From Jiangella aurantiaca (lineage in GTDB: Bacteria > Actinomycetota > Actinomycetes > Jiangellales > Jiangellaceae): 64,000 bases of DNA. The notes beneath the pieces were generated by a model. That model had not been told where the DNA came from. It made no database searches and was given only the letters and a program-made list of their open reading frames with translations. This document shows, piece by piece, positions 1-64,000 of this stretch. The position numbers and the translations under genes were made by a program. The stretch covers positions 1 through 64,000 of the forward strand of contig NZ_SMLB01000006.1 of assembly GCF_004349105.1 (NCBI RefSeq), in the 5' to 3' direction. The number at the start of each line of letters is the position of its first letter. Position 1 is the first letter of the stretch.

Positions 1-93
1 TGCCATGACCGGTCCGCATGCCACGGTGAACGGCCGGCCGCCGGAGCGTGCGTCGGCCGGCCGTTCACCGTGGCATGCGGACCGGTCATGGCA
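1..93. terminator. Perfect 40-bp inverted repeat, probable bidirectional terminator
   Basis: Bases 1-40 and 54-93 are exact reverse complements, separated by a 13-nt loop (41-53). The right arm ends 48 nt beyond the stop codon of the minus-strand gene 141-1463, where a terminator is expected. The left end may continue beyond the window. There is no T-tract, which is common for actinobacterial intrinsic terminators. A perfect 40-bp stem is unusually long, so a REP-like or mobile palindromic element is the alternative reading. Confidence 0.7.
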
Positions 94-140
94 TGTCCCT
101 TCGTCGTGGACCACCTAGCGGCGCCGACTGGAGCCCGTGC

Positions 141-1463
141 TCATCCTGGGGCGGGCGGTACCTGTCCCGGCGTGGCTCCGAAGATCTCGACCACTATCAC
201 CAGAACGATCGCTGCCACCGCGATCGACAGGACGACGGCGGGTGTCGGGTAGCTCCAGAAGACGAGCGCGAGCGCGCCGGCGATCACGACGGCGATCTCC
301 ACGGCGCGCTTGTGGCCGTGGAGCCACGTGGCGACCGGCCCGGTGCGCCAGCCGCGCTGGTCGGCCCGGGCGCCCATCCCGGCGATGCCCCGTCGAAGCG
401 CGACTGCCTGCGTCGACGGACCGGTGAGAAGGGCGACGAGAGCCACGATCAGCCCTACGACGAGCACGGTGCGCAGCGTGGTGCGCAGGAACGTCACGAC
501 CTGGTCGAAGACGGCCGCGGCGGCGTCGCTGTTCACGGTGGTGGGCAGTGACTCGAGGTAGAGCGGTCTCACAACGGCGAGGGCGATGCCGATCACCAGC
601 ATCGCGACCGCCGTCCCGGCGCCGGCGGCGACGAGCGCGCGACGCCGGTTGCGTGCGACGAGCACGCCTGCGGCGATGAGCGTGACCGCAAGGATCGGCA
701 GCCAGGTGCCGAGCTGGTCGACGGCCCGGAACCCGCTCTTGGCGGTGGTGATCCCGTCGGACTGGAAGAGGACGAACTCGGCGTCGACGGCCGGGATCTG
801 CCCGGCGAGCGTGAAGCCGGCCCCCACGAGCGCGTCCTTGACATGAGTGATCAGCGGTTCAAGCTGGATGCTGACGGTGTCGTCACGCACGACGAGCCCG
901 CTGTCCGCGGTCCGGCCGGTCAGGACGGCGACCAGGCTGTCATGCGCGGTGCGGTTGGCCTCCTCCCAAGCCGTGGCGAAGGCGTCGCTCGCGACGATGG
1001 TGGCGATCTGGCCGTGCATCCAGTCCTCGACGCCTCCCGCGATCGGCTGGGCCAGGCCCTGCAGCGACGCCGTCACGCGCGGCCGGGCACCTTGCTCGGC
1101 GAGCAACTGCGCGGCCTCGTCGACGATCTGCGCCACGTCGAGCCGGGTGAAGATCTCGTTGGTGATCCGGTTCGTCACTGCCGCCTGGACGTCGGAGTCC
1201 TCGGCGAGCGGACCGACTGTATCGACGTATCTGTCGGTGTCGGTCACGACCGACTGCAACCACACGGCCGCCGTCGCCGGGATCAGCGTGAGACAACCGA
1301 GGGCGATCAGGACGACGGAGACGATCGAGCGCCAGCGGCCGCCGCTGCGTGGTTCGTCACCTGGCGCACGCTGGGCGCGCAGCGCTGCGACTTCGGCGCG
1401 TAGCCGCGCCACCTCGCCCTGCTCGGCGGAGTCCGGACCGGTGCCTGCCTGCATGTCGTTCAC
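141..1463 (-). CDS. Multi-pass integral membrane protein of unknown function
   Basis: A 440-aa protein starting at GTG (1461-1463). The N-terminus (about residues 12-36) is a charged, coiled-coil-like stretch rich in RLRAEVAALRAQ-type heptads. One hydrophobic segment (about 47-69) follows, then an extracytoplasmic region of about 175 residues, then five further hydrophobic segments between about 250 and the C-terminus. This layout resembles conserved hypothetical membrane proteins of streptomycetes and relatives. No catalytic motif is visible. The 17-bp palindrome at 1531-1547 lies 67 bp upstream, so it probably belongs to the regulon shared by its right-hand neighbours. The hairpin at 1-93 probably ends its transcript. 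Function unknown. Confidence 0.8.
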   Translation of the reverse strand: MNDMQAGTGPDSAEQGEVARLRAEVAALRAQRAPGDEPRSGGRWRSIVSVVLIALGCLTLIPATAAVWLQSVVTDTDRYVDTVGPLAEDSDVQAAVTNRITNEIFTRLDVAQIVDEAAQLLAEQGARPRVTASLQGLAQPIAGGVEDWMHGQIATIVASDAFATAWEEANRTAHDSLVAVLTGRTADSGLVVRDDTVSIQLEPLITHVKDALVGAGFTLAGQIPAVDAEFVLFQSDGITTAKSGFRAVDQLGTWLPILAVTLIAAGVLVARNRRRALVAAGAGTAVAMLVIGIALAVVRPLYLESLPTTVNSDAAAAVFDQVVTFLRTTLRTVLVVGLIVALVALLTGPSTQAVALRRGIAGMGARADQRGWRTGPVATWLHGHKRAVEIAVVIAGALALVFWSYPTPAVVLSIAVAAIVLVIVVEIFGATPGQVPPAPG

Positions 1464-1530
1464 CGCCTTGTGACCCCATCCGGAGTCGAGAAGTCAACGA
1501 CATGATCCGTGCGGAGAGAAGGGCCGCGGA

Positions 1531-1547
1531 TCACCCGACGCGGGTGA
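1531..1547. promoter_or_regulatory. Palindromic box TCACCC-N5-GGGTGA (copy 1, perfect)
   Basis: Perfect dyad with spacer GACGC. The arms extend to 9 bp (1528-1550, GGATCACCC/GGGTGATCC). It lies between the minus-strand membrane protein gene (start 1463) and the plus-strand channel gene, so it could serve either or both. Confidence 0.75.
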
Positions 1548-1653
1548 TCCGGCCGGGTCGCCACGAGAACTCGCCTGGGAACGTCGCGACGACGGTGGTG
1601 AGCCGGTCCGGGACGCCGCTGCGGCCGGCGCAGGCGATCCTGCGAGCGGTCAT
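1531..1653 (-). CDS. Possible 40-aa ORF, uncertain
   Basis: A short ORF from ATG 1651-1653 has a credible ribosome binding site (GGAAGGGTGGCAC just upstream) and reads MTARRIACAGRS and so on. Its stop codon falls inside the palindromic box at 1531-1547, which counts against it. I do not recognise the product. The rest of 1464-1752 holds no other convincing gene on either strand. Confidence 0.2.
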   Translation of the reverse strand: MTARRIACAGRSGVPDRLTTVVATFPGEFSWRPGRITRVG

Positions 1654-1752
1654 GTGCCACCCTTCCGGTGGGCTGTTGTGGGTGCTCGTCAGCCGGCACA
1701 GCATGTCGCTGCATGACATCGTCGTCGGAACGGCAGAGGTCTACGACTGGTC

Positions 1753-2124
1753 GTGCGCTCCACCGGGCGCCGGCGACGACGGCGGACGCCATGGCTGACC
1801 GGGGTGCCGGCCTGCTCATCGCCCGGACTATCCGTTCCAGCCGTCGTGGTGTTCTTCGCCGTCTCCTACTACCTGATCGAGCGGAACACACCGGGCGAGT
1901 TCGAAGGGCTGGCGACCCGGACCGACGCGTTGTTTTACACCGTCGTCACCTTGAGGACGGTCGGCTACGGCGACGTTCACGCCGCCGGCCAAGCCGCTCG
2001 GGCGGGGACGACGGTGCAGATCACTTTCGACCTGGTGGTCGTCGGCGCGCTGTTCGCTGTCGCTTCGGCGCAGATGGTCGACCGGCTGCGGGCGCACTCC
2101 GGCAGGGCAGACGGCCGGAGGTGA
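1753..2124 (+). CDS. Potassium-channel-like two-TM protein (ion channel domain), probably shortened
   Basis: The reading frame carries a clear K+ channel pore signature: hydrophobic segment (VVVFFAVSYYLIE), pore helix (DALFYTVVTLR), selectivity filter TVGYGD, then a second membrane helix (TFDLVVVGALFAVASAQ). This is the 2-TM ion-channel (Ion_trans_2) fold, acting as a homotetramer in the membrane. The 123-aa ORF begins with an Arg-rich stretch that does not look native, and the usual N-terminus of such channels is missing, so the start is doubtful and the gene may be 5'-eroded. It sits in the group of genes with upstream TCACCC-N5-GGGTGA boxes. Confidence 0.6.
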   Translation: MRSTGRRRRRRTPWLTGVPACSSPGLSVPAVVVFFAVSYYLIERNTPGEFEGLATRTDALFYTVVTLRTVGYGDVHAAGQAARAGTTVQITFDLVVVGALFAVASAQMVDRLRAHSGRADGRR

Positions 2125-2157
2125 TGCGCCGACGACCCGGTTGCGAGCCCTCGAGGT

Positions 2158-2174
2158 TCACCCCCTGTGGGTGA
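2158..2174. promoter_or_regulatory. Palindromic box TCACCC-N5-GGGTGA (copy 2, perfect)
   Basis: Perfect dyad, spacer CCTGT, centred 106 bp before the start codon of the PLDc_N/SHOCT gene at 2272 and just after the end of the channel gene. Confidence 0.75.
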
Positions 2175-2271
2175 GGAGGAAGGGCGCACGTGTCGGCACC
2201 GTTGAGATCGGCCGCATCGTCGTGACGCGGACCGTTCGCACACGCCGTGCGATCAGACCGAAGGAGTCCCG

Positions 2272-2664
2272 ATGGACGACTATCCGCTCATGAACCTGTT
2301 CCTCACGATGATCTGGTTCTTCCTCTTCGTCGCCTGGATCTCGATGCTGGTCTCGCTGCTGGGCGACATCTTCCGCAGCCGTGACCTGTCCGGCTGGGGC
2401 AAGGCGCTCTGGACGCTGCTCATCATCGTGCTGCCGATCCTCGGTGCGCTCATCTACATCGTCGCCCGCGGTGAGGGCATGACCGCCCGTACGCTCGAAG
2501 ACTACGAACGTCGCGAGCGAGAGTTCGATTCTTATGTCCGCAGCGTCGCCGCCGACTCCCGTCCGAGCGGCGCGGACGAGTTGGCCAAGCTGGCCCGGCT
2601 CCGTGACGCCGGCACCATCACGACTACCGAGTTCGAAGGTCAGAAGGCGAAGCTGCTGGCGTGA
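2272..2664 (+). CDS. Membrane protein with PLDc_N-like and SHOCT domains
   Basis: A 130-aa protein. The first 65 residues form two hydrophobic helices (about 6-33 and 43-66) with the pattern of the phospholipase-D-nuclease N-terminal (PLDc_N) membrane module. A charged linker follows, and the last ~30 residues (ELAKLARLRDAGTITTTEF) match the SHOCT short C-terminal domain. No enzyme domain is present. In actinobacteria such proteins are small envelope proteins of unknown role, often near stress regulators. A good ribosome binding site (GAAGGAG) precedes the ATG. A palindromic box lies about 100 bp upstream. Confidence 0.85.
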   Translation: MDDYPLMNLFLTMIWFFLFVAWISMLVSLLGDIFRSRDLSGWGKALWTLLIIVLPILGALIYIVARGEGMTARTLEDYERREREFDSYVRSVAADSRPSGADELAKLARLRDAGTITTTEFEGQKAKLLA

Positions 2665-2721
2665 GTGGCAGGGGAAAACGACGGTCCCGGGCCACCTGCC
2701 CCGCTGGGCCGGGGGCCCGGG

Positions 2722-2928
2722 TCAGTCGGGCAGCTTGCGCATTTCGACGACGCTCAGGCCCAGGTCGTCGAACCGCGCCAGGACGCCGCGCAACGCGGCC
2801 TGGTCACGGACGCGGCCGTAGATCGCCGTGCCTCCGGCCGGTCCCTCGACCACGTCGAATTCCGGAAACGCTGCACGGACCGTGTCAGAGACACGGCCCC
2901 CGATGAGAAACTCGTAGCGCATCCGCAT
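2722..2928 (-). CDS. Conserved small protein, 68 aa
   Basis: The ORF reads MRMRYEFLIGGRVSDTVRAA, then a compact alpha/beta pattern ending in VVEMRKLPD, consistent with a small ferredoxin-like or ACT-like fold. No catalytic motif is visible. It is divergent from the LuxR gene and shares with it the intergenic palindromic box at 2987-3003. Function unknown; the fold remark is inference from the secondary-structure pattern. Confidence 0.6.
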   Translation of the reverse strand: MRMRYEFLIGGRVSDTVRAAFPEFDVVEGPAGGTAIYGRVRDQAALRGVLARFDDLGLSVVEMRKLPD

Positions 2929-2986
2929 GGTCCTTCGATGGGGTGTTCGCCTGATCCGAGACTCGCCCCTCGCGCGCCGAAGCGCC

Positions 2987-3003
2987 TCACCCCGGATGGG
3001 TGA
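2987..3003. promoter_or_regulatory. Palindromic box TCACCC-N5-GGGTGA (copy 3, perfect)
   Basis: Perfect dyad, spacer CGGAT, in the divergent intergenic region between the small gene 2722-2928 and the LuxR gene. A -10-like TATACC lies at 3044-3049 with no good -35. If it is used, the box centre falls near -61 relative to the start of transcription, typical of an activator site. Confidence 0.8.
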
Positions 3004-3043
3004 ACCGGGTTGCGGGGCCGGATCCGCCGCCCACGTCGATGGA

Positions 3044-3049
3044 TATACC
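3044..3049 (+). promoter_or_regulatory. Putative -10 element (TATACC) of the LuxR gene
   Basis: TATACC within GATATACCTAAAG is one of few AT-rich hexamers here. The matching -35 position (about 3021-3026) has no TTGACA resemblance, suggesting an activator-dependent promoter driven from the box at 2987-3003. Confidence 0.4.
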
Positions 3050-3081
3050 TAAAGCGGTCACAAGCGGACGAAGCATCCACT

Positions 3082-5760
3082 ATGGTGGTTCGGGTGGTTG
3101 CCAGCGCTGGCAGTAGGGGGCGTGCGCGGGTACAGGAGGCGAAACTTCGGGTACCTCGTTTGCCGGCGAGCGCCGTGCCCCGAACCCGGCTCCTGGCCAA
3201 GGTCGACAGCGCCGCGGCCCGAGGGGTCGCCGTCACACTCGTGTCGGCGCCTGCGGGGGCCGGTAAGACCATGCTCCTGGCGCAGTGCTGGCGCTGGGTG
3301 CATCAGCGCGGCGATGCCGTCGCATGGCTCTCGCTGGACGACTACGACAACGACCCATTCGTCATGTGGTCGGGCATCCTGCGCGCCTGCGGGCGCGCGG
3401 TGCGCGGACTCGACCCACCGGCCGAGGTGCGCCTGGGCGCCCTGCGACCGCCGTCCGAGGCCGGGAACAGCGGGTTTCTCACAGCGTTCTTCGATGCACT
3501 CAGCTCTCTGCCCGGCACGCTGTGGATCATTCTGGACGACGTCCATGTGATCACCTCTGCTGCTGGCCTGGCCACCCTGGCGGCACTGATCAGGACCGAG
3601 GACCCACACGTACGGTTCATGCTGGGCAGCCGGTTCGATCCTCCGTTGCTCACCGCCCGGATGGTCATGGACGGGCAGGCGTGGGACCTGCGGGCCGCCG
3701 ACCTGGCCTTCGACCATGCCGAGGCCGATCAGCTCCTGCGCAGTCACGCCATCGACGTCAGTGAGAGGGACCTCGCGCTGTTGCTGGCTCGCACGGAGGG
3801 CTGGGCGGCCGGCCTGCGCCTGGCGGCACTGTCCATGGCGTCGCAGGACGACGTGGGCGCGTACATCGCCGACTTCGCCGGTGACGACCGGCCTCTGTCG
3901 GACTATCTGGTCGCCGAGGTCCTCACCGCGCTGTCCGACGACACCGTCGACCTGCTCCTCGCCACGTCCGTAGCCGAGACGCTGACCCCCGAGCTGGCCA
4001 GCAAGCTGTCCGGGCGCCAGGATGCCGGAGCGGTCCTGGCCCGGCTGGCGCGGGACAACGCGCTCGTCTATCGGGTGGGACCGGCTCCTACGGCGTACCG
4101 GCTACATGGGTTGCTGCGCGGTTACCTGCTGGCCGAGGGGAGCAGACGAAACGCGGACGCGCAACGCCTGCACCACATCAAGGCTTCGGAGTGGTTCGCC
4201 GAACACCGCCTGCCGGCCCTCGCGCTCGACCATGCCGCTCAGGGTGGCGATTGGCAGCGCGTCGTCGATCTCATCGACACGCACGGCCTGCAGCTGCTGC
4301 TGGCCGGCGACGGGTCCTCCCTGTGTCGCATCGTCGACCTGCTGCCCGAGGGATGGCTCGCCAGGCCCGGGACGACATTGATCGCTGCCCTGGCGGCGTT
4401 GGAGAGCGGCGCGCTGGCCTCCGCGCGACGCCTCATCGACCACGTGGGACGGCGGCCGGAGGTTCACTCCGATCGTCGCCTCCAGCTGCTGCACACTACG
4501 GCGCTGCTCTACGAGGCCAGGCTGCGCGGCGACCGCAGCGACCGCCTGGCGGAGCTCATCGCGCTCAGCGACGTGCCGGTCTCGGGTGAGTCCGATCTGG
4601 CGCTGCTGGCCGCCGTCAACCGTGGCATCCTGCGGATCTGGCTCATGGAGTTCCAGCGCGCGAACGCCGACCTGGAGGCGGCGTTGCGGATGGCTCGGCG
4701 CGACGCGCGCGACGCTCTCGCGCTCGAGTGCATCTCCTACCTGGCGGTCTGCGCCGCCGCGCTCGGCGACTTCGACGCCGTCGAGCGGCGTGGGGACGAA
4801 GCGGTCGAGCTCGCGTCGCAGCGCGGGTGGTCGGCAACGGCGCGAATGGCGCCGGTCTACCTGCTCGCGGCGGGCGCGGCCTGGCAGCGGCTGGACAGCG
4901 AGGCCGCCGCGAAATACGTGTCGCTGGTCTCGACCATCGACGCGGACCTCGAGCCGGAGGTCGAGCTCTCGGCTCGGTTGCTCGACGCCTCGATCGCCTT
5001 CGAGACCGGCACCAACCGCCGCGACGCCGTCAGGAACATGCGCCAGGCATGGCCGCACGACAAGCCTCAGCTGCTGCCGGTGAGCATCGCCTACTTCTGC
5101 CTGAACGAACTGCAGATGGCGCTGTCGGTGGGCGACGGCTTCGCGACGGCGGAGGTCGTGGCCAGAGCCGAACGGCTGCTCGGTGAGACGGGCGACACGT
5201 TCGTCATGCGTGCGCTGGTGCACGCTCACCACGGCCGGAAAGCCGCGGCCCGCAACGTGCTCGCGCCGGTGCTCTCCGGCGCAGCGACCTGCGTCGTCGT
5301 GAACTGCGAGATCACGGCCTGGTTGCTGGCGGCACACTTCGCGGCGGAGTCCGACGAGCCGGCCCGTGCCCACGACGCGCTCCTGCAGGCCCTCGACCTC
5401 GCCGCGCCCCGGCGGATGTACCGGGAACTCATGGCTGCGTCTTCCCGGGTCAAGTCGCTGCTCGTTCGCGGCGAGGGGCGGTTCGGCGAGCACAAGAAGT
5501 TCGTCGGCGGCTTCCTCGCGGCCGCGACGGCGACACGAGGCGCGGACATCCTCCCTACCGTCTCCGGCGAGGCGCTGACCGCCCGCGAGCTCGATGTGCT
5601 CCGGGACCTCCCGTCCTTGCTGTCGCTGGAGGAGATCGCCGCCGCGCATGTGCTCAGCGTGAACACCGTCAAGACCCATCTGAAAGCGATATATAGAAAG
5701 TTCGACGTGAGTAACCGGCGTCAGGCCGTCGATCGGGCACGAGAGCTCGGCCTGCTCTAG
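3082..5760 (+). CDS. MalT-like LuxR family transcriptional regulator (large ATP-binding STAND type)
   Basis: About 892 aa from ATG 3082; an in-frame extension to 3010 would add a non-native Arg-rich leader. Domains in order: short N-terminus (KLRVPRLPASAVPRTRLL), NTPase with Walker A APAGAGKT (about 56-63) and Walker-B-like LWIILDDVHVI, winged-helix region, long helical TPR-like middle, and a C-terminal LuxR/GerE helix-turn-helix (ALTARELDVLRDL to VNTVKTHLKAIYRKF, last ~65 residues). This is the MalT/LAL architecture, in which an effector-bound, ATP-bound oligomer activates transcription. The palindromic box just upstream, and identical boxes before most neighbouring genes, make it the best candidate regulator of the cluster, including itself. 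The effector is unknown. Confidence 0.9.
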   Translation: MVVRVVASAGSRGRARVQEAKLRVPRLPASAVPRTRLLAKVDSAAARGVAVTLVSAPAGAGKTMLLAQCWRWVHQRGDAVAWLSLDDYDNDPFVMWSGILRACGRAVRGLDPPAEVRLGALRPPSEAGNSGFLTAFFDALSSLPGTLWIILDDVHVITSAAGLATLAALIRTEDPHVRFMLGSRFDPPLLTARMVMDGQAWDLRAADLAFDHAEADQLLRSHAIDVSERDLALLLARTEGWAAGLRLAALSMASQDDVGAYIADFAGDDRPLSDYLVAEVLTALSDDTVDLLLATSVAETLTPELASKLSGRQDAGAVLARLARDNALVYRVGPAPTAYRLHGLLRGYLLAEGSRRNADAQRLHHIKASEWFAEHRLPALALDHAAQGGDWQRVVDLIDTHGLQLLLAGDGSSLCRIVDLLPEGWLARPGTTLIAALAALESGALASARRLIDHVGRRPEVHSDRRLQLLHTTALLYEARLRGDRSDRLAELIALSDVPVSGESDLALLAAVNRGILRIWLMEFQRANADLEAALRMARRDARDALALECISYLAVCAAALGDFDAVERRGDEAVELASQRGWSATARMAPVYLLAAGAAWQRLDSEAAAKYVSLVSTIDADLEPEVELSARLLDASIAFETGTNRRDAVRNMRQAWPHDKPQLLPVSIAYFCLNELQMALSVGDGFATAEVVARAERLLGETGDTFVMRALVHAHHGRKAAARNVLAPVLSGAATCVVVNCEITAWLLAAHFAAESDEPARAHDALLQALDLAAPRRMYRELMAASSRVKSLLVRGEGRFGEHKKFVGGFLAAATATRGADILPTVSGEALTARELDVLRDLPSLLSLEEIAAAHVLSVNTVKTHLKAIYRKFDVSNRRQAVDRARELGLL

Positions 5761-5765
5761 CCGGG

Positions 5766-5782
5766 TCACCCGGTGCGGGTGA
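5766..5782. promoter_or_regulatory. Palindromic box TCACCC-N5-GGGTGA (copy 4, perfect)
   Basis: Perfect dyad, spacer GGTGC, five bases after the LuxR stop codon and centred 97 bp before the DUF6325 gene start. Confidence 0.75.
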
Positions 5783-5870
5783 GGCGAAGTGGCCGGCTGA
5801 TACGCATGGTGGAGCAACGACCAAGCTCGGACCAGGGGGTGGCCATGAGCTGTCGTCATGGGGGCTCGGC

Positions 5871-6293
5871 ATGAGATGGGGGCCGGTCGAGGTTCTGATT
5901 CTCACGTTTCCGGGTGATCGTGTGGAGCCCGTTGCCGTCGAGGTGCTCAAGGACGTGATCGGCAAGGGCGACGTGACGCTGCTCGATCTGGTTCTGGCCA
6001 CGCGGGAGCCGAACGGGGACCTGCGGGTGGTGGACTTCGACGAGGATCCCGCCGATTTCGGCTTCGGCGGACTCGAGGTGGTCGGCGGGCGCCTCGCGAA
6101 CGACGAGGACATCGCCGTCGTCGCGGACGCCCTGGAGCCGGGGATGTCGTGTGCCCTGATCGTCTATGAGCACACCTGGGTGCGGCGGGTATCCGACGCG
6201 ATCAGCACCGCCGGCGGACAGCTGGCCCTCCGGGCACGCATCCCGGCAGAGACCGCCGAGAGTGCGCTGGGCACGGACACAGAGGGCGACTGA
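5871..6293 (+). CDS. DUF6325 family protein
   Basis: A 140-aa acidic soluble protein starting MRWGPVEVLILTFPGDRV. The pattern (GPVEVLILTFPG near the start; VVDFDEDPADFGFG; DALEPGMSCALIVYEHTW; loss of residues after a final amphipathic helix) is that of DUF6325, a family related to DUF1269 and frequent in actinobacteria. The biochemical role is unknown. A palindromic box lies upstream and a small ORF with a strong ribosome binding site follows 16 nt later, so the two are probably co-transcribed. Confidence 0.8.
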   Translation: MRWGPVEVLILTFPGDRVEPVAVEVLKDVIGKGDVTLLDLVLATREPNGDLRVVDFDEDPADFGFGGLEVVGGRLANDEDIAVVADALEPGMSCALIVYEHTWVRRVSDAISTAGGQLALRARIPAETAESALGTDTEGD

Positions 6294-6309
6294 GGCAGGG
6301 GAGGCAACG

Positions 6310-6486
6310 ATGGACGGACGGTTCAAACGGCCCGGGTTGCTCGGCGGCGTCACACGGCCAGCGATCATCGACGGCACGGCGCGGGTGATCGCGAACGCAC
6401 TCAACGGCACGACCGGGCGACGCCTGGCCACGCCGGCCGCAACGGATCCGGAGAGCACCCGCCGGGCTCGCTCCGCGCATTGGTGA
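6310..6486 (+). CDS. Small basic protein, 58 aa
   Basis: ATG 6310 is preceded by a strong ribosome binding site (GGGGAGG, 6-nt spacing) and follows the DUF6325 gene by 16 nt. The sequence has KRPGLLGGVTRPAIIDGTA and a basic tail, with no signal peptide or membrane segment. Similar short proteins often accompany DUF6325/SHOCT genes, but I cannot assign a function. Confidence 0.5.
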   Translation: MDGRFKRPGLLGGVTRPAIIDGTARVIANALNGTTGRRLATPAATDPESTRRARSAHW

Positions 6487-6496
6487 GCGGCACAGC

Positions 6497-6513
6497 TCAC
6501 CCCCTGCGTGTGA
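6497..6513. promoter_or_regulatory. Palindromic box, copy 5 (TCACCC-N5-GTGTGA, one mismatch)
   Basis: Left half perfect, right half GTGTGA with one change; spacer CCTGC. Lies between the small gene ending at 6486 and the next gene, centred 106 bp before GTG 6611. Confidence 0.6.
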
Positions 6514-6610
6514 GGCGCCCGCCCGGCCCGAGCCGGACACTCTGGCATGAGATCGGCCTCGCATGGCGCGAATCCTGCGAGTTCGAGCGCCTACAAGACA
6601 GGAGACCGCT

Positions 6611-6916
6611 GTGTCCAGACGAAGAGACCGAACACGGCGCTCGCGGTCGAACCGGCGTCGGCTCATGGCCGTCTCGGGCATGGCCGCCACTGTCGCCGCT
6701 GTGCTCGTCCGATTTCGCAAGCGATCCGCCACCAGCAGCACGGACGTCGGCCCGGCCGAGAAGCGCTCATGGCCGACAAGGGCCCGTGCGGCCGTCTCCG
6801 CCGGCAAGGAGCGGATGGCGTCCGCGGCCGGGCGGCGGCGCCGCGAACACGACACCGTCGGTGGCGATGCCGGTCCTACCCCGGCCGAACCCGAGGTGTC
6901 CCGGGTCAACAGCTGA
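6611..6916 (+). CDS. Small very basic protein, 101 aa
   Basis: GTG 6611 is chosen because AGGAGA sits 7 nt upstream; the ORF could extend in frame to 6563. The N-terminus is Arg-rich (SRRRDRTRRSRSNRRR), followed by one short hydrophobic stretch (AVSGMAATVAAVLV), then a charged, low-complexity tail. It may be a membrane-associated or nucleic-acid-binding small protein. Not recognised. It carries an upstream palindromic box. Confidence 0.5.
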   Translation: MSRRRDRTRRSRSNRRRLMAVSGMAATVAAVLVRFRKRSATSSTDVGPAEKRSWPTRARAAVSAGKERMASAAGRRRREHDTVGGDAGPTPAEPEVSRVNS

Positions 6917-6944
6917 CTGGGCTGCCCGGCCGCTGCTGACGTCC

Positions 6945-6961
6945 TCACCCGAACAGGGTGA
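6945..6961. promoter_or_regulatory. Palindromic box TCACCC-N5-GGGTGA (copy 6, perfect)
   Basis: Perfect dyad whose arms extend to 10 bp (6941-6965, GTCCTCACCC/GGGTGAGGAC), spacer GAACA, immediately upstream of the SulP gene. It is only about 44 bp before ATG 6997, closer than other copies, so the SulP start may lie further downstream. Confidence 0.8.
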
Positions 6962-6996
6962 GGACCAGCAAGGACTCGCCCGGCAAGAGTGTTCGC

Positions 6997-8748
6997 ATGC
7001 CCAGCCTCGGCACGGCCACGGCTCGCGCCGTGCGAGCCGCCCGGGCGTGGGCGCGCTCGATCAGGCCACGGCGCCGCGAGTTGCGGGCGGACACGCTGGC
7101 GGCCGTCCCGAGCGCCGTCGGGAGCATCCCGGACGGCATGGCGTCGGCGGCCCTGATCGGCGTGAATCCGGTGTACGGGCTCTACGCGAGCATCGTCGGC
7201 CCGATCGTCGGCGGGCTGCTCTCGAGCACCCGGCTGATGGTGGTGGCCACGACCACTGCGGCCGCCCTGGCCGCCGCCTCCGCGGTGAGCACCGTCGACG
7301 GTGCGGATCGCCCGGCGGCGCTGTTCCTGCTCACGCTGATCGCCGGCGTGCTCATGATCCTGGCCGGCGTGTTCCGGCTGGGGCGCTACACCCGGTTCGT
7401 CTCGCACTCCGTCATGACCGGGTTCCTCACAGGCGTTGCGGTCAACATCCTCCTTGGCCAGCTCGGCGACCTGACCGGCGCGGCCGTCGACGGAGCGACC
7501 AATGTGGCCAAGGCGGCCGACCTCGTGCTTCATCCGGGCCGGATCGATGCGGCCACTCTCGGGGTCGGCATCGGCACGCTGGTGATCCTCGTCTCGCTGG
7601 CGCGAACCCGGTGGGCCGCGATGAGCGCGCTAGCGGCGCTCCTGCTACCCACCGCGGCCGTCATCGCCTTCGGCCTGGATACCGTGGAGCAGGTCCGCGA
7701 CTCCGGTGACATTCCGCGCTCCATTCCGGTGCCCGCGCTGCCGGACCTCGGGTTGCTCTCGTTCGAGCTGGTGGCCGGCGCGGTCGCGGTGGCGATCATC
7801 GTCCTGGTCCAGGGCTCCGGAGTCGGTGAGCAGGCGGCCAATCCGGACGGGTCGCCGTCGAACATCGACCGCGACTTCCTCGCGCAGGGCGCGGCCAACG
7901 TCGTGACCGGTCTCTTCCGCGGTCAGCCGGTCGGCGGTTCAGTGAGCGGAACCGCCCTGAACGTCTCGATGGGTGCGCGGACGCGGTGGGCCGCGATCCT
8001 GTCCGGGGTGCTGCTGCTGCCGATCGTCGTGCTCTTCTCGGGACTGGTCGGCCTCGTTCCGATGGCGGTCCTGGCCGGCGTCCTGGTCTTCGCCGCGGTC
8101 GGTTCGATCAGGCCGGGCGGCATCGGCGACATCTGGCGCACGGGCCTCACCTCGCAGATCGGCCTGGTGACGACATTCGTCACGACCCTGTTCCTGCCCG
8201 TTGCGGTGGCCGTCGGCATCGGGGTGGCGCTCTCGTTGCTGCTGCAGCTGAACCAGGAGGCGATGGACCTCACGGTGGTCGAGTTGGTGCCGCGGGACGG
8301 CGTCCTGGTCGAGCGGCCGGCACCTCGCGTCCTTCCCAGCGGTCGTGTCACCGTGCTCGACGTCTACGGCAGCCTGCTGTACGCCGGGTCGCGCACCCTC
8401 GCGGCACGGCTGCCGGACCCGTCGGCCTCGCGCGATGCGGCCGTCGTGCTGCGGTTGCGCGGACGTACCGCGCTCGGCGCCACCTTCTACCGAGTGCTCG
8501 CCCGTTACGCGGGCCAGCTGGAGCGCAGCCATGGACGGCTGTACGTCTCCGGCCTCGACGACCGGCTGCAGGAGCAGTTGCGGCGCGTCGGTGCCGTCGA
8601 TCTCACCGGGCCGGTGCGGGCGTACGGGGCCACGGAGGTGATCGGCGAGTCCACGGACGCGGCCGTGCGGGCCGCCGGTTCGTGGCTGATCCGCACTCGT
8701 GCCGCCAGCGCCGGTTCACCCGCATCGCGTGAAGATCCGCCGGCGTGA
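6997..8748 (+). CDS. SulP family anion permease (SulP/SLC26) with C-terminal STAS-like domain
   Basis: About 583 aa. The early motif SAVGSIPDGMASAALIGVNPVYGLYASIVGPIVGGLLSS (shown here only in part: PDGMASAALIGVNPVYGLY) is the SulP signature. It is followed by some 10-12 hydrophobic segments, and after about residue 430 by a soluble region (VTVLDVYGSLLYAG ... YVSGL) with the layout of a STAS domain. The family moves sulfate, bicarbonate or other anions across the plasma membrane; the substrate cannot be told from sequence. ATG 6997 is taken as the start; GTG 7030 is an alternative. The gene has its own palindromic box, placing it in the LuxR-centred group rather than with the sulfatases further on. 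Confidence 0.88.
   Translation: MPSLGTATARAVRAARAWARSIRPRRRELRADTLAAVPSAVGSIPDGMASAALIGVNPVYGLYASIVGPIVGGLLSSTRLMVVATTTAAALAAASAVSTVDGADRPAALFLLTLIAGVLMILAGVFRLGRYTRFVSHSVMTGFLTGVAVNILLGQLGDLTGAAVDGATNVAKAADLVLHPGRIDAATLGVGIGTLVILVSLARTRWAAMSALAALLLPTAAVIAFGLDTVEQVRDSGDIPRSIPVPALPDLGLLSFELVAGAVAVAIIVLVQGSGVGEQAANPDGSPSNIDRDFLAQGAANVVTGLFRGQPVGGSVSGTALNVSMGARTRWAAILSGVLLLPIVVLFSGLVGLVPMAVLAGVLVFAAVGSIRPGGIGDIWRTGLTSQIGLVTTFVTTLFLPVAVAVGIGVALSLLLQLNQEAMDLTVVELVPRDGVLVERPAPRVLPSGRVTVLDVYGSLLYAGSRTLAARLPDPSASRDAAVVLRLRGRTALGATFYRVLARYAGQLERSHGRLYVSGLDDRLQEQLRRVGAVDLTGPVRAYGATEVIGESTDAAVRAAGSWLIRTRAASAGSPASREDPPA
8716..8732. promoter_or_regulatory. Palindromic box, copy 7 (TCACCC-N5-GCGTGA, one mismatch)
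   Basis: Overlaps the 3' end of the SulP gene and precedes the DUF1269 remnant. The right half is GCGTGA. Its weaker match agrees with the decay of the gene it would control. Confidence 0.5.
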
Positions 8749-8758
8749 AAGGCCGACG

Positions 8759-9020
8759 ATGACGCCACGCCGCAGCTCTCGGGGCGGCCGTCGGTGCGCT
8801 CAGTGGCTCGCTCGCCGACGCCGGCATCGACGACGACTTCATCAAGCAAACGCGGGACCAAGTGACACCGGGCACCTCAGCCCTCTTCGCCCTGACCAGC
8901 GAGGGAGTCGGTGACAAGGTCAAGGATGCCTTCGAGAGCCAGGGTCTGCACCCGACGCTCATCGCCACGAACCTGTCGCACGACCAGGAGAACGCGTTGC
9001 GTGAGGCGTTCGCGGAGTGA
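8759..9020 (+). pseudogene. DUF1269 family remnant, 5'-deleted
   Basis: From about 8775 to the stop at 9018-9020 the frame encodes GAAVGALSGSLADAGIDDDF, then QVTPGTSALFALTS and ALREAFAE, the C-terminal third of DUF1269 proteins (small glycine-zipper membrane-associated proteins). The N-terminal two thirds are absent. A ribosome binding site plus ATG survives at 8759 but reads out of frame, and the DUF1269 frame meets a TGA at 8760-8762. The simplest reading is an internal deletion that joined the native start to the 3' part out of frame. Bases 9021-9268 that follow hold only GC-rich, partly repetitive sequence (GGCGCCGGCGG-type), with no gene I can support. Confidence 0.65.
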
Positions 9021-9268
9021 ACCCTCGATCCTCGCCATGGTGTGCGCCGGCAGCGAGACCTCGGCGCCGGCGGAACCGGCGCCGCCGAACCTGCCGGCGC
9101 CGGATCTGAGCCGTCACGCGAGGGCGGGCAAACACTGGCCCGCAGGTCGTTCCTGAGGGGCCAGCGTCGGGCATCGACGACCGCATGTGCCACTCGGTAT
9201 CCCGGACGGCTAGGCCGGCGACATCGGCTTCCGCTGCGCTGCACCGGTCCGACGTCGCACGCGGGGCG

Positions 9269-9760
9269 TCAGGGCATCGGCTCGGGACGGGGGCCGGGCT
9301 GCGGCGGCAGCCGCCTCGCCGCACGAGTGGCGCTGCGCGCGACCCCGGCGATCAGCGTCCCGATGACAAGCCCCACAGCAAGGATGATCAGAGCCGTCGC
9401 GAGCCGGGACCCGGCAGTCGCGTCCGACGTGAGCGGAATCAGCGCCGCGATCACCGTCGCGAGCCCGACGACCCAGCTGAGAAACCGGATCGGCTGCGGC
9501 GTCGTCAGGATCAGCACATGCGCCAGGCCGGTGGCGACGAGCGCGGCGAGAGCGGCACCGCCGGCGTACCCCCAGGTGCTCGCGTCGCCCCAGACACCGT
9601 GGCCCTCCGGGGCCAGGACCGGCACGTCGAAGACGCCGCGCGCGACGACGATCCCGAGCACGGCCGTCAAGGCGGCCACGAGGGCCGAGGCGCAGCCGCC
9701 GGCCCACAGGCGGCCGGCGTCGACAGTCGGCCGGGATCCGGCCGCCGATTGGCTACTCAT
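9269..9760 (-). CDS. DUF6069 family membrane protein
   Basis: A 163-aa protein with four hydrophobic segments: LWAGGCASALVAALTAVLGIV, TWGYAGGAALAALVATGLAHV, FLSWVVGLATVIAALIPLT and ALIILAVGLVIGTLIAGVA (each shown in part). Between the first two lies the sequence LAPEGHGVWGDA, typical of DUF6069 proteins of actinobacteria. Function unknown. AGGAGG lies about 9 nt before the ATG, and a perfect palindromic box lies 82 bp upstream. Confidence 0.82.
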   Translation of the reverse strand: MSSQSAAGSRPTVDAGRLWAGGCASALVAALTAVLGIVVARGVFDVPVLAPEGHGVWGDASTWGYAGGAALAALVATGLAHVLILTTPQPIRFLSWVVGLATVIAALIPLTSDATAGSRLATALIILAVGLVIGTLIAGVARSATRAARRLPPQPGPRPEPMP

Positions 9761-9833
9761 GGCTCATGCCTCCTGACCGACTGACAGTGGCGTAGTGCTC
9801 GCCTCATGGTCGTCGGCATCAGCAATGAGAGCA

Positions 9834-9850
9834 TCACCCACGGTGGGTGA
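9834..9850. promoter_or_regulatory. Palindromic box TCACCC-N5-GGGTGA (copy 8, perfect)
   Basis: Perfect dyad, spacer ACGGT, upstream of the minus-strand DUF6069 gene. It is the rightmost copy; I did not notice any in the remaining 54 kb. Confidence 0.75.
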
Positions 9851-10369
9851 GAAGCATGGCACCCGGTCAACTTGATGCTCGCAACCGTGCGGCCGCGACG
9901 TCGGGAGGGTTCGGGGCTCGCTCGGCGCCCGACCTCTGGCCGACGCCGTCCAGGTCCGTATCCGCCAAGGTGGGGCCCTTGACGGGGCTTGGTGGCGGGC
10001 GTAGCGTCGCGGCAAGATCGCGACGTGTCGCTCCGGACCTCGGCGGCAGCTCAGCTGCAGCGAGGGTCGTCCGGGCGAACAATGAACACGTCGTCTGTTC
10101 GTCCCTCGTTCGTGGCCGCCGGGGCTCGCGCCTCAGTGGCGGATGGGTCTTGGCCGGCCGCCATCAGCGGGCGGGCGCGGGCAGCGGGCGGCCAGCGGGG
10201 GACGCGCCCGAAGGCGGGCGGCCGGCCAAGACCTGATCGGTTCCGTACCAAGAGCACAGCCTGAAGGCGTCACGGGTCCGAGCCGGGAGCTTGCCCCGAG
10301 CTCAGCAGTGCCATCACCGCAGCACGTTCCGGTTCCGGCTGCAGCGGCGGAACCAGTCGCGACGCAGCC
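9851..10369. other. Intergenic stretch without a supported gene
   Basis: Several overlapping frames are open here because of the GC content, but none shows a conserved pattern, ribosome binding site or hydrophobicity profile of a real protein. The stretch separates the LuxR-box cluster from the first carbohydrate locus. Confidence 0.5.
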
Positions 10370-10745
10370 CAGAGCTCCGTCGACGCGCAGCAGCACCCGT
10401 CCGCCGTGCCAGCCGTCGGGAACGGTGAACGCGCGCCGGTACTCGCCCGTCGGGTTCTCGTCGGGGACCCGGGGTGGGTCAACGGGGAACGGGTAGCGCA
10501 CGTTGGTCAAGCGGGGGAGGCGTATCCGTGCAGCTGCCAATGGCCGGGAACGGTGATGATGGCCCAGCCGGCCCCTTGGTCGGCGGGGTTCGCGCCGGGT
10601 GATGCCGGGGACGGTGACCACGCCAACCGCCAGTCGCCGTCCAGGGCGACGACCATGCACCGGTGGTCACCCGCGCTCGGGGCGGCAGAACGCCGCACGG
10701 GGGCGGATCTCTTCGAACGGTCGCGTCGGGGTGGGCGGCCGGAGA
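10370..10745 (-). pseudogene. GH2 beta-galactosidase N-terminal remnant, frameshifted
   Basis: Two minus-strand frames join into a recognisable GH2 N-terminus. One gives [12 protein letters not shown] ... [12 protein letters not shown], ending at a stop near 10507. The next frame continues [20 protein letters not shown], then [23 protein letters not shown]. These match the opening sugar-binding domain of LacZ-type enzymes (LDGDWRF...VPGHWQ...[13 protein letters not shown]). At least one frameshift separates the pieces, and the catalytic domains are absent. It ends just upstream of, and divergent from, the LacI gene at 10897, suggesting the LacI locus once included this enzyme. Confidence 0.65.
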
Positions 10746-10896
10746 CGGTGCGCCGGGTAGCGATGAGGTCGCGCTTTCGTCAGAGCATGCCGCCGTTCGG
10801 CCGCAACGCCAGTTCCCCTGGCGTCGGATCGAGGACACAGCATGCACAATACTTGCAGAGATCGGACACCATCGGGAGTCGCGAGGCAGGGGAATC

Positions 10897-11892
10897 ATGG
10901 CGAAGGTCGGGATCGGAGACGTGGCGAAGGCCGCCGGAGTCAGCGAGGCGACGGTCAGCCGAGTCATCAACAACCGTGGCGTGGTCGCGCCTGAGACCCG
11001 CCGAGTGGTCGAGGACGCCATGCGCGCCGTCGGCTACTCACGCGTGTCGCTGGGCAACCTGGTGCTGCTGCTCACGCCGGGCCTGGAGGACCCGTTCTTC
11101 GCGAAGCTGGCCGATCGCATGTCGGCGGCGCTCGGCCTGCAGGGCTACCGGGCCGTGATCGCGTCGGCGCCGGTGGGCGGGACGCAGGAGCTCGACTACG
11201 TCTCGGCCATGGCCGACGCCGGGGTGCTGGCCACCGTCTTCATCTCCGCCAGCAACACCCTGGCCGACGTCGACCCGGCGGCCTACCGCCTGCTGGCCCA
11301 GCGGCGCATCCCGTTCATCTGCATCGACGGACCGGTCGCGGGGACGAACGCGCCAACGTTGTCGACGAACGACCTGCTCGCGGCAGAGCTGGCGGTCGAC
11401 CACCTGTGGAACCTCGGTCACCGCCGGCTCGGCCTGATCGCCGGGCCGATCGGCAACCGGCCCAGCGACCTCCGGGTCCAGGGCTTCCTCGCGACGGTCG
11501 AGGCGAGGGGCGGGAGTCGCGACGATGCCGTCGTGATCCGGCACGAGTACAGCATCGAGGGTGGCACGTCGGCCACCGGGAAGCTGCTCGAGGCGGGCGT
11601 GACCGGCATCGTCGCCGCGAGCGACGAAATGGCCCTGGGTGCGATCCGGGCCGTGCGGCGGGCCGGCCTCGAGGTACCGCGCGACGTCTCGGTCGTCGGC
11701 TATGACGACGCGTTTCCGCTCGAGTTCCTCGACCCGCCGCTCACCACCGTCCGCCAGCCCATGGAACGGCTGGCCCAGGCGGTCGTCCCGGTGCTCACGC
11801 GGCTCGTCCAGGGCCGCCCCGTCGACACCAGCGAGCTGCTTTTCGACCCGGAGCTGATCGTCCGCGGCTCCACCGCGCCGCCGCCACCGTGA
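10897..11892 (+). CDS. LacI family transcriptional regulator
   Basis: 331 aa from ATG 10897, with AGGCAGGGGA upstream. The N-terminal LacI helix-turn-helix is clear (IGDVAKAAGVSEATVSRVIN, then NNRGVVAPETRRVVEDAM), followed by a periplasmic-binding-protein-like effector domain ending with the family signature DVSVVGYDDAFPLEFLDPPL. It should bind as a dimer and repress the downstream transport and glycosidase genes until a sugar is bound. It is followed on the same strand by the alpha/alpha-barrel gene and the CUT1 operon, with a 65-nt gap that contains promoter-like and inverted-repeat sequences. Confidence 0.9.
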   Translation: MAKVGIGDVAKAAGVSEATVSRVINNRGVVAPETRRVVEDAMRAVGYSRVSLGNLVLLLTPGLEDPFFAKLADRMSAALGLQGYRAVIASAPVGGTQELDYVSAMADAGVLATVFISASNTLADVDPAAYRLLAQRRIPFICIDGPVAGTNAPTLSTNDLLAAELAVDHLWNLGHRRLGLIAGPIGNRPSDLRVQGFLATVEARGGSRDDAVVIRHEYSIEGGTSATGKLLEAGVTGIVAASDEMALGAIRAVRRAGLEVPRDVSVVGYDDAFPLEFLDPPLTTVRQPMERLAQAVVPVLTRLVQGRPVDTSELLFDPELIVRGSTAPPPP

Positions 11893-11893
11893 C

Positions 11894-11932
11894 GTGTCCG
11901 ATGACGGCCCATTGAAAGTTCTTGTCGGACAC
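11894..11932. promoter_or_regulatory. Inverted 8-bp repeat GTGTCCGA/TCGGACAC, candidate operator or terminator
   Basis: GTGTCCGA (11894-11901) and TCGGACAC (11925-11932) are exact reverse complements 23 bp apart, between the LacI stop codon and the next gene. The right half overlaps the proposed -35, so it could be a LacI-type site; it could equally form a weak hairpin ending the LacI message. Confidence 0.4.
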
Positions 11933-11958
11933 CGGACTTTGTGCTTACATATGCCGCA
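11922..11958 (+). promoter_or_regulatory. Promoter giving a leaderless transcript
   Basis: -35 TTGTCG (11922-11927), 17-bp spacer, -10 TTACAT (11945-11950). Transcription would start at or next to the A of ATG 11958, consistent with no visible ribosome binding site in front of that gene. Confidence 0.45.
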
Positions 11959-13256
11959 TGACGGCAGAGCGGCTGGGCGTTCCCGGCATCGAGCGTGACC
12001 TTCCGGAGTTCCGATCGTCGGAGCCGGACCTCGAAGAGGGTTACGGCTGGGCCGTCCAGCGGGCGCTGAGCTGGGTGCGGGACGACGCCGCCATCGTCCC
12101 GTCGTACTGGGCCGGGCTCACGGACCGGCCGATGTTCTACTCCCGCGACGTCGCGCACCAGGCGCTCGGCGCCCACCTGCTGGGCCTGGACCGCGAGAAC
12201 CAGGCGATGCTGCGGCATTTCGCGGAGTCGGCGACGCCGGCGCGCCGGTGGTACCCGCTGTGGGCGTTCCACTTCGACGGCCGTCCCGCGGAGATCGACT
12301 TCCACTCGGACGACGACTTCGTCAGGGAGATCCCCGCGCCGTTCGAGCTGGTCGAGAAGTGCCTGGAGCAGTACCGCTGGACGGGCGACGAGCGCTACCG
12401 CACCGACCCCGTCCTCACCGGCTTCTACCGGGCCGTGACGACCGACTTCGTCGCCCTGCACGACGTGCTCGGCACCGGCGTCGCCGGCGAGGCCGGCACC
12501 GGCGACATCTTCGCCGGCAGCCCTACCTACAACGAGGGGTCCGCCGCCCCGGGACTACAGGTCGCCGGCGACGGCATCGCCAGCCAGTGGGCGGCCGTGT
12601 CGGCGATCCGCGATGTGCTGCCCGGCAGTCCGCTCGCCGAGCACGCGGCCGCCGAGGCGGACCGCCTGGCCCGGCACTTCGCGGACGCCTGGTGGGTCGA
12701 GGAGCTGGGGCGGTACGCCACCGGTCTCTCGTCCGCCGGGCCGGTGACGGCGTTCGGCTACGAGCCGTCCTGGTTCCCGGCCGTCAAGGGCCTCGCCGAG
12801 TCCGGCCCGCGGGCGTCGGCGCACCTCGACTTCGTCTCACGTCAGCTCGAGATCGCCCCGCCGCCCAACATCGAGGCGTTCACCTACCTGCCCGAGGCGT
12901 ACCTGCGCTACGGGCGCGACGACGAGGCGCTGCGGTGGATCCGCCACCTCATCGCCTCGCGCGCCGCCTATCCCGAGGTTTCGTACACGCTGGTGGCCCA
13001 CCTGCTCACCGGCCTGACCGGCCTCGACGTCGCCGCCGACGGCACCGTCACGACCCGCAGCCACCTGACCGGGGGCTGGGTCGAGGTGGCCGGCATCCCG
13101 GTCCGCGACGCTCTCGTCAGCGTCCGGCACGACGGCGGCGACGCCGCCACCCTGCGCGTCACCGGGCCTCGCCCGGTCCGCTGGATCGCCGAGGTCGGCG
13201 GCGGGAGGGTCGAGCAGGTCGTCCACCCGGGAACCGAGGCCCACGCCGCCGTCTGA
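11958..13256 (+). CDS. Predicted alpha/alpha-barrel (six-hairpin) glycosidase-like protein
   Basis: 432 aa, cytoplasmic (no signal peptide). The sequence is rich in Trp and acidic residues and has the repeated helical-hairpin pattern of (alpha/alpha)6-barrel glycosidases: GYGWAVQRALSWV, YSRDVAHQALGAHLLGLD, FELVEKCLEQYRWTGDERY and LPEAYLRYGRDDEALRWI. A small beta-rich C-terminal domain (HLTGGWVEVAGIPVRDALVSV) follows. I cannot place it in a GH family with certainty, and catalytic acids cannot be fixed by eye; candidates lie in IFAGSPTYNEGS and EAFTYLPEAY. It is the first gene after the LacI regulator and probably processes the sugar imported by the next three gene products. Confidence 0.6.
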   Translation: MTAERLGVPGIERDLPEFRSSEPDLEEGYGWAVQRALSWVRDDAAIVPSYWAGLTDRPMFYSRDVAHQALGAHLLGLDRENQAMLRHFAESATPARRWYPLWAFHFDGRPAEIDFHSDDDFVREIPAPFELVEKCLEQYRWTGDERYRTDPVLTGFYRAVTTDFVALHDVLGTGVAGEAGTGDIFAGSPTYNEGSAAPGLQVAGDGIASQWAAVSAIRDVLPGSPLAEHAAAEADRLARHFADAWWVEELGRYATGLSSAGPVTAFGYEPSWFPAVKGLAESGPRASAHLDFVSRQLEIAPPPNIEAFTYLPEAYLRYGRDDEALRWIRHLIASRAAYPEVSYTLVAHLLTGLTGLDVAADGTVTTRSHLTGGWVEVAGIPVRDALVSVRHDGGDAATLRVTGPRPVRWIAEVGGGRVEQVVHPGTEAHAAV

Positions 13257-13303
13257 CACCCCGCGCCGCAGTCGCACACCATCGAGAGTCAAGGAAGAGT
13301 CCG

Positions 13304-14551
13304 ATGAAGAGAATCGTGCCCCTCGCCACCATGGCCACCGCGGCCGCGCTCGTGCTCACCGGATGCGGTGGCGCGGCCGACGAAGCCGGCGGCGGCGACG
13401 ACACCACCATCACGTTCGCCCACTGGGGCAACACCCAGGAGGCCGACACCCTGAAGGCGATGGTCGCCGCCTTCGAGGAGGAGCACCCGGACGTCGACGT
13501 CGAGCTGAACTGGATCCAGAGCGACTACGAGCAGAAGCTCCAGGTGTCGATCGCCGGAGGGCAGGCGCCTACGGTCTCGCAGATCTCCAACACCTCCCTG
13601 GCCGGCTTCGCCAACGCCTACCAGGAGGTCGACGTCGACCCGAGCGCGTACTACTCGGAGAACATCCCGAACAGCATGATGATCGACGGCTCCTACTGGG
13701 CCGTGCCGTTCGTGGTGAAGACCAAGGTGATGGCCGTCAACGGCAACGTGTTCGACGCCGCGGGCGTTCCGCTGCCGCCGTCCGACACCCCGATGACGAC
13801 GGACCAGTTCGCGCAGGTCGCCCAGCAGCTGACCTCGGGGGAGCCGCCGGAGAAGGTCTACGGCTCGGCCCGGCTCTGGTACGACGGCTGGCTGATCGCC
13901 GAGGGCGGCAGCTTCTACGACCAGACCGGCACGCAGTGCATGCTCGACAGCGACGTCGCCATCGAGACGGCCCGGTTCGTCATCGACGCGCAGGCGCCCG
14001 ACGGGTACGCGCCCACGCAGATCGACGCCGAGGGCCAGGACATGTTCGACTGGCTCAGCATCGGCCGGCTGGCCATGCAGCCCGACTTCGGCCCCTGGGA
14101 CATCGCCAAGCTCGTGGCCGTGACCGACTCGAAGCTGGCCATCGTGCCGGTGCCGGGCAACGGCGAGCCGATGGAGATCAACGGCCTGGGCATCTCGAAG
14201 GACGCCACACCCGAGGAGGCCGAGGCCGCCCGCACCTTCGCCGAGTTCATGAGCACGTCGCAGGCCGCCCAGGACCTGCTGACCACCACCGAGTCCTCGC
14301 TGGGCGTCCCGGTCGTCGAGGCGTCGATCGAGACGTTCAAGGCGGCGGCGCCGGAGCTCGACCTGCAGGCGTTCGTCGACGCCGTCGACCAGTCGCAGAT
14401 CCAGCCGTCGGTGGCCAAGGACGCGCAGATCCGGTCCGACTTCAGCAACGCCCTGTACTCCCGGACCGCACTCGGCTCCGGCACCGAGGATCCGGCCGAC
14501 GTGTTCCCCGAGCTCGACGAGCAGTGCCAGTCGACGCTGGACTCGCAGTAG
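13304..14551 (+). CDS. ABC transporter sugar-binding lipoprotein (CUT1 family)
   Basis: 415 aa with a type II signal peptide (KRIVPLATMATAAALVLTGC, lipobox LTGC). The mature part is an extracellular solute-binding protein family 1 domain: ITFAHWGNTQEADTLKAMVAAF near the start, FEEEHPDVDVEL, and MSTSQAAQDLL-type C-terminal helices. It should sit on the outer face of the membrane and deliver an oligosaccharide to the two permeases that follow. AAGGAAGAG precedes the ATG. No ATPase gene is present in the cluster; such systems usually share an MsiK-type ATPase encoded elsewhere. Confidence 0.92.
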   Translation: MKRIVPLATMATAAALVLTGCGGAADEAGGGDDTTITFAHWGNTQEADTLKAMVAAFEEEHPDVDVELNWIQSDYEQKLQVSIAGGQAPTVSQISNTSLAGFANAYQEVDVDPSAYYSENIPNSMMIDGSYWAVPFVVKTKVMAVNGNVFDAAGVPLPPSDTPMTTDQFAQVAQQLTSGEPPEKVYGSARLWYDGWLIAEGGSFYDQTGTQCMLDSDVAIETARFVIDAQAPDGYAPTQIDAEGQDMFDWLSIGRLAMQPDFGPWDIAKLVAVTDSKLAIVPVPGNGEPMEINGLGISKDATPEEAEAARTFAEFMSTSQAAQDLLTTTESSLGVPVVEASIETFKAAAPELDLQAFVDAVDQSQIQPSVAKDAQIRSDFSNALYSRTALGSGTEDPADVFPELDEQCQSTLDSQ

Positions 14552-14582
14552 GCGCGGGCACCGCGGACCGGAGCGGATCGAG

Positions 14583-15641
14583 ATGAGCGAGATCATCACC
14601 GCCATCGAGCAGGTGCTCGGCCGCCTGGGCATGTCGCCGGACGTGCAACCCCTCGGCGCGTTCCTCGTCCTGCTGGCGGCGATCTACGTGCTCTTCCTCG
14701 GCCCGCTCTGGTTCGCGGTGCGCCGCCAGTGGGTGCACCGGTCCACAGCCGCGTTCTGGGTGTTCATCTCGCCCTGGGTGTTCGGGTTCCTGCTGTTCAC
14801 CGTGGGGCCGATGGCCTACTCGCTGGTGCTGTCGTTCTTCGACTGGAACCTCATCGATCCGCCGTCGTTCACCGGTCTCGACAACTACACCGAGGCGGCG
14901 TCGGACCCGCTCGTGGCCAAGGCCGTGCAGGTGACGCTGACCTACGCCGCGCTGAGCGTGCCGTTGCAGGTGGCGCTGTCGCTGGGTGTGGCCCTGCTGA
15001 TGAACGTCCGGGTCCGCGGCATCCACGTGTTCCGGACCATCTGGTACCTCCCCAGCCTGGTCACCGGCGTGGCGCAGGTCGTGCTCTTCCTGTGGGTGTT
15101 CAATCCCGGCTACGGCCTGCTCAACGGCGTGCTGCGGGTGTTCGGCATCGAGGGGCCGGCCTGGTTCGCCGACCCCGGCTGGGCGCTGCCTGCCGTGGTG
15201 ATCATGAGCCTGTGGACGGTCGGCGGCAACATGGTGATCTACCTGGCCGGACTGCAGGACGTGCCGACCGAGCTGTACGAGGCGGCGCACCTGGACGGCG
15301 CCGGCGCGGTCCGCCGGTTCTGGAGCATCACGCTGCCGCAGATCAGCCCGGTGATCTTCTTCAACGTCATCACCGGCCTGATCGGCGCCATGCAGACCTT
15401 CACCCAGGGCTACGTCGTGACCCAGGCCGGCGGCGGGCCGTCGCACTCCCTGCTCTTCTTCGTCCTGTACCTCTACCAGAACGCGTTCGAGTACTTCCGG
15501 ATGGGCTACGCCTCGGCGCTGGCCTGGATCCTGCTCGTGATGATCCTGCTGCTGACGGCGCTGATCTTCCGCGGCAGCGCCTTTTGGGTCTACTACGAGA
15601 GCACCCGACCGAAGGAGGCCCGTTTTGCCCGCGCCAAGTAG
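14583..15641 (+). CDS. ABC transporter permease (MalF-type, CUT1)
   Basis: 352 aa. After an extra N-terminal membrane helix (LGAFLVLLAAIYVLFLGPLW) come six helices, with the conserved EAA loop YEAAHLDGAGAVRRFWSITL near residue 240. Homologous to MalF-type permeases that pair with a MalG-type partner, here the next gene, overlapping it by 17 nt. An N-terminal extension with an additional helix is common in this subfamily. Confidence 0.9.
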   Translation: MSEIITAIEQVLGRLGMSPDVQPLGAFLVLLAAIYVLFLGPLWFAVRRQWVHRSTAAFWVFISPWVFGFLLFTVGPMAYSLVLSFFDWNLIDPPSFTGLDNYTEAASDPLVAKAVQVTLTYAALSVPLQVALSLGVALLMNVRVRGIHVFRTIWYLPSLVTGVAQVVLFLWVFNPGYGLLNGVLRVFGIEGPAWFADPGWALPAVVIMSLWTVGGNMVIYLAGLQDVPTELYEAAHLDGAGAVRRFWSITLPQISPVIFFNVITGLIGAMQTFTQGYVVTQAGGGPSHSLLFFVLYLYQNAFEYFRMGYASALAWILLVMILLLTALIFRGSAFWVYYESTRPKEARFARAK

Positions 15642-16566
15642 CGCCGGGACGGTCGCGGCGCCGGACACCCGGTCCGCCCGGGCATCCGCCCCGCGGCCGT
15701 CGCGCGGCCGTCGCGCGTCCCTGCGGGCCGGCGGCGGTCCCATGGCGCCGTCGCGGCTGCGCCAGACCGGCTCGCTGGTCGTGCTGGTCATCGGCTCGTT
15801 CGTGTTCGCGTACCCGTTCCTCTGGATGATCGCGACGTCGCTGCGCACCCGGCAGGGCGTCGCCGAGGCGGGCGTCTCGCTCTGGCCGGTGCAGTGGCAC
15901 TTCCAGAACTACACCGACGGGCTGTCGTCGTTCCCGTTCTGGCAGTACCTCGGCAACTCACTGCTGACGACAATCCCGCCGGTGATCTTCACGGTGCTGT
16001 CGTCCTCCCTCGTCGGGTTCGCGTTCGCTCGGATCCCGGCCCGCGGCGCCGGCGTGATCTTCGGAATCGTGCTGGCCACCATGCTGCTCCCCGGCGAGGT
16101 CACGATCGTGCCGCAGTTCATCCTCTTCCGTGAGCTGGACATGATGGACACGCTGTATCCGCTGATCCTCCCCAGCCTGTTCGGCTCGGCGTTCTTCATC
16201 TTCCTGTTCCGGCAGTTCTACCTGCGGCTGCCGCAGTCGCTCACCGACGCCGCCATCGTCGACGGAGCCGGCTGGTTCCGCATCTGGTGGTCGATCTACC
16301 TGCCGCTCTCGCAGCCGATCATCGTCGCGGCGGCGGTGCTGCAGTTCATGAGCTCATGGAACAACTTCCTCACGCCGTCGATCTATTTGAGCTCGGAGCG
16401 GTGGAAGACGCTGCCGTTGGCGCTGGCCGGGTTCACGTCGGCCAACAGCACGGACACGTCGCTGCTCATGGCGACGTCGATCGTCGTCGTGCTGCCGTGC
16501 ATCGTGATCTTCTTCCTCGCGCAGCGGCACATCGTCGGCGGCATCTCGTTCACGGGGTCGAAATGA
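15625..16566 (+). CDS. ABC transporter permease (MalG-type, CUT1)
   Basis: 313 aa starting at TTG 15625, overlapping the MalF-type gene; an internal ATG at 15742 is an alternative start that would remove a low-complexity, Arg/Ala/Pro-rich leader. Six membrane helices are visible, with EAA-like loop TDAAIVDGAGWFRIWWSIYL and the C-terminal FTGSK typical of MalG-like proteins. Stop codon overlaps the next gene (ATGA at 16563-16566), so translation is coupled to the GH36-like gene. Confidence 0.9.
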   Translation: MPAPSSAGTVAAPDTRSARASAPRPSRGRRASLRAGGGPMAPSRLRQTGSLVVLVIGSFVFAYPFLWMIATSLRTRQGVAEAGVSLWPVQWHFQNYTDGLSSFPFWQYLGNSLLTTIPPVIFTVLSSSLVGFAFARIPARGAGVIFGIVLATMLLPGEVTIVPQFILFRELDMMDTLYPLILPSLFGSAFFIFLFRQFYLRLPQSLTDAAIVDGAGWFRIWWSIYLPLSQPIIVAAAVLQFMSSWNNFLTPSIYLSSERWKTLPLALAGFTSANSTDTSLLMATSIVVVLPCIVIFFLAQRHIVGGISFTGSK

Positions 16567-18338
16567 CGTCGGCGGAGATCATGGCGCCCTGGGCGCCCGG
16601 CGCGGCGCGTGACGCCCGGTTGGTGCCGGTCGCGGTGGCCACCGCCCGGGTCGAGATCGCACAAGGGCTGGACGAGCACACCCGCCCGGCGGTCGTCGAG
16701 TCCGACGACGGAGGTGTGCTCACGGTGACCGTGCGGCGGTCCGCGCCCGGCCCGGCCCGCGTGCTGGTCCGCCTGGCCGCACCGGACGCCGTCGTGCTGT
16801 GGCGGCCGAGCAGCGACCAGGAGCGGGTGCAGCTGCCGCCGGCCTGGGAGGCGGCCCGCGACGTCGGCCCGTTCAGCGGGACGGCGCTGGGCAGCCTGGT
16901 CGGGCGGCACGACCGCACGCTGCTGACGTACGGCGCCGTCGCCGGCGACCATCCCGTGCGGGTGCGGGCCGGCATGGTGGAGGAGACGGCCGAGTTCATG
17001 CTCGACGTCGATGCGGACCTCGCGGACGGGGCGCCGCTCACGCTGCACCTGGACCTCACCGGCGCCGCGTTCGTCGACGCCGTCGCCGACATCGGCCGGC
17101 GGCTGGGACTGACCCGTCGCGCTGTCGCCCTGGAGAACGAGCAGCCGGTGCTGTGCACCTGGTACTCGTTCCACCAGGATCTCGACGCCGCCGCGCTCGA
17201 CCGCGAGCTCGAGCTGGCCGGCCGGCTGGGCTTCGGCACGCTGATCGTCGACGACGGCTGGCAGACCGCCGACGCCGAGCGCGGCTACGGTTCATGCGGC
17301 GACTGGCGGGTCGAGCCGGCCAAGGTGCCCGACGCGCGGGCTCTGGTCGAGCGGGCGCGGGCACTGGGGCTACGGACGATGTGGTGGATCGGGACCCCGT
17401 TCCTCGGCTACCGGTCGCAGGCCTACCGCGAGGCGGCCCTGGCGACGCTCTACGACGAGCCGGCCATGGAGGCCGCCGTCCTCGACCCGCGCTCGCCCCG
17501 GGCACGGCGCCACCTCGTCGGCCGCGTCACCGACCTCGTCCGGTCCTCCGGTGCGGACGGGCTGAAGCTGGACTTCCTGGAGCGGTTCGCGGCCGTGCCG
17601 CCGGCGCCGGGGCCCGCCGACGGCGACCGCCCGGACTCGTCGGCGGGAGCCCTGGCGCTACTCGCCGAGCTGGTCGACGCCGTTCACGCTGTGCGCCCTG
17701 AGGCGATGATCGAGTTCCGCGAGCCCTACGTCTCACCGGCCTCGATCCGCGCGGCCACGATGGTCAGGGTGGCCGACTGCCCGCTGAGCCCGGCGCAGAA
17801 CAGGCGCGGCATCGTCAGCATGCGGGCGGCCACGTCCGGGGTGGCCGTCCACAGTGACCCGATCATGTGGTCGCAGGTGGACAGCCCGGAGCGCATCGCC
17901 CACCAGCTGCTCAGCGCGCTGTTCGGGGTGCCGCAGGTGTCGGTGCGGCTGGCCGGGCAGTCCGCGGAAGCACTCGAGGTGCTGTCGCACTGGCTGACGT
18001 TCTGGCGCCGGCACGCGCCGGTCCTGTTGCACGGCTCCCTCTCCGTCCGGGGCGTCGCCGACGGCTTCACCACCGTCGAGGCGGCCGGCGGCGAGACTGT
18101 CGTCACCGTGCGCTACGCCGACGTCGTCGTGCCCGTCCCGGCCGGCGACTGGTCCGAGTGGCACCTCGCCAACGGCGGTGAGGACGCCGTCGTGGTGGCC
18201 GCTGGACCCGAGACGGCGTGCGACGTGGAACTCTATGACTGCCGCGGCCGGCTCGCCGCCCGAGAGTCCGGGACCGGGTTGACCCTGCGAGCACTCCCGA
18301 TACCGGCCGGCGGCCGAGGGCTGATCCGGCGGTTCTGA
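16563..18338 (+). CDS. GH36-like alpha-galactosidase/melibiase family enzyme
   Basis: 591 aa, cytoplasmic. N-terminal beta-sandwich region (1-190), then a (beta/alpha)8 barrel with WYSFHQDLD, LIVDDGWQ (about 226-233) and GADGLKLDFLE (about 331-341). The Asp in KLDF corresponds to the GH36 nucleophile motif KxD; an Asp in MVRVADCPLSP (about 400) is a candidate acid/base. The family hydrolyses alpha-galactosides and related alpha-glycosides. The ATGA overlap with the permease gene shows that it belongs to the LacI-controlled import operon, so it likely cleaves the imported oligosaccharide inside the cell. Confidence 0.78.
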   Translation: MTSAEIMAPWAPGAARDARLVPVAVATARVEIAQGLDEHTRPAVVESDDGGVLTVTVRRSAPGPARVLVRLAAPDAVVLWRPSSDQERVQLPPAWEAARDVGPFSGTALGSLVGRHDRTLLTYGAVAGDHPVRVRAGMVEETAEFMLDVDADLADGAPLTLHLDLTGAAFVDAVADIGRRLGLTRRAVALENEQPVLCTWYSFHQDLDAAALDRELELAGRLGFGTLIVDDGWQTADAERGYGSCGDWRVEPAKVPDARALVERARALGLRTMWWIGTPFLGYRSQAYREAALATLYDEPAMEAAVLDPRSPRARRHLVGRVTDLVRSSGADGLKLDFLERFAAVPPAPGPADGDRPDSSAGALALLAELVDAVHAVRPEAMIEFREPYVSPASIRAATMVRVADCPLSPAQNRRGIVSMRAATSGVAVHSDPIMWSQVDSPERIAHQLLSALFGVPQVSVRLAGQSAEALEVLSHWLTFWRRHAPVLLHGSLSVRGVADGFTTVEAAGGETVVTVRYADVVVPVPAGDWSEWHLANGGEDAVVVAAGPETACDVELYDCRGRLAARESGTGLTLRALPIPAGGRGLIRRF

Positions 18339-18362
18339 CCCGCCGCTCGGCGCGGAAGCCGT

Positions 18363-18383
18363 GCTCGGAGCCGGCGGCCGAGC
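18363..18383. terminator. Weak hairpin between convergent genes
   Basis: GCTCGG (18363-18368) can pair with CCGAGC (18378-18383) over a 9-nt GC-rich loop, in the 62-nt gap between the GH36-like gene (plus) and the sulfatase (minus). The stem is short, so this is only a candidate shared terminator. Confidence 0.3.
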
Positions 18384-18400
18384 CCGATGGCGGCGAGCGG

Positions 18401-19954
18401 TCATGTTCCTCGGCGCCGGCATCCGGCGGTTGTCAGGTCACGAGGTCGCGCACCGTTCTGGTACGTCGTCTCGTCCAACCCGGATTGAGTGGGGTCGTAG
18501 TCGACCTCGCCGACGTCGTACATCGTGGTCATCCAGTGATAGAAGTTGTCGCCCCGATCCCGGAGCACCTGGTAGAGCCGCTGCATCATCCGGAGGCGCA
18601 CATCGGTCATTTCCGGGTGGACGTAAACGTTGAGCAGTTCGTCGGGATCGGTGGCGAGGTCGTACAACTCGTTGGTCGAGTCAGGATTCACGACGAGCTT
18701 GAACCGGTCCTCGCGGAGCATGCGCTGCGGGTACGGGAAGTGGTGTCCGTGGAACTCGCAGACGATGTCGTCCGGCCAGGGGACGTCGCGTCCCTCGACG
18801 AACGGCACTAGGCTCCGTGAGTCGATCGCGGGCGACGTGTCGATCCCGGCGATGTCGAGGATCGTCGCTGTGCAGTCCAGCAGGCTCACGAACTCGGTGC
18901 GGACCTGGCCCTGCGGTGCCCCGGGGATCCGGATGATGCCTGGCGTGCGGTAGATGTCCTCGTACATCGCCGGGCCCTTGTCGTGTAGCCGGTGTGAGCC
19001 GGTGAACTCGCCGTGGTCGCTCGTGAAGAACACGGCGGTGTCGTCGACGAGCCCGAGCCGCTCCATGGCGTCCATGACCCGGCCGATCTGCTGGTCGATA
19101 AGCGTGACGTAGCCCCAGTAGACGGCGATGAGCTTGCGTGTCGCCTCGATCGGCATCGTGTCGAACGTCCAGTGGGCGCTGTAGTTGCGTTGCACCGGTG
19201 GTTTGCCGGCGAAGGTCTCGGCGATCGACCGGGGAAGTGGGACGACGTCCGGGTCGACCAGGTCGAAATAGGCGTCCGGGACGATGTACGGCAGGTGCGG
19301 TCCGAAGAAGCTGAGCTGGAGGAAGAACGGCGTGGCCTGGCGGGCGGCATCGTCGGCATACCGTTCGAGCAGTTCGATCGTCCGCGTCGCGAGGTAGTAC
19401 TCGAACGTCGCCGCGACCGGTTGATGGAGCCGGGCTGCCAGCAGATTGCCCGGCCCGCCATTCGGCAGCGTGCCACGAATGCGATCGCTGATCTCGTACG
19501 GCGGCAGGTCGTGCTCACGCAGATACTCGAGGTAGTCCTGGTTCGTGACCGGGTTGTGCCAACCCGGCAGGTCGGGGCCGTCGAACCCGAACACTGCGGC
19601 GTTCTTCTCGGTACCGGCATGCCATTTGCCCACGAGCCCGGTGTTGTATCCGTGGTCGCGCAACGCTTCGGCGAACGTGAACGTCCCGTCGGGCAGATCC
19701 TCCAGGTAGCCGACATTGCGTTCATGGTTGGCCAGTACCCGGTGCCGGAACGGCGCCTGCCCGGTCAGCAGGCTGGCCCTCGCCGGAGTGCAGATCGCCG
19801 TCGGGGTGTACCAGCGGTCGAACCGGGTGCCCGTGCGCGCGAGTTCGTCGATCGCCGGAGTGGTCGCGATCGGGTTGCCGTAGGCCCCGATCGTGTCGGC
19901 GCGGTGCTGGTCGGTCATCAGGAAGAGGACGTTCCTCGGTTTCACGTGCGTCAC
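18401..19954 (-). CDS. Sulfatase (formylglycine-dependent, alkaline phosphatase superfamily)
   Basis: 517 aa from GTG 19954. The N-terminus NVLFLMTDQHRADTIGAYGN carries the metal-binding Asp residues, and ICTPARASLLTG (Cys about 55) is the CxPxR motif whose Cys is converted to formylglycine. SDHGEFTGSHRLHDKG provides the second metal cluster. There is no signal peptide, so it should act in the cytosol on an imported sulfate ester. The start GTG overlaps the stop of the binding-protein gene (GTGA), coupling it to a NitT/TauT-type importer. No formylglycine-generating enzyme gene is in the window. Substrate unknown. Confidence 0.92.
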   Translation of the reverse strand: MTHVKPRNVLFLMTDQHRADTIGAYGNPIATTPAIDELARTGTRFDRWYTPTAICTPARASLLTGQAPFRHRVLANHERNVGYLEDLPDGTFTFAEALRDHGYNTGLVGKWHAGTEKNAAVFGFDGPDLPGWHNPVTNQDYLEYLREHDLPPYEISDRIRGTLPNGGPGNLLAARLHQPVAATFEYYLATRTIELLERYADDAARQATPFFLQLSFFGPHLPYIVPDAYFDLVDPDVVPLPRSIAETFAGKPPVQRNYSAHWTFDTMPIEATRKLIAVYWGYVTLIDQQIGRVMDAMERLGLVDDTAVFFTSDHGEFTGSHRLHDKGPAMYEDIYRTPGIIRIPGAPQGQVRTEFVSLLDCTATILDIAGIDTSPAIDSRSLVPFVEGRDVPWPDDIVCEFHGHHFPYPQRMLREDRFKLVVNPDSTNELYDLATDPDELLNVYVHPEMTDVRLRMMQRLYQVLRDRGDNFYHWMTTMYDVGEVDYDPTQSGLDETTYQNGARPRDLTTAGCRRRGT

Positions 19955-20973
19955 TCACCAGCCGCGAGGAAGAGATCCCCGGTGTAGAAGTCCGCCGGGT
20001 CGACCGGATTCTCCAGCTTCCCGGCTTCGACGAAGTAGTCGACCATGCCGGTCAGCCACGTGTCGATGGTGCCGTCCTCGGTGAGCTGGTCGATCTCCTC
20101 GAGGGTCAGAACCTGCACGTTGCTCGCGTCGCCCTCGACCTGTGCGACGTCCAGGTCGTTGAACTCGGCCGTCAGCTCGATGGCCTCGTCCATGTTCTCG
20201 GCTCGGTAGGTCATCGCGTCTCGGAGTGCCTTGAGCACTCGGTCGACCTTCTCGCCTTCGTTGGCGACGACGTCATTGCCGGCCACGAACGCCGTGGGAA
20301 ACGCGACGGTGTCCTCGAAGTCGGTGTTGTCCGCGAGTTCGACGAGGTCGGGTACCGACTGCTTGACGGTCGCCAGCGCCGGATACCAGAATCCGGCTCC
20401 GTCGACCTGCTTCGACGACAGGGCAGCGACGATGGCGGACGGCTCCATCGGCACGACCTCGATATCGTCCTTGGTCATGCCCGCCTCCTGAAGGGCGAGC
20501 GTCAGGATCATGTCGCCCGAGGTGCCCTCGGGCACGGCGACGATCTTGCCCCGGAGATCCTCGATCGATTCGTTGCCGGCCTGGGCGACGACGCGGTCGG
20601 CCTGGCCGAGGGTGTTCATCGCGACGATCTTGGCCTGGCCGGTTGCGGGCAACCAGAACGCGCCGGGCCCGATGTAGCCGAAGTCCAGGTCACCGGTGCC
20701 GAGCGCCTGGATCTGCAGCGGCCCGTTGGTGAACGACGACGTCGTCACGTCCAGTCCGTACTTCTCCCACAAGTCCTGGTCCTCGGCGATCGCCAGCAGA
20801 CTCGTCCCGTTGAAGTCCGGGATGAAGCCGAACTCGACCTCGATGACGTCCTCCGAGGAATCGTCCGCACCATTGCCATCCGTCGTGGCGTCGTCACCGG
20901 AGCAGGCGGTGGCGAGCAGGGCGACCGCCAGCGTGGCCGTGGCGGTGCCGGCCAACCTTGGGGTGATTCGCAT
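19951..20973 (-). CDS. ABC transporter substrate-binding lipoprotein, NitT/TauT (SsuA-like) type
   Basis: 340 aa from ATG 20973 (GAAGGGA 7 nt upstream). Signal peptide with lipobox ATACSG. The mature domain reads VEFGFIPDFNGTSLLAIAED, QIQALGTGDLDFGYIGPGAF and GKIVAVPEGTSGDMILTLAL, the SsuA/TauA/ThiY-like fold that binds sulfonates, taurine, nitrate or aromatic compounds. It is the external receptor for the permease and ATPase encoded upstream in the same operon. The linked sulfatase suggests a sulfate ester or sulfonate ligand (inference). Confidence 0.9.
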   Translation of the reverse strand: MRITPRLAGTATATLAVALLATACSGDDATTDGNGADDSSEDVIEVEFGFIPDFNGTSLLAIAEDQDLWEKYGLDVTTSSFTNGPLQIQALGTGDLDFGYIGPGAFWLPATGQAKIVAMNTLGQADRVVAQAGNESIEDLRGKIVAVPEGTSGDMILTLALQEAGMTKDDIEVVPMEPSAIVAALSSKQVDGAGFWYPALATVKQSVPDLVELADNTDFEDTVAFPTAFVAGNDVVANEGEKVDRVLKALRDAMTYRAENMDEAIELTAEFNDLDVAQVEGDASNVQVLTLEEIDQLTEDGTIDTWLTGMVDYFVEAGKLENPVDPADFYTGDLFLAAGE

Positions 20974-21002
20974 TGCAGTCCCTTCGTCGGGCTGGATCGT
21001 GC

Positions 21003-21812
21003 TCAGGACGACGCGTGACCGGCGGCAACACCGGGCGTCTGGTGGTACACCGAATGCCATACGCGGTTGCGCAGCTCACCGAATTCCGGGCTGAGCCGCA
21101 CCTCTTCCGTGCGGGGGAAGGGCAGGTCGACGTCGACGATGTCGTAGATGCGTCCTGGCCGGGCGGCCATCACCACGACGCGATTCGCGAGGAAGACGGC
21201 CTCGTCGACGTCGTGGGTGATGAACATGACGGTGCGCTTCTCGCGGCTCCAGGTGCCGAGGAGCTGCTCCTGGAGCGTTACCCGGGTGAGCGCGTCGAGC
21301 GCGCCGAACGGCTCGTCCATGAGCAGGATCGACGGATTCACCGCATAGGCCCGCGCGATCGCGCAGCGTTGTTTCATGCCGCCTGAGAGCATCTTCGGCA
21401 GGGCATCGGCGAACTGGTCGAGTCCGACCATGTGGATGAAGTACTCGGCACGCTGACGTCGCTCGGCCGCGCGCAGGCCCGCGACCTTCAGACCGAACTC
21501 GATGTTCTTGCGCACGGTGAGCCACGGGAACAGTGCGTACTGCTGGAAGATCACGCCGCGCTCAGGGCCGGGTCCCCGGACGTCCTTGCCGTCGACGACG
21601 GCGTGGCCCGACGTCGGGGTCTCCAGCCCGGCGAGGATGTTCATGAGAGTCGACTTGCCGCAGCCGGAAGGACCGACGACCGTCACGAACTCGTTGTCGG
21701 CGATGTCGAGCGACACGCTCTCCAGCGCCACGAACTCCGAGTTCTTCAGGTCGAAGGTCTTGCGGACGCGCCGCACCGAGATCTTCGCGGTGTCTGTCGG
21801 TGTCGTGGTCAT
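21003..21812 (-). CDS. ABC transporter ATP-binding protein (NitT/TauT family)
   Basis: 269 aa from ATG 21812, which overlaps the permease stop (ATGA). It has Walker [11 protein letters not shown]-loop FQQYALFPW, signature LSGGMKQR, Walker [13 protein letters not shown] and switch His FITHDVDEA, with the TauB/SsuB layout. It energises import through the permease encoded just upstream. The open frame runs much further upstream, but that is only the shadow of the permease gene. Confidence 0.93.
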
Positions 21813-22732
21813 CGGCGCTCCTGCCATCCGGTGAGCTTGGTGTCCGCGAAGAGCAGCAGCCGGTCCATCACCAGGCCGAGTACGCCGATGACGACGATGC
21901 CGACGAAGATCGTCGCAGTGTCGTAGTAGTACTGGGCCTGCTGCATGCGGTACCCGAGGCCGGCCTGCGCCGCGAGCAGCTCGGCGGCAACCAGGGTCGC
22001 CCAGGCAGAGCCGAGGCCGACCCGCATCCCGACGAGGATGAACGGCGTTGATGCAGGCACGACGACCCTGAGGAAGATCGTGCCGTTCCTCGCACCGAGC
22101 ACCCGCGCGGCGTTGATGAGCGTGCGATCCACGTTGACCACGCCCTGATAGGTCGAGATGACGCAGGCGAGGAAGGCGGCGAGGAAGATCACGAACACCT
22201 TCGGCAGCTCGCCGATGCCCATCAGGACCAGGACGACCGGAAGCAGGGCCAGCGGCGGGATGGTCCGGAAGAACTGGATCCACGGCTCGAACAGGCCGCG
22301 CGCGACGGTGTACCAGCCCATCAGGAACCCGACCGGGATGGCGACGGCCGAGCCGGCGATGAATCCGGCGAGGACGCGCGTCAGACTCGCGACGACGTCC
22401 TCCTGGAGGATCCCGTCGTTCCACAGTTCGATGGCCGTCTCGACAACCTCGGGCGGAGTCGGGAACTCGAAGCCGCTCACCGCGAGGGCCCACCAGATCG
22501 TGATGCCACCGACGATCGAGACGGCGTTGAGGATGCGCAGTCCGGTGCGTTTGCCTGGCCGGCGCTTGGTGGACCTCCCGCCCGGTGGCGAGGGTGGCTC
22601 CGCGGAGTCGGGCGGCTGCGTAGCGGTCGCGCGCGCGTCCTGTGCGGGTGGCTGGGACGCGGGATCGGCGGCCGAGGCCGCCGGGTTGCCGACGGCGCCG
22701 TTCCGCGACGTTCTAGGGGTCGAGGCTGTCAC
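21809..22732 (-). CDS. ABC transporter permease (NitT/TauT, SsuC-like)
   Basis: About 307 aa from GTG 22732 (AAGGAG 6 nt upstream; the start overlaps the ROK stop as GTGA). A ~65-residue Ala/Pro/Ser-rich cytoplasmic leader precedes six helices. The loop [20 protein letters not shown] with [18 protein letters not shown] is the BPD_transp_1 motif characteristic of SsuC/TauC permeases. It forms the membrane channel for the ATPase and binding protein that follow. Confidence 0.9.
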
Positions 22733-23961
22733 CACGTGCTCCTTTGCTGGGTGGCACCGTCGTCGGACTCCGCTGGTTCGGGATATCCGGCGAGGAGTGG
22801 GGACTGGTGGAAGATGGCGGCGAGCGCGCCCAGCGCGCCGTCGCTGTCGCGGAGCTGAGACCGCCGTACGACGAGGGGCTTCTCGGCTGGGATGGAGTAC
22901 AGCTCGTACCGCAGCGCTGCCGCCGCCTGTTCGACGATGACAGGGGCGACGTGGACCACCTCGCCGCCGATGACCACTTCGTTCGGATTCAGCGCCATCG
23001 CCGCGGCGCCGAGGACACGACCGAGGGTCGTGCCGACGTCGCGCAGCACGGCGTCGGCCACCGGGTCGCCCTTGGTGACGGCCGCGGCGAGATCGTCCAG
23101 GTTCTCGACGTCGACGCCGCGAGCACGACAGCCGGCGAGGATCGCCGGGACGGATGCGACCGTCTCCAGGCAGCCCCGTTTGCCGCACCGGCACTGCGAC
23201 CCGCCTGGGTTGGCGGTGACGTGCCCGAGTTCGCCGGCGTAGCCTCTGGCGCCAGTCACGAGTCGTCCCGCTACCACGAGTCCGCCGCCGACGCCGTCGG
23301 ACAGCCGCACGTAGACGAGGTCGCTGACGGGCTCGGGTTCGTAGATGGCCTCGGCGAGGGCGGCCAGCCGGGTGTTGTTGTCGGCGACGACGGGCGTGCC
23401 GAACCGCCCGGCGAAGGCCAGGTCGACGCCTTCCGGTGCGGCCTGCGGCCGCCACGTCACCCGCGGTCCGCGGGCACCGGCGCCGGTGTACGGCCCGGGA
23501 ACTCCGATCCCCACCGCCTGCAGGGCGCCGAGATGAACTCCGCGCGCCGTGCACAAGCCGTCGATCAGGTCGAAGGCCACCCCCAGGCGCACCGACCAGG
23601 GCGCGTCGTTGTGGTAGGGCTCGAGGCCGGCAGCGATGATTTCGTGCGCGGCGTCGGCAATCACCACGTGAACGCGTCGATGACCGAAGTCCACGCCCAG
23701 GAACTGTCCAGAGGCCGGATCCAGGGCCAGGCGCTCCGCTGGCCGGCCGCTTCCGCTCCGCGTGGCGGCGTCGGTGTCGGCGACGACGATCGCGCCACGC
23801 TGGAGGAGGCTGGCCGTGATCTCCGACAACGTCGTCCGTGAGAGTCCGACACGCTTGGACAGTTCGCCACGGCTCATGGCGCCGCCGGCACGGAGAGCGG
23901 CGAGAACGCGCTCCTCGTGGGTTCGGCGTACGAGCGCATGAGTCCCTGTCGTCATCGACAT
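22729..23961 (-). CDS. ROK family transcriptional regulator
   Basis: About 410 aa from ATG 23961 (an in-frame extension to 24081 is non-native). N-terminal winged helix ([20 protein letters not shown], then [15 protein letters not shown]), then a ROK sugar-kinase-like domain with [23 protein letters not shown], the zinc motif GYAGELGHV, and [14 protein letters not shown] regulators repress sugar genes and release DNA when a sugar or sugar phosphate binds. It is the first gene of its operon and its promoter contains two candidate operators, so self-repression is likely. A related operator precedes the glycosidase operon at 24-29 kb. Confidence 0.9.
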
Positions 23962-23973
23962 GCGGGCGACGCT

Positions 23974-24012
23974 AAATTCGCGGAATTTTTCCGTCAACAG
24001 TTCGACAGAAAA
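23974..24012 (-). promoter_or_regulatory. ROK operon promoter with two nested candidate operators
   Basis: On the minus strand: -35 TTGACG (24-nt region at 23992-23997), exactly 17-bp spacer, -10 TAGCGT, then ATG about 7 nt later, so the transcript is nearly leaderless. The spacer holds a perfect palindrome AAATTC-GCG-GAATTT (23974-23988). Overlapping the -35 is the inverted repeat TTTTCCGTC-N8-GACAGAAAA (23987-24012, one mismatch). The second element recurs at 29165-29190. Confidence 0.6.
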
Positions 24013-24106
24013 GCTGCCGACTTCTGTTCGTGCTACGTAAGAAAACGCGGGACGCCGACGGGGCGGAACACCAGGTGGCATCCCGCCCCGCCGGTCAGGT
24101 CTCTCC

Positions 24107-26461
24107 TTACGGCGCCCGGTTCGGTCGGTCCACGGCGTACGTCCGCACGTAGTCGAACTGGGCCGTGGCTCCGGCCGTGTTCATGGAGATGACGCCGATA
24201 CGCAGGTCGGCGCGGCGCGGCAGCGTCCAGACCCCGCCCCAGTCCCACTTCTCGCCGTCGGTGCTCGAGGCCATCCGGACCTCGTACTCGGCGTTCGCGA
24301 CATCCTCGCGGACGTACAGGCGGAACCACGTCGTCTCGGCGGGCGCGGCACCCCACATGGGCGAGGCGTACACGGCCGTCGGCGGCGTCGTCGTCGGGCG
24401 CGGGCCCTCGCGGGTGAACTCGACCTGGTCCGCCACGCTTCCCGGCCGGCGGGCGAGGCCCAGGTGCGAGTGCACGAGCTTGACGAACCGGTCGTCGTTC
24501 TCATAGAGGATGAGGCCGGCCTGCTGGTTGACGCGTGTGCCGTCGAAACGCAGCCTAGTCTCGACCATGTAGTCGCCGTCGGGCGCATCACGGAGCAGCA
24601 CGGAGGCCGTGTTGCCTGCCAGGTAGAGCTCAGCGGCCTGGGTCGGGAAGACGAACGCGCCGTCCTCCACGCGAGCGCCGGGGGCCGGTCCGCGGACCCA
24701 CGACCACGCCGAGCCCTCGGTTCCGGGTTCGAGAGCGCCGTCGAACTCGTCGGAGAAGTCGGCCAGCAGCCTGTCGGGCGCCGGCTCGTCGACGCGTTCC
24801 GTGACGGGGGAGGCCAGTCGCACCAGGCTGATGTTGTCGGCGTCGGCGACGCCGTCGGCGAACACGGCGACGGGCCCCGACGCCCGCGCCCCGGGAGGTG
24901 CGTCGACAGAGACGGTGGCCAGCGGCTCGAGGATGTTGTCGGCCGAGACGGCAGCGGTGAGCACGCCGCGGCGCCAGTCGAGCGTCATTACGTGCCAGGT
25001 GTCGTACCGGAACTCGTCCGGCAACGGTGCGGCGACCGTCTCGGTCCGCCGGTCCTTGGTGACCTCGACGCGCAGCTCACCCGCGGCGCGGTCGATCCAT
25101 GCCGCCGCGCGGCTCCGGCGCGCCACACCGATGGCGAGCCCGGCGGCGGAATCCGTGTCGACGAGCCGCAGATCGGCCTGGGCTCGCAGGTCTCCGGTGC
25201 CATTGGCGCGACTGGTCAGGGTCGCGTCGTCGAGCCGGATGTGCCGACCGGTGTCGAGGTCGTTCGCGAGGCTGACATCGCCGTCGGGCACCCAGTGGTC
25301 CAGCGATGCGTCGGCGAACGTCGTCGTGACGAACCCGGAGGTGACCGGGGCGGGCCGTGGGCCTTCGGACGGGCCGGCGCCGGCGTTGACCACGGGCCAC
25401 CCGTTGATCCAGTCCAGGCGGTCGATCATGAGCGGCCGCTTCGACAGCCGCAGCGTGCCGCCGCCAGGACCCGTGAACGGCGGGAAGTCGGCGTCGTCCC
25501 TGGGGATGGCGTGGTAGACCATCCAGTCCTGGCCCGCCAGGTCGGTGACCACGGAGTGGTGACCGGGCCCGGTGAACCGGTTTCCGTTGCTGGCCAGGAC
25601 GATGCCGCCCTTAGACGACTCGGCCATGAGGTCGATACCGCGGTCGTCGACGAACGGGCCGCGCGGGTTGTCCCCACGCCCGACCTTCACGGTGTATCCG
25701 CTGCTCTCGCCCTCGCAGCAGCCAGCGTCGGAGTACATCAGGTAGTAGTACTCGCCGTGCCGCACGACATAGCCACCCTCCATGCGGCGGCCCTGCGCGA
25801 CCTGAGTGACAGGGCCGATGAGTTCGGTGCCGTCGGCACTGAGCTCGGAGACGCAGATGAGGTCGTAGCTGCCCCAGTACAGATACAGCGTGCCGTCGTC
25901 ATCGGTGAACAGCGACTGGTCGATGTTGCCGGTGGGACAGCCCTCCACGGGAGCCGACGGCACGATGAGCTCGTCGTGGTGCGTCCACGGACCGGTCGGC
26001 GTGGGTGCCATGGCCAGGGCGAGCCCACCGGTCGAGAGCCCGTAGGTCAGTAGGTACTCCCCGTTCACGTAGCGGATGTCGGGCGCCCAGGCTCGGGAGC
26101 TCGACTGCCATGTCGCTGGGGTGGCGCCCGGGATCACGTCACCGACGTAGGTCCAGTCGGCCAAGTCCTCCGAGCGCAGGATCGGAAGGATGTGCTCGCC
26201 CTGCTCACCGATGCTGTTGAAGATCGGGTTCTGCGTGCCGTAGGCGTACCAGGCCCCGTCCTTGCCGCGGATCACGGCAGGGTCGGGGAAGGTGTCGACG
26301 ACTCCCGCGCTCACCGGGTTCGTGTACGTCGGCTCCCCGTGGGCGGGTGACGATGGACTCCGTTCCTGGTTCGACGCCTGCGCTGGCACTATGCCCGCAG
26401 AAACCAGGCAGGTCGCGGCCAGGGCCACAGCGGTCCGGGTTCGTGCTGATCGCCATCTCAT
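24107..26461 (-). CDS. Secreted GH43 family glycosidase with C-terminal concanavalin-like domain
   Basis: 784 aa with Sec signal peptide (ATCLVSAGIVPAQA). Residues ~45-370 form a five-bladed GH43 propeller: base motif DTFPDPAVI, middle Asp region CPTGNIDQSLF, acid motif RRMEGGYVVRHGEYYYLMYSD and GPGHHSVV. Two beta-sandwich regions follow (FADASLDHWV ... and FSDEFDGALEPGTEGSAWSW ... AGLILYENDDRFVKLVH), the latter resembling DUF1349/xylosidase C-terminal domains. Family activities include arabinanase, arabinofuranosidase and xylosidase. It is the last of three secreted enzymes in one minus-strand operon, 49 nt after its neighbour, with AAGGAG before the ATG. Confidence 0.85.
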   Translation of the reverse strand: MRWRSARTRTAVALAATCLVSAGIVPAQASNQERSPSSPAHGEPTYTNPVSAGVVDTFPDPAVIRGKDGAWYAYGTQNPIFNSIGEQGEHILPILRSEDLADWTYVGDVIPGATPATWQSSSRAWAPDIRYVNGEYLLTYGLSTGGLALAMAPTPTGPWTHHDELIVPSAPVEGCPTGNIDQSLFTDDDGTLYLYWGSYDLICVSELSADGTELIGPVTQVAQGRRMEGGYVVRHGEYYYLMYSDAGCCEGESSGYTVKVGRGDNPRGPFVDDRGIDLMAESSKGGIVLASNGNRFTGPGHHSVVTDLAGQDWMVYHAIPRDDADFPPFTGPGGGTLRLSKRPLMIDRLDWINGWPVVNAGAGPSEGPRPAPVTSGFVTTTFADASLDHWVPDGDVSLANDLDTGRHIRLDDATLTSRANGTGDLRAQADLRLVDTDSAAGLAIGVARRSRAAAWIDRAAGELRVEVTKDRRTETVAAPLPDEFRYDTWHVMTLDWRRGVLTAAVSADNILEPLATVSVDAPPGARASGPVAVFADGVADADNISLVRLASPVTERVDEPAPDRLLADFSDEFDGALEPGTEGSAWSWVRGPAPGARVEDGAFVFPTQAAELYLAGNTASVLLRDAPDGDYMVETRLRFDGTRVNQQAGLILYENDDRFVKLVHSHLGLARRPGSVADQVEFTREGPRPTTTPPTAVYASPMWGAAPAETTWFRLYVREDVANAEYEVRMASSTDGEKWDWGGVWTLPRRADLRIGVISMNTAGATAQFDYVRTYAVDRPNRAP

Positions 26462-26509
26462 GATGAACTCCTTCGCCGTTGAAGATCACCGCGCCGGTGA
26501 CCGGACCGG

Positions 26510-27694
26510 TCATTGAAGCCGACGGAAGTCATCGATCCAGGCGTAGCCCGGTGTCGCCAGCGCCTGGCCGCGGTGCTGGACCGTCAGCGGGGCGAACACG
26601 CTGTTGAGCAGCCAGGGTGCCTTCGTGGGGCTCCAGTCGGCCGTCATCGAGGGGATCTGTCGGAAGCCATACGTCGCCACGGCGAGCCGGCCCGTGCTCC
26701 TCAGCAGCCCCATAACGTCGCGCAGCAAGTGCTTCTTGGACTCGAACCATGGGCTCAGCGCGAGCAGGTCGTTCCACTTGTGAGAAGGGAAGGGGTCCTC
26801 GATCGCCTCGCCGATGACCTCCCACACCTGAGTCTCAGGGGCATAGCCGTAGCGCTGCGCAAAGGCGGCCGGGATTCGGTCGGTCATGTGCTGTTGCCAG
26901 TACCAGACCAGGGAGAACTCCGTCGCCAGGAAGGTCTGGTCGGGACGGAGCCGCGGAATGGTGTAGTCCAGGAAGTCCTGGATACGGGCCTCGTCGGGAA
27001 CGTGCGGATGGAGATCGACGCCCTCGATCTCAGGCGTGTCGCGCACGAAGGTGAGGTACCGTTCGACGGCGGCGGTGCGGTTCTGGCGTAGGTCCAGCCG
27101 GTTCAGTGCCCCCATGTATAGGTGGGTGGGGCAATCCGCGCCGCAGAGGTCGGCCCTGGCCTCGATGACGTGGCGCGCGACGGTCTCGTAGAACTGGTTG
27201 AGCCGCTCGTCCCGCTCGGAGGGCATGCTCTCGATGAACGGCTCGTTGCCGATGGTGACGATTTCGACCGTTCCGAGCACGAGCGGCAGCACGCGGTCCA
27301 GTCGCGCGAGCTCGGCGGCCATCGCCGCGCTGCCCGGCGAGGGGAAGGAGGTGCCGGCCTTGGGGAACTTCAGGCTCAGCACGGTCCGGAATCCACGGTC
27401 GTGGGCCTCGCGGATTCCCCGGAGGGTGGCACTCTGTGCCGGCGGAACCTCGTCGGCCTCAGGCATGGTGTAGAAGCCGCGCACCCAGCTGGCGCGCGCC
27501 TCTCGCAGCTCTCGATGATTCAGCTGGTCGAGGTTCTCGTTGTAGTTGGCGCCGAGCGCGCCCAGCGCGGGGAGCTGCTTGCTCTGGCCGCCATTCTCGC
27601 CGGCCGCCGGAGCGACGCCAGCGGGAGAGAGCGCGAGCGCCGCGGTGACCGCACCGGCGACGATGCTCCGGGCGATGAGGCGATGACGTGGCAC
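26510..27694 (-). CDS. Secreted clan GH-A-like glycosidase
   Basis: About 394 aa. GTG 27694 is chosen because GAGGAG lies 7 nt upstream; ATG 27709 is the alternative. Sec signal peptide (LIARSIVAGAVTAALALSPA). The (beta/alpha)8-barrel pattern includes ASWVRGFYTM, GFRTVLSLKFP, VEIVTIGNEPFIES (Asn-Glu-Pro, candidate acid/base on strand 4), VDLHPHVPDEA, and FLATEFSLVWYW (Glu, candidate nucleophile on strand 7). These are clan GH-A features, but I cannot assign the family (GH39/GH30/GH5-like are possible). It lies between the two GH43-type genes of the operon, so it probably attacks the same polysaccharide. Confidence 0.65.
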   Translation of the reverse strand: MPRHRLIARSIVAGAVTAALALSPAGVAPAAGENGGQSKQLPALGALGANYNENLDQLNHRELREARASWVRGFYTMPEADEVPPAQSATLRGIREAHDRGFRTVLSLKFPKAGTSFPSPGSAAMAAELARLDRVLPLVLGTVEIVTIGNEPFIESMPSERDERLNQFYETVARHVIEARADLCGADCPTHLYMGALNRLDLRQNRTAAVERYLTFVRDTPEIEGVDLHPHVPDEARIQDFLDYTIPRLRPDQTFLATEFSLVWYWQQHMTDRIPAAFAQRYGYAPETQVWEVIGEAIEDPFPSHKWNDLLALSPWFESKKHLLRDVMGLLRSTGRLAVATYGFRQIPSMTADWSPTKAPWLLNSVFAPLTVQHRGQALATPGYAWIDDFRRLQ

Positions 27695-27753
27695 GAGCTG
27701 GCTCCTCATCTGTGAGTGGGCGTCATTGCAGGACCGGCGGCCGCATGAAAGGG

Positions 27754-29094
27754 TCAACCGCTGATCGCGCGACCCCGGCGGCGCTGGACGTAGAGGCGGT
27801 TGTTCGTCGGGCCGGTCCACTCCATCCGCACGATGCCGGCGACGGCGGCTTCGTCGATGCGCGACGGATCGGACCAGTAGCCGAAGTTCGGATTCCGGAA
27901 GAAGGTCGCCCACACCCGGCCGCCGTGGTCCACGAAGAAGTTGTTGTGACCCGCGCCGACACCGGCGGTCCAGCGCTTCGAATACGGGCCTTCGAGGCGG
28001 TCCGAGACGGCGACGACCGCGTCGTACTGGTACTGCGTGCGGCCGGGGCCAGGCGGGTCGTATGCGTACCGCACACTGCCGCCGGGGCTGACCGACGTGC
28101 GGTCCCACGCAGCGTGCAGCAGGTAGTACTTCCCGCCGTGCCTGAACACGTACGCGCCTTCCAGATACGGCTCGGGGGCGTACGGCGCCTGCTGGAACCT
28201 CGGGAGGTTCGTCGTCGGGACGATGTCCTCCATGTCGTCCTGGAACTCCGCGTACAGGTCGTTGTGCAGCACGAGCCACGCGTCGTCGCCCTCGGTGTAG
28301 AGACTGCCGTCGATGTGGTGGTAGGCGCCGGGCTCGATGAACGCGGGCCCGCCGACGATCGGGTCACCGAAGGGCTTGTCGACGTTGCCCTCGATCAGCC
28401 GGTACGGTCCCTCGATCCCACCCTCGCTCACCAGCAGGAACGACCCGACCTTCCGCGAGTGGTCGCCCATGCACGCCGCGATGTACCAGGTGCCGCGGAA
28501 GTAGTGCACCTCCGGGGCCCAGACCTGACCGCGCTTGCCGAACCGGTCGTCGTACCAGTACTCCTGCCACGGTGCGACGACCGTGCGTCCGGGGCGGTTC
28601 TCCCCGACGAACTCCGGCGACCACACCTTGCCCCGCTCGGCGTCGGCGCGGATCCCGGTCGTGTCGACGAGCCGCCACGGTCCCCGCAGGGACGGGGCCA
28701 CCCACACGAAGATGCCGTCGTTCCACGGCGCCGCCCGGTCGAGCTCGGGCACGCGGCTGGTGCCCGTGGCGACGTACACGGGACGACCGTCGACGACGAA
28801 GCAATTGACATAGGTGTCCCGCATCCAGACCCGGCCGCTCGCCTCGTCACGGGGACGCAGCTCGAGCGACAGGATGAAGGAGTTGTCCTCACGTGGCCAC
28901 AGGTCCAGCCGAGTGTCCGCGAGGCCATAGGGGTCGAGTTCCGGCCAGTTCGACGGGTATGGCCCATTCGGCGAGGCCTGCGCCGGAGCCGACTGCGTGG
29001 CATGTGCAGGAAGCGCCACGGTTGCCAACGAGCCGGCCGCACCGACCAGAAAAGACCGTCGGTTCCAGGTGAATCCGTTGTGAAAGCCATTCAT
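27754..29094 (-). CDS. Tat-exported GH43-like glycosidase
   Basis: 446 aa. The N-terminus has a twin-arginine motif (NRRSFLVGAAGSLATVALPA), so it should be exported folded by the Tat system, unlike its Sec-exported operon partners. The body is a beta-propeller with VWAPEVHYFRGTWYIAACMG, EGGIEGPYRLIEG, HHIDGSLYTEGDDAWLVLHN and YLEGAYVFRHGGKYYLLHAAWD, the usual GH43 catalytic neighbourhoods (acid in LEGAYVF). First gene of the operon; AGGAG 7 nt before the ATG. Confidence 0.78.
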   Translation of the reverse strand: MNGFHNGFTWNRRSFLVGAAGSLATVALPAHATQSAPAQASPNGPYPSNWPELDPYGLADTRLDLWPREDNSFILSLELRPRDEASGRVWMRDTYVNCFVVDGRPVYVATGTSRVPELDRAAPWNDGIFVWVAPSLRGPWRLVDTTGIRADAERGKVWSPEFVGENRPGRTVVAPWQEYWYDDRFGKRGQVWAPEVHYFRGTWYIAACMGDHSRKVGSFLLVSEGGIEGPYRLIEGNVDKPFGDPIVGGPAFIEPGAYHHIDGSLYTEGDDAWLVLHNDLYAEFQDDMEDIVPTTNLPRFQQAPYAPEPYLEGAYVFRHGGKYYLLHAAWDRTSVSPGGSVRYAYDPPGPGRTQYQYDAVVAVSDRLEGPYSKRWTAGVGAGHNNFFVDHGGRVWATFFRNPNFGYWSDPSRIDEAAVAGIVRMEWTGPTNNRLYVQRRRGRAISG

Positions 29095-29164
29095 CGATCA
29101 CTCCTGCTTCGACGCGCAGCGCGCGGAAAGGGACGACGTCTCGACGAAGCTAGGCAGGCGAGGT

Positions 29165-29190
29165 TTTTCCGTCCAGACTCCGGCAGAAAG
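29165..29190 (-). promoter_or_regulatory. Promoter of the glycosidase operon with ROK-like operator
   Basis: TTTTCCGTC-N8-GGCAGAAAG (29165-29190) repeats the inverted element in front of the ROK gene with the same half-site spacing. On the minus strand the -35 is TGGACG, the spacer is 17 bp (GAAAAACC...), and the -10 is TAGCTT, the same architecture as the ROK promoter. The 5' UTR is about 45 nt. Confidence 0.55.
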
Positions 29191-29423
29191 ACTCCTGAAA
29201 TCGTCCGAAACCTGTGCGATATGGCGAGGTCGTTGGTGATCGACGTGACGATCGGCCGCTCGTGTGGCCTGCGTGTTCGAATGGCGGCGATCGTGGCGAT
29301 GGCGATGACGTCGGCGCGCACCATGACAGGGTCAGGCCGAACCTCCGATCGAGAGCGCCCCTGAGAGTGCGGCTCTACCCGAACTACTGGCATAGCCGAA
29401 CGAGCGGACGATCAGAGGCTTCG

Positions 29424-29442
29424 GCAAGTAGCACGTACTTGC
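29424..29442. promoter_or_regulatory. Inverted repeat GCAAGTA-N5-TACTTGC, candidate XRE operator
   Basis: Perfect 7-bp arms, spacer GCACG, centred 35 bp before the ATG of the XRE-like gene. Typical of operators bound by antitoxin-type XRE regulators on their own promoters. Nothing else is supported in 29191-29467. Confidence 0.5.
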
Positions 29443-29467
29443 AGGAGCGTCGGAAGGAGCTGGGGCG

Positions 29468-29791
29468 ATGAGCCGGTACCGGAAGTGGCGCGACACCGAC
29501 CACCTCGAGCGTGCTGTGGAGACCGCTGGTGGTCCGGAGATCTTCGACGACGAGGTTCGGCAGCTACACGACCAGGCTCGCGGCTGGCGGCTCGCAGAGC
29601 GACGCAAACGTCGAGGGCTGACGCAGGCCCAGGTCGCCGAGCAGATGGGCACCTCGGTGTCCAGGGTGTCGCAGATCGAGAAGGGCGAAGTCTCAACCCG
29701 AGACGTCATGGACCGCTAGGTCGCCGCCCGCGGCTGAACCCTCAACCTCGTCGCTGACTTCGGCGACGAGCAGCTGAACGTCGGCCTATAA
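29468..29791 (+). pseudogene. XRE/HigA-type antitoxin-like regulator with two in-frame stops
   Basis: The frame starts MSRYRKWRDTDHLERAVETA and contains a clear HTH_3 (RRGLTQAQVAEQMGTSVSRV, then SQIEKG). After EVSTRDVMDR comes TAG (29717-29719) where family members continue RYVAALGG. After VAARG comes TGA (29735-29737), then the expected tail TLNLVADFGDEQLNVGL and a TAA at 29789. Both nonsense codons are single-base events in an otherwise intact frame. A truncated 83-aa product would keep the DNA-binding domain. No toxin gene is recognisable next to it. Confidence 0.6.
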
Positions 29792-30060
29792 GCCGCCACC
29801 GCCAGCCCCTTCGCCTTCATCCAGCCTTCCGACGAGATGCGCTCATGTTTCATGTCGGAGCGGCAAGAGCACATCGGGCACCTGATCTGGGGGAAGTCTT
29901 GGCGCATCTTGCGTCCTTCGCGGCGATATGACGCACTCCAGGCGCACGCGCGGATCGCGGAGGATGAGGATGGTCGCGCCTACGATCTCGCATCTCGTGC
30001 CGAGCCGGTCATGACGGGCTGAGCTTGCGCCGGGGCAGGTCGCGGTGGCCACCATAAGGG
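29792..30060. other. Intergenic stretch, no supported gene
   Basis: Contains a 61-codon open frame (29837-30022) without ribosome binding site or recognisable pattern. I see no repeat or RNA gene. Confidence 0.4.
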
Positions 30061-30924
30061 ATGGCCACAATGGCGCGGCACCGCGGTCGGATGCTGCGGG
30101 TGCTCGTGGTGTTTCTGCTGATCGGCGGAGTGGTGGTCGGGATGTTGTGGTGGCTGCAGCGGGAGCTGATCTACTTCCCTGACGCGTCGTCCGTGCCGAC
30201 GGCCGGTGAGGTGATCGAGGGAGCGCGCGACGTCACGCTGTACACCGCGGATGGGCTCGAGCTGGGTGCGTGGTTCGCACCGGCGGCGTCCGGGCCCGCA
30301 GTGTCCGGGCCGGCAGTGGCCGGCTATCGGATGGCGGTTCTGGTCGTGCCGGGCAACGGCGGGAACCGAGCCGGCCGGGCCGGTCTGGCGGAGGAGCTGC
30401 GGCGTCGCGGGCTCGCCGTACTTCTGATGGACTATCGCGGGTACGGCGGCAATCCGGGCAGCCCGAGCGAGGAGGGCCTGGCGCGCGACGCGATGGCCGC
30501 CGTGGAGACGCTGGAGGACTTGGGCTACCCGGCCGAGCGCACGATCTACTTCGGGGAGTCGCTGGGCAGCGGCGTCGTGGCGGCGCTGCAGGCGCTGCGG
30601 CCGCCGGCCGGGATGCTGCTGCGGTCGCCGTTCCCCGAGCTCGCGGATGTCGGGTCCCGACACTACCCATGGCTGCCGGTGCGGCTGCTGCTGCGCGACC
30701 GGTTCCGCGTGGTGGAGCACCTCGCAGGCAGCGAGGTGCCGGTAACCGTGGTGTACGGCGACCGGGACTCGGTCGTGCCCCCAGACCTCAGCGCACGGGT
30801 GGCTGACAAGGCGCCGGCGCTATCCGAGCGGGTGGTGATCGCGGGAGCGGACCACAACGACGCCGTGATGTTCGGGCCTCGCGTGGCGGCGGCGGTGGCA
30901 CGTCTGGCAGACAAGGTCGGCTGA
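30061..30924 (+). CDS. Membrane-anchored alpha/beta hydrolase (BEM46/YqkD-like)
   Basis: 287 aa; ATG 30070 is an alternative start with better-placed AAGGG. One N-terminal membrane helix (MLRVLVVFLLIGGVVVGMLWW) anchors a hydrolase domain. Features: VPGNGGNRAGRAG (oxyanion region), LLMDYRGYGGNPGSPSEEGL, nucleophile elbow GESLGSG, and VTVVYGDRDSVVPPDLS and AGADHND, which supply the Asp and His of the triad. These match BEM46/ABHD13-like serine hydrolases, whose substrates are mostly unknown. It stands alone between decayed genes. Confidence 0.85.
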   Translation: MATMARHRGRMLRVLVVFLLIGGVVVGMLWWLQRELIYFPDASSVPTAGEVIEGARDVTLYTADGLELGAWFAPAASGPAVSGPAVAGYRMAVLVVPGNGGNRAGRAGLAEELRRRGLAVLLMDYRGYGGNPGSPSEEGLARDAMAAVETLEDLGYPAERTIYFGESLGSGVVAALQALRPPAGMLLRSPFPELADVGSRHYPWLPVRLLLRDRFRVVEHLAGSEVPVTVVYGDRDSVVPPDLSARVADKAPALSERVVIAGADHNDAVMFGPRVAAAVARLADKVG

Positions 30925-31192
30925 GCTTCGCCAGCAGTCGGCGCGGCTCCACCATCCCCGGCCGCTCGGCGACCGAGGCCAGGACGTCTGCTCGCGGCGG
31001 TGAGACGCGCCGCTGCCGGTGCGTCGGCGATCAACCCTCAAGCGCGCTGTCATGCGATGAGCGTGCGCCAGTTCGTCCCGCACGTTTAGAGGTTGCCCAG
31101 GCACGCAGCAACTGGCGTTGCCGAGTGAGAGCATGACCACGTGGCTGAGTGAACGGCGAAGTGGACGCCTCCGTGGAAGCGGAGCGAGGCTG

Positions 31193-31852
31193 GTGACGAC
31201 ATCGCAGTCCGACGAGGGGAACACACAGGTCGCATCCGCCTCGGCCTGGATGCAAGAGGCACTCCTCGCCTGGTCCGAAGACGAATTCAAGAAGGTCTCC
31301 GCGCTTGCCCCGCTTGGTGTCGAGCACCTCGGCAAGGCCGTGTTGTGGCGGACGGCGCCCACCTTGCTGGTGCCGTTGAGTCGTGACGCAGAGCCGGCCT
31401 TGTTCGCGCTCGCCACGAAACCGGACCTCGACGACCCGCGACTGAAGACCATCGGTCTGTCGGGTGTTTTCGAACGCCTCATTGAACTTCTTCCCGACTT
31501 CCCGATCGACGACAAGGCAAGGAAGCGGATGGTCGGCGTCCGCAACGGTGCAATGCACGTAGGCACCGTTAGCACTTCCCGTCACGTATTGCTGGACTCG
31601 CTCGCGGTCTGCCACACCCTCCTAGAGCACCTTGAGCATGACCTTGGCGTGTTCTACGGAGAGCACCTGAGAAGTGCACAAGGGCTGATGGACCAGAAGC
31701 GCACGGAGGTCGGTCACAGGGTTGCGGCGAAGCGCGCGAAGGCGGCCCGCGACCTGGCTACCTCGAGGAACGGATGGGCCACCGTTTCGACGAATGGTCG
31801 GCGCGATCATCGACGCGGTCACGGCGAGCGGACTGACGTACATGATGGGTGA
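31193..31852 (+). CDS. HEPN-like protein with a foreign C-terminal tail (chimeric ORF)
   Basis: About 219 aa from GTG 31193 (GGAG 8 nt upstream; ATG 31133 is an alternative). The helical sequence MQEALLAWSEDEFKKVSALA ... KRMVGVRNGAMHVG contains RNGAMH, which fits the RNxxxH (Rx4-6H) motif of HEPN ribonucleases; helical regions on both sides agree. This assignment is inferred from motif and helicity only. The last ~28 codons (after about 31770) run out of frame over the start of an oxidoreductase gene, so the native C-terminus has been replaced by junction sequence. No partner nucleotidyltransferase gene is adjacent. Confidence 0.45.
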   Translation: MTTSQSDEGNTQVASASAWMQEALLAWSEDEFKKVSALAPLGVEHLGKAVLWRTAPTLLVPLSRDAEPALFALATKPDLDDPRLKTIGLSGVFERLIELLPDFPIDDKARKRMVGVRNGAMHVGTVSTSRHVLLDSLAVCHTLLEHLEHDLGVFYGEHLRSAQGLMDQKRTEVGHRVAAKRAKAARDLATSRNGWATVSTNGRRDHRRGHGERTDVHDG

Positions 31853-32691
31853 GACCAGCTACTACTATCCGTCGTCGGTCTTCTGCCGGAGCAAGCTCGC
31901 GGCCGGGGAGTTCGGCCGGGTCTTCTACGCCGAGGGCGACTACGTCCACGACATGGACCAAGGGCTTCTACCGGGCCCACCAGTACTCCGGTGGGGAGAA
32001 CTGGAAGCGGACGGCCAGCTTCCCACCGATGCTGTATCCGACCCACGCGGTTGGAAACGCCTTGTCGGTGACCGGCGGGCATGCCGTCTCGGTGTCGTGC
32101 ATCGGTGTGCCCGACGATCGCGGCGACGGCGTGTTCGACCGGGACGTCAGCCTCTGGGGAAACGACATCAGCAACGCCACCGCACTGTACGAGCTGTCCG
32201 ACGGTGGAATTCTGCGGACGAACGAGTTTCGCCGGGTCGGCTACCCGGCCCATACACGGGAGTCGCGGCTGCGGGTCTTCGGCACCGACGGCAGCTTCGA
32301 GCAGACCGCGACGGCCAGTGTGTGGCAGACGCGCAACGGGGTCGTCGACGTCAGCGATGTGCTGAAGTCGCGCAGATCCGTCTCGCTGGACGACCCGGAA
32401 CTGGCCGACATCGATCCCGCGCTGCGCGAGGCATTCGTTTCCGGGTGCGCGGAAGTGCACGAGACGGAGCGCAAGCGGCTTCCGGCGACGTTCTCCGGCC
32501 TGCCGAACGGCCACGAGGGTTCACACCATTTCCTCGCCGACGACTTCGTCCGTGCGGTCGTCGACCGTACGGCGCCGCCGATCGATGCATGGACGGCAGC
32601 CAGGTACACGCTGCCGGGGATCATCGCGCACGAGTCGGCCAAGCAGGGAGGCATCCGGCTGGATGTGCCCGACTTCGGTCCTGATGCTTGA
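31793..32691 (+). pseudogene. Gfo/Idh/MocA oxidoreductase, 5'-truncated and frameshifted
   Basis: Frame 1 reads AIIDAVTASGLTYMMGETSY then GEFGRVFYAEGDYVHDMDQ, up to about 31955. The sequence then continues in another frame as KGFYRAHQYSGGENWKRTAS, HAVGNALSVTGGHAVSVSCI, and on to a normal C-terminus (TLPGIIAHESAKQGGIRLDV). These are the middle and C-terminal domains of Gfo/Idh/MocA dehydrogenases. The Rossmann nucleotide-binding domain (~110 residues) is missing, and a single-base shift breaks the rest. It is followed by lyase and sulfatase fragments, so it was probably part of a sugar-acid/sulfatase operon. Confidence 0.7.
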
Positions 32692-32726
32692 CGATCTCCA
32701 GGCCTGAACACCACCCCGACCGCTCC

Positions 32727-33287
32727 ATGAGAAAGGGCCCAGCCTTGACCACCTTGAACCACTCCGCCGGCGGTTCGGCGATGACTTTGCTGACAGCCGT
32801 CTTCACCCCGTTCGGCCCGGACGGCAGTCTGGACCTGGACGTCGTCGTCGACCAAGCCGACGCCATCTCGCACTGGGGCTCACGCGGCGTGTACGTGGGC
32901 GGCACGGCCGGTGAGGGCGCGTCGATGACCACGGCCGAGCGGATGGCTCTTCTGGAGCGGTGGTGCGAGGTCGCGGCCGGCCGGTTCGACGTCATCGCGC
33001 ACGTCGGGCACACCAGCCTGGCCGAAGCGCGCGACCTGGCCGCGCACGCCCGGCATGCCGGTGCGCACGCGATCTCGGCCGTGCCGCCCTACTTCCACCG
33101 ACCGGCGGACGCCGCCGCCGTCGCCGACTTCTTCGCACGGGTGACGCAGGCTCGATGCGCTCGGGCTCCTCGCGGTCGCGCCGAGCCGATGACCGTCCGG
33201 CCCAACGTCCTGGTCATCCAGGCCGACCAGTTCCGCTGGAACTGCACCGGCGCGGCCGCCAACCCCGACGTCGAGACTCCGATGTGA
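32727..33287 (+). pseudogene. DHDPS/NanA-family lyase with internal deletion, running into a sulfatase stub
   Basis: From ATG 32727 or TTG 32745 the ORF gives a clear DHDPS-family N-terminus (LLTAVFTPFGPDGSLDLDVV, GVYVGGTAGEGASMTTAER, VIAHVGHTSLAEARDLA, ISAVPPYFHRPADA) up to about 33145. A one-base shift would then yield LDALGLLAVAPSR and stop, resembling a lyase C-terminus, so the centre of the gene is deleted. The stop overlaps ATG 33189, from which MTVRPNVLVIQADQFRWNCT and NPDVETPM are read: the N-terminus of a sulfatase that stops after ~33 residues. Two operon genes are thus broken here. The active-site Lys of the lyase is lost. Confidence 0.65.
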
Positions 33288-33415
33288 CGGATACCTGTGG
33301 CGGGAGCGCTCGTAGATGCGTGCTCGACGACGTACCTGACGTTCACGACCCGGCGGGCAAATTCCGCAAGGCGACTACGCGCTTAGGGAGCGCAGACGAG
33401 ATCGGGCGACTTGAA

Positions 33416-33443
33416 CCCTCACCAACATTTCCGCTGGTGAGGG
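33416..33443. terminator. Inverted repeat CCCTCACCA/TGGTGAGGG
   Basis: Perfect 9-bp arms with a 10-nt loop, about 105 nt beyond the stop of the minus-strand sulfatase at 33549, so it may end that operon. The other bases in 33288-33548 hold no gene I can support. Confidence 0.4.
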
Positions 33444-33548
33444 GCATCCTTCAGCGTGTCCGAGGAGGGAGTTGTCCATATTCCCCCCGCGCGCGGTCCT
33501 CACGTTGTGCGCCTGACCCGGACTTTCCGCATGACTGACGTCGATACC

Positions 33549-35048
33549 TCAACCGTCGCGCTGCCGCTGGTCAGTGGCCGCGCCGGGGAGGGGGTTCCAG
33601 TGGTGCTCGGGGACCTTCGGATCGTAGGCACCACGCGGGTGGGTGTCCTGCAGCCGCAGCGTCCACTGCAGCATCAGCCAGGTGAGTTTCTCCCGGAGCC
33701 GTGCGTGCCGCGGATCGTCGAATAGGTCGACGACCTCGGTGGGGTCGGCGCGCAGGTCGTAGAGCTCGCCCTCGCCGGTGCTGTGGACGACGAGCTTGTG
33801 GTCGCCGCGGCGCACCATGCGTGAGGCGCCGCTCTGGGTAACCGTGTTCAGCTCGTCGAAGGTCCGTCCCTTGTAGGGGAAGTGCAGAGGCGGCCGTTCG
33901 TCCGGCCCGTAGGTCAGGCCGCCGTACCCACGCTCGGCGTAGATCGACGAGAACACGTCCGACGGCGCCGGCTCGCCGCGCAGCAGCGGCTCCAGGCTGC
34001 GTCCCTGCACGCCGTCAGGGATGGGGACGCCGACGATCTCGCAAACGGTGGGCAGCACGTCGACGAGCGAGACGAGCTCGTCGCGGACCTGGCCGGACCG
34101 CACGCCGTCACCGTGGAAGATCATGGGGATGCGCATGAGGACCTCGGGCAGGCCGGCGCCCTTACGCTGCAGCCCGTACTCGCCGACGTAGTCGCCGTGG
34201 TCGCTGAGCAGCACCACCAGCAGGGGACCGTGGAGCGCGGACCGGGCATGGTCGACGAGCCGCCGGATCTGGTCGTCGATCAGCCGGAGCATGCCGCAGT
34301 AGTTCGCCCGGTAGCGCCGCCAGTGCTCGTCGTAGTCCGGGCGCTTCTCCTCGATCAGCCGCTGCAGCCAGAGCCAGTGGCCGCCCTTCGCGCGGGCCGC
34401 CTCGGCGCCGTGCGCGCGGGGCGGCACGTCCTCCTCGGCGAACATGCTGAAGTACGGCTCCGGCACCTGGTACGGGTTGTGCGGCTCGGGCATCGACACC
34501 CACAGGAACTGCGGCTCGTCCCCGGCGGAGTCCAGCGCGTCGAGGGCCCGGTCGACGATGCGGTGCGGCAGCTGGCACTCCAGCGGGAACGGCGTCGGCG
34601 CCATGGCGACGCCGTGGTCGAGCTCGTCGAGCCAGGCGTCGAAGGCCCGCTGCTCGTCCGTCTCGGCCGGCCCGGCGGTGTGGTAGTAGGGCCCCGCCCA
34701 GAAGTCGAAGTCGTCGGGGCCGCGGTGCATGTGCGGCTTGCCGGAGAAGCTGAGCCGGTAGCCCGCCGAGCGCAGCACGTCGAGCAGGTCGTGGTCGTAG
34801 TACGCGTGCTCGGCGTTGCTGTTCTGCGTCACCTTGTGGCTCGACGGGAACCGGCCGGTCAGCAGGCTGGTCCGCGCCGGAACACAGGCCGGCGAGCTGG
34901 TGTACGCGCCGGGGAAGCGCAGGCCGTCGCCGGCCAGGCCGTCGGTGTACGGCATGGTGTCCAGCTCGAACCCCGATCCGGCGGTGAACCCGGCGCGGTG
35001 CTGGTCGGTCATGATCAGCAGGACGTGCGGGCGTCGCGCGGCGGTCAC
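33549..35048 (-). CDS. Sulfatase (formylglycine-dependent), second copy
   Basis: 499 aa from GTG 35048, which overlaps the stop of the GH2 gene (GTGA). PHVLLIMTDQHRAGFTAGSG gives the metal ligands, SPACVPARTSLLTGRFPSSH carries CxPxR (Cys about 55), and VVLLSDHGDYVGEYGLQRKG gives the second metal site. No signal peptide, hence cytosolic. Only distantly similar to the sulfatase at 18401. Being last in a CUT1-import/GH2 operon suggests that it desulfates an imported sulfated oligosaccharide. Activation needs a formylglycine-generating enzyme encoded elsewhere. Confidence 0.92.
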   Translation of the reverse strand: MTAARRPHVLLIMTDQHRAGFTAGSGFELDTMPYTDGLAGDGLRFPGAYTSSPACVPARTSLLTGRFPSSHKVTQNSNAEHAYYDHDLLDVLRSAGYRLSFSGKPHMHRGPDDFDFWAGPYYHTAGPAETDEQRAFDAWLDELDHGVAMAPTPFPLECQLPHRIVDRALDALDSAGDEPQFLWVSMPEPHNPYQVPEPYFSMFAEEDVPPRAHGAEAARAKGGHWLWLQRLIEEKRPDYDEHWRRYRANYCGMLRLIDDQIRRLVDHARSALHGPLLVVLLSDHGDYVGEYGLQRKGAGLPEVLMRIPMIFHGDGVRSGQVRDELVSLVDVLPTVCEIVGVPIPDGVQGRSLEPLLRGEPAPSDVFSSIYAERGYGGLTYGPDERPPLHFPYKGRTFDELNTVTQSGASRMVRRGDHKLVVHSTGEGELYDLRADPTEVVDLFDDPRHARLREKLTWLMLQWTLRLQDTHPRGAYDPKVPEHHWNPLPGAATDQRQRDG

Positions 35049-36859
35049 GGCCGCTCTCCGCGGACGATCGCGGCGACGTCCTCGGCCGGGATCTTCGGCT
35101 TGCGGTTCTCGTCGCAGATGCCGTTGATCTCCTGCCGGGTGTCGGTCAGCTGGGTGTAGCAGAAGCCGGAGAGGTGGGGGGATTCGCGCACCGCGCTCAC
35201 CACCGCCTCGAACCGGCGGCGGAAGTCGTCCTCGTCCTCGGCGCCGGAGTAGCCCCACGCGCCGTCCACGGTGGCGCCGGTGGCGAAGGAGATGCCGCCG
35301 AACTCGGTGACCATGACAGGGCGCGGCTCGCCGTCGGCCGCCCCGGCCAGCAGCATACGGTGCCCCGTCGGCCCGATGCCGCCGAGCATCTCACGCAGCC
35401 GTGCCGGGTCGCTGTAGCGCTCGCGCAGCACGTCGCCCGAGGCCTCGTAGTCGTGGAAGGTCCACAGGTCGGAGTCGGTGTGCTCCCAGCCGTCGTTGGA
35501 GAGCACCGGCCGGGTCGGGTCCAGTGCGCGCGTCAGCCGGGCCAGCCCGCTGGCGAAGGCCTGCTGGGCGGGGTCGTGCGCGACCTGGTGGATGCCCCAC
35601 GACTCGTTGAGCGGTACCCAGGTCACCACGCACGGGTGCGAGCGGTCGCGGCGCACGAGGTCGGCCCACTCGTGCGTGAGCCGGCGCACCGCCGTCGCGT
35701 TGAACGCGTAGGCGGCCGCGGTCTCGCCCCAGATCATCAATCCGAGCCGGTCGCACCAGTACAGGAACCGGGGGTCCTCGACCTTCTGGTGGATGCGGGC
35801 GGCGTTGAAGCCCAGTGAGCGGATCAGCTCCACCTCCGCACGCAGCGCATCGAGGTCAGGTGCCGTGAAGTGCGACGTCGGCCAGTAGCCCTGCTCGAGC
35901 ACCGAGCGCATGACGACGGGCCGGTCGTTGAGCAGGAACCGGCCGTGCGCCAGTCCGACGCTGCGCAGGCCCAGGTAGGACGTCACGGTGTCGACGGCCG
36001 TGCCGGAGTCGGTGACGGTCACGACGGCGTCGACCAGCGCCGGGTGGTCCGGCGACCAGAGCAGCCGGCGCTGTCCCTGGCCGTTGGCCAGCGCCGGGAC
36101 GGTGATGACGGCGTCGGCCCGGTCGGCTTCGACGGTCAGGCGGTGACGGGCGACCGGTTCGCCGTCGTGGGTCAGCTCGACGTCCACCTCGACGGGACGG
36201 GCCGGCCGGCGGTTCAGCTCGAGCTCCAGCCGGACGGTGCCTACGGTGAGGTCGGTGCTCCACGCGAGGTCTGTGACGTGCAGCCGCGGCACGGCCTCGA
36301 GCCAGACCGTGCGCCAGATGCCGGTGGTGCGGTGGTACCAGATGGCGTGCGGCTCCGGGAGCCAGTCCTGCTTCCCGCGCGGGACGGTGAGGTCGTGCGG
36401 GTCGTCCTCGGCGCGGATGACCACGACGTGCGTCGCGCTCCCGGCGTCGACGGCATGCGTGACCGGCACTGTGAACGGGGTCTGGCCGCCCTCGTGCCGG
36501 CCGACGTGCACGCCGTCGAACCATACGTCCGCCGTGTGGTCCACGGCACCGAAGTGCAGCAGCAGCGTGTCACCCTGCCGCCCGAGGCCGGAAGCGGCCA
36601 GGTCGTCCGCCGTCACCTCGATGCGGTACCAGACGACGGGGTGGTAGCCGGTGTCGCCGATGCCCGAGGCGGGGGACTCCGGTGCGAACGGCAGCCGGAT
36701 CCGTCGCGTGAACACCTCCGCGCGGTCGTGCCAGTGCTCGTCGAGCCCCTCGTCGTGGTCGTCGTAGGCGAAGCCGCACTCGCGATCCAGGGCCTGGTGG
36801 TCCGGGCGGAGGAGCTGAGGACGGGGATGGGTCCCGTCTTGCGCGCCGGCGGAGATCAT
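35045..36859 (-). CDS. Cytoplasmic GH2 family glycosidase
   Basis: 604 aa, no signal peptide. Jelly-roll N-domain (TRRIRLPFAPESPASGIGDT, VDHTADVWFDGVHVGRHEGG), immunoglobulin-like domain, then a TIM barrel with SVLEQGYWPTSHFTAPD, IRSLGFNAARIHQKVEDPRF, acid/base WVPLNESWG and nucleophile MVTEFGGISF. These are the standard GH2 residues, for beta-galactosidase, glucuronidase or mannosidase activity. It follows the permease gene by 19 nt with GGAAGGA before the ATG, and it is translationally coupled to the sulfatase. Confidence 0.9.
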   Translation of the reverse strand: MISAGAQDGTHPRPQLLRPDHQALDRECGFAYDDHDEGLDEHWHDRAEVFTRRIRLPFAPESPASGIGDTGYHPVVWYRIEVTADDLAASGLGRQGDTLLLHFGAVDHTADVWFDGVHVGRHEGGQTPFTVPVTHAVDAGSATHVVVIRAEDDPHDLTVPRGKQDWLPEPHAIWYHRTTGIWRTVWLEAVPRLHVTDLAWSTDLTVGTVRLELELNRRPARPVEVDVELTHDGEPVARHRLTVEADRADAVITVPALANGQGQRRLLWSPDHPALVDAVVTVTDSGTAVDTVTSYLGLRSVGLAHGRFLLNDRPVVMRSVLEQGYWPTSHFTAPDLDALRAEVELIRSLGFNAARIHQKVEDPRFLYWCDRLGLMIWGETAAAYAFNATAVRRLTHEWADLVRRDRSHPCVVTWVPLNESWGIHQVAHDPAQQAFASGLARLTRALDPTRPVLSNDGWEHTDSDLWTFHDYEASGDVLRERYSDPARLREMLGGIGPTGHRMLLAGAADGEPRPVMVTEFGGISFATGATVDGAWGYSGAEDEDDFRRRFEAVVSAVRESPHLSGFCYTQLTDTRQEINGICDENRKPKIPAEDVAAIVRGERP

Positions 36860-36878
36860 GGGTCCTTCCTGGGACAGG

Positions 36879-37724
36879 TCATTTGATGCCGGTCGTGGCG
36901 ATGCCGCGGACGAGATAGCGCTGGCCGAACAGGAACACCACGAAGACCGGGAGCAGCGACACCACCGACATCGCGAACATTGCGCCCCACGAGGAGCTCG
37001 ACGCGGAGTCGACGAACGATCGCAGCGCCACCGGGACGGTGTAGACGCTCGGGTCGGTCAGGTAGATGAGCTGGCTGAAGAAGTCGTTCCACGTCCAGAT
37101 GAACGTGAAGATCGCGGTGGTCGCCAGGGCTGGCGTCATCAGCGGCAGGATGATGCGCAGATAGATCCTGGCGTGCCCGGCCCCGTCGATGCGCGCGGCC
37201 TCGTCCAGCTCCCGGGGGAGGCCGCGGATGAACTGCACCATGAGGAAGACGAAGAACGCGTCGGTTGCCAGCAGCTTCGGCAGCACCAGCGGGACGAACG
37301 TGTTCGTCAGCTCGAGCTGGCTGAACACGATGTACTGCGGCACGATGATCACGTGGATCGGCAGCATGATCGTCATCAGCATGATGGCGAAGAACAGCCG
37401 CCGGCGCCGGAACTCCAGCCGCGCGAACGCGTAGGCCGCCATCGAGCATGACACCAGGTTGCCGACGATGCAGCCCACGGCTACGAGCAGCGAGTTCAGC
37501 ACGTACCGGCTGAACGGCTGGCCCAGCGCGTCCCAGCCGTCCTCGTAGTTGCTCAAGTCGACGTCGGTGAGCAGCAGCCCGGCCTGGGTGAAGATCTGCT
37601 CGTCCGGCCGCAGCGAGCTCACGACCATCCACAGCAGCGGGTAGAGCATCACCAGCGCAACGGCGGTGAGCAGGACGTGTTTGCCGGCGCGGACGGCGAC
37701 GCGGCGGCGGTGGCGCTCAGTCAT
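36879..37724 (-). CDS. ABC transporter permease (MalG-type, CUT1)
   Basis: 281 aa with six helices, EAA loop LDEAARIDGAGHARIYLRII and C-terminal RGIATTGIK typical of MalG-like permeases. Starts 8 nt inside the end of the MalF-type gene. Works with the neighbouring permease and the lipoprotein at 38658; no ATPase gene is present, as usual for actinobacterial CUT1 systems that share MsiK. Confidence 0.92.
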   Translation of the reverse strand: MTERHRRRVAVRAGKHVLLTAVALVMLYPLLWMVVSSLRPDEQIFTQAGLLLTDVDLSNYEDGWDALGQPFSRYVLNSLLVAVGCIVGNLVSCSMAAYAFARLEFRRRRLFFAIMLMTIMLPIHVIIVPQYIVFSQLELTNTFVPLVLPKLLATDAFFVFLMVQFIRGLPRELDEAARIDGAGHARIYLRIILPLMTPALATTAIFTFIWTWNDFFSQLIYLTDPSVYTVPVALRSFVDSASSSSWGAMFAMSVVSLLPVFVVFLFGQRYLVRGIATTGIK

Positions 37725-38658
37725 CGTAGAAGACCCAGTACTTGGAGACGGCGAAGTTGATCGCGGTGAACGCGGCCACGAGGGCGAGCAGCAGCCAGGC
37801 CATCGCGGCGGCGTAGCCCATGTCGAAGTTCCGGAAGCCCTGCAGGTACAGGTAGAGCGAGTAGAACATCGTGGAGTCCGATGGCCCGCCGTCGCCGCCG
37901 GAGATGACGAAGGCGTCGGTGAAGGCCTGGAAGGCGCCGATGACCTGCAGCACCAGGTTGAAGAAGATGATCGGCGTGAGCAGCGGCAGCGTGACGGAGC
38001 GGAACTGGCGGAACCGCGAGGCGCCGTCGACGGAGGCGGCCTCGTAGTACATGTTCGGGATCTGCCGGAGGCCGGCGAGAAAGATGATCATCGGCGCGCC
38101 GAACGTCCAGACGTTCAGCGTCATGATCGTGCCGAGGGCCGTCGACGGGTCGGAGATCCAGCTCCGGCCCTCGATGCTCCCGAATCCGAGCACCTGGTTG
38201 ACCAGGCCGTCGTGGCCGAACATCTGCCGCCAGAGCACCGCGATCGCGACCGAGCCGCCGAGCAGCGAGGGCAGGTAGTACGCCGATCGGTACAGCGCGA
38301 GGCCGCGCATGCCCTGGTTGAGCAGCACCGCCAGCCCGAGCGACAGCAGCAGTTGCAGCGGGACGGAGATGGCGACGTAGCGGGAGGTGACCCACAGCGC
38401 GTTGTGCATCCGCGGGTCCTGGAACAGCCGCTGGTAGTTGTCCAGGCCGATCCAGCTGGGCGCTTGCAGGAGGTTGTACTCGGTGAAGGACAGCCACAGC
38501 GACGCGGCCATCGGGACGATCGTGATGACCAGCAGGCCGGTGATCCAGGGTGCGAGGAAGACCCAGGACGCCCGCTCGTCCGCCTTGCTCCGCGCGGTCG
38601 CGGGACCGTGCGGAGCAGGCTGGCGGCGCAACCGGGCGAGCTCACCCAGTGCCGACAT
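37717..38658 (-). CDS. ABC transporter permease (MalF-type, CUT1)
   Basis: 313 aa: Arg-rich cytoplasmic leader, then six helices (SWVFLAPWITGLLVITIVPM first), with EAA loop YEAASVDGASRFRQFRSVTL. Its start codon overlaps the binding-protein stop by one base (TGATG). Paired with the MalG-type permease downstream. Confidence 0.92.
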   Translation of the reverse strand: MSALGELARLRRQPAPHGPATARSKADERASWVFLAPWITGLLVITIVPMAASLWLSFTEYNLLQAPSWIGLDNYQRLFQDPRMHNALWVTSRYVAISVPLQLLLSLGLAVLLNQGMRGLALYRSAYYLPSLLGGSVAIAVLWRQMFGHDGLVNQVLGFGSIEGRSWISDPSTALGTIMTLNVWTFGAPMIIFLAGLRQIPNMYYEAASVDGASRFRQFRSVTLPLLTPIIFFNLVLQVIGAFQAFTDAFVISGGDGGPSDSTMFYSLYLYLQGFRNFDMGYAAAMAWLLLALVAAFTAINFAVSKYWVFYDD

Positions 38659-39965
38659 CAGAATCCTTCGAGCACGCGGTCGGCTTCGGAGAAGAACTGC
38701 TCGGATGCGGCGCCGATGTCGGTGGAGCCGAAGGCGATGTCCTCGCCCAGCTTGGTGAACAGCGCCAGCAGCTCGCCGTAGCCGCGCGGCCAGGGCCCCG
38801 GCGGCGGTCCGACTCGGTCGTCGCCGAGCGACTCGACGTAGGCGATGGCCTTGCCCTCAGGCGTGGCTGGGTCGGTGTCGAGCTGGTCGCGGGCCTCCTG
38901 CGACGGCGGCACGCCGAGGTTCAGCCCGATGGTCTGGATCGCCTGGGGGTCGTTGACCAGGTAGTCGATGAGCTCGGCCGCCTCTTCGGGGTGCTCCGAC
39001 GTCGAGGAGATCGACCAGAAGTCCAGTGCCTTGAGGAACTGGCCGGGGTCGCCGCCCTCGGTCGTCGGCATGGGCTGCAGCTCGAGCGGGTGCTCGTTGA
39101 GGGCCTGGAAGAACATGATCTGCTGGACGAAGACGTAGGTCGACGGCGCGAGGCCCTGGGTGAGCACGGACGTCTCGAAGGTGTCGGAGTCGGCGGTGAT
39201 GTCGGCCGGCGGCGCACCACCCTCGTCGCGCATCGACTGCCAGTACGTCCACCAGTCCTCGAGCACGGACCGGTCGAACGCGAGCCCGGTGCCGTCCTCG
39301 GTGAACAGCTCCGAGCCGTGCTGGCGGACCCACACCTCGAAGGCCTGCAGCTGCCCGCCCATGTCGGAGGAGCCGTAGAAGCCGGGGTTGGCCTGGCCGA
39401 TGGCCTTGGCCCACTCGGCGTACTGGTCCCACGTCCACTCCGGCGACGGCGGCTCGGCGCCGAGCGTCGCGAGCAGTTCGGGGTCGATCAGCAGGGCGTG
39501 CGAGATGACGCTCTGTGGCACGCCGAAGTACTCGTCGTTCAGGACGCCGCTCTCTTGGACGTCCTCGTCGAGGCCGTCGACGACGATGGTGTCGCCCACC
39601 AGGTCGTCCAGCGGCTGCAGGGCGCTGCGGCCGGCGTAGTCGGCGAAGTAGCTCATGGACATGCGGGTGACGTCGGGGCCGGACCGGCCGGCGGTCTCGG
39701 TGGCCAGCCGGTCGAAGTAGTCGGCGAAGGCCGCACGGCTCACCTCGACGGTGACGTCGGGATTGTCCTGCTGGTACTGGTCGAGCGCCTCCTCGAGTGC
39801 GGCGTGCAGAGGGTCGCCGCCGTACCAACCGACGCGCAGTGTGATCGAGCCATCGCCTTCGGCGTTGTCCGAGCCGCCGCCGCACGCGGCGAGCAGCAGG
39901 CTCGCCGCCGCAGCCGTGGCGGCGTGGGTCAGCCAGCGCCTGGGCCGAAGCTTGCCAGTAGACAC
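38658..39965 (-). CDS. ABC transporter sugar-binding lipoprotein (CUT1)
   Basis: About 435 aa. GTG 39965 is chosen because AGGAG lies 8 nt upstream; ATG 39971 and GTG 39974 are in frame. Lipobox LLLAACGGG. Family 1 binding-protein pattern: ITLRVGWYGGDPLHAALEEA, YQQDNPDVTVEVSRAAFADY, AEWAKAIGQANPGFYG and NDPQAIQTIGLNLGVPPSQE. It captures the oligosaccharide released by the secreted GH2 enzyme and starts the minus-strand import operon. Confidence 0.92.
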   Translation of the reverse strand: MSTGKLRPRRWLTHAATAAAASLLLAACGGGSDNAEGDGSITLRVGWYGGDPLHAALEEALDQYQQDNPDVTVEVSRAAFADYFDRLATETAGRSGPDVTRMSMSYFADYAGRSALQPLDDLVGDTIVVDGLDEDVQESGVLNDEYFGVPQSVISHALLIDPELLATLGAEPPSPEWTWDQYAEWAKAIGQANPGFYGSSDMGGQLQAFEVWVRQHGSELFTEDGTGLAFDRSVLEDWWTYWQSMRDEGGAPPADITADSDTFETSVLTQGLAPSTYVFVQQIMFFQALNEHPLELQPMPTTEGGDPGQFLKALDFWSISSTSEHPEEAAELIDYLVNDPQAIQTIGLNLGVPPSQEARDQLDTDPATPEGKAIAYVESLGDDRVGPPPGPWPRGYGELLALFTKLGEDIAFGSTDIGAASEQFFSEADRVLEGF

Positions 39966-40013
39966 GTGCATCACTCCTGATCTCGTCGTCGAACTCGGGG
40001 ATGGGGCTCGCGG

Positions 40014-43000
40014 TCAGCCGGGATGGCTGCGGCCCTCGAGGCGGGTGACCTCCTGGATGCCGGCGTTGGCGCGCAGGCCGGTGGCGTAGTGCCAGCCGTC
40101 GAGCGCACCCGGCTGGGTGAAATCGATCCGGTTCTGGGCCGAGGCGGTCATGATCTGCGCCCAGCCCAGCCCGCGGTCGACCCAGATGCCGATCGCGTTG
40201 CCGTCGAGCACGAACGCCCAGCGGTCGCCGGGATCGAGTGGCGCCGAGCCGCAGCAGGCGTTGGTGAGCTGCCCGTCGATCCGGAAGTCGATGCCGTGTT
40301 GGCCTCGGATCCCGGTCCAGGCCACGACATAGTTGCGTTCGTCCTTCACCAGGCCGACGAACTGGGAGTCCGGGACCTTGCCGTTGTTCGCGAACCGGCC
40401 GTGCTCGACGATGACGACTGCCCGGTCGCTCTGCGGACCGGACTCGTGCGCGACGAGCCCGTGGTAGGCGCCGGGCCCCGTGGCCTGGAGCCGGCCGCCG
40501 CCGAAGCTCAGCTGGGGTGCCGCCTCGGTCGCGGACGGCCGGATCACCGTGTACTCGGCGCTGGCGTCGGTGTCGAAGGTGTCGTCGACGCCGACCTCGG
40601 GGTAGGCCTCGGGGTCGAAGCCGACCGTCGAGTTCGCGATGGCTTGGATGGCGTGCCCGGCCCAGCTCGCGGTGGCGGTGAAGACGGCGGTCTGCCCGGT
40701 GGTGACGGGCGCGGCTGAGCGTACGTCGAACGCGACGTGCCGTGCCTCGCCCGGCTCGAGGGCGGCGATGCGGGTCGGCTCGGCGCGGGTCGCCGTCCAG
40801 CCGTCCGGCGCCGCCAGCGCGACGGCGACGTTGCGCGCCGTCGCGTGGGTGTCGTTGACGACCGAGACGACGACCGTGCCGGTGCCGGTGGCCGGCGAGA
40901 TCGCCGCCGGCGCCTGGTACACGGAGAGGCGGTCGTCGACGGCGTCCGGCTCGGGCCGCTCGTCCGGGACGAGGATCCGGCCAGCCAGCAGCGCTGGCGG
41001 GATGCCGTGCTTGCCCGAGCGCGCCCCGAACAGCGACAGCCCGCCGCCGTCGGAGGCGAAGCGTAGCGTGACAGTCTCGGCGCCGCGCAACTGCCGGGCG
41101 TCGACCGGGATGGCGACGCGGTAGCCGGAACGGTTGCCGAAGTCACCCGGCACCGAGCCCCGGGACCGGCCGGCCAGCGCCGTCGGTCCGTTGGGGTCGT
41201 CGGGCAGCGTGATGGCCGGCAGCGCCCTGCCGTCCACCGACACGGTGAGCGCGGTGGGGTAGCGGCGCGCGCTGGTCACGTGGTTGGGGTCGTAGACGCC
41301 CGGGGCCTGGGCGGCCGCGACCTCGGCGACCAGCGTCGCTTCACGCACCGCGCCGGTGCGGACATCCTCCGGCACCTCGACTTCGTACTCGAAGTACCCG
41401 AGGCCATATCCGGTGACCCAGTCGGCGCCGCCGGTGGTCAGGGCCAGCGCGCCGCCGGTCCACTCCTGCGCCACGACGTCGCCGGGGGAGAAGCCGGGCT
41501 CACCGTCGGGGCCCGGGGTGTCGAAGGTGAGATAGTTCTCGGCGACGGTCTCGCCGCCGGCCTCGAGCCAGACCCACACGTAGCCGTTGCGCAGCCCTTC
41601 GGGTGCGGTGACGGAGACGGTGCCGGCCTCGATCGAGGTGTAGCGCGTCGGCTCGACCGGCCGGGAGCCGCCGCCCGCGTCGGCGACCCAGCGGCCCGCG
41701 TCGTCGTAGCCGCCGACCTGCCAGCGCAGCTCGGCGCCTGAGAGGTCCTCGTCGCTGAAGTGGCTGATCTTGACCGGCACGCTGATGGTGTCGCCACGTT
41801 CGACCGTGCGCGCGCCGCGCCCCATGAGCGAGACGGCGTCGTCGCCCTGGAGCATCTCGATTGTCCGGGCCCGGCCGAGGTGGTCGACGAACTCGGGCGA
41901 GTTGGGCTGCCGGTCGAACCGGAACGGGCTGTGGATCTCCTGCTCGGTCTCCGCGAGCTGCACGCCGACGTACCCGTTGAGCTTGGGATAGGCGCGGAAC
42001 AGGCTGACGACGTGCGGGAACTGGCCCCACCGGATGGAGAACTCGGAGTTGAGCCACGGCTGCCCGGACTGGGCGCCGCTGTTGAAGTTCCATGTCGAGC
42101 CGGGTGCAACCTGCGGCGCGAACCGGTCGAGGAGCGCCTTCCAGTCGGCGTAGGTGTCCAGGTAGTAGTGGAAGTCGTTGAGGTCGGTGTCGCCCAGGTG
42201 GCCGTTGTTGCAGCAGGCGGAGTTGTCGACGACGAGCCGCGACGCGTCGAGGTCGCGGGTGAGCTGGACCATCCGGCGCACGTACGGGAACGCCTGCTCG
42301 GGGATCGGGTCCTGGAACGGCCGCTCGTTGATGCCCCACGACTCGTTGAAGACGTTCCAGATGACGATCGACGGGTGGTTGTGGTCACGCTGCAGCGCGT
42401 TGCGCAGCAGTCCCTCGAACAGCGGCTCCGCCTGGGGGTGCCCCAGGGAGTGCCAGCCGGCGTTGGGCAGGTCGTACCAGATCATCAGACCGAGCTTGTC
42501 CGCCCAGTGGTAGTACGCCGGCTCGTTCACCTTGAGGTGGTGCCGCACGACGTTGAACCCGAGGTCCTTGGCGTTCCGGAGGTCGAGCAGCATCGAGCCG
42601 CGGCCGGGGTCCTCCTCGGTGCCCGTATGCAGATCCGGCCCGGCGGTGACGCCGGTGTAGGTGTAGATGCCCCAGGGGTTGTAGCCCTGGTCGAGGACGC
42701 CTCGAACGTAGATCGGCCGGTTGTTGAGATGGATGTACTGGTACTGCCCGTCGCGTCCGGGCGCCCACTGCCGGTCGATGGTGCGCATCCCGAACGAGGT
42801 GCGGATGCCGTCGGCGTCACCCAGCCGGAAGTCCGCGGTGTAGAGCGCGGGGTCATCGGGCTCCCACAGGTGCGGGTCCTCGATCGGCAGGCGGGCCGTG
42901 CCCGTGCCGTCCGTGAGCGGGACGTCGACGGTACCGACCGGGTTCCCGTCAGGGTCCGTGACGGTGACGGTGGCGGACGTTCCGCCGGTGGCCTCGACGT

Positions 43001-44084
43001 CGATGCGCGCGGCCGCGGTGGTGGGCGTGCGGCTGTCGCCCTCCCAGGTCATCTCGGGGGTCACCTGCGTCTGCGTGAGCCGGACGTCCTCGTAGGGCTC
43101 GATCCACACCGACTGCCAGATACCGCCGATGTCGCTGAACCAGCCGGTGTTCTCGCCGTCGGGCTCGCCGGTCTGCTTGCCCTGCGGGTAGGGGGAGTCG
43201 GGAGTGGTCGGTGGCGCGACGACGCGGATGGTCAGCGTGTGCGTGCTGCCCGGCTCAAGTGCGCCCAGGTCGGCGCTGATCTCGGTGTAGCCGTCACCCG
43301 AGTAGGGCAGTACCGGTTGGCCGTCGAGCCACACCGCCGCGCCCCAGTCTGCCGCGCCGATGCGCAGGCGGACGTTCTGGCCGGCGAAGTCCTCGGGCAC
43401 GGTGAACGAGCGCTGGTACCAGACGGTGCCGCGGTAACGGGAGAAGGCGCTGCGGAAGACCTCCGAGGTGGCCAGTTCCTCCTCGCCCCAGGCGGCCAGC
43501 GACTGGTAGCCGAACGGCACCCGGATCGCCTTGTCGAACTCGTGGGCCGGGTCGAACCAGCCCTGGCTCTCACCGACGTCGTCGGGGTCGAAGCCGAACG
43601 ACCAAGTGCCGTTCAGCGACTGCCAGAGGTCGCCGGTGAACGGGCGGCGGTCGGCGTCGGGGCGCGGGTACTCCGCCCGGGCCGGCTCGGTGTCGCGGGC
43701 CAGCTCGAGGGTGACCGAGCGCCCCACTGTCGTCGAGGCGAAGGCGTAGCCCTCCTTGGCCGCGACCACGAGGGCGCTGCTCTCGGGCACGCCGGTCAGG
43801 ACGAAGGTGCCGTTGGCCGACGTGGTGGCGAACACGTCGGTGCCCGAGGCGTGGACGCTGGCGCCCTCGACGGAGGCGCCGGTCTCGGCGTCGACGACGC
43901 GGCCGCGGACGTCCATGGCGGGTGCGGTGGTGGGCGCGGCGACGCGCGCCGGGACGGCATCGGCCGCCGTGCGGGCGACGGCGGGCACGGTCGTAGTGAG
44001 CAGCGCGCAGATGGCGAGGAGCGCGGCGGCGAACGTCGAACGCTTCGTTGCGGCTCGGGTCGGCATGGGCGGCACAGTAGCCAT
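40014..44084 (-). CDS. Large secreted multidomain GH2 glycosidase
   Basis: About 1,356 aa from ATG 44084 (ATG 44066 is the alternative). Order: Sec signal peptide (FAAALLAICALLTTTVPAVA); carboxypeptidase-regulatory-like domain (VRGRVVDAETGASVEGASVH, about 50-110); GH2 sugar-binding jelly roll; Ig-like domain; TIM barrel with VVRHHLKVNEPAYYHWADKL, acid/base IWNVFNESWG and candidate nucleophile WLNSEFSIRWG; accessory beta domains, including a NEW3-like domain (VVSVVNDTHATARNVAVALA); and a C-terminal concanavalin-like domain (~170 aa). It should cut polysaccharide outside the cell. It lies 48 nt from the import operon on the same strand and is divergent from the LacI gene, with operators between. 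Confidence 0.88.
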   Translation of the reverse strand: MATVPPMPTRAATKRSTFAAALLAICALLTTTVPAVARTAADAVPARVAAPTTAPAMDVRGRVVDAETGASVEGASVHASGTDVFATTSANGTFVLTGVPESSALVVAAKEGYAFASTTVGRSVTLELARDTEPARAEYPRPDADRRPFTGDLWQSLNGTWSFGFDPDDVGESQGWFDPAHEFDKAIRVPFGYQSLAAWGEEELATSEVFRSAFSRYRGTVWYQRSFTVPEDFAGQNVRLRIGAADWGAAVWLDGQPVLPYSGDGYTEISADLGALEPGSTHTLTIRVVAPPTTPDSPYPQGKQTGEPDGENTGWFSDIGGIWQSVWIEPYEDVRLTQTQVTPEMTWEGDSRTPTTAAARIDVEATGGTSATVTVTDPDGNPVGTVDVPLTDGTGTARLPIEDPHLWEPDDPALYTADFRLGDADGIRTSFGMRTIDRQWAPGRDGQYQYIHLNNRPIYVRGVLDQGYNPWGIYTYTGVTAGPDLHTGTEEDPGRGSMLLDLRNAKDLGFNVVRHHLKVNEPAYYHWADKLGLMIWYDLPNAGWHSLGHPQAEPLFEGLLRNALQRDHNHPSIVIWNVFNESWGINERPFQDPIPEQAFPYVRRMVQLTRDLDASRLVVDNSACCNNGHLGDTDLNDFHYYLDTYADWKALLDRFAPQVAPGSTWNFNSGAQSGQPWLNSEFSIRWGQFPHVVSLFRAYPKLNGYVGVQLAETEQEIHSPFRFDRQPNSPEFVDHLGRARTIEMLQGDDAVSLMGRGARTVERGDTISVPVKISHFSDEDLSGAELRWQVGGYDDAGRWVADAGGGSRPVEPTRYTSIEAGTVSVTAPEGLRNGYVWVWLEAGGETVAENYLTFDTPGPDGEPGFSPGDVVAQEWTGGALALTTGGADWVTGYGLGYFEYEVEVPEDVRTGAVREATLVAEVAAAQAPGVYDPNHVTSARRYPTALTVSVDGRALPAITLPDDPNGPTALAGRSRGSVPGDFGNRSGYRVAIPVDARQLRGAETVTLRFASDGGGLSLFGARSGKHGIPPALLAGRILVPDERPEPDAVDDRLSVYQAPAAISPATGTGTVVVSVVNDTHATARNVAVALAAPDGWTATRAEPTRIAALEPGEARHVAFDVRSAAPVTTGQTAVFTATASWAGHAIQAIANSTVGFDPEAYPEVGVDDTFDTDASAEYTVIRPSATEAAPQLSFGGGRLQATGPGAYHGLVAHESGPQSDRAVVIVEHGRFANNGKVPDSQFVGLVKDERNYVVAWTGIRGQHGIDFRIDGQLTNACCGSAPLDPGDRWAFVLDGNAIGIWVDRGLGWAQIMTASAQNRIDFTQPGALDGWHYATGLRANAGIQEVTRLEGRSHPG

Positions 44085-44111
44085 GCCGGCGGGGTGAGCG
44101 CAAGAGATGAG

Positions 44112-44123
44112 TTTGACGTTGTA
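44112..44123. promoter_or_regulatory. LacI-type operator A (TTTGACGTTGTA)
   Basis: CpG-centred half-palindrome within AGTTTGACGTTGTACG, in the divergent promoter region. Copy B at 44190-44201 is the same element in inverted orientation (AGTTTAACGTTGCACG on the minus strand), 78 bp centre to centre. Confidence 0.6.
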
Positions 44124-44189
44124 CGTTCTGACGATAGGACTATCTATGCAGTCCAGGGCCATGTAGCTGCAGGTAGGTGGTAGGATGCG

Positions 44190-44201
44190 TGCAACGTTAA
44201 A
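44190..44201. promoter_or_regulatory. LacI-type operator B (TGCAACGTTAAA)
   Basis: Lies immediately after a -10-like TAGGAT (44181-44186) for the LacI gene, so binding would block that promoter. Pairs with operator A near the GH2 gene, compatible with dual repression or looping. Confidence 0.6.
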
Positions 44202-44244
44202 CTGAGGTGTTCCGGTCGCCGGGATGCTCTGGGAGGATGTCTCT

Positions 44245-45267
44245 GTGCTTGATCCCTCGACGCAGCGTCCCGCCGTCGGCATCCGCGACGTGGCGGCGCT
44301 GGCGCGGGTGTCGCCCACGACGGTGTCGAACGTGCTGTCCGGAAACCGGCGAGTCAGCGCGGCCACCCGCGAACGGGTGCACTGGGCCATCGACCAGCTC
44401 GGGTATCGCCCCAACCTGTCCGCTCGCAACCTGCGGGTCCGCCGCGCCGGCCTCATCGCCGTCGCCGTGCCCGAGATCGGCGTGCCCTACTTCGCGGAGC
44501 TGATCGGCCACGTCGTCCAGGCCGCCCGCGAACGCGACTACACCGTCCTCATCGACCAGACCGAGGGCCGCCTCGAGGCGGAGCGGTTCGTGCTGAGCGG
44601 CATGAACCCGGGCATGGTCGACGGCATCCTCTTCAGCCCGCTCGGCATCGAGCGCGTGGAGTATGAGAACCGCCGCGACTCCACACCGCTGGTGCTGCTG
44701 GGTGAGCGTATCTCCGGGGGCGGCGTCGACCACGTCGCCATCGACAACGTTGCCGCCGCGGCCGACGCCACGCGGTACCTCATCGAGCGCGGCGGCCGGC
44801 GCATCGCCGCCATCGGACACCAGGAGCGCGAGGGCGGCGGCACAGCGCCGCAACGCACACGGGGGTACCGGCAGGCGCTCGATGCCGCCGGCATGTCTTA
44901 CGACCCGGGTCTCGTCGTCCCCACCAGCAAGTACCACCGCCGCGACGGCGCGCTGGCCATGGCGGCCCTGCTCGACCGTGGGACCCGGCCCGACGCCGTC
45001 TTCTGCTACTCCGACCTGGTCGCTCTCGGCGCGATCCACACGCTGCGCGAGCGCGGACTCCGGGTGCCCGAGGACGTCGCGGTCATCGGCATCGACGACA
45101 TCGACGAGGGCCGCTACAGCACGCCCACCCTGACCACGATCACCCCCGACAAGGTCGCCATCGCCCGCACCGCGCTCGAGCTGCTCTTCGACCGCATCGC
45201 CGACGGCTCACGCGAACCGCGTCAGATCGTGGTCCCGCACAGCCTGACGGTCCGGCGCAGTGCCTGA
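44245..45267 (+). CDS. LacI family transcriptional regulator
   Basis: About 340 aa from GTG 44245 (GGGAGG 8 nt upstream; ATG 44224 has no ribosome binding site). LacI HTH: VGIRDVAALARVSPTTVSNV, then LSGNRRVSAATRERVHWAID with hinge YRPNLSARNLR. Effector domain ends DVAVIGIDDIDEGRYSTPTL. Divergent from the secreted GH2 gene, with two inverted operators between the start codons, so it should control both directions in response to a sugar from the polysaccharide. Confidence 0.92.
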   Translation: MLDPSTQRPAVGIRDVAALARVSPTTVSNVLSGNRRVSAATRERVHWAIDQLGYRPNLSARNLRVRRAGLIAVAVPEIGVPYFAELIGHVVQAARERDYTVLIDQTEGRLEAERFVLSGMNPGMVDGILFSPLGIERVEYENRRDSTPLVLLGERISGGGVDHVAIDNVAAAADATRYLIERGGRRIAAIGHQEREGGGTAPQRTRGYRQALDAAGMSYDPGLVVPTSKYHRRDGALAMAALLDRGTRPDAVFCYSDLVALGAIHTLRERGLRVPEDVAVIGIDDIDEGRYSTPTLTTITPDKVAIARTALELLFDRIADGSREPRQIVVPHSLTVRRSA

Positions 45268-45289
45268 CCGACTAGGGACCAGCCCGGCT

Positions 45290-45565
45290 CAGGAACGTCT
45301 CCGTGTCGCGCTCGTGCTGCCGTCAACGACCGTGCTGATGTCATGGCCGAGCTGCTTGCCAGCCTCGACGAGCCAGCCGACGCCGATCGGCAGGCTGTCG
45401 ACGAGCATGGGCACATCCACACCGCGATCACTGCCGCGGATTCGACCGCCAAGGCGGAGATCTATCGCCTCTGAACCTGCGGTTGACCTACCAGCCAGAG
45501 GACCGGCTCGTCCGAGCGGACCACATTCCGCCTTGGAGCGTGGGGCTCTGGTGAGTACGAGGGGG
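45290..45565 (+). pseudogene. Serine site-specific recombinase C-terminal remnant
   Basis: A frame from about 45343 gives MAELLASLDEPADADRQAVD ... KAEIYRL, then TGA. One base shift later comes LNLRLTYQPEDRLVRADHIP, then a stop and VRGG. The sequence 'AEIYR-LGLRLTYxPxxxxVRA ... VRGGT' is the characteristic tail of actinobacterial recombinase-family proteins. The catalytic resolvase domain is absent. This is the only trace of a mobile element in the window. Confidence 0.5.
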
Positions 45566-45839
45566 AACTTGCCCACCTGGCCTCACCCTCGGAACCACCC
45601 TTGACTTGGATCGATAGGTGTTGCGTATCAGCGATTACGGAGATTTCGCAGGCCTTGCTTGGGGTCACCATGTCCACTCGTCCGCATCCCGCCATCATCG
45701 ACACGGTCCGACCTTCTATCCGCGGTGCAGCGGCACGAACGGGTCCTCGAAGCCGCTGGCGGACAGCAGCTCGCCCGTAATAGCAGCGGATCATGGCAGC
45801 CTCACACAGGTCAGGGAGAACAGTGGGTGTGCGAGTCGG
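45566..45839. other. Intergenic stretch, no supported gene
   Basis: Open frames exist on both strands but none has a recognisable pattern; the sequence probably contains further decayed fragments. Confidence 0.4.
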
Positions 45840-46130
45840 AGGCGGCCGTCCTCGACGGCTCTTTGGCGTTCGGAAAGGGGAACGGCGCCGGGTGGGCAGG
45901 GGCGCAGGCGGCGATGTGCGGATGCGCCAAGGTGCTGACCCGCGCGAGCGGTGCCCGGCCGGTCGCCAGCGGACAGAGCTCGATCAGTACCGGCAGGGTG
46001 TCGGTGAGGTGTCGTTGACGACGGCGAGGGCGAGCCGGCCGCCGTCGGGGGAGTGGACCGCCAGGGCGTCGAGGTACGGCACATGCTGTTCAGAGGTGCC
46101 GAGGTCCGCCGGAGTCGGCTTGGTAATGGA
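45840..46130 (-). pseudogene. GH51 alpha-L-arabinofuranosidase C-terminal remnant, frameshifted
   Basis: One minus-strand frame gives VPYLDALAVHSPDGGRLALA then VVND; shifting frame gives (VN)RHLTDTLPVLIELCPLAT ... ARVSTLAHPHIAAC. Together these resemble the C-terminal beta-sandwich of GH51 enzymes (VPxLDxxAxxxxDxxRLxLxxVNRHxxxxLPVxIEL). The catalytic barrel is absent. It directly abuts the LacI remnant on the same strand. Confidence 0.4.
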
Positions 46131-46179
46131 TGAGGTCGAACCGCGGGTCGGTGTAGACCCGGCCGGCGACGGCTCAGTC

Positions 46180-46478
46180 CCCAGAAGTGGGCTGGCCGCG
46201 CCGACAGAGTCACGGACGACGATGTGCCTGCCGAGGGTGACGTGCTGGCTGACCCCGTCCTCGTGCCGATGCAGTGCCTGGCGTACGGCGGTGCGGCCCA
46301 GCTCGCGGTGAGGCACGTGGACAGTTGTCAGGCCCGGGAGCAGCTCGCCAGCCAGCGTGATGTCGTCGTAACCGGCTACTGACACGTCCTCTGGGACCCG
46401 CCGGCCGCATTTCGCGCAATGCCTGCATCGCTCTCGCGGCCACCATGTCGGTCCCGGCGAGGATCAATTCAGAACGCA
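46180..46478 (-). pseudogene. LacI family regulator C-terminal remnant, frameshifted
   Basis: SELILAGTDMVAARAMQALREM (shown in part: AGTDMVAARAMQALRE) is read to about 46408. After a frame change, RRVPEDVSVAGYDDITLAGE, then LTTVHVPHRELGRTAVRQAL and VTLGRHIVVRDSVG are read. This is the last third of a LacI protein; the DNA-binding domain and first half of the effector domain are missing. Confidence 0.65.
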
Positions 46479-46479
46479 C

Positions 46480-46510
46480 TGTTCGAGTAGCCGCCTTGTT
46501 CGAGTAACCG
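46480..46510. repeat. Tandem direct repeat TGTTCGAGTA(G/A)CCG
   Basis: Copies at 46480-46493 and 46497-46510 (17-bp period) differ by one base. They lie 76-106 bp before the NAGPA-family gene and may be a regulator-binding site for it, or a duplication at the end of the LacI remnant. Confidence 0.45.
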
Positions 46511-46585
46511 TCCCCTCGCTCTGGCAGGCATATGTAGGCCTGTGGGCCCGTGCCGGTCCCCGTCCCTGCCGAGAAGGAGTTCCGT

Positions 46586-48202
46586 ATGCGCACTCGAACA
46601 GTTGCCGTGGCGACGGCGTCCGCCCTGACAGTCGCACTTGGCTCGTCTTTGCTCGCGGCCGGCGCCGAGCCCGGCACCGGCCCCGGCAATGGTCCCGGCA
46701 GCGGGACGTCTGCGGCCTCGTTGTTCGGCGGGAGTCTGCCGCTGAGCACGGAGCCGGTGACGACCACGGTCGCGCCTGGCGTCACCGTCACCGCGCTGGA
46801 GCTCGGCCGCAAGGACGCTGACGACGTCTGGACGGTGCATGTCTACCTGCCCGGCTCTCCCGACGGCCCGCTGGCCACCGCCAATACGGCACTGGGTGAG
46901 CGGGCCATCGCCGACCGGGTCTTCGCCGCCGTCGCCGCGGCGGGGTTCGAGCCGCGGCTGCAGGCCGTCGAACGGCCGGAATTCGCCGACTACCCTGGTG
47001 GGCTGCTCGGCTGGACGGTGCGGGTGGGCCGGTACCCAACCGAGGCCGAGGCGCGTAGCACGCTGAACCGGCTCCGCGCCGCGGGCTTCACCGGTGGAAC
47101 CCGCTACACCGCGCAGGACGGCACGGACCCGCGAGCCCCGCAGCGAGTCCACGTCATGCGCATCGACTTCGACGAGTTCAGCGGCACGGTCGACACCGAC
47201 TTCGGTCCGGCCCTCAACGGCACCGAGACGCTGACGGACCTCATCGACGCCACCGGAGCGCTTGCCGGCGTGAACGCACAGTGGTTCTACAACAAGGCAC
47301 CCGGCGGGCTCTACGTCGTGGACGGGAAGCTGATCGGGTCGGCCACCCAAGGCCGCGGCGCGGTTCGGATCGAGCGCGGCGGGCGGCGGCTGGACGTCGA
47401 CGCGTACACGGCGAGCGTCACGGTGCACGTCCGGGGCGCGTCGATGCCGGTCGACGGGGTGAACCGGTTGCCGGGTGAGATCTGGAACTGCGGTGGCCTC
47501 GGCGGCGACCAGCCGACCGAACATCCGCAGCACGACCTCAAGTGCACTGACGACAGTGAGCTCGTGCGGTTCACCCCGGACTGGGGGCCTGCCACGCCGG
47601 CAGGCCCGGGCGTGGAGGCTGTGCTCGACGCCCGCGGCACGGTGCTCGCAGTCCACGAGACTCGCGGCACCACGTTCCCGGCGGGCGGCTCGACGTTGCA
47701 GGCCACAGGCGAGCTTGCCGATCGGCTGCGGGCGGGCGTCGCGGTCGGCGACCGGTTGAGGATCGTCGAGGACGTGCGCGACAGCCGCGGCCGCCGGGTG
47801 CCGCTGACGCGCGACACCACGATCCTTCAGGTGGGGCCGACGCTCGTCGACGACGGCGAGGTGTTCGTGAACGGGTATGCCGACGGGCTGGTCCGGGAGG
47901 GTGCGGACCAGACGTTCACGTACAACTGGGCGGTACGGTCGAACCCCCGCTCGATGATCGGCATGGACGGTGAAGGCCGGCTGATGTTGGTCGTGGTCGA
48001 CGGCCGGCAGGCCGGCGTCAGCGAAGGCCTGAGTGTGGAGGCGGCTGCCGAGCTCATGCACCTGCTCGGGGCCGAGGAAGCGATGAACCTCGACGGTGGA
48101 GGCTCCAGCGTCATGGCCACAGCTGAGGACGGCATCCTCAACCGCCCCTCGGACGCAAGCGGTCAGCGATCTCTCGGCAACGTGGTGCTCGTCCGTCCCT
48201 GA
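46586..48202 (+). CDS. Secreted phosphodiester glycosidase (NAGPA family) with SPOR-like domain
   Basis: 538 aa; AAGGAGT precedes ATG 46586. Sec signal peptide (VAVATASALTVALGSSLLAA). Residues ~70-190 include TVHVYLP ... LLGWTVRVGRYPTEAEARST then LNRLRAAGFTGG, a SPOR-like fold that in other proteins binds peptidoglycan. Residues ~220-538 carry the NAGPA domain, with GVNAQWFYNK, NPRSMIGMDGEGRLMLVVVD and the hallmark EEAMNLDGGGSSVM. The family removes N-acetylglucosamine or other sugars linked by phosphodiester bonds, e.g. from teichoic-type polymers. A wall-associated role is inferred from the domain pairing. Confidence 0.87.
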   Translation: MRTRTVAVATASALTVALGSSLLAAGAEPGTGPGNGPGSGTSAASLFGGSLPLSTEPVTTTVAPGVTVTALELGRKDADDVWTVHVYLPGSPDGPLATANTALGERAIADRVFAAVAAAGFEPRLQAVERPEFADYPGGLLGWTVRVGRYPTEAEARSTLNRLRAAGFTGGTRYTAQDGTDPRAPQRVHVMRIDFDEFSGTVDTDFGPALNGTETLTDLIDATGALAGVNAQWFYNKAPGGLYVVDGKLIGSATQGRGAVRIERGGRRLDVDAYTASVTVHVRGASMPVDGVNRLPGEIWNCGGLGGDQPTEHPQHDLKCTDDSELVRFTPDWGPATPAGPGVEAVLDARGTVLAVHETRGTTFPAGGSTLQATGELADRLRAGVAVGDRLRIVEDVRDSRGRRVPLTRDTTILQVGPTLVDDGEVFVNGYADGLVREGADQTFTYNWAVRSNPRSMIGMDGEGRLMLVVVDGRQAGVSEGLSVEAAAELMHLLGAEEAMNLDGGGSSVMATAEDGILNRPSDASGQRSLGNVVLVRP

Positions 48203-48407
48203 GCCATGATCCCGGGTCACGGCCAGTTGGTGCCCGGATCTGGCGGACACCACAGGCCTGGATCATTGGGCATTCCGGCGCGGTCGGGAAGTTGATTCAC
48301 CTGCGTCGGCCGTCTCCGCGGGGCGGCCGACACGCCGTTTGCCATCGTGCCTTTCCGTGCCCAGGCCTTGCGGCGGTCCGTACTTGGCGTGGACAGGAGA
48401 AGCGCCA
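48203..48407. other. Intergenic stretch, no supported gene
   Basis: No convincing ORF, promoter or hairpin beyond the ribosome binding site AGGAGA (48394-48399) of the next gene. Confidence 0.4.
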
Positions 48408-49193
48408 ATGGATGACCAGCGGTCCGTAGAGATCCTCACCGGCCTGGTGAACGAGTGCCGGTCGGCGTGGCTCGACATGGCAGCCTCTTGGACCGCGGTC
48501 GACGACGACGCCGGCGCGGTGCTGCCCGCCCTCGGGTCGTGGACGCAACACATCATCTACGCCGCCGAGGCGGTGGGCGTACTGTTCGCCAACGGCTACG
48601 GGCACGCCGCACATCCGCTCCTGCGGCAGATCCTCGAACACTCCGTGGCAACGGCCATCGTGGCGAAGAATCCCGCCCGCTATGAGGACTACTTCCGCCA
48701 CCCCTGGGCGGGCCTGGGCCGCGTACAAGAAGCGCGTGCGGCCGCGGGCTTGGACCAGTACCCGGACGTCGCGGAGTTCCTCGCCGCAGCCGAGGAACCG
48801 ACCTCGCAACACACTGGCTCCAAGACGCGGTTCGCATCGCTTGGCGACGACGGGCAGCGGCTCTACGCGTCGTGGCTCGACGAGACCCAGCAGGTCGCCG
48901 CGGACCGGCTGATCGCCGCCGCGGATTCGCCGGAACGGACGCTCGCCGCCGTCCGGTCCACGTCCCGCGGCGCCGCGGACGTCGAGCTGCTCAGCGCCCG
49001 GGTCGGCGTACGTCCCATGCCGGCCGACGGCGAGCCGATCGTCGGCCCGGTCGCCGCGGTGCCCGGCCTCTACGTGGCGGTGCTGCACTCCGCAGTCACG
49101 CTCGCCCCGGCCGTGGGCCGCCTGGTCGCGCGGAAGCTGGTCGACGGCGCCGTCGCGCCGGAGCTGGCGGGCTGCAGCCTCGACCGCTTCTAG
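48408..49193 (+). CDS. Chimeric ORF: DUF5677-like N-terminus fused to a DAO-family C-terminus
   Basis: 261 aa, AGGAGA 8 nt before ATG 48408. Residues 1 to ~155 are all-helical (LTGLVNECRSAWLDMAASWT, AHPLLRQILEHSVATAIVAK, YEDYFRHPWAGLGRV) and resemble DUF5677-type proteins. From about residue 160 the sequence is the C-terminal part of an FAD-dependent D-amino-acid-oxidase-like protein: ARVGVRPMPADGEPIVGPVA, GLYVAVLHSAVTLAPAVGRL and LAGCSLDRF. The FAD-binding Rossmann domain is absent, so it cannot be a working oxidase. An in-frame deletion joining two genes is the simplest explanation. The stop shares CTAG with a minus-strand frame. Confidence 0.6.
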   Translation: MDDQRSVEILTGLVNECRSAWLDMAASWTAVDDDAGAVLPALGSWTQHIIYAAEAVGVLFANGYGHAAHPLLRQILEHSVATAIVAKNPARYEDYFRHPWAGLGRVQEARAAAGLDQYPDVAEFLAAAEEPTSQHTGSKTRFASLGDDGQRLYASWLDETQQVAADRLIAAADSPERTLAAVRSTSRGAADVELLSARVGVRPMPADGEPIVGPVAAVPGLYVAVLHSAVTLAPAVGRLVARKLVDGAVAPELAGCSLDRF

Positions 49194-49370
49194 AGGCTGG
49201 TCTGCGCGGCGCGCATCTCCGCCAGCAGCTCCTTGCTGCCGATGTGATCGACGACCCCGCCTCTTGGAGACGCCGGTTCAGCCGCGACGTCGTCGAGGAT
49301 GGCGAAGAGGCCCTGCTCGAGGAAGACAGGGGCGTCGAGGACGAGCCGCCGCCCACGAGGCTGCCCGGCG
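49190..49370 (-). pseudogene. Possible 3' remnant of an unidentified gene
   Basis: Reading up from TAG 49190-49192 the minus strand encodes RLVLDAPVFLEQGLFAILDD, VVDHIGSKELLAEMRAAQTS and L. The composition and strong codon bias look like genuine protein, but upstream the frame becomes Arg/Ser-rich noise and no start is evident. I do not recognise the family. Confidence 0.25.
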
Positions 49371-49458
49371 GCGGATCTCGACTCGCCGCCACCGCTTCCT
49401 CAGCCCAGCCGCCCGCTCGGGGCTATGGACCACAGTCGTCGTCTGCCAGCCGGGACGT

Positions 49459-50994
49459 TCAGGTCGGCCGGACCGCCTGCGGGCCGTCCTCAGACTCCGC
49501 CGGTTTCTGGACGCGCCGCCGACGAGCGGAGCGCCAGACGTAGACGAGCGAGAGGACGATGAGCGCCCAGAAGACCAGAGACGCCGGCCGGGTGAAGAAG
49601 ATGGTCCAGTCGCCGTGGGTGATGGTCATGGCGCGGCGGAAGTTCGTTTCCGCCATCGGCCCGAGGATGAGCCCGAGCACCAGCGGCGACACCGGGAACT
49701 CGTGGGTGACCATGACGTAGCCCAGGATCCCGAAGACGATGGTGACGGACACGTCGGCGATCCGGTTGTTGATCGCGTACGAGCCAACCATGCAGAACAA
49801 CAGGATCACGGGGACGAGAACCTGGTTGGGAACCCGGACGACGTGAACGAACAACCGCGCCGCCAACGTCCCCAGCAGGAGGATCATGACGTTGGCGACG
49901 ATGAAGCTGGCGAAGATCGTGTAAACCAGCGACGACTGGCTACCGGTGAACAAGTCCGGCCCCGGCATCAACCCATGGATCAGGAGCCCACCAAGAAGCA
50001 CCGCGGTGCCGGCTTCACCGGGAATGCCGAGTGTGAACGTCGGAATCATCGACCCACCGACGACGGCGTTGTTCGCCGACTCCGAGGCAGCCACGCCCTG
50101 TGGGTTGCCCTCGCCGAACGGGATCCGGCCTTTCGGCCGGCGCCTCGCTTCGGAGTACGAGAGGAAGGCGCCGATGTCGGTTCCCGTACCCGGGATGGCT
50201 CCGATGCCGCTGCCGATGAGCGATCCCCGCACCAGCGTGCCGGAACTCGACCGCAGATCGTCCGCCGAGACGAGCGTACGACCGGAGATCCGCGGCCGCT
50301 CCGTGACGCCGCTGGATTCGCGCACCATGACCAGCGCCTGGGTGATGCCGAACACCCCGATGAGCACCGGGATGAGGGAGATCCCGCCGTAAAGCGCCTG
50401 CGAGCCGAACGTCAGCCGCAACTGCCCAGCGATCGGGTCGAGGCCGACCATGCCGACCACGAGACCGATCAACCCGGCAATGTAGCCCTTGAGCAGCGAC
50501 TTACCCGCGACCGCGGCGATGATTGTCAAACCATAGATCGCGAGCACGAAGAACTCGGGAGCCTGGAAGTTGAGCGCGAACCGGGCGATGACCGGCGCGA
50601 GAACACTCATCAGCAACGCCGAGACGAGACCGCCGACCGCGGACGCGAACATGGCCATGCTCAGGGCCTCACCGGCCCGGCCCTTGCGCGTCATCGGATA
50701 TCCGTCGAGGAGGGTGGCGGCCGACGCCGGAGTCCCCGGAACGTTCAGCAGGATCGCCGGAATCGAGCCGCCAGCGATGCCACCGGCGAAGACGCCCATG
50801 AGCACGGCCAGACCGGTCGCCGGCTCCATCAAGAACGTGAACGGTAGGAACAGGGCCATCGCCATCGTGGCCGTCAGCCCGGGCAGCGCCCCCACGACCA
50901 TCCCGGCCACCACCGCACCGGCGAGCGCAGCGATCAGGTGAGGGCTGGAGAACAGTGTCCCGAAGCCACCGAGAAGGGACGAGAAGATCTCCAT
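49459..50994 (-). CDS. Tripartite tricarboxylate transporter, large membrane subunit (TctA family)
   Basis: 511 aa with about 11-12 hydrophobic segments. VVGALPGLTATMAMALFLPF, GGIAGGSIPAILLNVPGTPA, SAATLLDGYPM and IGAIPGTGTDIGAFLSYSEA are hallmark TctA motifs. It forms the main channel of a secondary importer of carboxylates (citrate, tricarballylate, other carboxylates). Starts one base after the small-subunit stop. Last gene of the tctCBA-type operon. Confidence 0.93.
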   Translation of the reverse strand: MEIFSSLLGGFGTLFSSPHLIAALAGAVVAGMVVGALPGLTATMAMALFLPFTFLMEPATGLAVLMGVFAGGIAGGSIPAILLNVPGTPASAATLLDGYPMTRKGRAGEALSMAMFASAVGGLVSALLMSVLAPVIARFALNFQAPEFFVLAIYGLTIIAAVAGKSLLKGYIAGLIGLVVGMVGLDPIAGQLRLTFGSQALYGGISLIPVLIGVFGITQALVMVRESSGVTERPRISGRTLVSADDLRSSSGTLVRGSLIGSGIGAIPGTGTDIGAFLSYSEARRRPKGRIPFGEGNPQGVAASESANNAVVGGSMIPTFTLGIPGEAGTAVLLGGLLIHGLMPGPDLFTGSQSSLVYTIFASFIVANVMILLLGTLAARLFVHVVRVPNQVLVPVILLFCMVGSYAINNRIADVSVTIVFGILGYVMVTHEFPVSPLVLGLILGPMAETNFRRAMTITHGDWTIFFTRPASLVFWALIVLSLVYVWRSARRRRVQKPAESEDGPQAVRPT

Positions 50995-50995
50995 G

Positions 50996-51529
50996 TCAGC
51001 CTCCGAGGAACACGTCGATCGGGCCCGCAGGCAGCGGGACGGCGAACAGCCGCCCGAAGAAGATCATCACGACCCAGGTGATGACCACCGCGCCCCCGAG
51101 GCTCGTCCACCATCGGCGCGCCCCGGCCAGCAGGCCACCGGCGAACGCCAGACCCGTGAAGGTGACGAAGAAGCCGATCTGCTCCAACAGCAGGCCCGCA
51201 GCGGTCAAGGTTGCCACGGTCGCGATAACCCGGACGGGAAACACCGATGGCGCGCCCTCGCCCGGGGGCGCTGTGGAACGCAGCGTCTGGAACACGAGCG
51301 CGATCGCCGCCGCGGCGCAGAGAAGCGCGACCAGGATCGGGATCGCGGCGGGACCAGGCTCCCCACCCGCTCCCTCCCGGTATCCGCGCACGTCGACAGC
51401 GATGGCCACCGCGGCACCGAGTAGCAGGACCGCCATGCCCAGCGGCACCGTCAGCGGTCGGCCGGCCGCGTCGGCACGAACCACGGCGGCCGGCTGCTCG
51501 GGGGTCCCTCGACCAATGTCTCCGGCCAT
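50996..51529 (-). CDS. Tripartite tricarboxylate transporter, small membrane subunit (TctB family)
   Basis: 177 aa with four hydrophobic segments (PLGMAVLLLGAAVAIAVDV, PAAIPILVALLCAAAAIALV, VIATVATLTAAGLLLEQIGF, VVITWVVMIFFGRLFAVPLP). This is the TctB layout, including the G-P near the second helix. Lies between binding protein and TctA genes, with 3-nt and 1-nt gaps. Confidence 0.88.
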   Translation of the reverse strand: MAGDIGRGTPEQPAAVVRADAAGRPLTVPLGMAVLLLGAAVAIAVDVRGYREGAGGEPGPAAIPILVALLCAAAAIALVFQTLRSTAPPGEGAPSVFPVRVIATVATLTAAGLLLEQIGFFVTFTGLAFAGGLLAGARRWWTSLGGAVVITWVVMIFFGRLFAVPLPAGPIDVFLGG

Positions 51530-51532
51530 GGG

Positions 51533-52507
51533 CTACTCGCTCTCACGCAGCAGGTCGACGTAAAGGTCACGGGCGTCCTCGAAGAACGCCTGGAACTCTG
51601 CGGTCTCCATCACCCGAATGCCGAAGCTGTTGTTCTCCATGACGTCGGCGAACGTGTCCTCCTCAGCCATCTCCACGAACGCGTCGTTGAGTGTCGCCAC
51701 GATCTCCGGGTCCATGCCGGCCGGCCCAGCGATCCCCCGGAACGTACCGATCTCCACGTCGTAGCCCTGCTCGACGAAGGTCGGCACGTTCGGCAGCGCC
51801 TCGAGTCGTTCGGCCAGGGCAACACCGAGTAGCTTCATCTCGCCGGCCTCGACCTGAGGATGGACCTCACCGACGGAGAACGCCATCGCGTCGAGTGTTC
51901 CGCCGAGCACCGCCTGGGTAGCCGACGCGGCTCCGTCGTACGGCACGTGAGTCAGCTCGATGTCGGCGGCCCGTTCGATCGCGGTCGTGGCGAGGTCCCA
52001 CGCGAGACCTGGCCCGGAGTTGCCGACCGAGATCGCTCCAGGATCCGCCTTCGCGTCGGCGATGAACTCCTCGAAGGTGTCCCAGGGCGCGTCCGCCCGC
52101 ACGGCGAGCGCCGCGGGATCCTCGTTGAGCAGCGTGATGAGTGTGAAGTCGTCCAGGCCGAAGTCGTACAGCCCCTGTTCGTCCAGGAACCCGATCTCAG
52201 GCGACACCATCGTGAGCGTGTAACCGTCCGGTTGCGTCGCGTGCGCGATCTCGCCCCAGCCGACCGCGCCGGAGCTGCCGGGCTTGTTCACGACGTTGAT
52301 GGGCCTCCCGAGGTGGTCCTCAGCTGTCTGTGCGAAGGCCCGCATCATCACGTCGGTGCCGCCGCCGGCACTCCAGGCCACAACGGCCGTGATCGGTTTG
52401 GTCGGGAAGTCCGACTCCCCGCCGGCACCGCTTCCGCCCGTTGCCGTATCGGCACAAGCCGACAACAGCAGACAGGCCGCGGCGGCCAAAATGAACTTCG
52501 TACGCAT
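51533..52507 (-). CDS. Tripartite tricarboxylate transporter substrate-binding protein (TctC/Bug family)
   Basis: 324 aa from ATG 52507 (AAGGGATCACC before it). Lipoprotein signal LLLSACADT. The mature domain begins FPTKPITAVVAWSAGGGTDV MM, with VNKPGSSGAVGWGEIA, GNSGPGLAWDLA, VPYDGAASATQAVLGGTLDA and NVPTFVEQGYDVEIGTF, all Bug-family motifs. It binds the carboxylate outside the membrane for TctBA. No regulator is adjacent on this strand. Confidence 0.93.
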   Translation of the reverse strand: MRTKFILAAAACLLLSACADTATGGSGAGGESDFPTKPITAVVAWSAGGGTDVMMRAFAQTAEDHLGRPINVVNKPGSSGAVGWGEIAHATQPDGYTLTMVSPEIGFLDEQGLYDFGLDDFTLITLLNEDPAALAVRADAPWDTFEEFIADAKADPGAISVGNSGPGLAWDLATTAIERAADIELTHVPYDGAASATQAVLGGTLDAMAFSVGEVHPQVEAGEMKLLGVALAERLEALPNVPTFVEQGYDVEIGTFRGIAGPAGMDPEIVATLNDAFVEMAEEDTFADVMENNSFGIRVMETAEFQAFFEDARDLYVDLLRESE

Positions 52508-52666
52508 GGTGATCCCTTCGTCATTGGAGGCTTGGGATGCGTTTGGGACGGTGATCAGACGAGGCCGGCACCGCACAGGTGGACGGAAGCGCGCTGAAGG
52601 CCACAGCGGTACGACGCGCCCGACGACGCAGCCCAGTGGGTGTGACTCGGCCGTCTGCGCCTGGCT

Positions 52667-52888
52667 GTGATCTGGACCATGGTTCCGCTGAGCGCGACCG
52701 CGCGGCTGCGCCGGGTCAGTCTCATGGTCTGCTCCGATGCCTTGGCTAACGGGGGGACAGGAGACGCACGGCTCACCCGAGTTCTCGCCGAGGCCCTGGC
52801 CGACGGTCCGGTGTCCATGGAGTCTCGCCTCGACTTCACGCTGACGACGCTGTTGGCCGGCTTCGAGGCGCTGCTGCCCGCACGGTGA
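52667..52888 (+). pseudogene. Possible TetR-family C-terminal remnant
   Basis: The frame encodes RLRRVSLMVCSDALANGGTG and LADGPVSMESRLDFTLTTLL, then AGFEALLPAR, resembling the last helices of a TetR effector domain. No DNA-binding domain or ribosome binding site is present, and the end overlaps the convergent oxidoreductase gene by 53 nt. No other gene is seen between 52508 and 52836. Confidence 0.3.
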
Positions 52889-54263
52889 CGCCGTCGCGTG
52901 CGCCGAGCACCCCGCGGCGGCGCAGCCGGTCTTGCAGCTGCGGCACGTCGAGCGCCGCGACCGTCGTGCCGCCGTCTGCGGCCAGCGCCGCCGCGACACC
53001 GGCGGCCTCGCCGGTCGCGAAGCAGGTGCCGGTGATGCGCACCGAGCCGTTGCCCTCGTGGGTCGACGACACGCACCGGCCGGCCACCAGCACGTTGTCG
53101 AGGTCGCGCGGCACGAGGCAGCCGAAGGGGAGGTCGTAGGACGAGGCGATGGTGTCGGCGTGCTCCAGTCCGGGTGCGTTCGCGTCGTGGATGTCGATCG
53201 GGAACGCGCCGGTGCCGATGCTGTCGGGGTGACGGCGCCCCGACACGACGTCGTCGCGGGTGAGCGTGGCCAGTCCGACGACGCGGCGCGACTCGCGCAC
53301 GCCCAGCCGGTCGGCCACCGCTGCGAGGTAGGCGTCGCGGCCGCCCGGCACCAGCCGCCGGAACCAGCGCACGACCTCGAGGACCTGTGTCGACAGCCGC
53401 AGGTACGCCGCGCCGGCGTCGAGCCCGGCGCCGGGCCACGGCACCCGCGTGACGTTGAGGACGGCCTCGCCGCGCCGCGGCCAGCCGGCCAGGTGCAACT
53501 CGGTGCGGCGCAGCTCCAGCAGGCCCTGGCGGTGGCCGGTCTCGAGCAGCGTCCCGAAGCCCCACAGGTTGACGCACTCGTCGTCCGGCGACCCGACGGC
53601 GTTGCCCGGCCGCAGGTCGTCCGGGTGATCCGCGGCGTAGGCGAGCAGCGCCGCGAAGTCGACGCCGCCGAGCTTGAGCAGCAGTGACGCCGGCTGCCGG
53701 TGCGGCACGTCGTCGTGTACCGCCGCGCCGGCCAGCGCGGCCAGCACCGCGTCGCCGCTGGCATCGACGAACATCCGCGCGGTGATGCGCCGCCGCCCGT
53801 CGGGCGCCTCGACGTCGAGGCCGCGGACCCGGCGCCCGTCAGTGTCCACTGCGACCACCGGGCAGTGCAGCAGCACCTGGACCCCGGCGTCGGCCAGCAG
53901 TGTCGCCTCGGCCATCGCCAGCTCGGCGTGGTTCACCGGCGTGCGGGTGGCGGTATAGCCGACGTCGTCCGGGATGTGACCCGGGGTGCCGCCGTACTGG
54001 CGCAGGCGGTCGACGATGCGCTGGCCGACGCCGCCGACCACCTGGTCGCCGCGGACGTCGTGGAAGCCGGCGCTGTGCTCCAGCAGCTGCCAGGCCAGCG
54101 TGCCGCCGACGTGGCCGGAGGCCTCCGCCAGTACGGTGCGGGCGCCGGACTCCGCGGCGGCGACCGCGGCCGCGACGCCGGCCGATCCGGCGCCGGCCAC
54201 GACGACGTCGGCGTCCAGGGCGGACGTGGGGTCGGTCATGCGAGCGTCCTCTCCAGTCGTCAT
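52836..54263 (-). CDS. FAD-dependent oxidoreductase (FAD_oxidored, PF12831 type)
   Basis: 475 aa from ATG 54263, overlapping the permease stop (ATGA); ATG 54239 with GAGAGGA upstream is an alternative. The dinucleotide-binding motif VVVAGAGSAGVAAAVAAAES and later FVDASGDAVLAALAGA and LPFGCLVPRDLDNVLVAGRC with TGTCFATGEAAGVAAALAA are diagnostic of the family found with polysaccharide and sugar-acid loci. It likely oxidises the imported compound in the cytosol. Last gene of the binding protein-permease-permease operon. The extreme C-terminus is low-complexity. Confidence 0.87.
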   Translation of the reverse strand: MTTGEDARMTDPTSALDADVVVAGAGSAGVAAAVAAAESGARTVLAEASGHVGGTLAWQLLEHSAGFHDVRGDQVVGGVGQRIVDRLRQYGGTPGHIPDDVGYTATRTPVNHAELAMAEATLLADAGVQVLLHCPVVAVDTDGRRVRGLDVEAPDGRRRITARMFVDASGDAVLAALAGAAVHDDVPHRQPASLLLKLGGVDFAALLAYAADHPDDLRPGNAVGSPDDECVNLWGFGTLLETGHRQGLLELRRTELHLAGWPRRGEAVLNVTRVPWPGAGLDAGAAYLRLSTQVLEVVRWFRRLVPGGRDAYLAAVADRLGVRESRRVVGLATLTRDDVVSGRRHPDSIGTGAFPIDIHDANAPGLEHADTIASSYDLPFGCLVPRDLDNVLVAGRCVSSTHEGNGSVRITGTCFATGEAAGVAAALAADGGTTVAALDVPQLQDRLRRRGVLGARDGVTVRAAAPRSRPTASSA

Positions 54264-55114
54264 CCCTTCACACTCCCCGACGTGATGCCCTTCTCGAACA
54301 GCCGCTGCAGCAGCGAGAAGATCACGACGATCGGCAGCGTCACCAGGGTGCCGAGCGCCATGATGGCGCCCCAGCGGATGTCGAACGACGTCACGTAGCC
54401 GGCGATGGCCACCGGCACGGTCATGGTGTCGCCCTGGGTGAGCACGCTGGCGAACAGGTACTCGTCCCAGGACAGGATGAACACGAACAGCGCGGTCGTG
54501 GCCAGGCCGGTCCGCAGCAACGGCACGGTGATCAGCGCGAACGCCCGCAGCTGGCTGCAGCCGTCGACAAGCGCGGCCTCCTCCAGCTCACGCGGCACTG
54601 ACTCGACGAACGACTTCATCAGCCAGATCGCCAGCGGCAGCGTCGTGGCCAGGTGCGCGACGACGAGGCCGCTGAGGTTGCCGACCAGCCCGAGCACCGA
54701 GAGCATGAGATACACCGGCACCAGCAGCAGGATCGCCGGGAACAGGTACGCCACGACCAGGCTGCCCAGCAGCGTTCGGCGGCCGGGGAAGTCGAACCGG
54801 GTCAGCGCGTACGCGGCCAGCGTGCCGATGGTGACCGCGATCAGCGTGGTCGCGACCGAGACGGTGAAGCTGTTGGCGAACCAACGCAGCACGTCGCTGC
54901 CGGCGAAAACCTCCTCGTACCACCGGCCGGTCCAGCCGCGCGGCATCACCTGCGGCGGCTTCTGGAACAGCTCCGCCGGCGGCCGGAACGAGCTCAGCAC
55001 CATCCAGACGATCGGCCCGCAGGCGAACAGCACGATCAGGGCGAGGGCGACGACCCGCCAGACGCGGCCCGCGGTCGTCGTCAGGGTGCTGCCGGCAGTG
55101 GTGGTGGCGCTCAT
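54260..55114 (-). CDS. ABC transporter permease (MalG-type, CUT1)
   Basis: 284 aa; six helices, EAA loop LEEAALVDGCSQLRAFALIT, C-terminal FEKGITSGSVKG. Start overlaps the upstream permease stop (ATGA). Partner of the MalF-type permease at 55111. Confidence 0.92.
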   Translation of the reverse strand: MSATTTAGSTLTTTAGRVWRVVALALIVLFACGPIVWMVLSSFRPPAELFQKPPQVMPRGWTGRWYEEVFAGSDVLRWFANSFTVSVATTLIAVTIGTLAAYALTRFDFPGRRTLLGSLVVAYLFPAILLLVPVYLMLSVLGLVGNLSGLVVAHLATTLPLAIWLMKSFVESVPRELEEAALVDGCSQLRAFALITVPLLRTGLATTALFVFILSWDEYLFASVLTQGDTMTVPVAIAGYVTSFDIRWGAIMALGTLVTLPIVVIFSLLQRLFEKGITSGSVKG

Positions 55115-56052
55115 GCGGCCCTCCGAAGCTTGCGGACGACCACGACGACCGCGGCCAGCGCGAACAGCGTCAGGCCGGTGACGGTGGCGACCGCGGCCGC
55201 GTAGCCGAGCCGGAACTCGCCCATGACGATCTTGTAGATGTAGGTGGGGATGATGTCGCTGGAGTTGACCGGTCCGCCGCGGGTGGTCAGCCAGATCAGC
55301 TCGAAGTACATGAGCGTCCAGATGCCACGCAGCGCGACCAGCGCGATCACCGCGCCGCGCAGGTTCGGCAGCGTGATGCTCCAGAACTCGCGCAGCGGCC
55401 CGGCGCCGTCGACCTTCGCGGCCTCGTACTGCTGCTGGTCGATGCCCTGCAGGGAGGCCCAGAAGACCAGCATCGCGAACGGGAACCCGCGCCAGACGTT
55501 GATGACGATGACCGTCCACAACGACGCCGACTCCATGCCCAGCGGGCTGGTGCCGTCGGGCACGACGCCGAGACTCTGCAAGCCCGAGCCGAGGATGCCG
55601 TAGCTGCCGTCGAGCATCCACGTCCAGATGAGCGCGCTGGCGATGACCGGCACGACGTAGGGCAGCAGGAGCAACTGGCGGATCCAGCGCATGCCCTTCC
55701 ACGGCTGGTCGATCAGCAGCGCCGCCAGCAGGCCCAGGCCCAGCTGCCCGGCCAGGCAGGCGACGGTCCAGAGCAGGGTGCGCCCGACGGTGCTGCGCAG
55801 CGTCTCGTCGCCGGCCAACTCGCGCAGGTTGGCCAGCCCGACGTACTCGGTGCGGCCGGTGAGCAGGTCGACGGAGAAGAAGGTCGTGCGGATGTTCTCG
55901 AAGATCGGGTAGGCCAGCACGGCGAGGAAGAGCAGTGTCGCCGGCAGCGCGAACATGATGCCGAGGCGTCGCTCCCGGGCCCGGATCGAGCCGTGCCGCC
56001 GCTGCCTGCGAGGCACGGCGCGCGCCGGCGGTGCCGTCGACGTCGTCGTCAT
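55111..56052 (-). CDS. ABC transporter permease (MalF-type, CUT1)
   Basis: About 313 aa from ATG 56052, chosen for GAGGAG 7 nt upstream; ATG 56088 overlapping the binding-protein stop is in frame. Arg-rich leader, six helices, EAA loop YEAAKVDGAGPLREFWSITL. Second gene of the operon. Confidence 0.9.
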   Translation of the reverse strand: MTTTSTAPPARAVPRRQRRHGSIRARERRLGIMFALPATLLFLAVLAYPIFENIRTTFFSVDLLTGRTEYVGLANLRELAGDETLRSTVGRTLLWTVACLAGQLGLGLLAALLIDQPWKGMRWIRQLLLLPYVVPVIASALIWTWMLDGSYGILGSGLQSLGVVPDGTSPLGMESASLWTVIVINVWRGFPFAMLVFWASLQGIDQQQYEAAKVDGAGPLREFWSITLPNLRGAVIALVALRGIWTLMYFELIWLTTRGGPVNSSDIIPTYIYKIVMGEFRLGYAAAVATVTGLTLFALAAVVVVVRKLRRAA

Positions 56053-56084
56053 GGGCGTCTCCTCGTGGCGGAGGTCGGATCGGG

Positions 56085-57443
56085 TCATTGCTGGCGGACG
56101 AGACGGCGCAGGTCGGCGTCGATGGCGTCGACGGCCTCGGCCGCGGTGATGCGCCCGGCGGCGGCGGACTGCAGATGGTCGCCGATGAACGTGGTCGCCT
56201 CGATCTGGCCGGCCAGCGGGTTCAGACCGGCCTCCATGCCGTAGCGGTACCAGCGCGGGAGCTCGACCTCGCGGATGGTCTCGATCTCGGCCGCGAACCG
56301 CTGGACCATCGGGTGGGACCGGTAGGTCGGCGAGTCCGCGGCGCTCTGTGTCGCAGGCAGCGCGAAGACCGGCCGGGTGTTCGTGCGCTCTGCCACCAGC
56401 TCGGGCTGCAGCAGGCAGCCGACGACGTCCTTCGCGGCGGCCTCGCGGCGCGGGTTGCTGGCGCCGATCATGTAGTAGTAGCCGCCGCCGAGGATCCCGC
56501 CGGGCTCGTCACCGGTCTCCGGCGTGGGCAGCGGGAAGGAGCTGATCTCGTCGAGCAGGTCAGGGTTCTGCTCGGCGGCCATGCCGACCACGGCGCCGAA
56601 GTCCATGACCATCGCCAGGTCGCCGTCGGCGAACGCGGTGCGGAACTCGTTCCAGCCCCAGGTCCGCGCCTCCGGCGGCGAGGCCGCGTCATAGAGATCG
56701 AGCATGTACTGGGTCGCCTCGACGGCCGCCTCGCGGTCGCGGTCGAAGGCGTACTCGCCGGTGTCAGGGTCGAACGTGTACACGCCGTTGGCGTAGAGGA
56801 ACTGGTAGTACGTCTGCGGCGCCACCAGCGCCGAGCCCAGCGGCACGGCGAACCCGCGGGTCTCGCCGTCGACACGATCGACCGCCCGGGCCACGTCCAG
56901 CAGTTCGTCCCACGACGTCGGGACCTCGACGCCGGCGGCTTCGAACAGATCCTTGCGGTACCAGACCTCCTGGTGCAGCGCCCAGTCCGGCACACCCCAC
57001 ACGTGGTCGTCCTTGGTGGCCGCGTGCAGGAACGACGCGATGAAGTCGTAGCGGCCGTGCTCGTCGATGACGTCGTCGACCGGAGTGAGGTAGCCGCCGG
57101 CCTCGCCGAAGGAGATGGCCCCTTCGATGGTGTTCATGATGTCCGGTCCCTGGCCGCCGCGGAACGCCGTGACCATGCGGGCGTACATGCTGTCGAACGG
57201 CACCGCCTCGAACTCGATGCTGACGTCGTCCAGCTCTGCCACGCACGAGCGCGCCTGCTCCTCGATGACGCCGGCCTGCGCGTCGACGGTGAGATTGGTC
57301 CAGAACCGAAGCTCGATCGGCCCGCTCTCCGACGTCGGGTTGTTGTTGCCGACCTGCGGGCTGGGCGGACTGCATGCGGCCGCGATCAGGACCACGGTGC
57401 CGCTGAGCGCCAGTGCGCAGGCGGACCGGGTCAGTCTGCTCAT
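56085..57443 (-). CDS. ABC transporter sugar-binding lipoprotein (CUT1)
   Basis: 452 aa with lipobox LIAAACSPP. Family 1 binding-protein features: ELRFWTNLTVDAQAGVIEEQ, FRGGQGPDIMNTIEGAISFG, YFLYANGVYTF-type region and YYYMIGASNPRREAAAKDVV. First gene of the minus-strand arm of a divergent locus. Its promoter has TTGACA, a 17-bp spacer and a perfect palindromic operator at the start of transcription. Confidence 0.92.
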   Translation of the reverse strand: MSRLTRSACALALSGTVVLIAAACSPPSPQVGNNNPTSESGPIELRFWTNLTVDAQAGVIEEQARSCVAELDDVSIEFEAVPFDSMYARMVTAFRGGQGPDIMNTIEGAISFGEAGGYLTPVDDVIDEHGRYDFIASFLHAATKDDHVWGVPDWALHQEVWYRKDLFEAAGVEVPTSWDELLDVARAVDRVDGETRGFAVPLGSALVAPQTYYQFLYANGVYTFDPDTGEYAFDRDREAAVEATQYMLDLYDAASPPEARTWGWNEFRTAFADGDLAMVMDFGAVVGMAAEQNPDLLDEISSFPLPTPETGDEPGGILGGGYYYMIGASNPRREAAAKDVVGCLLQPELVAERTNTRPVFALPATQSAADSPTYRSHPMVQRFAAEIETIREVELPRWYRYGMEAGLNPLAGQIEATTFIGDHLQSAAAGRITAAEAVDAIDADLRRLVRQQ

Positions 57444-57529
57444 CGTGTGACTCCGATGCTCGGGTGAACGGCGAGGGCGGCGACGTACGGCACGCCCCGA
57501 ATTCAGGTCTCCGTCTCGTGGACGGCAGA

Positions 57530-57543
57530 TGTCACCGGTGACA
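57530..57543. promoter_or_regulatory. Perfect palindrome TGTCACCGGTGACA, operator 1
   Basis: On the minus strand a consensus -35 TTGACA (57574-57569) is followed after 17 bp by CAAAGT, and the palindrome then covers the expected transcription start of the binding-protein operon. The CpG-centred palindrome is typical of LacI-family sites. Confidence 0.8.
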
Positions 57544-57669
57544 CGACTTTGAAGCCATGGCGGCGATCTGTCAAGGCCGGCCCGAGGGAGTGGTCCGGAC
57601 GGTCGAGCGGCCGCCACCCTCGTCATATCAGTGAAATAGCAGGTCACGACGAATACTGCGCCTGTGGCA

Positions 57670-57699
57670 TTGACAAGTGCCGTGCTTCCCGGTGACCAT
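57670..57699 (+). promoter_or_regulatory. Promoter of the DHDPS/LacI/Dak operon
   Basis: -35 TTGACA (57670-57675) and -10 GACCAT (57694-57699, 18-bp spacer), with operator 2 immediately downstream over the expected start of transcription. Confidence 0.55.
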
Positions 57700-57707
57700 G
57701 GCAGCGA

Positions 57708-57721
57708 TGTCACCGGTGACA
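57708..57721. promoter_or_regulatory. Perfect palindrome TGTCACCGGTGACA, operator 2
   Basis: Identical to operator 1, and both are preceded by GA. Centre-to-centre distance is 178 bp. Sits just after the plus-strand promoter and 42 bp before the DHDPS-family gene. Confidence 0.8.
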
Positions 57722-57762
57722 TTCATCGCTCTGATCCATGCTCGACGAGAGGACCCGCCTCC

Positions 57763-58653
57763 ATGTCGTTGAATCTCCACGGCGTCATCCCGCCGCTGGT
57801 CACGCCGTTCGACAGCGACGAGAACGTCGACGTCGACCTGCTGCGCGCCGAGGTGCGTCACCACCTCGACGCCGGTGTGCCGGGACTGTGCGTCACGGGC
57901 AGCACCGGTGACGGCCAGATGCTGTCGGCCGAGGCATCGGTGGCCGTCGCCCGGGCCGCGGTCGAGGAGGCGGCTGGAGCGGTGCCCGTCATCGCCGGCA
58001 TCATCCGCGATTCCACCGCCGAGGTCATCCGCTACGGGCTGGCGCTCAAGGAGACCGGTGTCGACGCGCTGCAGGTCACCCCGGTCCACTACCTCTTCCA
58101 GCCCGACGAGGCGACCACCGTCGACTACTACCGGCGCATCGCCGAGGCCACCGGGCTGCCGATCGTCGTCTACAACGTCATCCCGTACGCGCTCATCCCG
58201 GCGCCGACGGTCCTGCGGGTGCTGAACGAGATCCCGTCCGTCGTCGCCGTCAAGCAGTCCGGCGGCAACATCCACCAGCTCGCCGACCTCCTGCACGCCG
58301 ACCCCGCGGGCGGCACCGTCCTGACCGCCGTCGACGACCTGCTGTACCCCGCGTACCTGCTCGGCGCGAAGGGCGCCATCAGCGCCACGTTGACTGTGGT
58401 GCCCGAGCTGGCCGTGGCGCAGTGGGACGCCGTCCAGGCCGGCGACCACCGGACGGCGCTGGCGATCCACAACAAGCTGCTGCCGGTCTGGCGATCCATC
58501 GACGGGCCCAACATGACCGTCCGCATCAAGGCGGCGCTGCGGCTGCAGGGCCGCGACGGCGGCCTCGGCGCGAGCCCGCTGACCCCCGTCGGCGATGCCG
58601 AGCGCGAGGCCATCGCGACGGCGCTGACGGCGGCCGGGGTCGCGGTCGTCTGA
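57763..58653 (+). CDS. DHDPS/NAL-family aldolase or dehydratase
   Basis: 296 aa, GAGAGGA before ATG 57763. GVIPPLVTPFDSDENVDVDL and VTGSTGDGQMLSAEASVAVA begin the (beta/alpha)8 barrel. The catalytic Tyr is in VVYNVIPYALIP and the Schiff-base Lys in VVAVKQSGGNIH. The usual GTTGE loop is GSTGDG, indicating a substrate other than that of DapA. The family includes 2-keto-3-deoxy sugar acid aldolases and dehydratases. Followed by LacI and dihydroxyacetone-kinase-like genes, it probably cleaves or dehydrates a sugar-acid intermediate (inference). Confidence 0.88.
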   Translation: MSLNLHGVIPPLVTPFDSDENVDVDLLRAEVRHHLDAGVPGLCVTGSTGDGQMLSAEASVAVARAAVEEAAGAVPVIAGIIRDSTAEVIRYGLALKETGVDALQVTPVHYLFQPDEATTVDYYRRIAEATGLPIVVYNVIPYALIPAPTVLRVLNEIPSVVAVKQSGGNIHQLADLLHADPAGGTVLTAVDDLLYPAYLLGAKGAISATLTVVPELAVAQWDAVQAGDHRTALAIHNKLLPVWRSIDGPNMTVRIKAALRLQGRDGGLGASPLTPVGDAEREAIATALTAAGVAVV

Positions 58654-58738
58654 GCGAGCCGGCCCGGTCCGGTGCGCCGGTACGATCCGGTGATCATCGG
58701 GCCGGACGGTCCCGCTCACGGCAGGTACTGGAGGTCCC

Positions 58739-59758
58739 ATGGCCAGCATCCGGCAAGTGGCAGAGCACGCGGGCGTGTCCACCGCGACCGTCGCGCGGGT
58801 CCTGTCCGGGCGCATCACGGTGAGCCCCGAGCTCACCGAGCGGGTGCGCCAAGCCGTCGACGAGCTGAACTACGTGCCCAACGATGTCGCACGCAGCCTG
58901 TCGCGGGGGCGGACGAACATGCTCGGCCTGCTGGTCTCCGACATCGGCAACCCGTTCGCCGCCCAGGTGGCCCGCGGCCTCGAGGACGAGGCGGCCCGGC
59001 TCGGCTACCAGGTGCTGGTCGGCAGTTCCGACTTCGAGCTGGAGCGCGAGACCCGGCTGCTGGACTCCTTCGCGGCCAAGACGGTCGACGCCGTCGCGCT
59101 GGTGTCGGCGCGCGGCTCGACGCCGGCCATGGCGCGGCTGGCCCGCACCGGGCTGCCGGTCGTCTACATCGACCGGCGGCCCGACGGCGACACCGCGGCG
59201 CCGCTGGTGCGCACCGACAACGAGACGGCGGCGCGGCAGGCGGTCGGCCACCTCATCGAACTGGGTCACCGCGACCTCGCGATGATCTCCGGTCCGTCCT
59301 GGTTGCCGACGGCGTCGGCCCGGCTGCGCGGGTTCCGGGCGGCGTGCGCCGAGCACGGGCTCACCGTACGCCGCGAGTGCGTCCGCGAGGGCCACCTCGG
59401 CGTCGAGGGCGGCGTCCGGGCGATGCGCGACCTGCTCGACCTCCCCGAGCGGCCGACCGCCGTGTTCTCCTTCAACAACCTCAGCGCCGTCGGCGCCCTG
59501 CGGGCCCTGCGTGAGCGGGGCGTCACGGTGCCGCGCGACATCTCGCTCGTGACGTTCGACGACATGGACCTGTTCCCGTTCGTCGACCCGCCGATCACCG
59601 CCATCGCGCAGCCGGCGTACGAGATCGGGGTCGAGGCCGGCCGCACGCTGCTGGCCATGCTCTCCGGCGCCGCCGTCGTGCCGCGCGAGGTCGTCCTGCC
59701 CACCGAGTTCCGGATCCGCTCGTCCTGCGCGGAGCCGCCGCACCGAGAGAAGGTCTGA
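58739..59758 (+). CDS. LacI family transcriptional regulator
   Basis: 339 aa, TGGAGG before the ATG. HTH: ASIRQVAEHAGVSTATVARV, LSGRITVSPELTERVRQAVD, hinge YVPNDVARSLS. Effector domain ends DISLVTFDDMDLFPFVDPPI. It lies within the operon it probably represses and should bind the two TGTCACCGGTGACA palindromes between the divergent arms. Its stop codon is immediately followed by the DhaK-like gene. Confidence 0.92.
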   Translation: MASIRQVAEHAGVSTATVARVLSGRITVSPELTERVRQAVDELNYVPNDVARSLSRGRTNMLGLLVSDIGNPFAAQVARGLEDEAARLGYQVLVGSSDFELERETRLLDSFAAKTVDAVALVSARGSTPAMARLARTGLPVVYIDRRPDGDTAAPLVRTDNETAARQAVGHLIELGHRDLAMISGPSWLPTASARLRGFRAACAEHGLTVRRECVREGHLGVEGGVRAMRDLLDLPERPTAVFSFNNLSAVGALRALRERGVTVPRDISLVTFDDMDLFPFVDPPITAIAQPAYEIGVEAGRTLLAMLSGAAVVPREVVLPTEFRIRSSCAEPPHREKV

Positions 59759-59760
59759 TC

Positions 59761-60764
<1,004 letters not shown>

Positions 60765-60765
<1 letters not shown>

Positions 60766-61385
60766 TGCGTGCTGCCGACACCGCCGCCTGGATCGCGGCC
60801 GCCTGCGACCGGATGGCCGACGCCAAGGACGAGCTCACCGAGCTGGACGCCGCCGCCGGTGACGGCGACCTCGGGGTCACGGTCGCGGCCGGTGCCGCCG
60901 GAGTGGCCGCCGCGGTGCGCGGAGTCGGCCCCGACGCCGACGTGGCCGGCGTGCTGCGCGCGGCCGGCGCCGCATTCGCGCGCGGCAACCCGTCGTCGTT
61001 CGCCGCGCTGGTCGGCGGCGGGCTGGTGGCGGCCGCACGGGCCACCGGTGACGCCGTCGCGTTCGACCCGGCCACGGTACGCGCGCTCGTCGCCGCCGCG
61101 ACGTCGACCATCGCCGAACGCGGCGGCTCCGCGCCGGGCGAGCGCACCGTCCTCGACGTCCTCGTCCCGCTGGGCGACGCGCTGGCGGCGTCGCCGTCCG
61201 TGCCCCTCGCCGAGCTCGTCGCCACCGCGAGCGCCGGCGTCGAGGCCACGACCACCATGGTTCCGGCGCGCGGCCGCGCCGCCTGGGTCGGCGAGCGCGG
61301 CCTCGGCGTCCCCGACGGCGGCGCCACCGCCGTCCTGCGGTTCCTGCAGGCGCTGCAGAGCACCCGAAGTGAACAAACGGTCTAG
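60765..61385 (+). CDS. Dihydroxyacetone kinase-like protein, DhaL (ADP/ATP-binding) subunit
   Basis: 206 aa; ATG 60765 overlaps the DhaK stop by one base (GTG 60762 is an alternative). DAAAGDGDLGVTVAAGAAGV carries the Asp cluster that chelates Mg-nucleotide; GNPSSFAALVGGGLVAAAR, LDVLVPLGDAL and MVPARGRAAWVGERGLGVPD complete the eight-helix DhaL barrel. No DhaM phosphotransferase subunit is seen, so the pair is probably ATP-dependent and may phosphorylate a ketose or keto-sugar acid rather than dihydroxyacetone (inference). Confidence 0.88.
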
Positions 61386-61595
61386 CGAGGTGTCCGCCGC
61401 CATTGGTCGGTGACGATGGGTCGTCGCTGATGTTGACGATCTGGGATGGACAACCGGTGCGATGTCGGATGGGTCGTCTCCGCCGTCAGCGTGCCGATGA
61501 ATGGGCGGCCGCATACGGCAACCAGGCCCGGGTACGCCCTTGGCCGTGGAGAGGGTCGGCTCGGAGTCGCGGGATACCCGGCCTTCTCCGATGAT

Positions 61596-61806
61596 CTGTC
61601 GGTGGCGGGCGGCGATCCCGGGCTCCAACCGGGGCGGACGCTGCTGGCTTGGCGGCGGACGTGCCTGGCGCTGGCGGTGGCGACGGCCGTGGCGACGCGG
61701 TTCCTGGCGGAGTAGGCGGAGCGGGCCGCCGTGCTCGTGGGCTCGTCGCCTTGGCCTACGTCACGGCTGCCCGCCGGTACCGTCGCGTGCACGTCCCACT
61801 CCGCAC
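61596..61806 (+). pseudogene. DUF202 membrane protein remnant
   Basis: [20 protein letters not shown] then [13 protein letters not shown] is the N-terminal half of DUF202 (YidH-like) proteins, ending at TAG 61713-61715. After one frame change GLVALAYVTAARRYRRVHV completes the second half. The gene is therefore broken by a nonsense codon and a shift. Nothing is supported in 61386-61595 apart from the leader of this frame. Confidence 0.55.
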
Positions 61807-61811
61807 GTCGA

Positions 61812-62195
61812 ACACCCTCGATCGCGATGTAGACGAGCACGGATCTCGGCTTCATCCGTGCGACCAACTCGTTGCTCACCAGCTTTGGCGCGGCCGCTCC
61901 GGGGATCAGCGCGGCGCCGATGACGAGGTGGGCCTTCTTGACCTGTTCCTCGATGGCGAGCTTCGACGAGGTGAGGCCGTGCACGCGGGTGTCGTAGCGT
62001 CAGAAGGACATCCGCAGCTTGTCGAGGTCGGTGTCGAGGAGCGTCACGTCGGCGCCCATGCCGAAGGCGATGTTGGCGGCGTTCTGGCCCGAGGCGCCCG
62101 CACCGATGATCACGACCTTCGCCTGGGCGACGCCGCCGAGCAGGACGCCGCAGCCGCCCTGCGCTCTCATCAGGCAGGCGCGCGGCCCGCCGGCG
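61812..62195 (-). pseudogene. Alanine dehydrogenase internal fragment with in-frame stop
   Basis: The minus strand encodes MRAQGGCGVLLGGVAQAKVV, IIGAGASGQNAANIAFGMGA, DVTLLDTDLDKLRMSF, then TGA (62002-62000) where Ald has Trp, then RYDTRVHGLTSSKLAIEEQV, KKAHLVIGAALIPGAAAPKL and VSNELVARMKPRSVLVYIAI. This is the NAD-binding core of Ald (about 125 of ~370 residues). Both ends and the catalytic N-terminal domain are missing. Confidence 0.8.
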
Positions 62196-62240
62196 CCGGG
62201 CGTCCGGCCGATCCTGCCAGGCCTGAGTGCGTGCGGCAGG

Positions 62241-62273
62241 TGCGGCGCGCCAGGCGTGATGCCTGGCGCGCCG
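62241..62273. terminator. Strong hairpin terminator
   Basis: Perfect 14-bp GC-rich stem (62241-62254 with 62260-62273) and GTGAT loop, 24 nt beyond the stop codon of the minus-strand LVIVD gene, whose transcript it should end. Confidence 0.8.
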
Positions 62274-62296
62274 CGTCTGCCGGTGGGTCCGGTGAT

Positions 62297-64000
62297 TCAG
62301 CTGAGCGCGTCGATCAGATCCAGCAGCGCTTCCTTGAGCGTGGCCTGGCCGGCAGAGTCGTCGACTCGGCTGACGGCGTTGTTCAGCTGATTCAACGCCG
62401 AAGCGGTCTCTCCCTTGTCGGCCAGCTTCTCGGCCTTGTCAACAGCCTGTCGGACCTTGTCGGCGGTCTTGGCATCGATGTCGGCGGCCCGGACCACCTG
62501 GTCGAGGTTGGCAAGCACCACGGCGAAGCTCGGCGCCGCGACCAGCTCGGACATCAGCTGGGAGTTGAACTGGTCCAGCTGTACCTCGGAGGCCGCCTCG
62601 ATTTCGTTCGCGGTCAGCTGCTCGTTCGCCAACAGCCCGTACGTGTCGAAGCCACGGGCGATCTCGGTGCCGTAGATGTAGCCGTTGTACCAGTAGGTCG
62701 ACCACAAGCCACCGAGATTGAGCCCAGAAGGGTTCGGGGAATTGATCGGGCCACGGTCGAAGAAGGCGATCTCGACCGGGTTCGCGGTATCGGTGAAGTC
62801 GACGACCGAGATGCCGCCCTGGTACCAGGCCTGTACGTAGATGTCGCGATTGGGGACTGGGATGACGGACGAGTTGTGCGCCACGCAGTTCTCCTGCGAC
62901 GTCTGCGCCGCGGGCATCTTGTAGTAGCTCGCGAACTCCATCTTCCCGTCGACGATGTCGAACAGTGCGTCGGCACCCCACTCCGGCAGGTCGGTCACCC
63001 GGCAGCGGGCGGCGGTGCCGCCACCCCACTCGTCGGTGAACATGACCTTGGTGCCGTCGTTGCTGAACTGGGCCGAGTGCCAGTAGGAGAAGTTCGGGTC
63101 GGAGACCGCGTCCAGGCGCACCGGGTGCACTGGGTCGGAGATGTCCAGCAGGATGCCGTTGCCCTGGCAGGCGGCGGCGAGCAGCCCGACCTCCGGGAAC
63201 GCGCTGACGTCGTGGCAGGTGTTGGTGTTGGGCAGCGGTGAGTAGGGCGTACCGGACGGGTGCAGAGCGCCAGGAAGGGTGTTCTGCAGGCCGTTGAAGG
63301 CGCCCGTGGCGGGGTCGGTGAAGATCCGCGGTTGGCTGACGACCTCGGCCTCTTCGGGAGCGTCCAACGGGACCTTGATGACGTCGATGCGCCACTGCGT
63401 CGGGTTGCCGCTGGTCACCGGTGCCTGAGTGAGAGCAGCGTTCTCGCACCCCGGCAGCTCCAGCGGCGACCGCACCCCTGCGGTGCCCGAGTTGTAGATG
63501 TAGAGGTTGTGCGGGTCGTCCGGGTCGGTGACCAGCGTGTGGGTGTGCGAGCCGCGGCAGAGCTGCACGCCAGGCAGCTGGACCGGGTTGTCGAGGTCAC
63601 TGATGTCGAAGATGCGCACGCCGCGGAACCGCTCCGGGTTCACCGCGCCGGGTGCGCCCTGCGTGCCGCAGTCGATGCGCCCACGCGTCTCCTCGACCGA
63701 GATGAAGAGCAGGTCTCCGAACACCGAAGGGTCACCCTGGCCGCCCGGGCAGACGAACGAGCTGCGCAGGACCGGGTTGGTCTGGTCGGAGATGTCGTAG
63801 ATCTGGAAGCCGTTGAAGCTGCCGACGATCGCGTGGTCGCCGGTGAATGCCAGGTCGGAGTTGACGAACCCGAAGTTGCCCGGCGGGGCGTCGAACGGTG
63901 CTACCCGCGGGTCGTTGTCGAGCAGGTCAAGGTTGCTGCTGGCTTCTGACCAGGGGAAATACCCCGGCTCGAGGCCGACCCGAGGGTCGTCGTCCTGCGC
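62297..64000 (-). CDS. LVIVD-repeat beta-propeller protein, partial (5' end outside window)
   Basis: At least 567 residues in one frame open to the window edge. Repeats such as GFQIYDISDQTNPVLRSSFV, GVRIFDISDLDNPVQLPGVQ, GILLDISDPVHPVRLDAVSD and GISVVDFTDTANPVEIAFFD are LVIVD blades of a beta-propeller. HSAQFSNDGTKVMFTDEWGG and ENCVAHNSSVIPV resemble surface proteins annotated as hypothetical or choice-of-anchor. The last ~110 residues are a helical tail (LMSELVAAPSFAVVLANLDQ ... KVRQAVDKAEKLADKGETAS) like FIMAH/coiled linker domains. Extracellular location is inferred; the signal peptide would lie beyond 64000. Confidence 0.8.
   Translation of the reverse strand, partial: AQDDDPRVGLEPGYFPWSEASSNLDLLDNDPRVAPFDAPPGNFGFVNSDLAFTGDHAIVGSFNGFQIYDISDQTNPVLRSSFVCPGGQGDPSVFGDLLFISVEETRGRIDCGTQGAPGAVNPERFRGVRIFDISDLDNPVQLPGVQLCRGSHTHTLVTDPDDPHNLYIYNSGTAGVRSPLELPGCENAALTQAPVTSGNPTQWRIDVIKVPLDAPEEAEVVSQPRIFTDPATGAFNGLQNTLPGALHPSGTPYSPLPNTNTCHDVSAFPEVGLLAAACQGNGILLDISDPVHPVRLDAVSDPNFSYWHSAQFSNDGTKVMFTDEWGGGTAARCRVTDLPEWGADALFDIVDGKMEFASYYKMPAAQTSQENCVAHNSSVIPVPNRDIYVQAWYQGGISVVDFTDTANPVEIAFFDRGPINSPNPSGLNLGGLWSTYWYNGYIYGTEIARGFDTYGLLANEQLTANEIEAASEVQLDQFNSQLMSELVAAPSFAVVLANLDQVVRAADIDAKTADKVRQAVDKAEKLADKGETASALNQLNNAVSRVDDSAGQATLKEALLDLIDALS

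Follow-up and report, generated by a model that had tools for sequence, protein, structure and literature searches.

Pseudomonas takes up arylsulfate esters by means of the ats operon, which, like the operon described here, combines an ABC importer with a cytoplasmic sulfatase for sulfate esters. Among ROK-family regulators of actinobacteria, CsnR of Streptomyces lividans is described as a repressor of a secreted chitosanase (PMC3048496), CysR and SsuR of Corynebacterium glutamicum as regulators of sulfur genes that bind a T-rich/A-rich inverted repeat and have leaderless transcripts (PMC2580772), and RokB of Streptomyces coelicolor as a regulator that binds its own promoter (PMC4856308). Loci of Bacteroidetes direct glycosidases together with sulfatases against one sulfated glycan, for example sulfated arabinogalactan proteins in the case of Bacteroides plebeius (PMC8406133).

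We analyzed a window of 64,000 nucleotides from Jiangella aurantiaca (GCF_004349105.1, contig NZ_SMLB01000006.1, positions 1-64,000), in which an importer-sulfatase gene set headed by a ROK gene lies beside secreted glycosidase genes (Table 1). From the sequence, we read this arrangement as a conserved ROK regulon in which a sulfonate-type ABC importer, a cytoplasmic sulfatase, and secreted glycosidases would be coupled. Our literature search for this regulon and its parts, with subscription papers mostly outside its reach, found no paper that describes the regulon.

Genes and promoters of the locus

Table 1. Features of the J. aurantiaca locus, with positions in the window
Feature	Position	Strand	Remarks
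Type I sulfatase	18401..19954	-	CTPAR motif; signal peptide not evident (by eye)
Solute-binding protein	19951..20973	-	SsuA_fam; lipoprotein-like by eye
ABC ATP-binding protein	21003..21812	-	
ABC permease	21809..22732	-	BPD_transp_1; closest NCBIfam models SaoP and TauC, both under cut-off
ROK-family regulator	22729..23961	-	N-terminal winged HTH, ROK domain, CxCGxxGCxE motif
-10 of ROK promoter	23969..23974	-	TAGCGT; 17 bp from TTGACG
Candidate operator 1	23987..24012	-	ROK promoter; forward letters TTTTCCGTC-AACAGTTC-GACAGAAAA
-35 of ROK promoter	23992..23997	-	TTGACG, within right half of operator 1
GH43a	24107..26461	-	GH43 + GH43_C2; secreted by eye
GHA	26510..27709	-	Pfam: no match; secreted by eye
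GH43b	27754..29094	-	GH43 family; secreted by eye; first gene of glycosidase operon
-10 of GH43b promoter	29147..29152	-	TAGCTT; 17 bp from TGGACG
Candidate operator 2	29165..29190	-	GH43b promoter; forward letters TTTTCCGTC-CAGACTCC-GGCAGAAAG
-35 of GH43b promoter	29170..29175	-	TGGACG, within right half of operator 2; weaker than that of site 1

The ROK protein matched PF00480 (159.2 bits) and HTH_24 (23.7 bits), both above cut-off, and its best solved match by sequence was 1z05, a ROK regulator. Across 80 ROK relatives, Cys258, Cys260, and Cys265 of CxCGxxGCxE, which we take to be the zinc motif, were present in all 80, as were G40, S42, R43, S47, and I49 of the HTH region; among the positions that align with the sugar site of ROK proteins, E245 and H248 were found in 80/80 and E267 in 79/80. 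The column of the kinase Asp, presumably the catalytic residue in ROK kinases, held Asn in 76 of the 80 relatives. Domain and HTH, zinc motif, and missing kinase Asp together point to a ROK transcriptional regulator.

The solute-binding protein scored 209.8 bits against the NCBIfam subfamily model SsuA_fam (cut-off 163.5) and is predicted to be SsuA-type by this score, a label that implies no ligand. The motif C-x-P-[A/S]-R was identified in 73 of 78 related sulfatase matches, with none found in the other 5; the J. aurantiaca genome has one FGE gene, and FGE genes were present in 48 of 82 related stretches. A C-x-P-x-R motif with the maturation enzyme in the same genome identifies the protein as a type I (formylglycine) sulfatase. 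The two GH43 proteins matched PF04616 with 177.3 and 67.5 bits (cut-off 32.2), their signal sequences being recognized by eye. GHA had neither a Pfam match nor an informative solved relative, and its low-confidence model (pLDDT 62) gave weak TIM-barrel matches, including glycosidases and some proteins that are not glycosidases.

The first-pass annotation of this DNA had described two repeats with 8-bp spacing, each overlapping the -35 of a promoter with 17-bp spacing and a TAGC(G/T)T -10. We found both repeats at the positions it gave and the promoter elements as described, with a weaker -35 at site 2. Each site lies upstream of a minus-strand gene and on that strand reads TTTTCTGTC-N8-GACGGAAAA (operator 1) or CTTTCTGCC-N8-GACGGAAAA (operator 2). 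TTGAC and a TAnnnT -10 were seen again in relatives; the second base of TGGACG at operator 2 is G, where the ROK promoters of 31/31 genus representatives have T. The ROK transcript is probably leaderless, since the -10 lies only 7 bp from the ROK ATG. A generic sigma-70 scan detected neither the ROK nor the GH43b promoter, and the -35/-10 reading is therefore based on sequence and conservation. When the two promoters were aligned over ~130 bp, they were identical within the site over stretches of 6 and 10 bases, and outside it over no more than 4 consecutive bases, so a recent promoter duplication is not apparent.

Distribution of the site

Within the window, no place other than these two matched at up to 3 mismatches (mean of dinucleotide shuffles, 0.03). 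We scanned the whole genome (6,620,775 bases, 6.62 Mb) with a symmetrised pattern derived from the two window sites themselves, and the two operators were the only places with at most 1 mismatch, with four further places at 3 mismatches (2 for the reversed control pattern) that scored no higher than 5.9 with the ROK-promoter matrix. The genome holds 24 matches to the ROK protein, and the motif accompanies only this ROK gene and the GH43b gene. The full 28-base consensus, at up to 3 mismatches, found the ROK promoter alone and missed the known GH43b site; a weaker third target may therefore lie elsewhere in the J. aurantiaca genome.

Across 393 genomes of the class, the strict form occurred 3 times, always at orthologs of this ROK gene. 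When up to 3 mismatches were allowed, the 23-base form occurred 8 times (reversed control, 1), with five occurrences at ROK genes (56-100% identity over the aligned stretch) and the other three at a decayed ROK remnant, the window's GH43b gene, and the apparent interior of a coding region. At up to 2 mismatches the 23-base pattern was too loose in G001 (30 + 26 matches vs 16 + 18 for the control), where the second site was credited on its matrix score of 39.0 and its gene. The genome scan, the reversed control, and the 393-genome counts exclude chance resemblance, and the scan that the annotation had called for showed that the repeat is not common upstream of unrelated genes, in this genome or in the 393.

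The site follows the ROK gene. It was identified with up to 4 mismatches near the ROK start in 79 of the 80 relatives, which span about 30 actinobacterial genera and are phylogenetically non-independent, and the reversed pattern gave 0/80 at up to 5 mismatches. In many relatives, 51 bp separate the start of the site from the ROK match downstream. Aligned across 31 genus representatives (for L110, the copy closest to the ROK start was chosen by hand), the site forms a conserved island between variable flanks, with TTTCTGTC and GACGGAAA as the conserved bases. The ROK gene of Jiangella asiatica keeps the site though the usual operon is absent from the DNA examined. Three paralog loci with 42-44% identity (L028, L010, L029) had no site at up to 5 mismatches, and one of those paralog loci (L041) had a weak matrix match of 19.2 about 50 bp upstream.

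We scored the related loci with a matrix built from ROK promoters alone (maximum 54.9), with which operators 1 and 2 scored 50.7 and 36.4. Nothing else in the window reached 8, including a second sulfatase and GH2 cluster considered as further targets. The 80 loci contained 39 further matches, 34 of them upstream of, and on the same strand as, GH43 genes, in stretches that make up ~1.4% of strand positions; two others lay upstream of secreted GH20 genes and one at a GH51-like gene. The GH43-linked sites recur in other genera with different gene orders.

A GH43 or GHA homolog was present in 58 loci, with its own site in 33, membership of the ROK operon in 13, a shared ROK promoter region in 7, and no link in 5, so that 53 of the 58 were linked in one of these ways. 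Weak scores of 8.3-16.3 (7 of them below 12) accounted for 20 of the 33 own sites, the cut-off of 8 being our choice and the shuffled-matrix control having been run only at 12; all 20 come from Streptomyces, Kitasatospora, and Actinacidiphila. In seven of the operon-member loci, sulfatase-2 and FGE genes occupy the stretch ahead of GH43a on the same strand, and these loci were counted as linked. The 7 shared-promoter loci are linked by position only, with best GH-side scores of -5.7 to 7.0, and the unlinked loci (4 Kribbella, 1 Phycicoccus) have a convergent GH gene without a site. The remaining 22 of the 80 loci lack GH43 and GHA homologs; in 19 of them, the DNA examined showed no other glycosidase with a site.

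Proposed regulon and alternative readings

We propose, with a probability of about 0.85, that both repeats serve as operators for the ROK protein of this locus, most likely a repressor, and that glycosidases, importer, and sulfatase would be made together. The ROK protein would bind the T-rich/A-rich inverted repeat that spans the -35 box at two promoters, one for the operon in which it is itself encoded (ROK, permease, ATPase, SsuA-type binding protein, sulfatase), the other for the secreted glycosidase operon (GH43b, GHA, GH43a), and would most likely block RNA polymerase at the -35 box. A ligand, probably a sugar, at the conserved sugar site would release it, and the secreted glycosidases, the importer for small sulfated products, and the cytoplasmic sulfatase would then be produced simultaneously, with substrate presumably passing from glycosidase to importer to sulfatase. 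The glycosidase set and the import/desulfation operon very probably respond together, because the 26-base switch precedes both and is kept beside the same regulator in many soil actinobacteria. Repression is the likelier direction of control; a protein at the operator position may also act as an activator, and ROK activators of sulfur genes are known from C. glutamicum (PMC2580772).

Control of both gene sets by the ROK protein, as first suggested in the first-pass annotation, thus gains support from the conservation of the site with the ROK lineage and its recurrence at GH43 promoters. Its two-operon layout holds for the shared site and is amended in that transcription starting at the GH43b promoter may run on into the ROK operon, since the eight genes share a strand and only 145 bp separate GH43a from the ROK ATG. 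The gaps up to that ATG are 44, 48, and 145 bp, and beyond ROK successive genes overlap by 4 bases or stand 29 bp apart; the sole terminator-like match between 18300 and 29400 lies inside GH43a, with none in the GH43a-ROK gap. This spacing and the terminator-free gap would suit one eight-gene transcript from the GH43b promoter, with the ROK promoter internal and a single operator sufficient for the joint response, an arrangement that is compatible with, not opposed to, joint control by the ROK protein. It has an appreciable chance of being right, though the odds are against it, and it leaves unexplained the sites at GH43 genes that elsewhere are divergent from ROK or kilobases away.

It is unlikely, but worth weighing, that the ROK protein senses sulfur status like CysR/SsuR and activates both operons, the glycosidases merely freeing sulfated groups. 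The SsuA_fam binding protein would fit this, as would the control of sulfate and sulfonate genes by ROK-type CysR/SsuR and their leaderless transcripts, as predicted for ROK here (PMC2580772). However, the zinc cysteines of ROK and its residues that align with the sugar site are conserved, its promoter has a near-consensus -35, secreted glycosidases regularly belong to the regulon, and CysR has been termed a distant ROK member at best (PMC2580772).

We consider it improbable that a different regulator binds the site and counts the ROK gene among its targets. Binding by ROK is predicted from sequence features, and other regulators can act on ROK genes, as McbR does on cysR and ssuR (PMC2580772); the site, however, tracks this ROK lineage through different genera and gene arrangements, Jiangella asiatica included, and other ROK proteins bind T-rich/A-rich inverted repeats (PMC2580772). 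It is most improbable that the similarity comes from chance together with a housekeeping promoter element in general use (TTGAC-type -35 with A-tract). The -35 hexamer does lie within the right half-site of both promoters, and 23 of 31 genus representatives have a TAnnnT box at a distance of 17 or 18 bp. But the left half TTTCTGTCGGA, upstream of the -35, is strongly conserved too, and a general element would be common, whereas the 23-base form at up to 3 mismatches occurred 8 times across the 393 genomes, with ROK genes accounting for 6 (one a decayed remnant).

With joint control by the ROK protein as the preferred reading, a look-alike pair of sequences becomes a regulon that can be tested, its operator almost 30 bases long and its genes defined in many actinobacterial genera, and glycan breakdown and sulfate-ester import would be tied under one carbohydrate-type regulator. 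Knowing the inducer would reveal which sulfated glycan is involved and assign a function to a widespread importer-sulfatase operon. More tentatively, and with the balance leaning somewhat against it, the loci may form a modular regulon for sulfated-glycan salvage in actinobacteria, in which one ROK operator precedes a locally fitting secreted glycosidase (GH43, GH51-like, or GH20), usually along with a sulfated-sugar importer and an intracellular sulfatase. If so, a sulfonate-type importer would have turned into a sulfated-sugar importer, and desulfation would follow uptake instead of taking place outside the cell.

Comparison with described systems

The Pseudomonas ats operon differs from this locus in being controlled by sulfate starvation and is not known to include secreted glycosidases, and the sulfated-glycan loci of Bacteroidetes differ from the actinobacterial locus in transport type and regulators. 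CysR and SsuR are mostly activators, with a conserved TGAAtnnAAt region; CysR binds DNA with O-acetylserine or O-acetylhomoserine, and glycosidases do not figure in the parts of the report drawn on here (PMC2580772). The TGAAtnnAAt half-site of that published motif was not found among the conserved bases of our site (PMC2580772). RokB differs in its half-sites and spacing, its PnovH site being TTTGTTC-N11-GAACAAA, and its regulon is possibly tied to amino acid metabolism, as far as the consulted sections state (PMC4856308). For CsnR, the corresponding sections describe neither a sulfatase nor a sulfonate-type importer; the likeness lies in a ROK protein that governs a secreted glycoside hydrolase via a palindromic operator in its promoter (PMC3048496).

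Putative operator pair and gene context in the window

The first-pass annotation had described a repeat shared by the promoters of the ROK-family regulator gene and of the secreted glycosidase gene GH43b, overlapping the -35 of each. Reading both sites confirmed this arrangement, with the -35 lying inside the right half-site (TTGACG in the ROK promoter and the weaker TGGACG in the GH43b promoter) and 17 bp separating it from a TAGC(G/T)T -10 (TAGCGT and TAGCTT, respectively). A generic sigma-70 scan picked up neither promoter. With up to 3 mismatches, the pattern was identified in the window at the 2 operator places only (shuffle mean, 0.03). The suggested genome scan for the repeat covered 6,620,775 bases and used a symmetrised pattern derived from the 2 operator sites themselves. 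It returned only the ROK and GH43b operators at up to 1 mismatch; at 3 mismatches, 4 further places appeared (2 for a reversed control pattern), each scoring at most 5.9 with a matrix of position scores built on ROK promoters of related loci.

Features of the window and of related loci
Feature	Source	Position	Strand	Sequence
Operator in ROK promoter	window	23987-24012	minus	TTTTCTGTC-GAACTGTT-GACGGAAAA
Operator in GH43b promoter	window	29165-29190	minus	CTTTCTGCC-GGAGTCTG-GACGGAAAA
ROK gene	window	22729-23961	minus	
Glycosidase operon (GH43b, GHA, GH43a)	window	24107-29094	minus	
XRE-type ORF	window	29468-29719	plus	
Second sulfatase/GH2-type cluster	window	33549-44456	minus	
Operator before GH20 gene	L140	6981-7008		
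Operator before GH20 gene	L141	7115-7142		
Operator before GH51-like gene	L133	7528-7555		
AT-rich site of ROK paralog	L041	10998-11025		

On the minus strand, GH43b, GHA, and GH43a are followed by the ROK gene (145 bp from GH43a to the ROK ATG) and by genes for a permease, an ATPase, an SsuA-type binding protein above the SsuA_fam cut-off, and a sulfatase. The sulfatase carries a CTPAR motif, and among proteins of solved structure an exo-2S-iota carrageenan sulfatase matches it best in sequence; the single formylglycine-generating enzyme (FGE) gene of the genome lies on a different contig. GHA had no match in Pfam, and its low-confidence predicted model (pLDDT 62) showed a weak likeness to TIM barrels, glycosidases foremost. 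Adjoining the GH43b promoter, a helix-turn-helix ORF, recognized by eye as XRE type and stopping after 83 residues, looks like a truncated antitoxin-like gene. Elsewhere in the window, a second sulfatase has 2 GH2-type genes as neighbors, along with a sugar ABC binding protein, and the matrix scan found no ROK operator in this cluster; relatives of this sulfatase occur close to GH43b in 2 other loci (L111 and L126).

Conservation of the putative operator at ROK promoters

Species genomes of bacteria and archaea were scanned for ROK relatives; of the 89 found, the best 80 (47-77% identity) were used, and these come from genera such as Microbacterium, Agromyces, Streptomyces, Kribbella, Actinomadura, and Actinoplanes. 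A site with up to 4 mismatches was identified between -200 and +30 of the ROK match in 79 of these 80, the single exception (L139) having neither operon nor site, and the reversed pattern with up to 5 mismatches was found at none of the 80 ROK starts. In a set of 1 sequence per genus (31 labels, 2 of them MAG labels, L139 left out), the site formed a conservation island, TTTCTGTCGGANTGTTGACGGAAAAAT, between variable flanks, and a TAnnnT box with its 3 fixed bases intact followed TTGACG by 17 or 18 bp in 23 of the 31. The order ROK-permease-ATPase-binding protein-sulfatase was maintained in 77 of the best 80 loci. Of 82 stretches searched by tblastn (the best-80 loci plus L038 and L039), 48 gave an FGE match, and the first sulfatase is often followed, in the same orientation, by a second sulfatase and an FGE gene (e.g., L132-L151).

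Within the family (22 genomes, including that of the window), 2 other genomes encode a ROK protein with 63-64% identity. One, from the same genus (G008), has a ROK-promoter site with 1 mismatch, and no site with up to 1 mismatch was found in the 22 genomes besides this and the window's 2. The other, from another genus (G001), has a weaker ROK-promoter site (matrix 23.7) and a second site (39.0) upstream of a secreted GH43 gene 53% identical to GH43a; its sulfatase, 77% identical to that of the window, directly follows ROK with no ABC genes in between. This GH43 gene sits on the opposite strand, so the gene order is altered, with the operator pair retained. Across 393 genomes of the class, the strict form of the site gave 3 matches, each at a ROK ortholog in the family, and allowing up to 3 mismatches in a 23-base form gave 8 (reversed control, 1): 5 ROK genes, GH43b of the window, 1 apparent coding region (L160), and L163, where the operator still precedes a decayed ROK gene.

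Because the site tracks the ROK gene, this ROK protein is the likely binder of both operators. Its genome holds 24 matches to the ROK protein, with the motif at 1 of these and at GH43b only, and G40, S42, R43, S47, and I49 of the helix-turn-helix region are identical in all 80 of the best 80 relatives. An AT-rich site related to this operator but distinct from it (matrix 19.2) lies approximately 50 bp upstream of a ROK paralog with 44% identity (L041). Published ROK sites are T-rich/A-rich inverted repeats, those of Mlc and NagC having a GC-rich core (PMC2580772).

Putative operators at glycosidase promoters

The matrix was built from ROK promoters alone, including that of Jiangella asiatica and leaving out the window and all glycosidase promoters. 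It scored 50.7 and 36.4 on the ROK and GH43b sites of the window (maximum 54.9), with no score of 8 or above in the rest of the 64 kb. In 1,558,606 bases of the best-80 loci, 39 matches of at least 8 were identified beyond ROK promoters, and 34 of them (33 loci) lay upstream of GH43 genes and were directed at them; 600-bp GH-upstream stretches make up approximately 1.4% of strand positions. The true matrix had 30 matches of at least 12 beyond ROK promoters, and 3 versions of it with shuffled columns had 0, 3, and 2 of at least 12 in the best-80 loci; this control covers cut-off 12, for matches counted from 8. Two of the 39 were directed at secreted GH20 hexosaminidase genes rather than GH43 (L140 and L141); these loci, with L138, have a sulfatase of a distant type (27-29% identical). 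In Jiangella asiatica (L133), where ROK retains its site without the ABC/sulfatase operon, a secreted, GH51-like protein, whose Pfam matches fall around the cut-off, has a matrix match (24.7) approximately 90 bp before its likely start Met. The L134 match is the opposite strand of a ROK site, and that in L107 has no glycosidase gene behind it.

A GH43 or GHA homolog was present in 58 of the best 80 loci, with its own site in 33. In 6 of the 58 it lies directly in the ROK operon, and in 7 further, Actinoplanes-type loci, GH43a is joined to the operon by intervening sulfatase-2 and FGE genes of the same orientation. Another 7 have GH43/GHA divergent on a common ROK promoter region, a link by position alone (matrix scores between -5.7 and 7.0 when read from the glycosidase side), and 5 (4 Kribbella and 1 Phycicoccus) have no link. 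In 19 of the 22 loci lacking a homolog, the locus DNA covered showed no further glycosidase preceded by a site. Own sites scored at least 19 in 13 of 33 loci and 8.3-16.3 in 20 (7 of them below 12); because these weak 20 are confined to Streptomyces (18 of its 20), Kitasatospora, and Actinacidiphila, the case for the glycosidase link is strongest for Microbacteriaceae, the other strong-site genera, and Jiangella. The proposal that ROK governs both the glycosidase and the importer/sulfatase operons is thus well supported as a predicted co-regulation, on comparison across loci.

Predicted mode of regulation and known systems

Repression is favored because the operator spans a near-consensus -35. 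The sugar-site-aligned residues and zinc cysteines are conserved among the best 80 relatives, and the aligned column of the kinase Asp is Asn in 76 of the 80; these features favor a ROK protein that would bind a sugar ligand without kinase activity. A search of the accessible literature for this ROK operator regulon or its parts found no description. The nearest described cases are CsnR (PMC3048496), RokB (PMC4856308), and CysR with SsuR (PMC2580772), the CysR/SsuR motif presented there being unlike the operator motif identified here.
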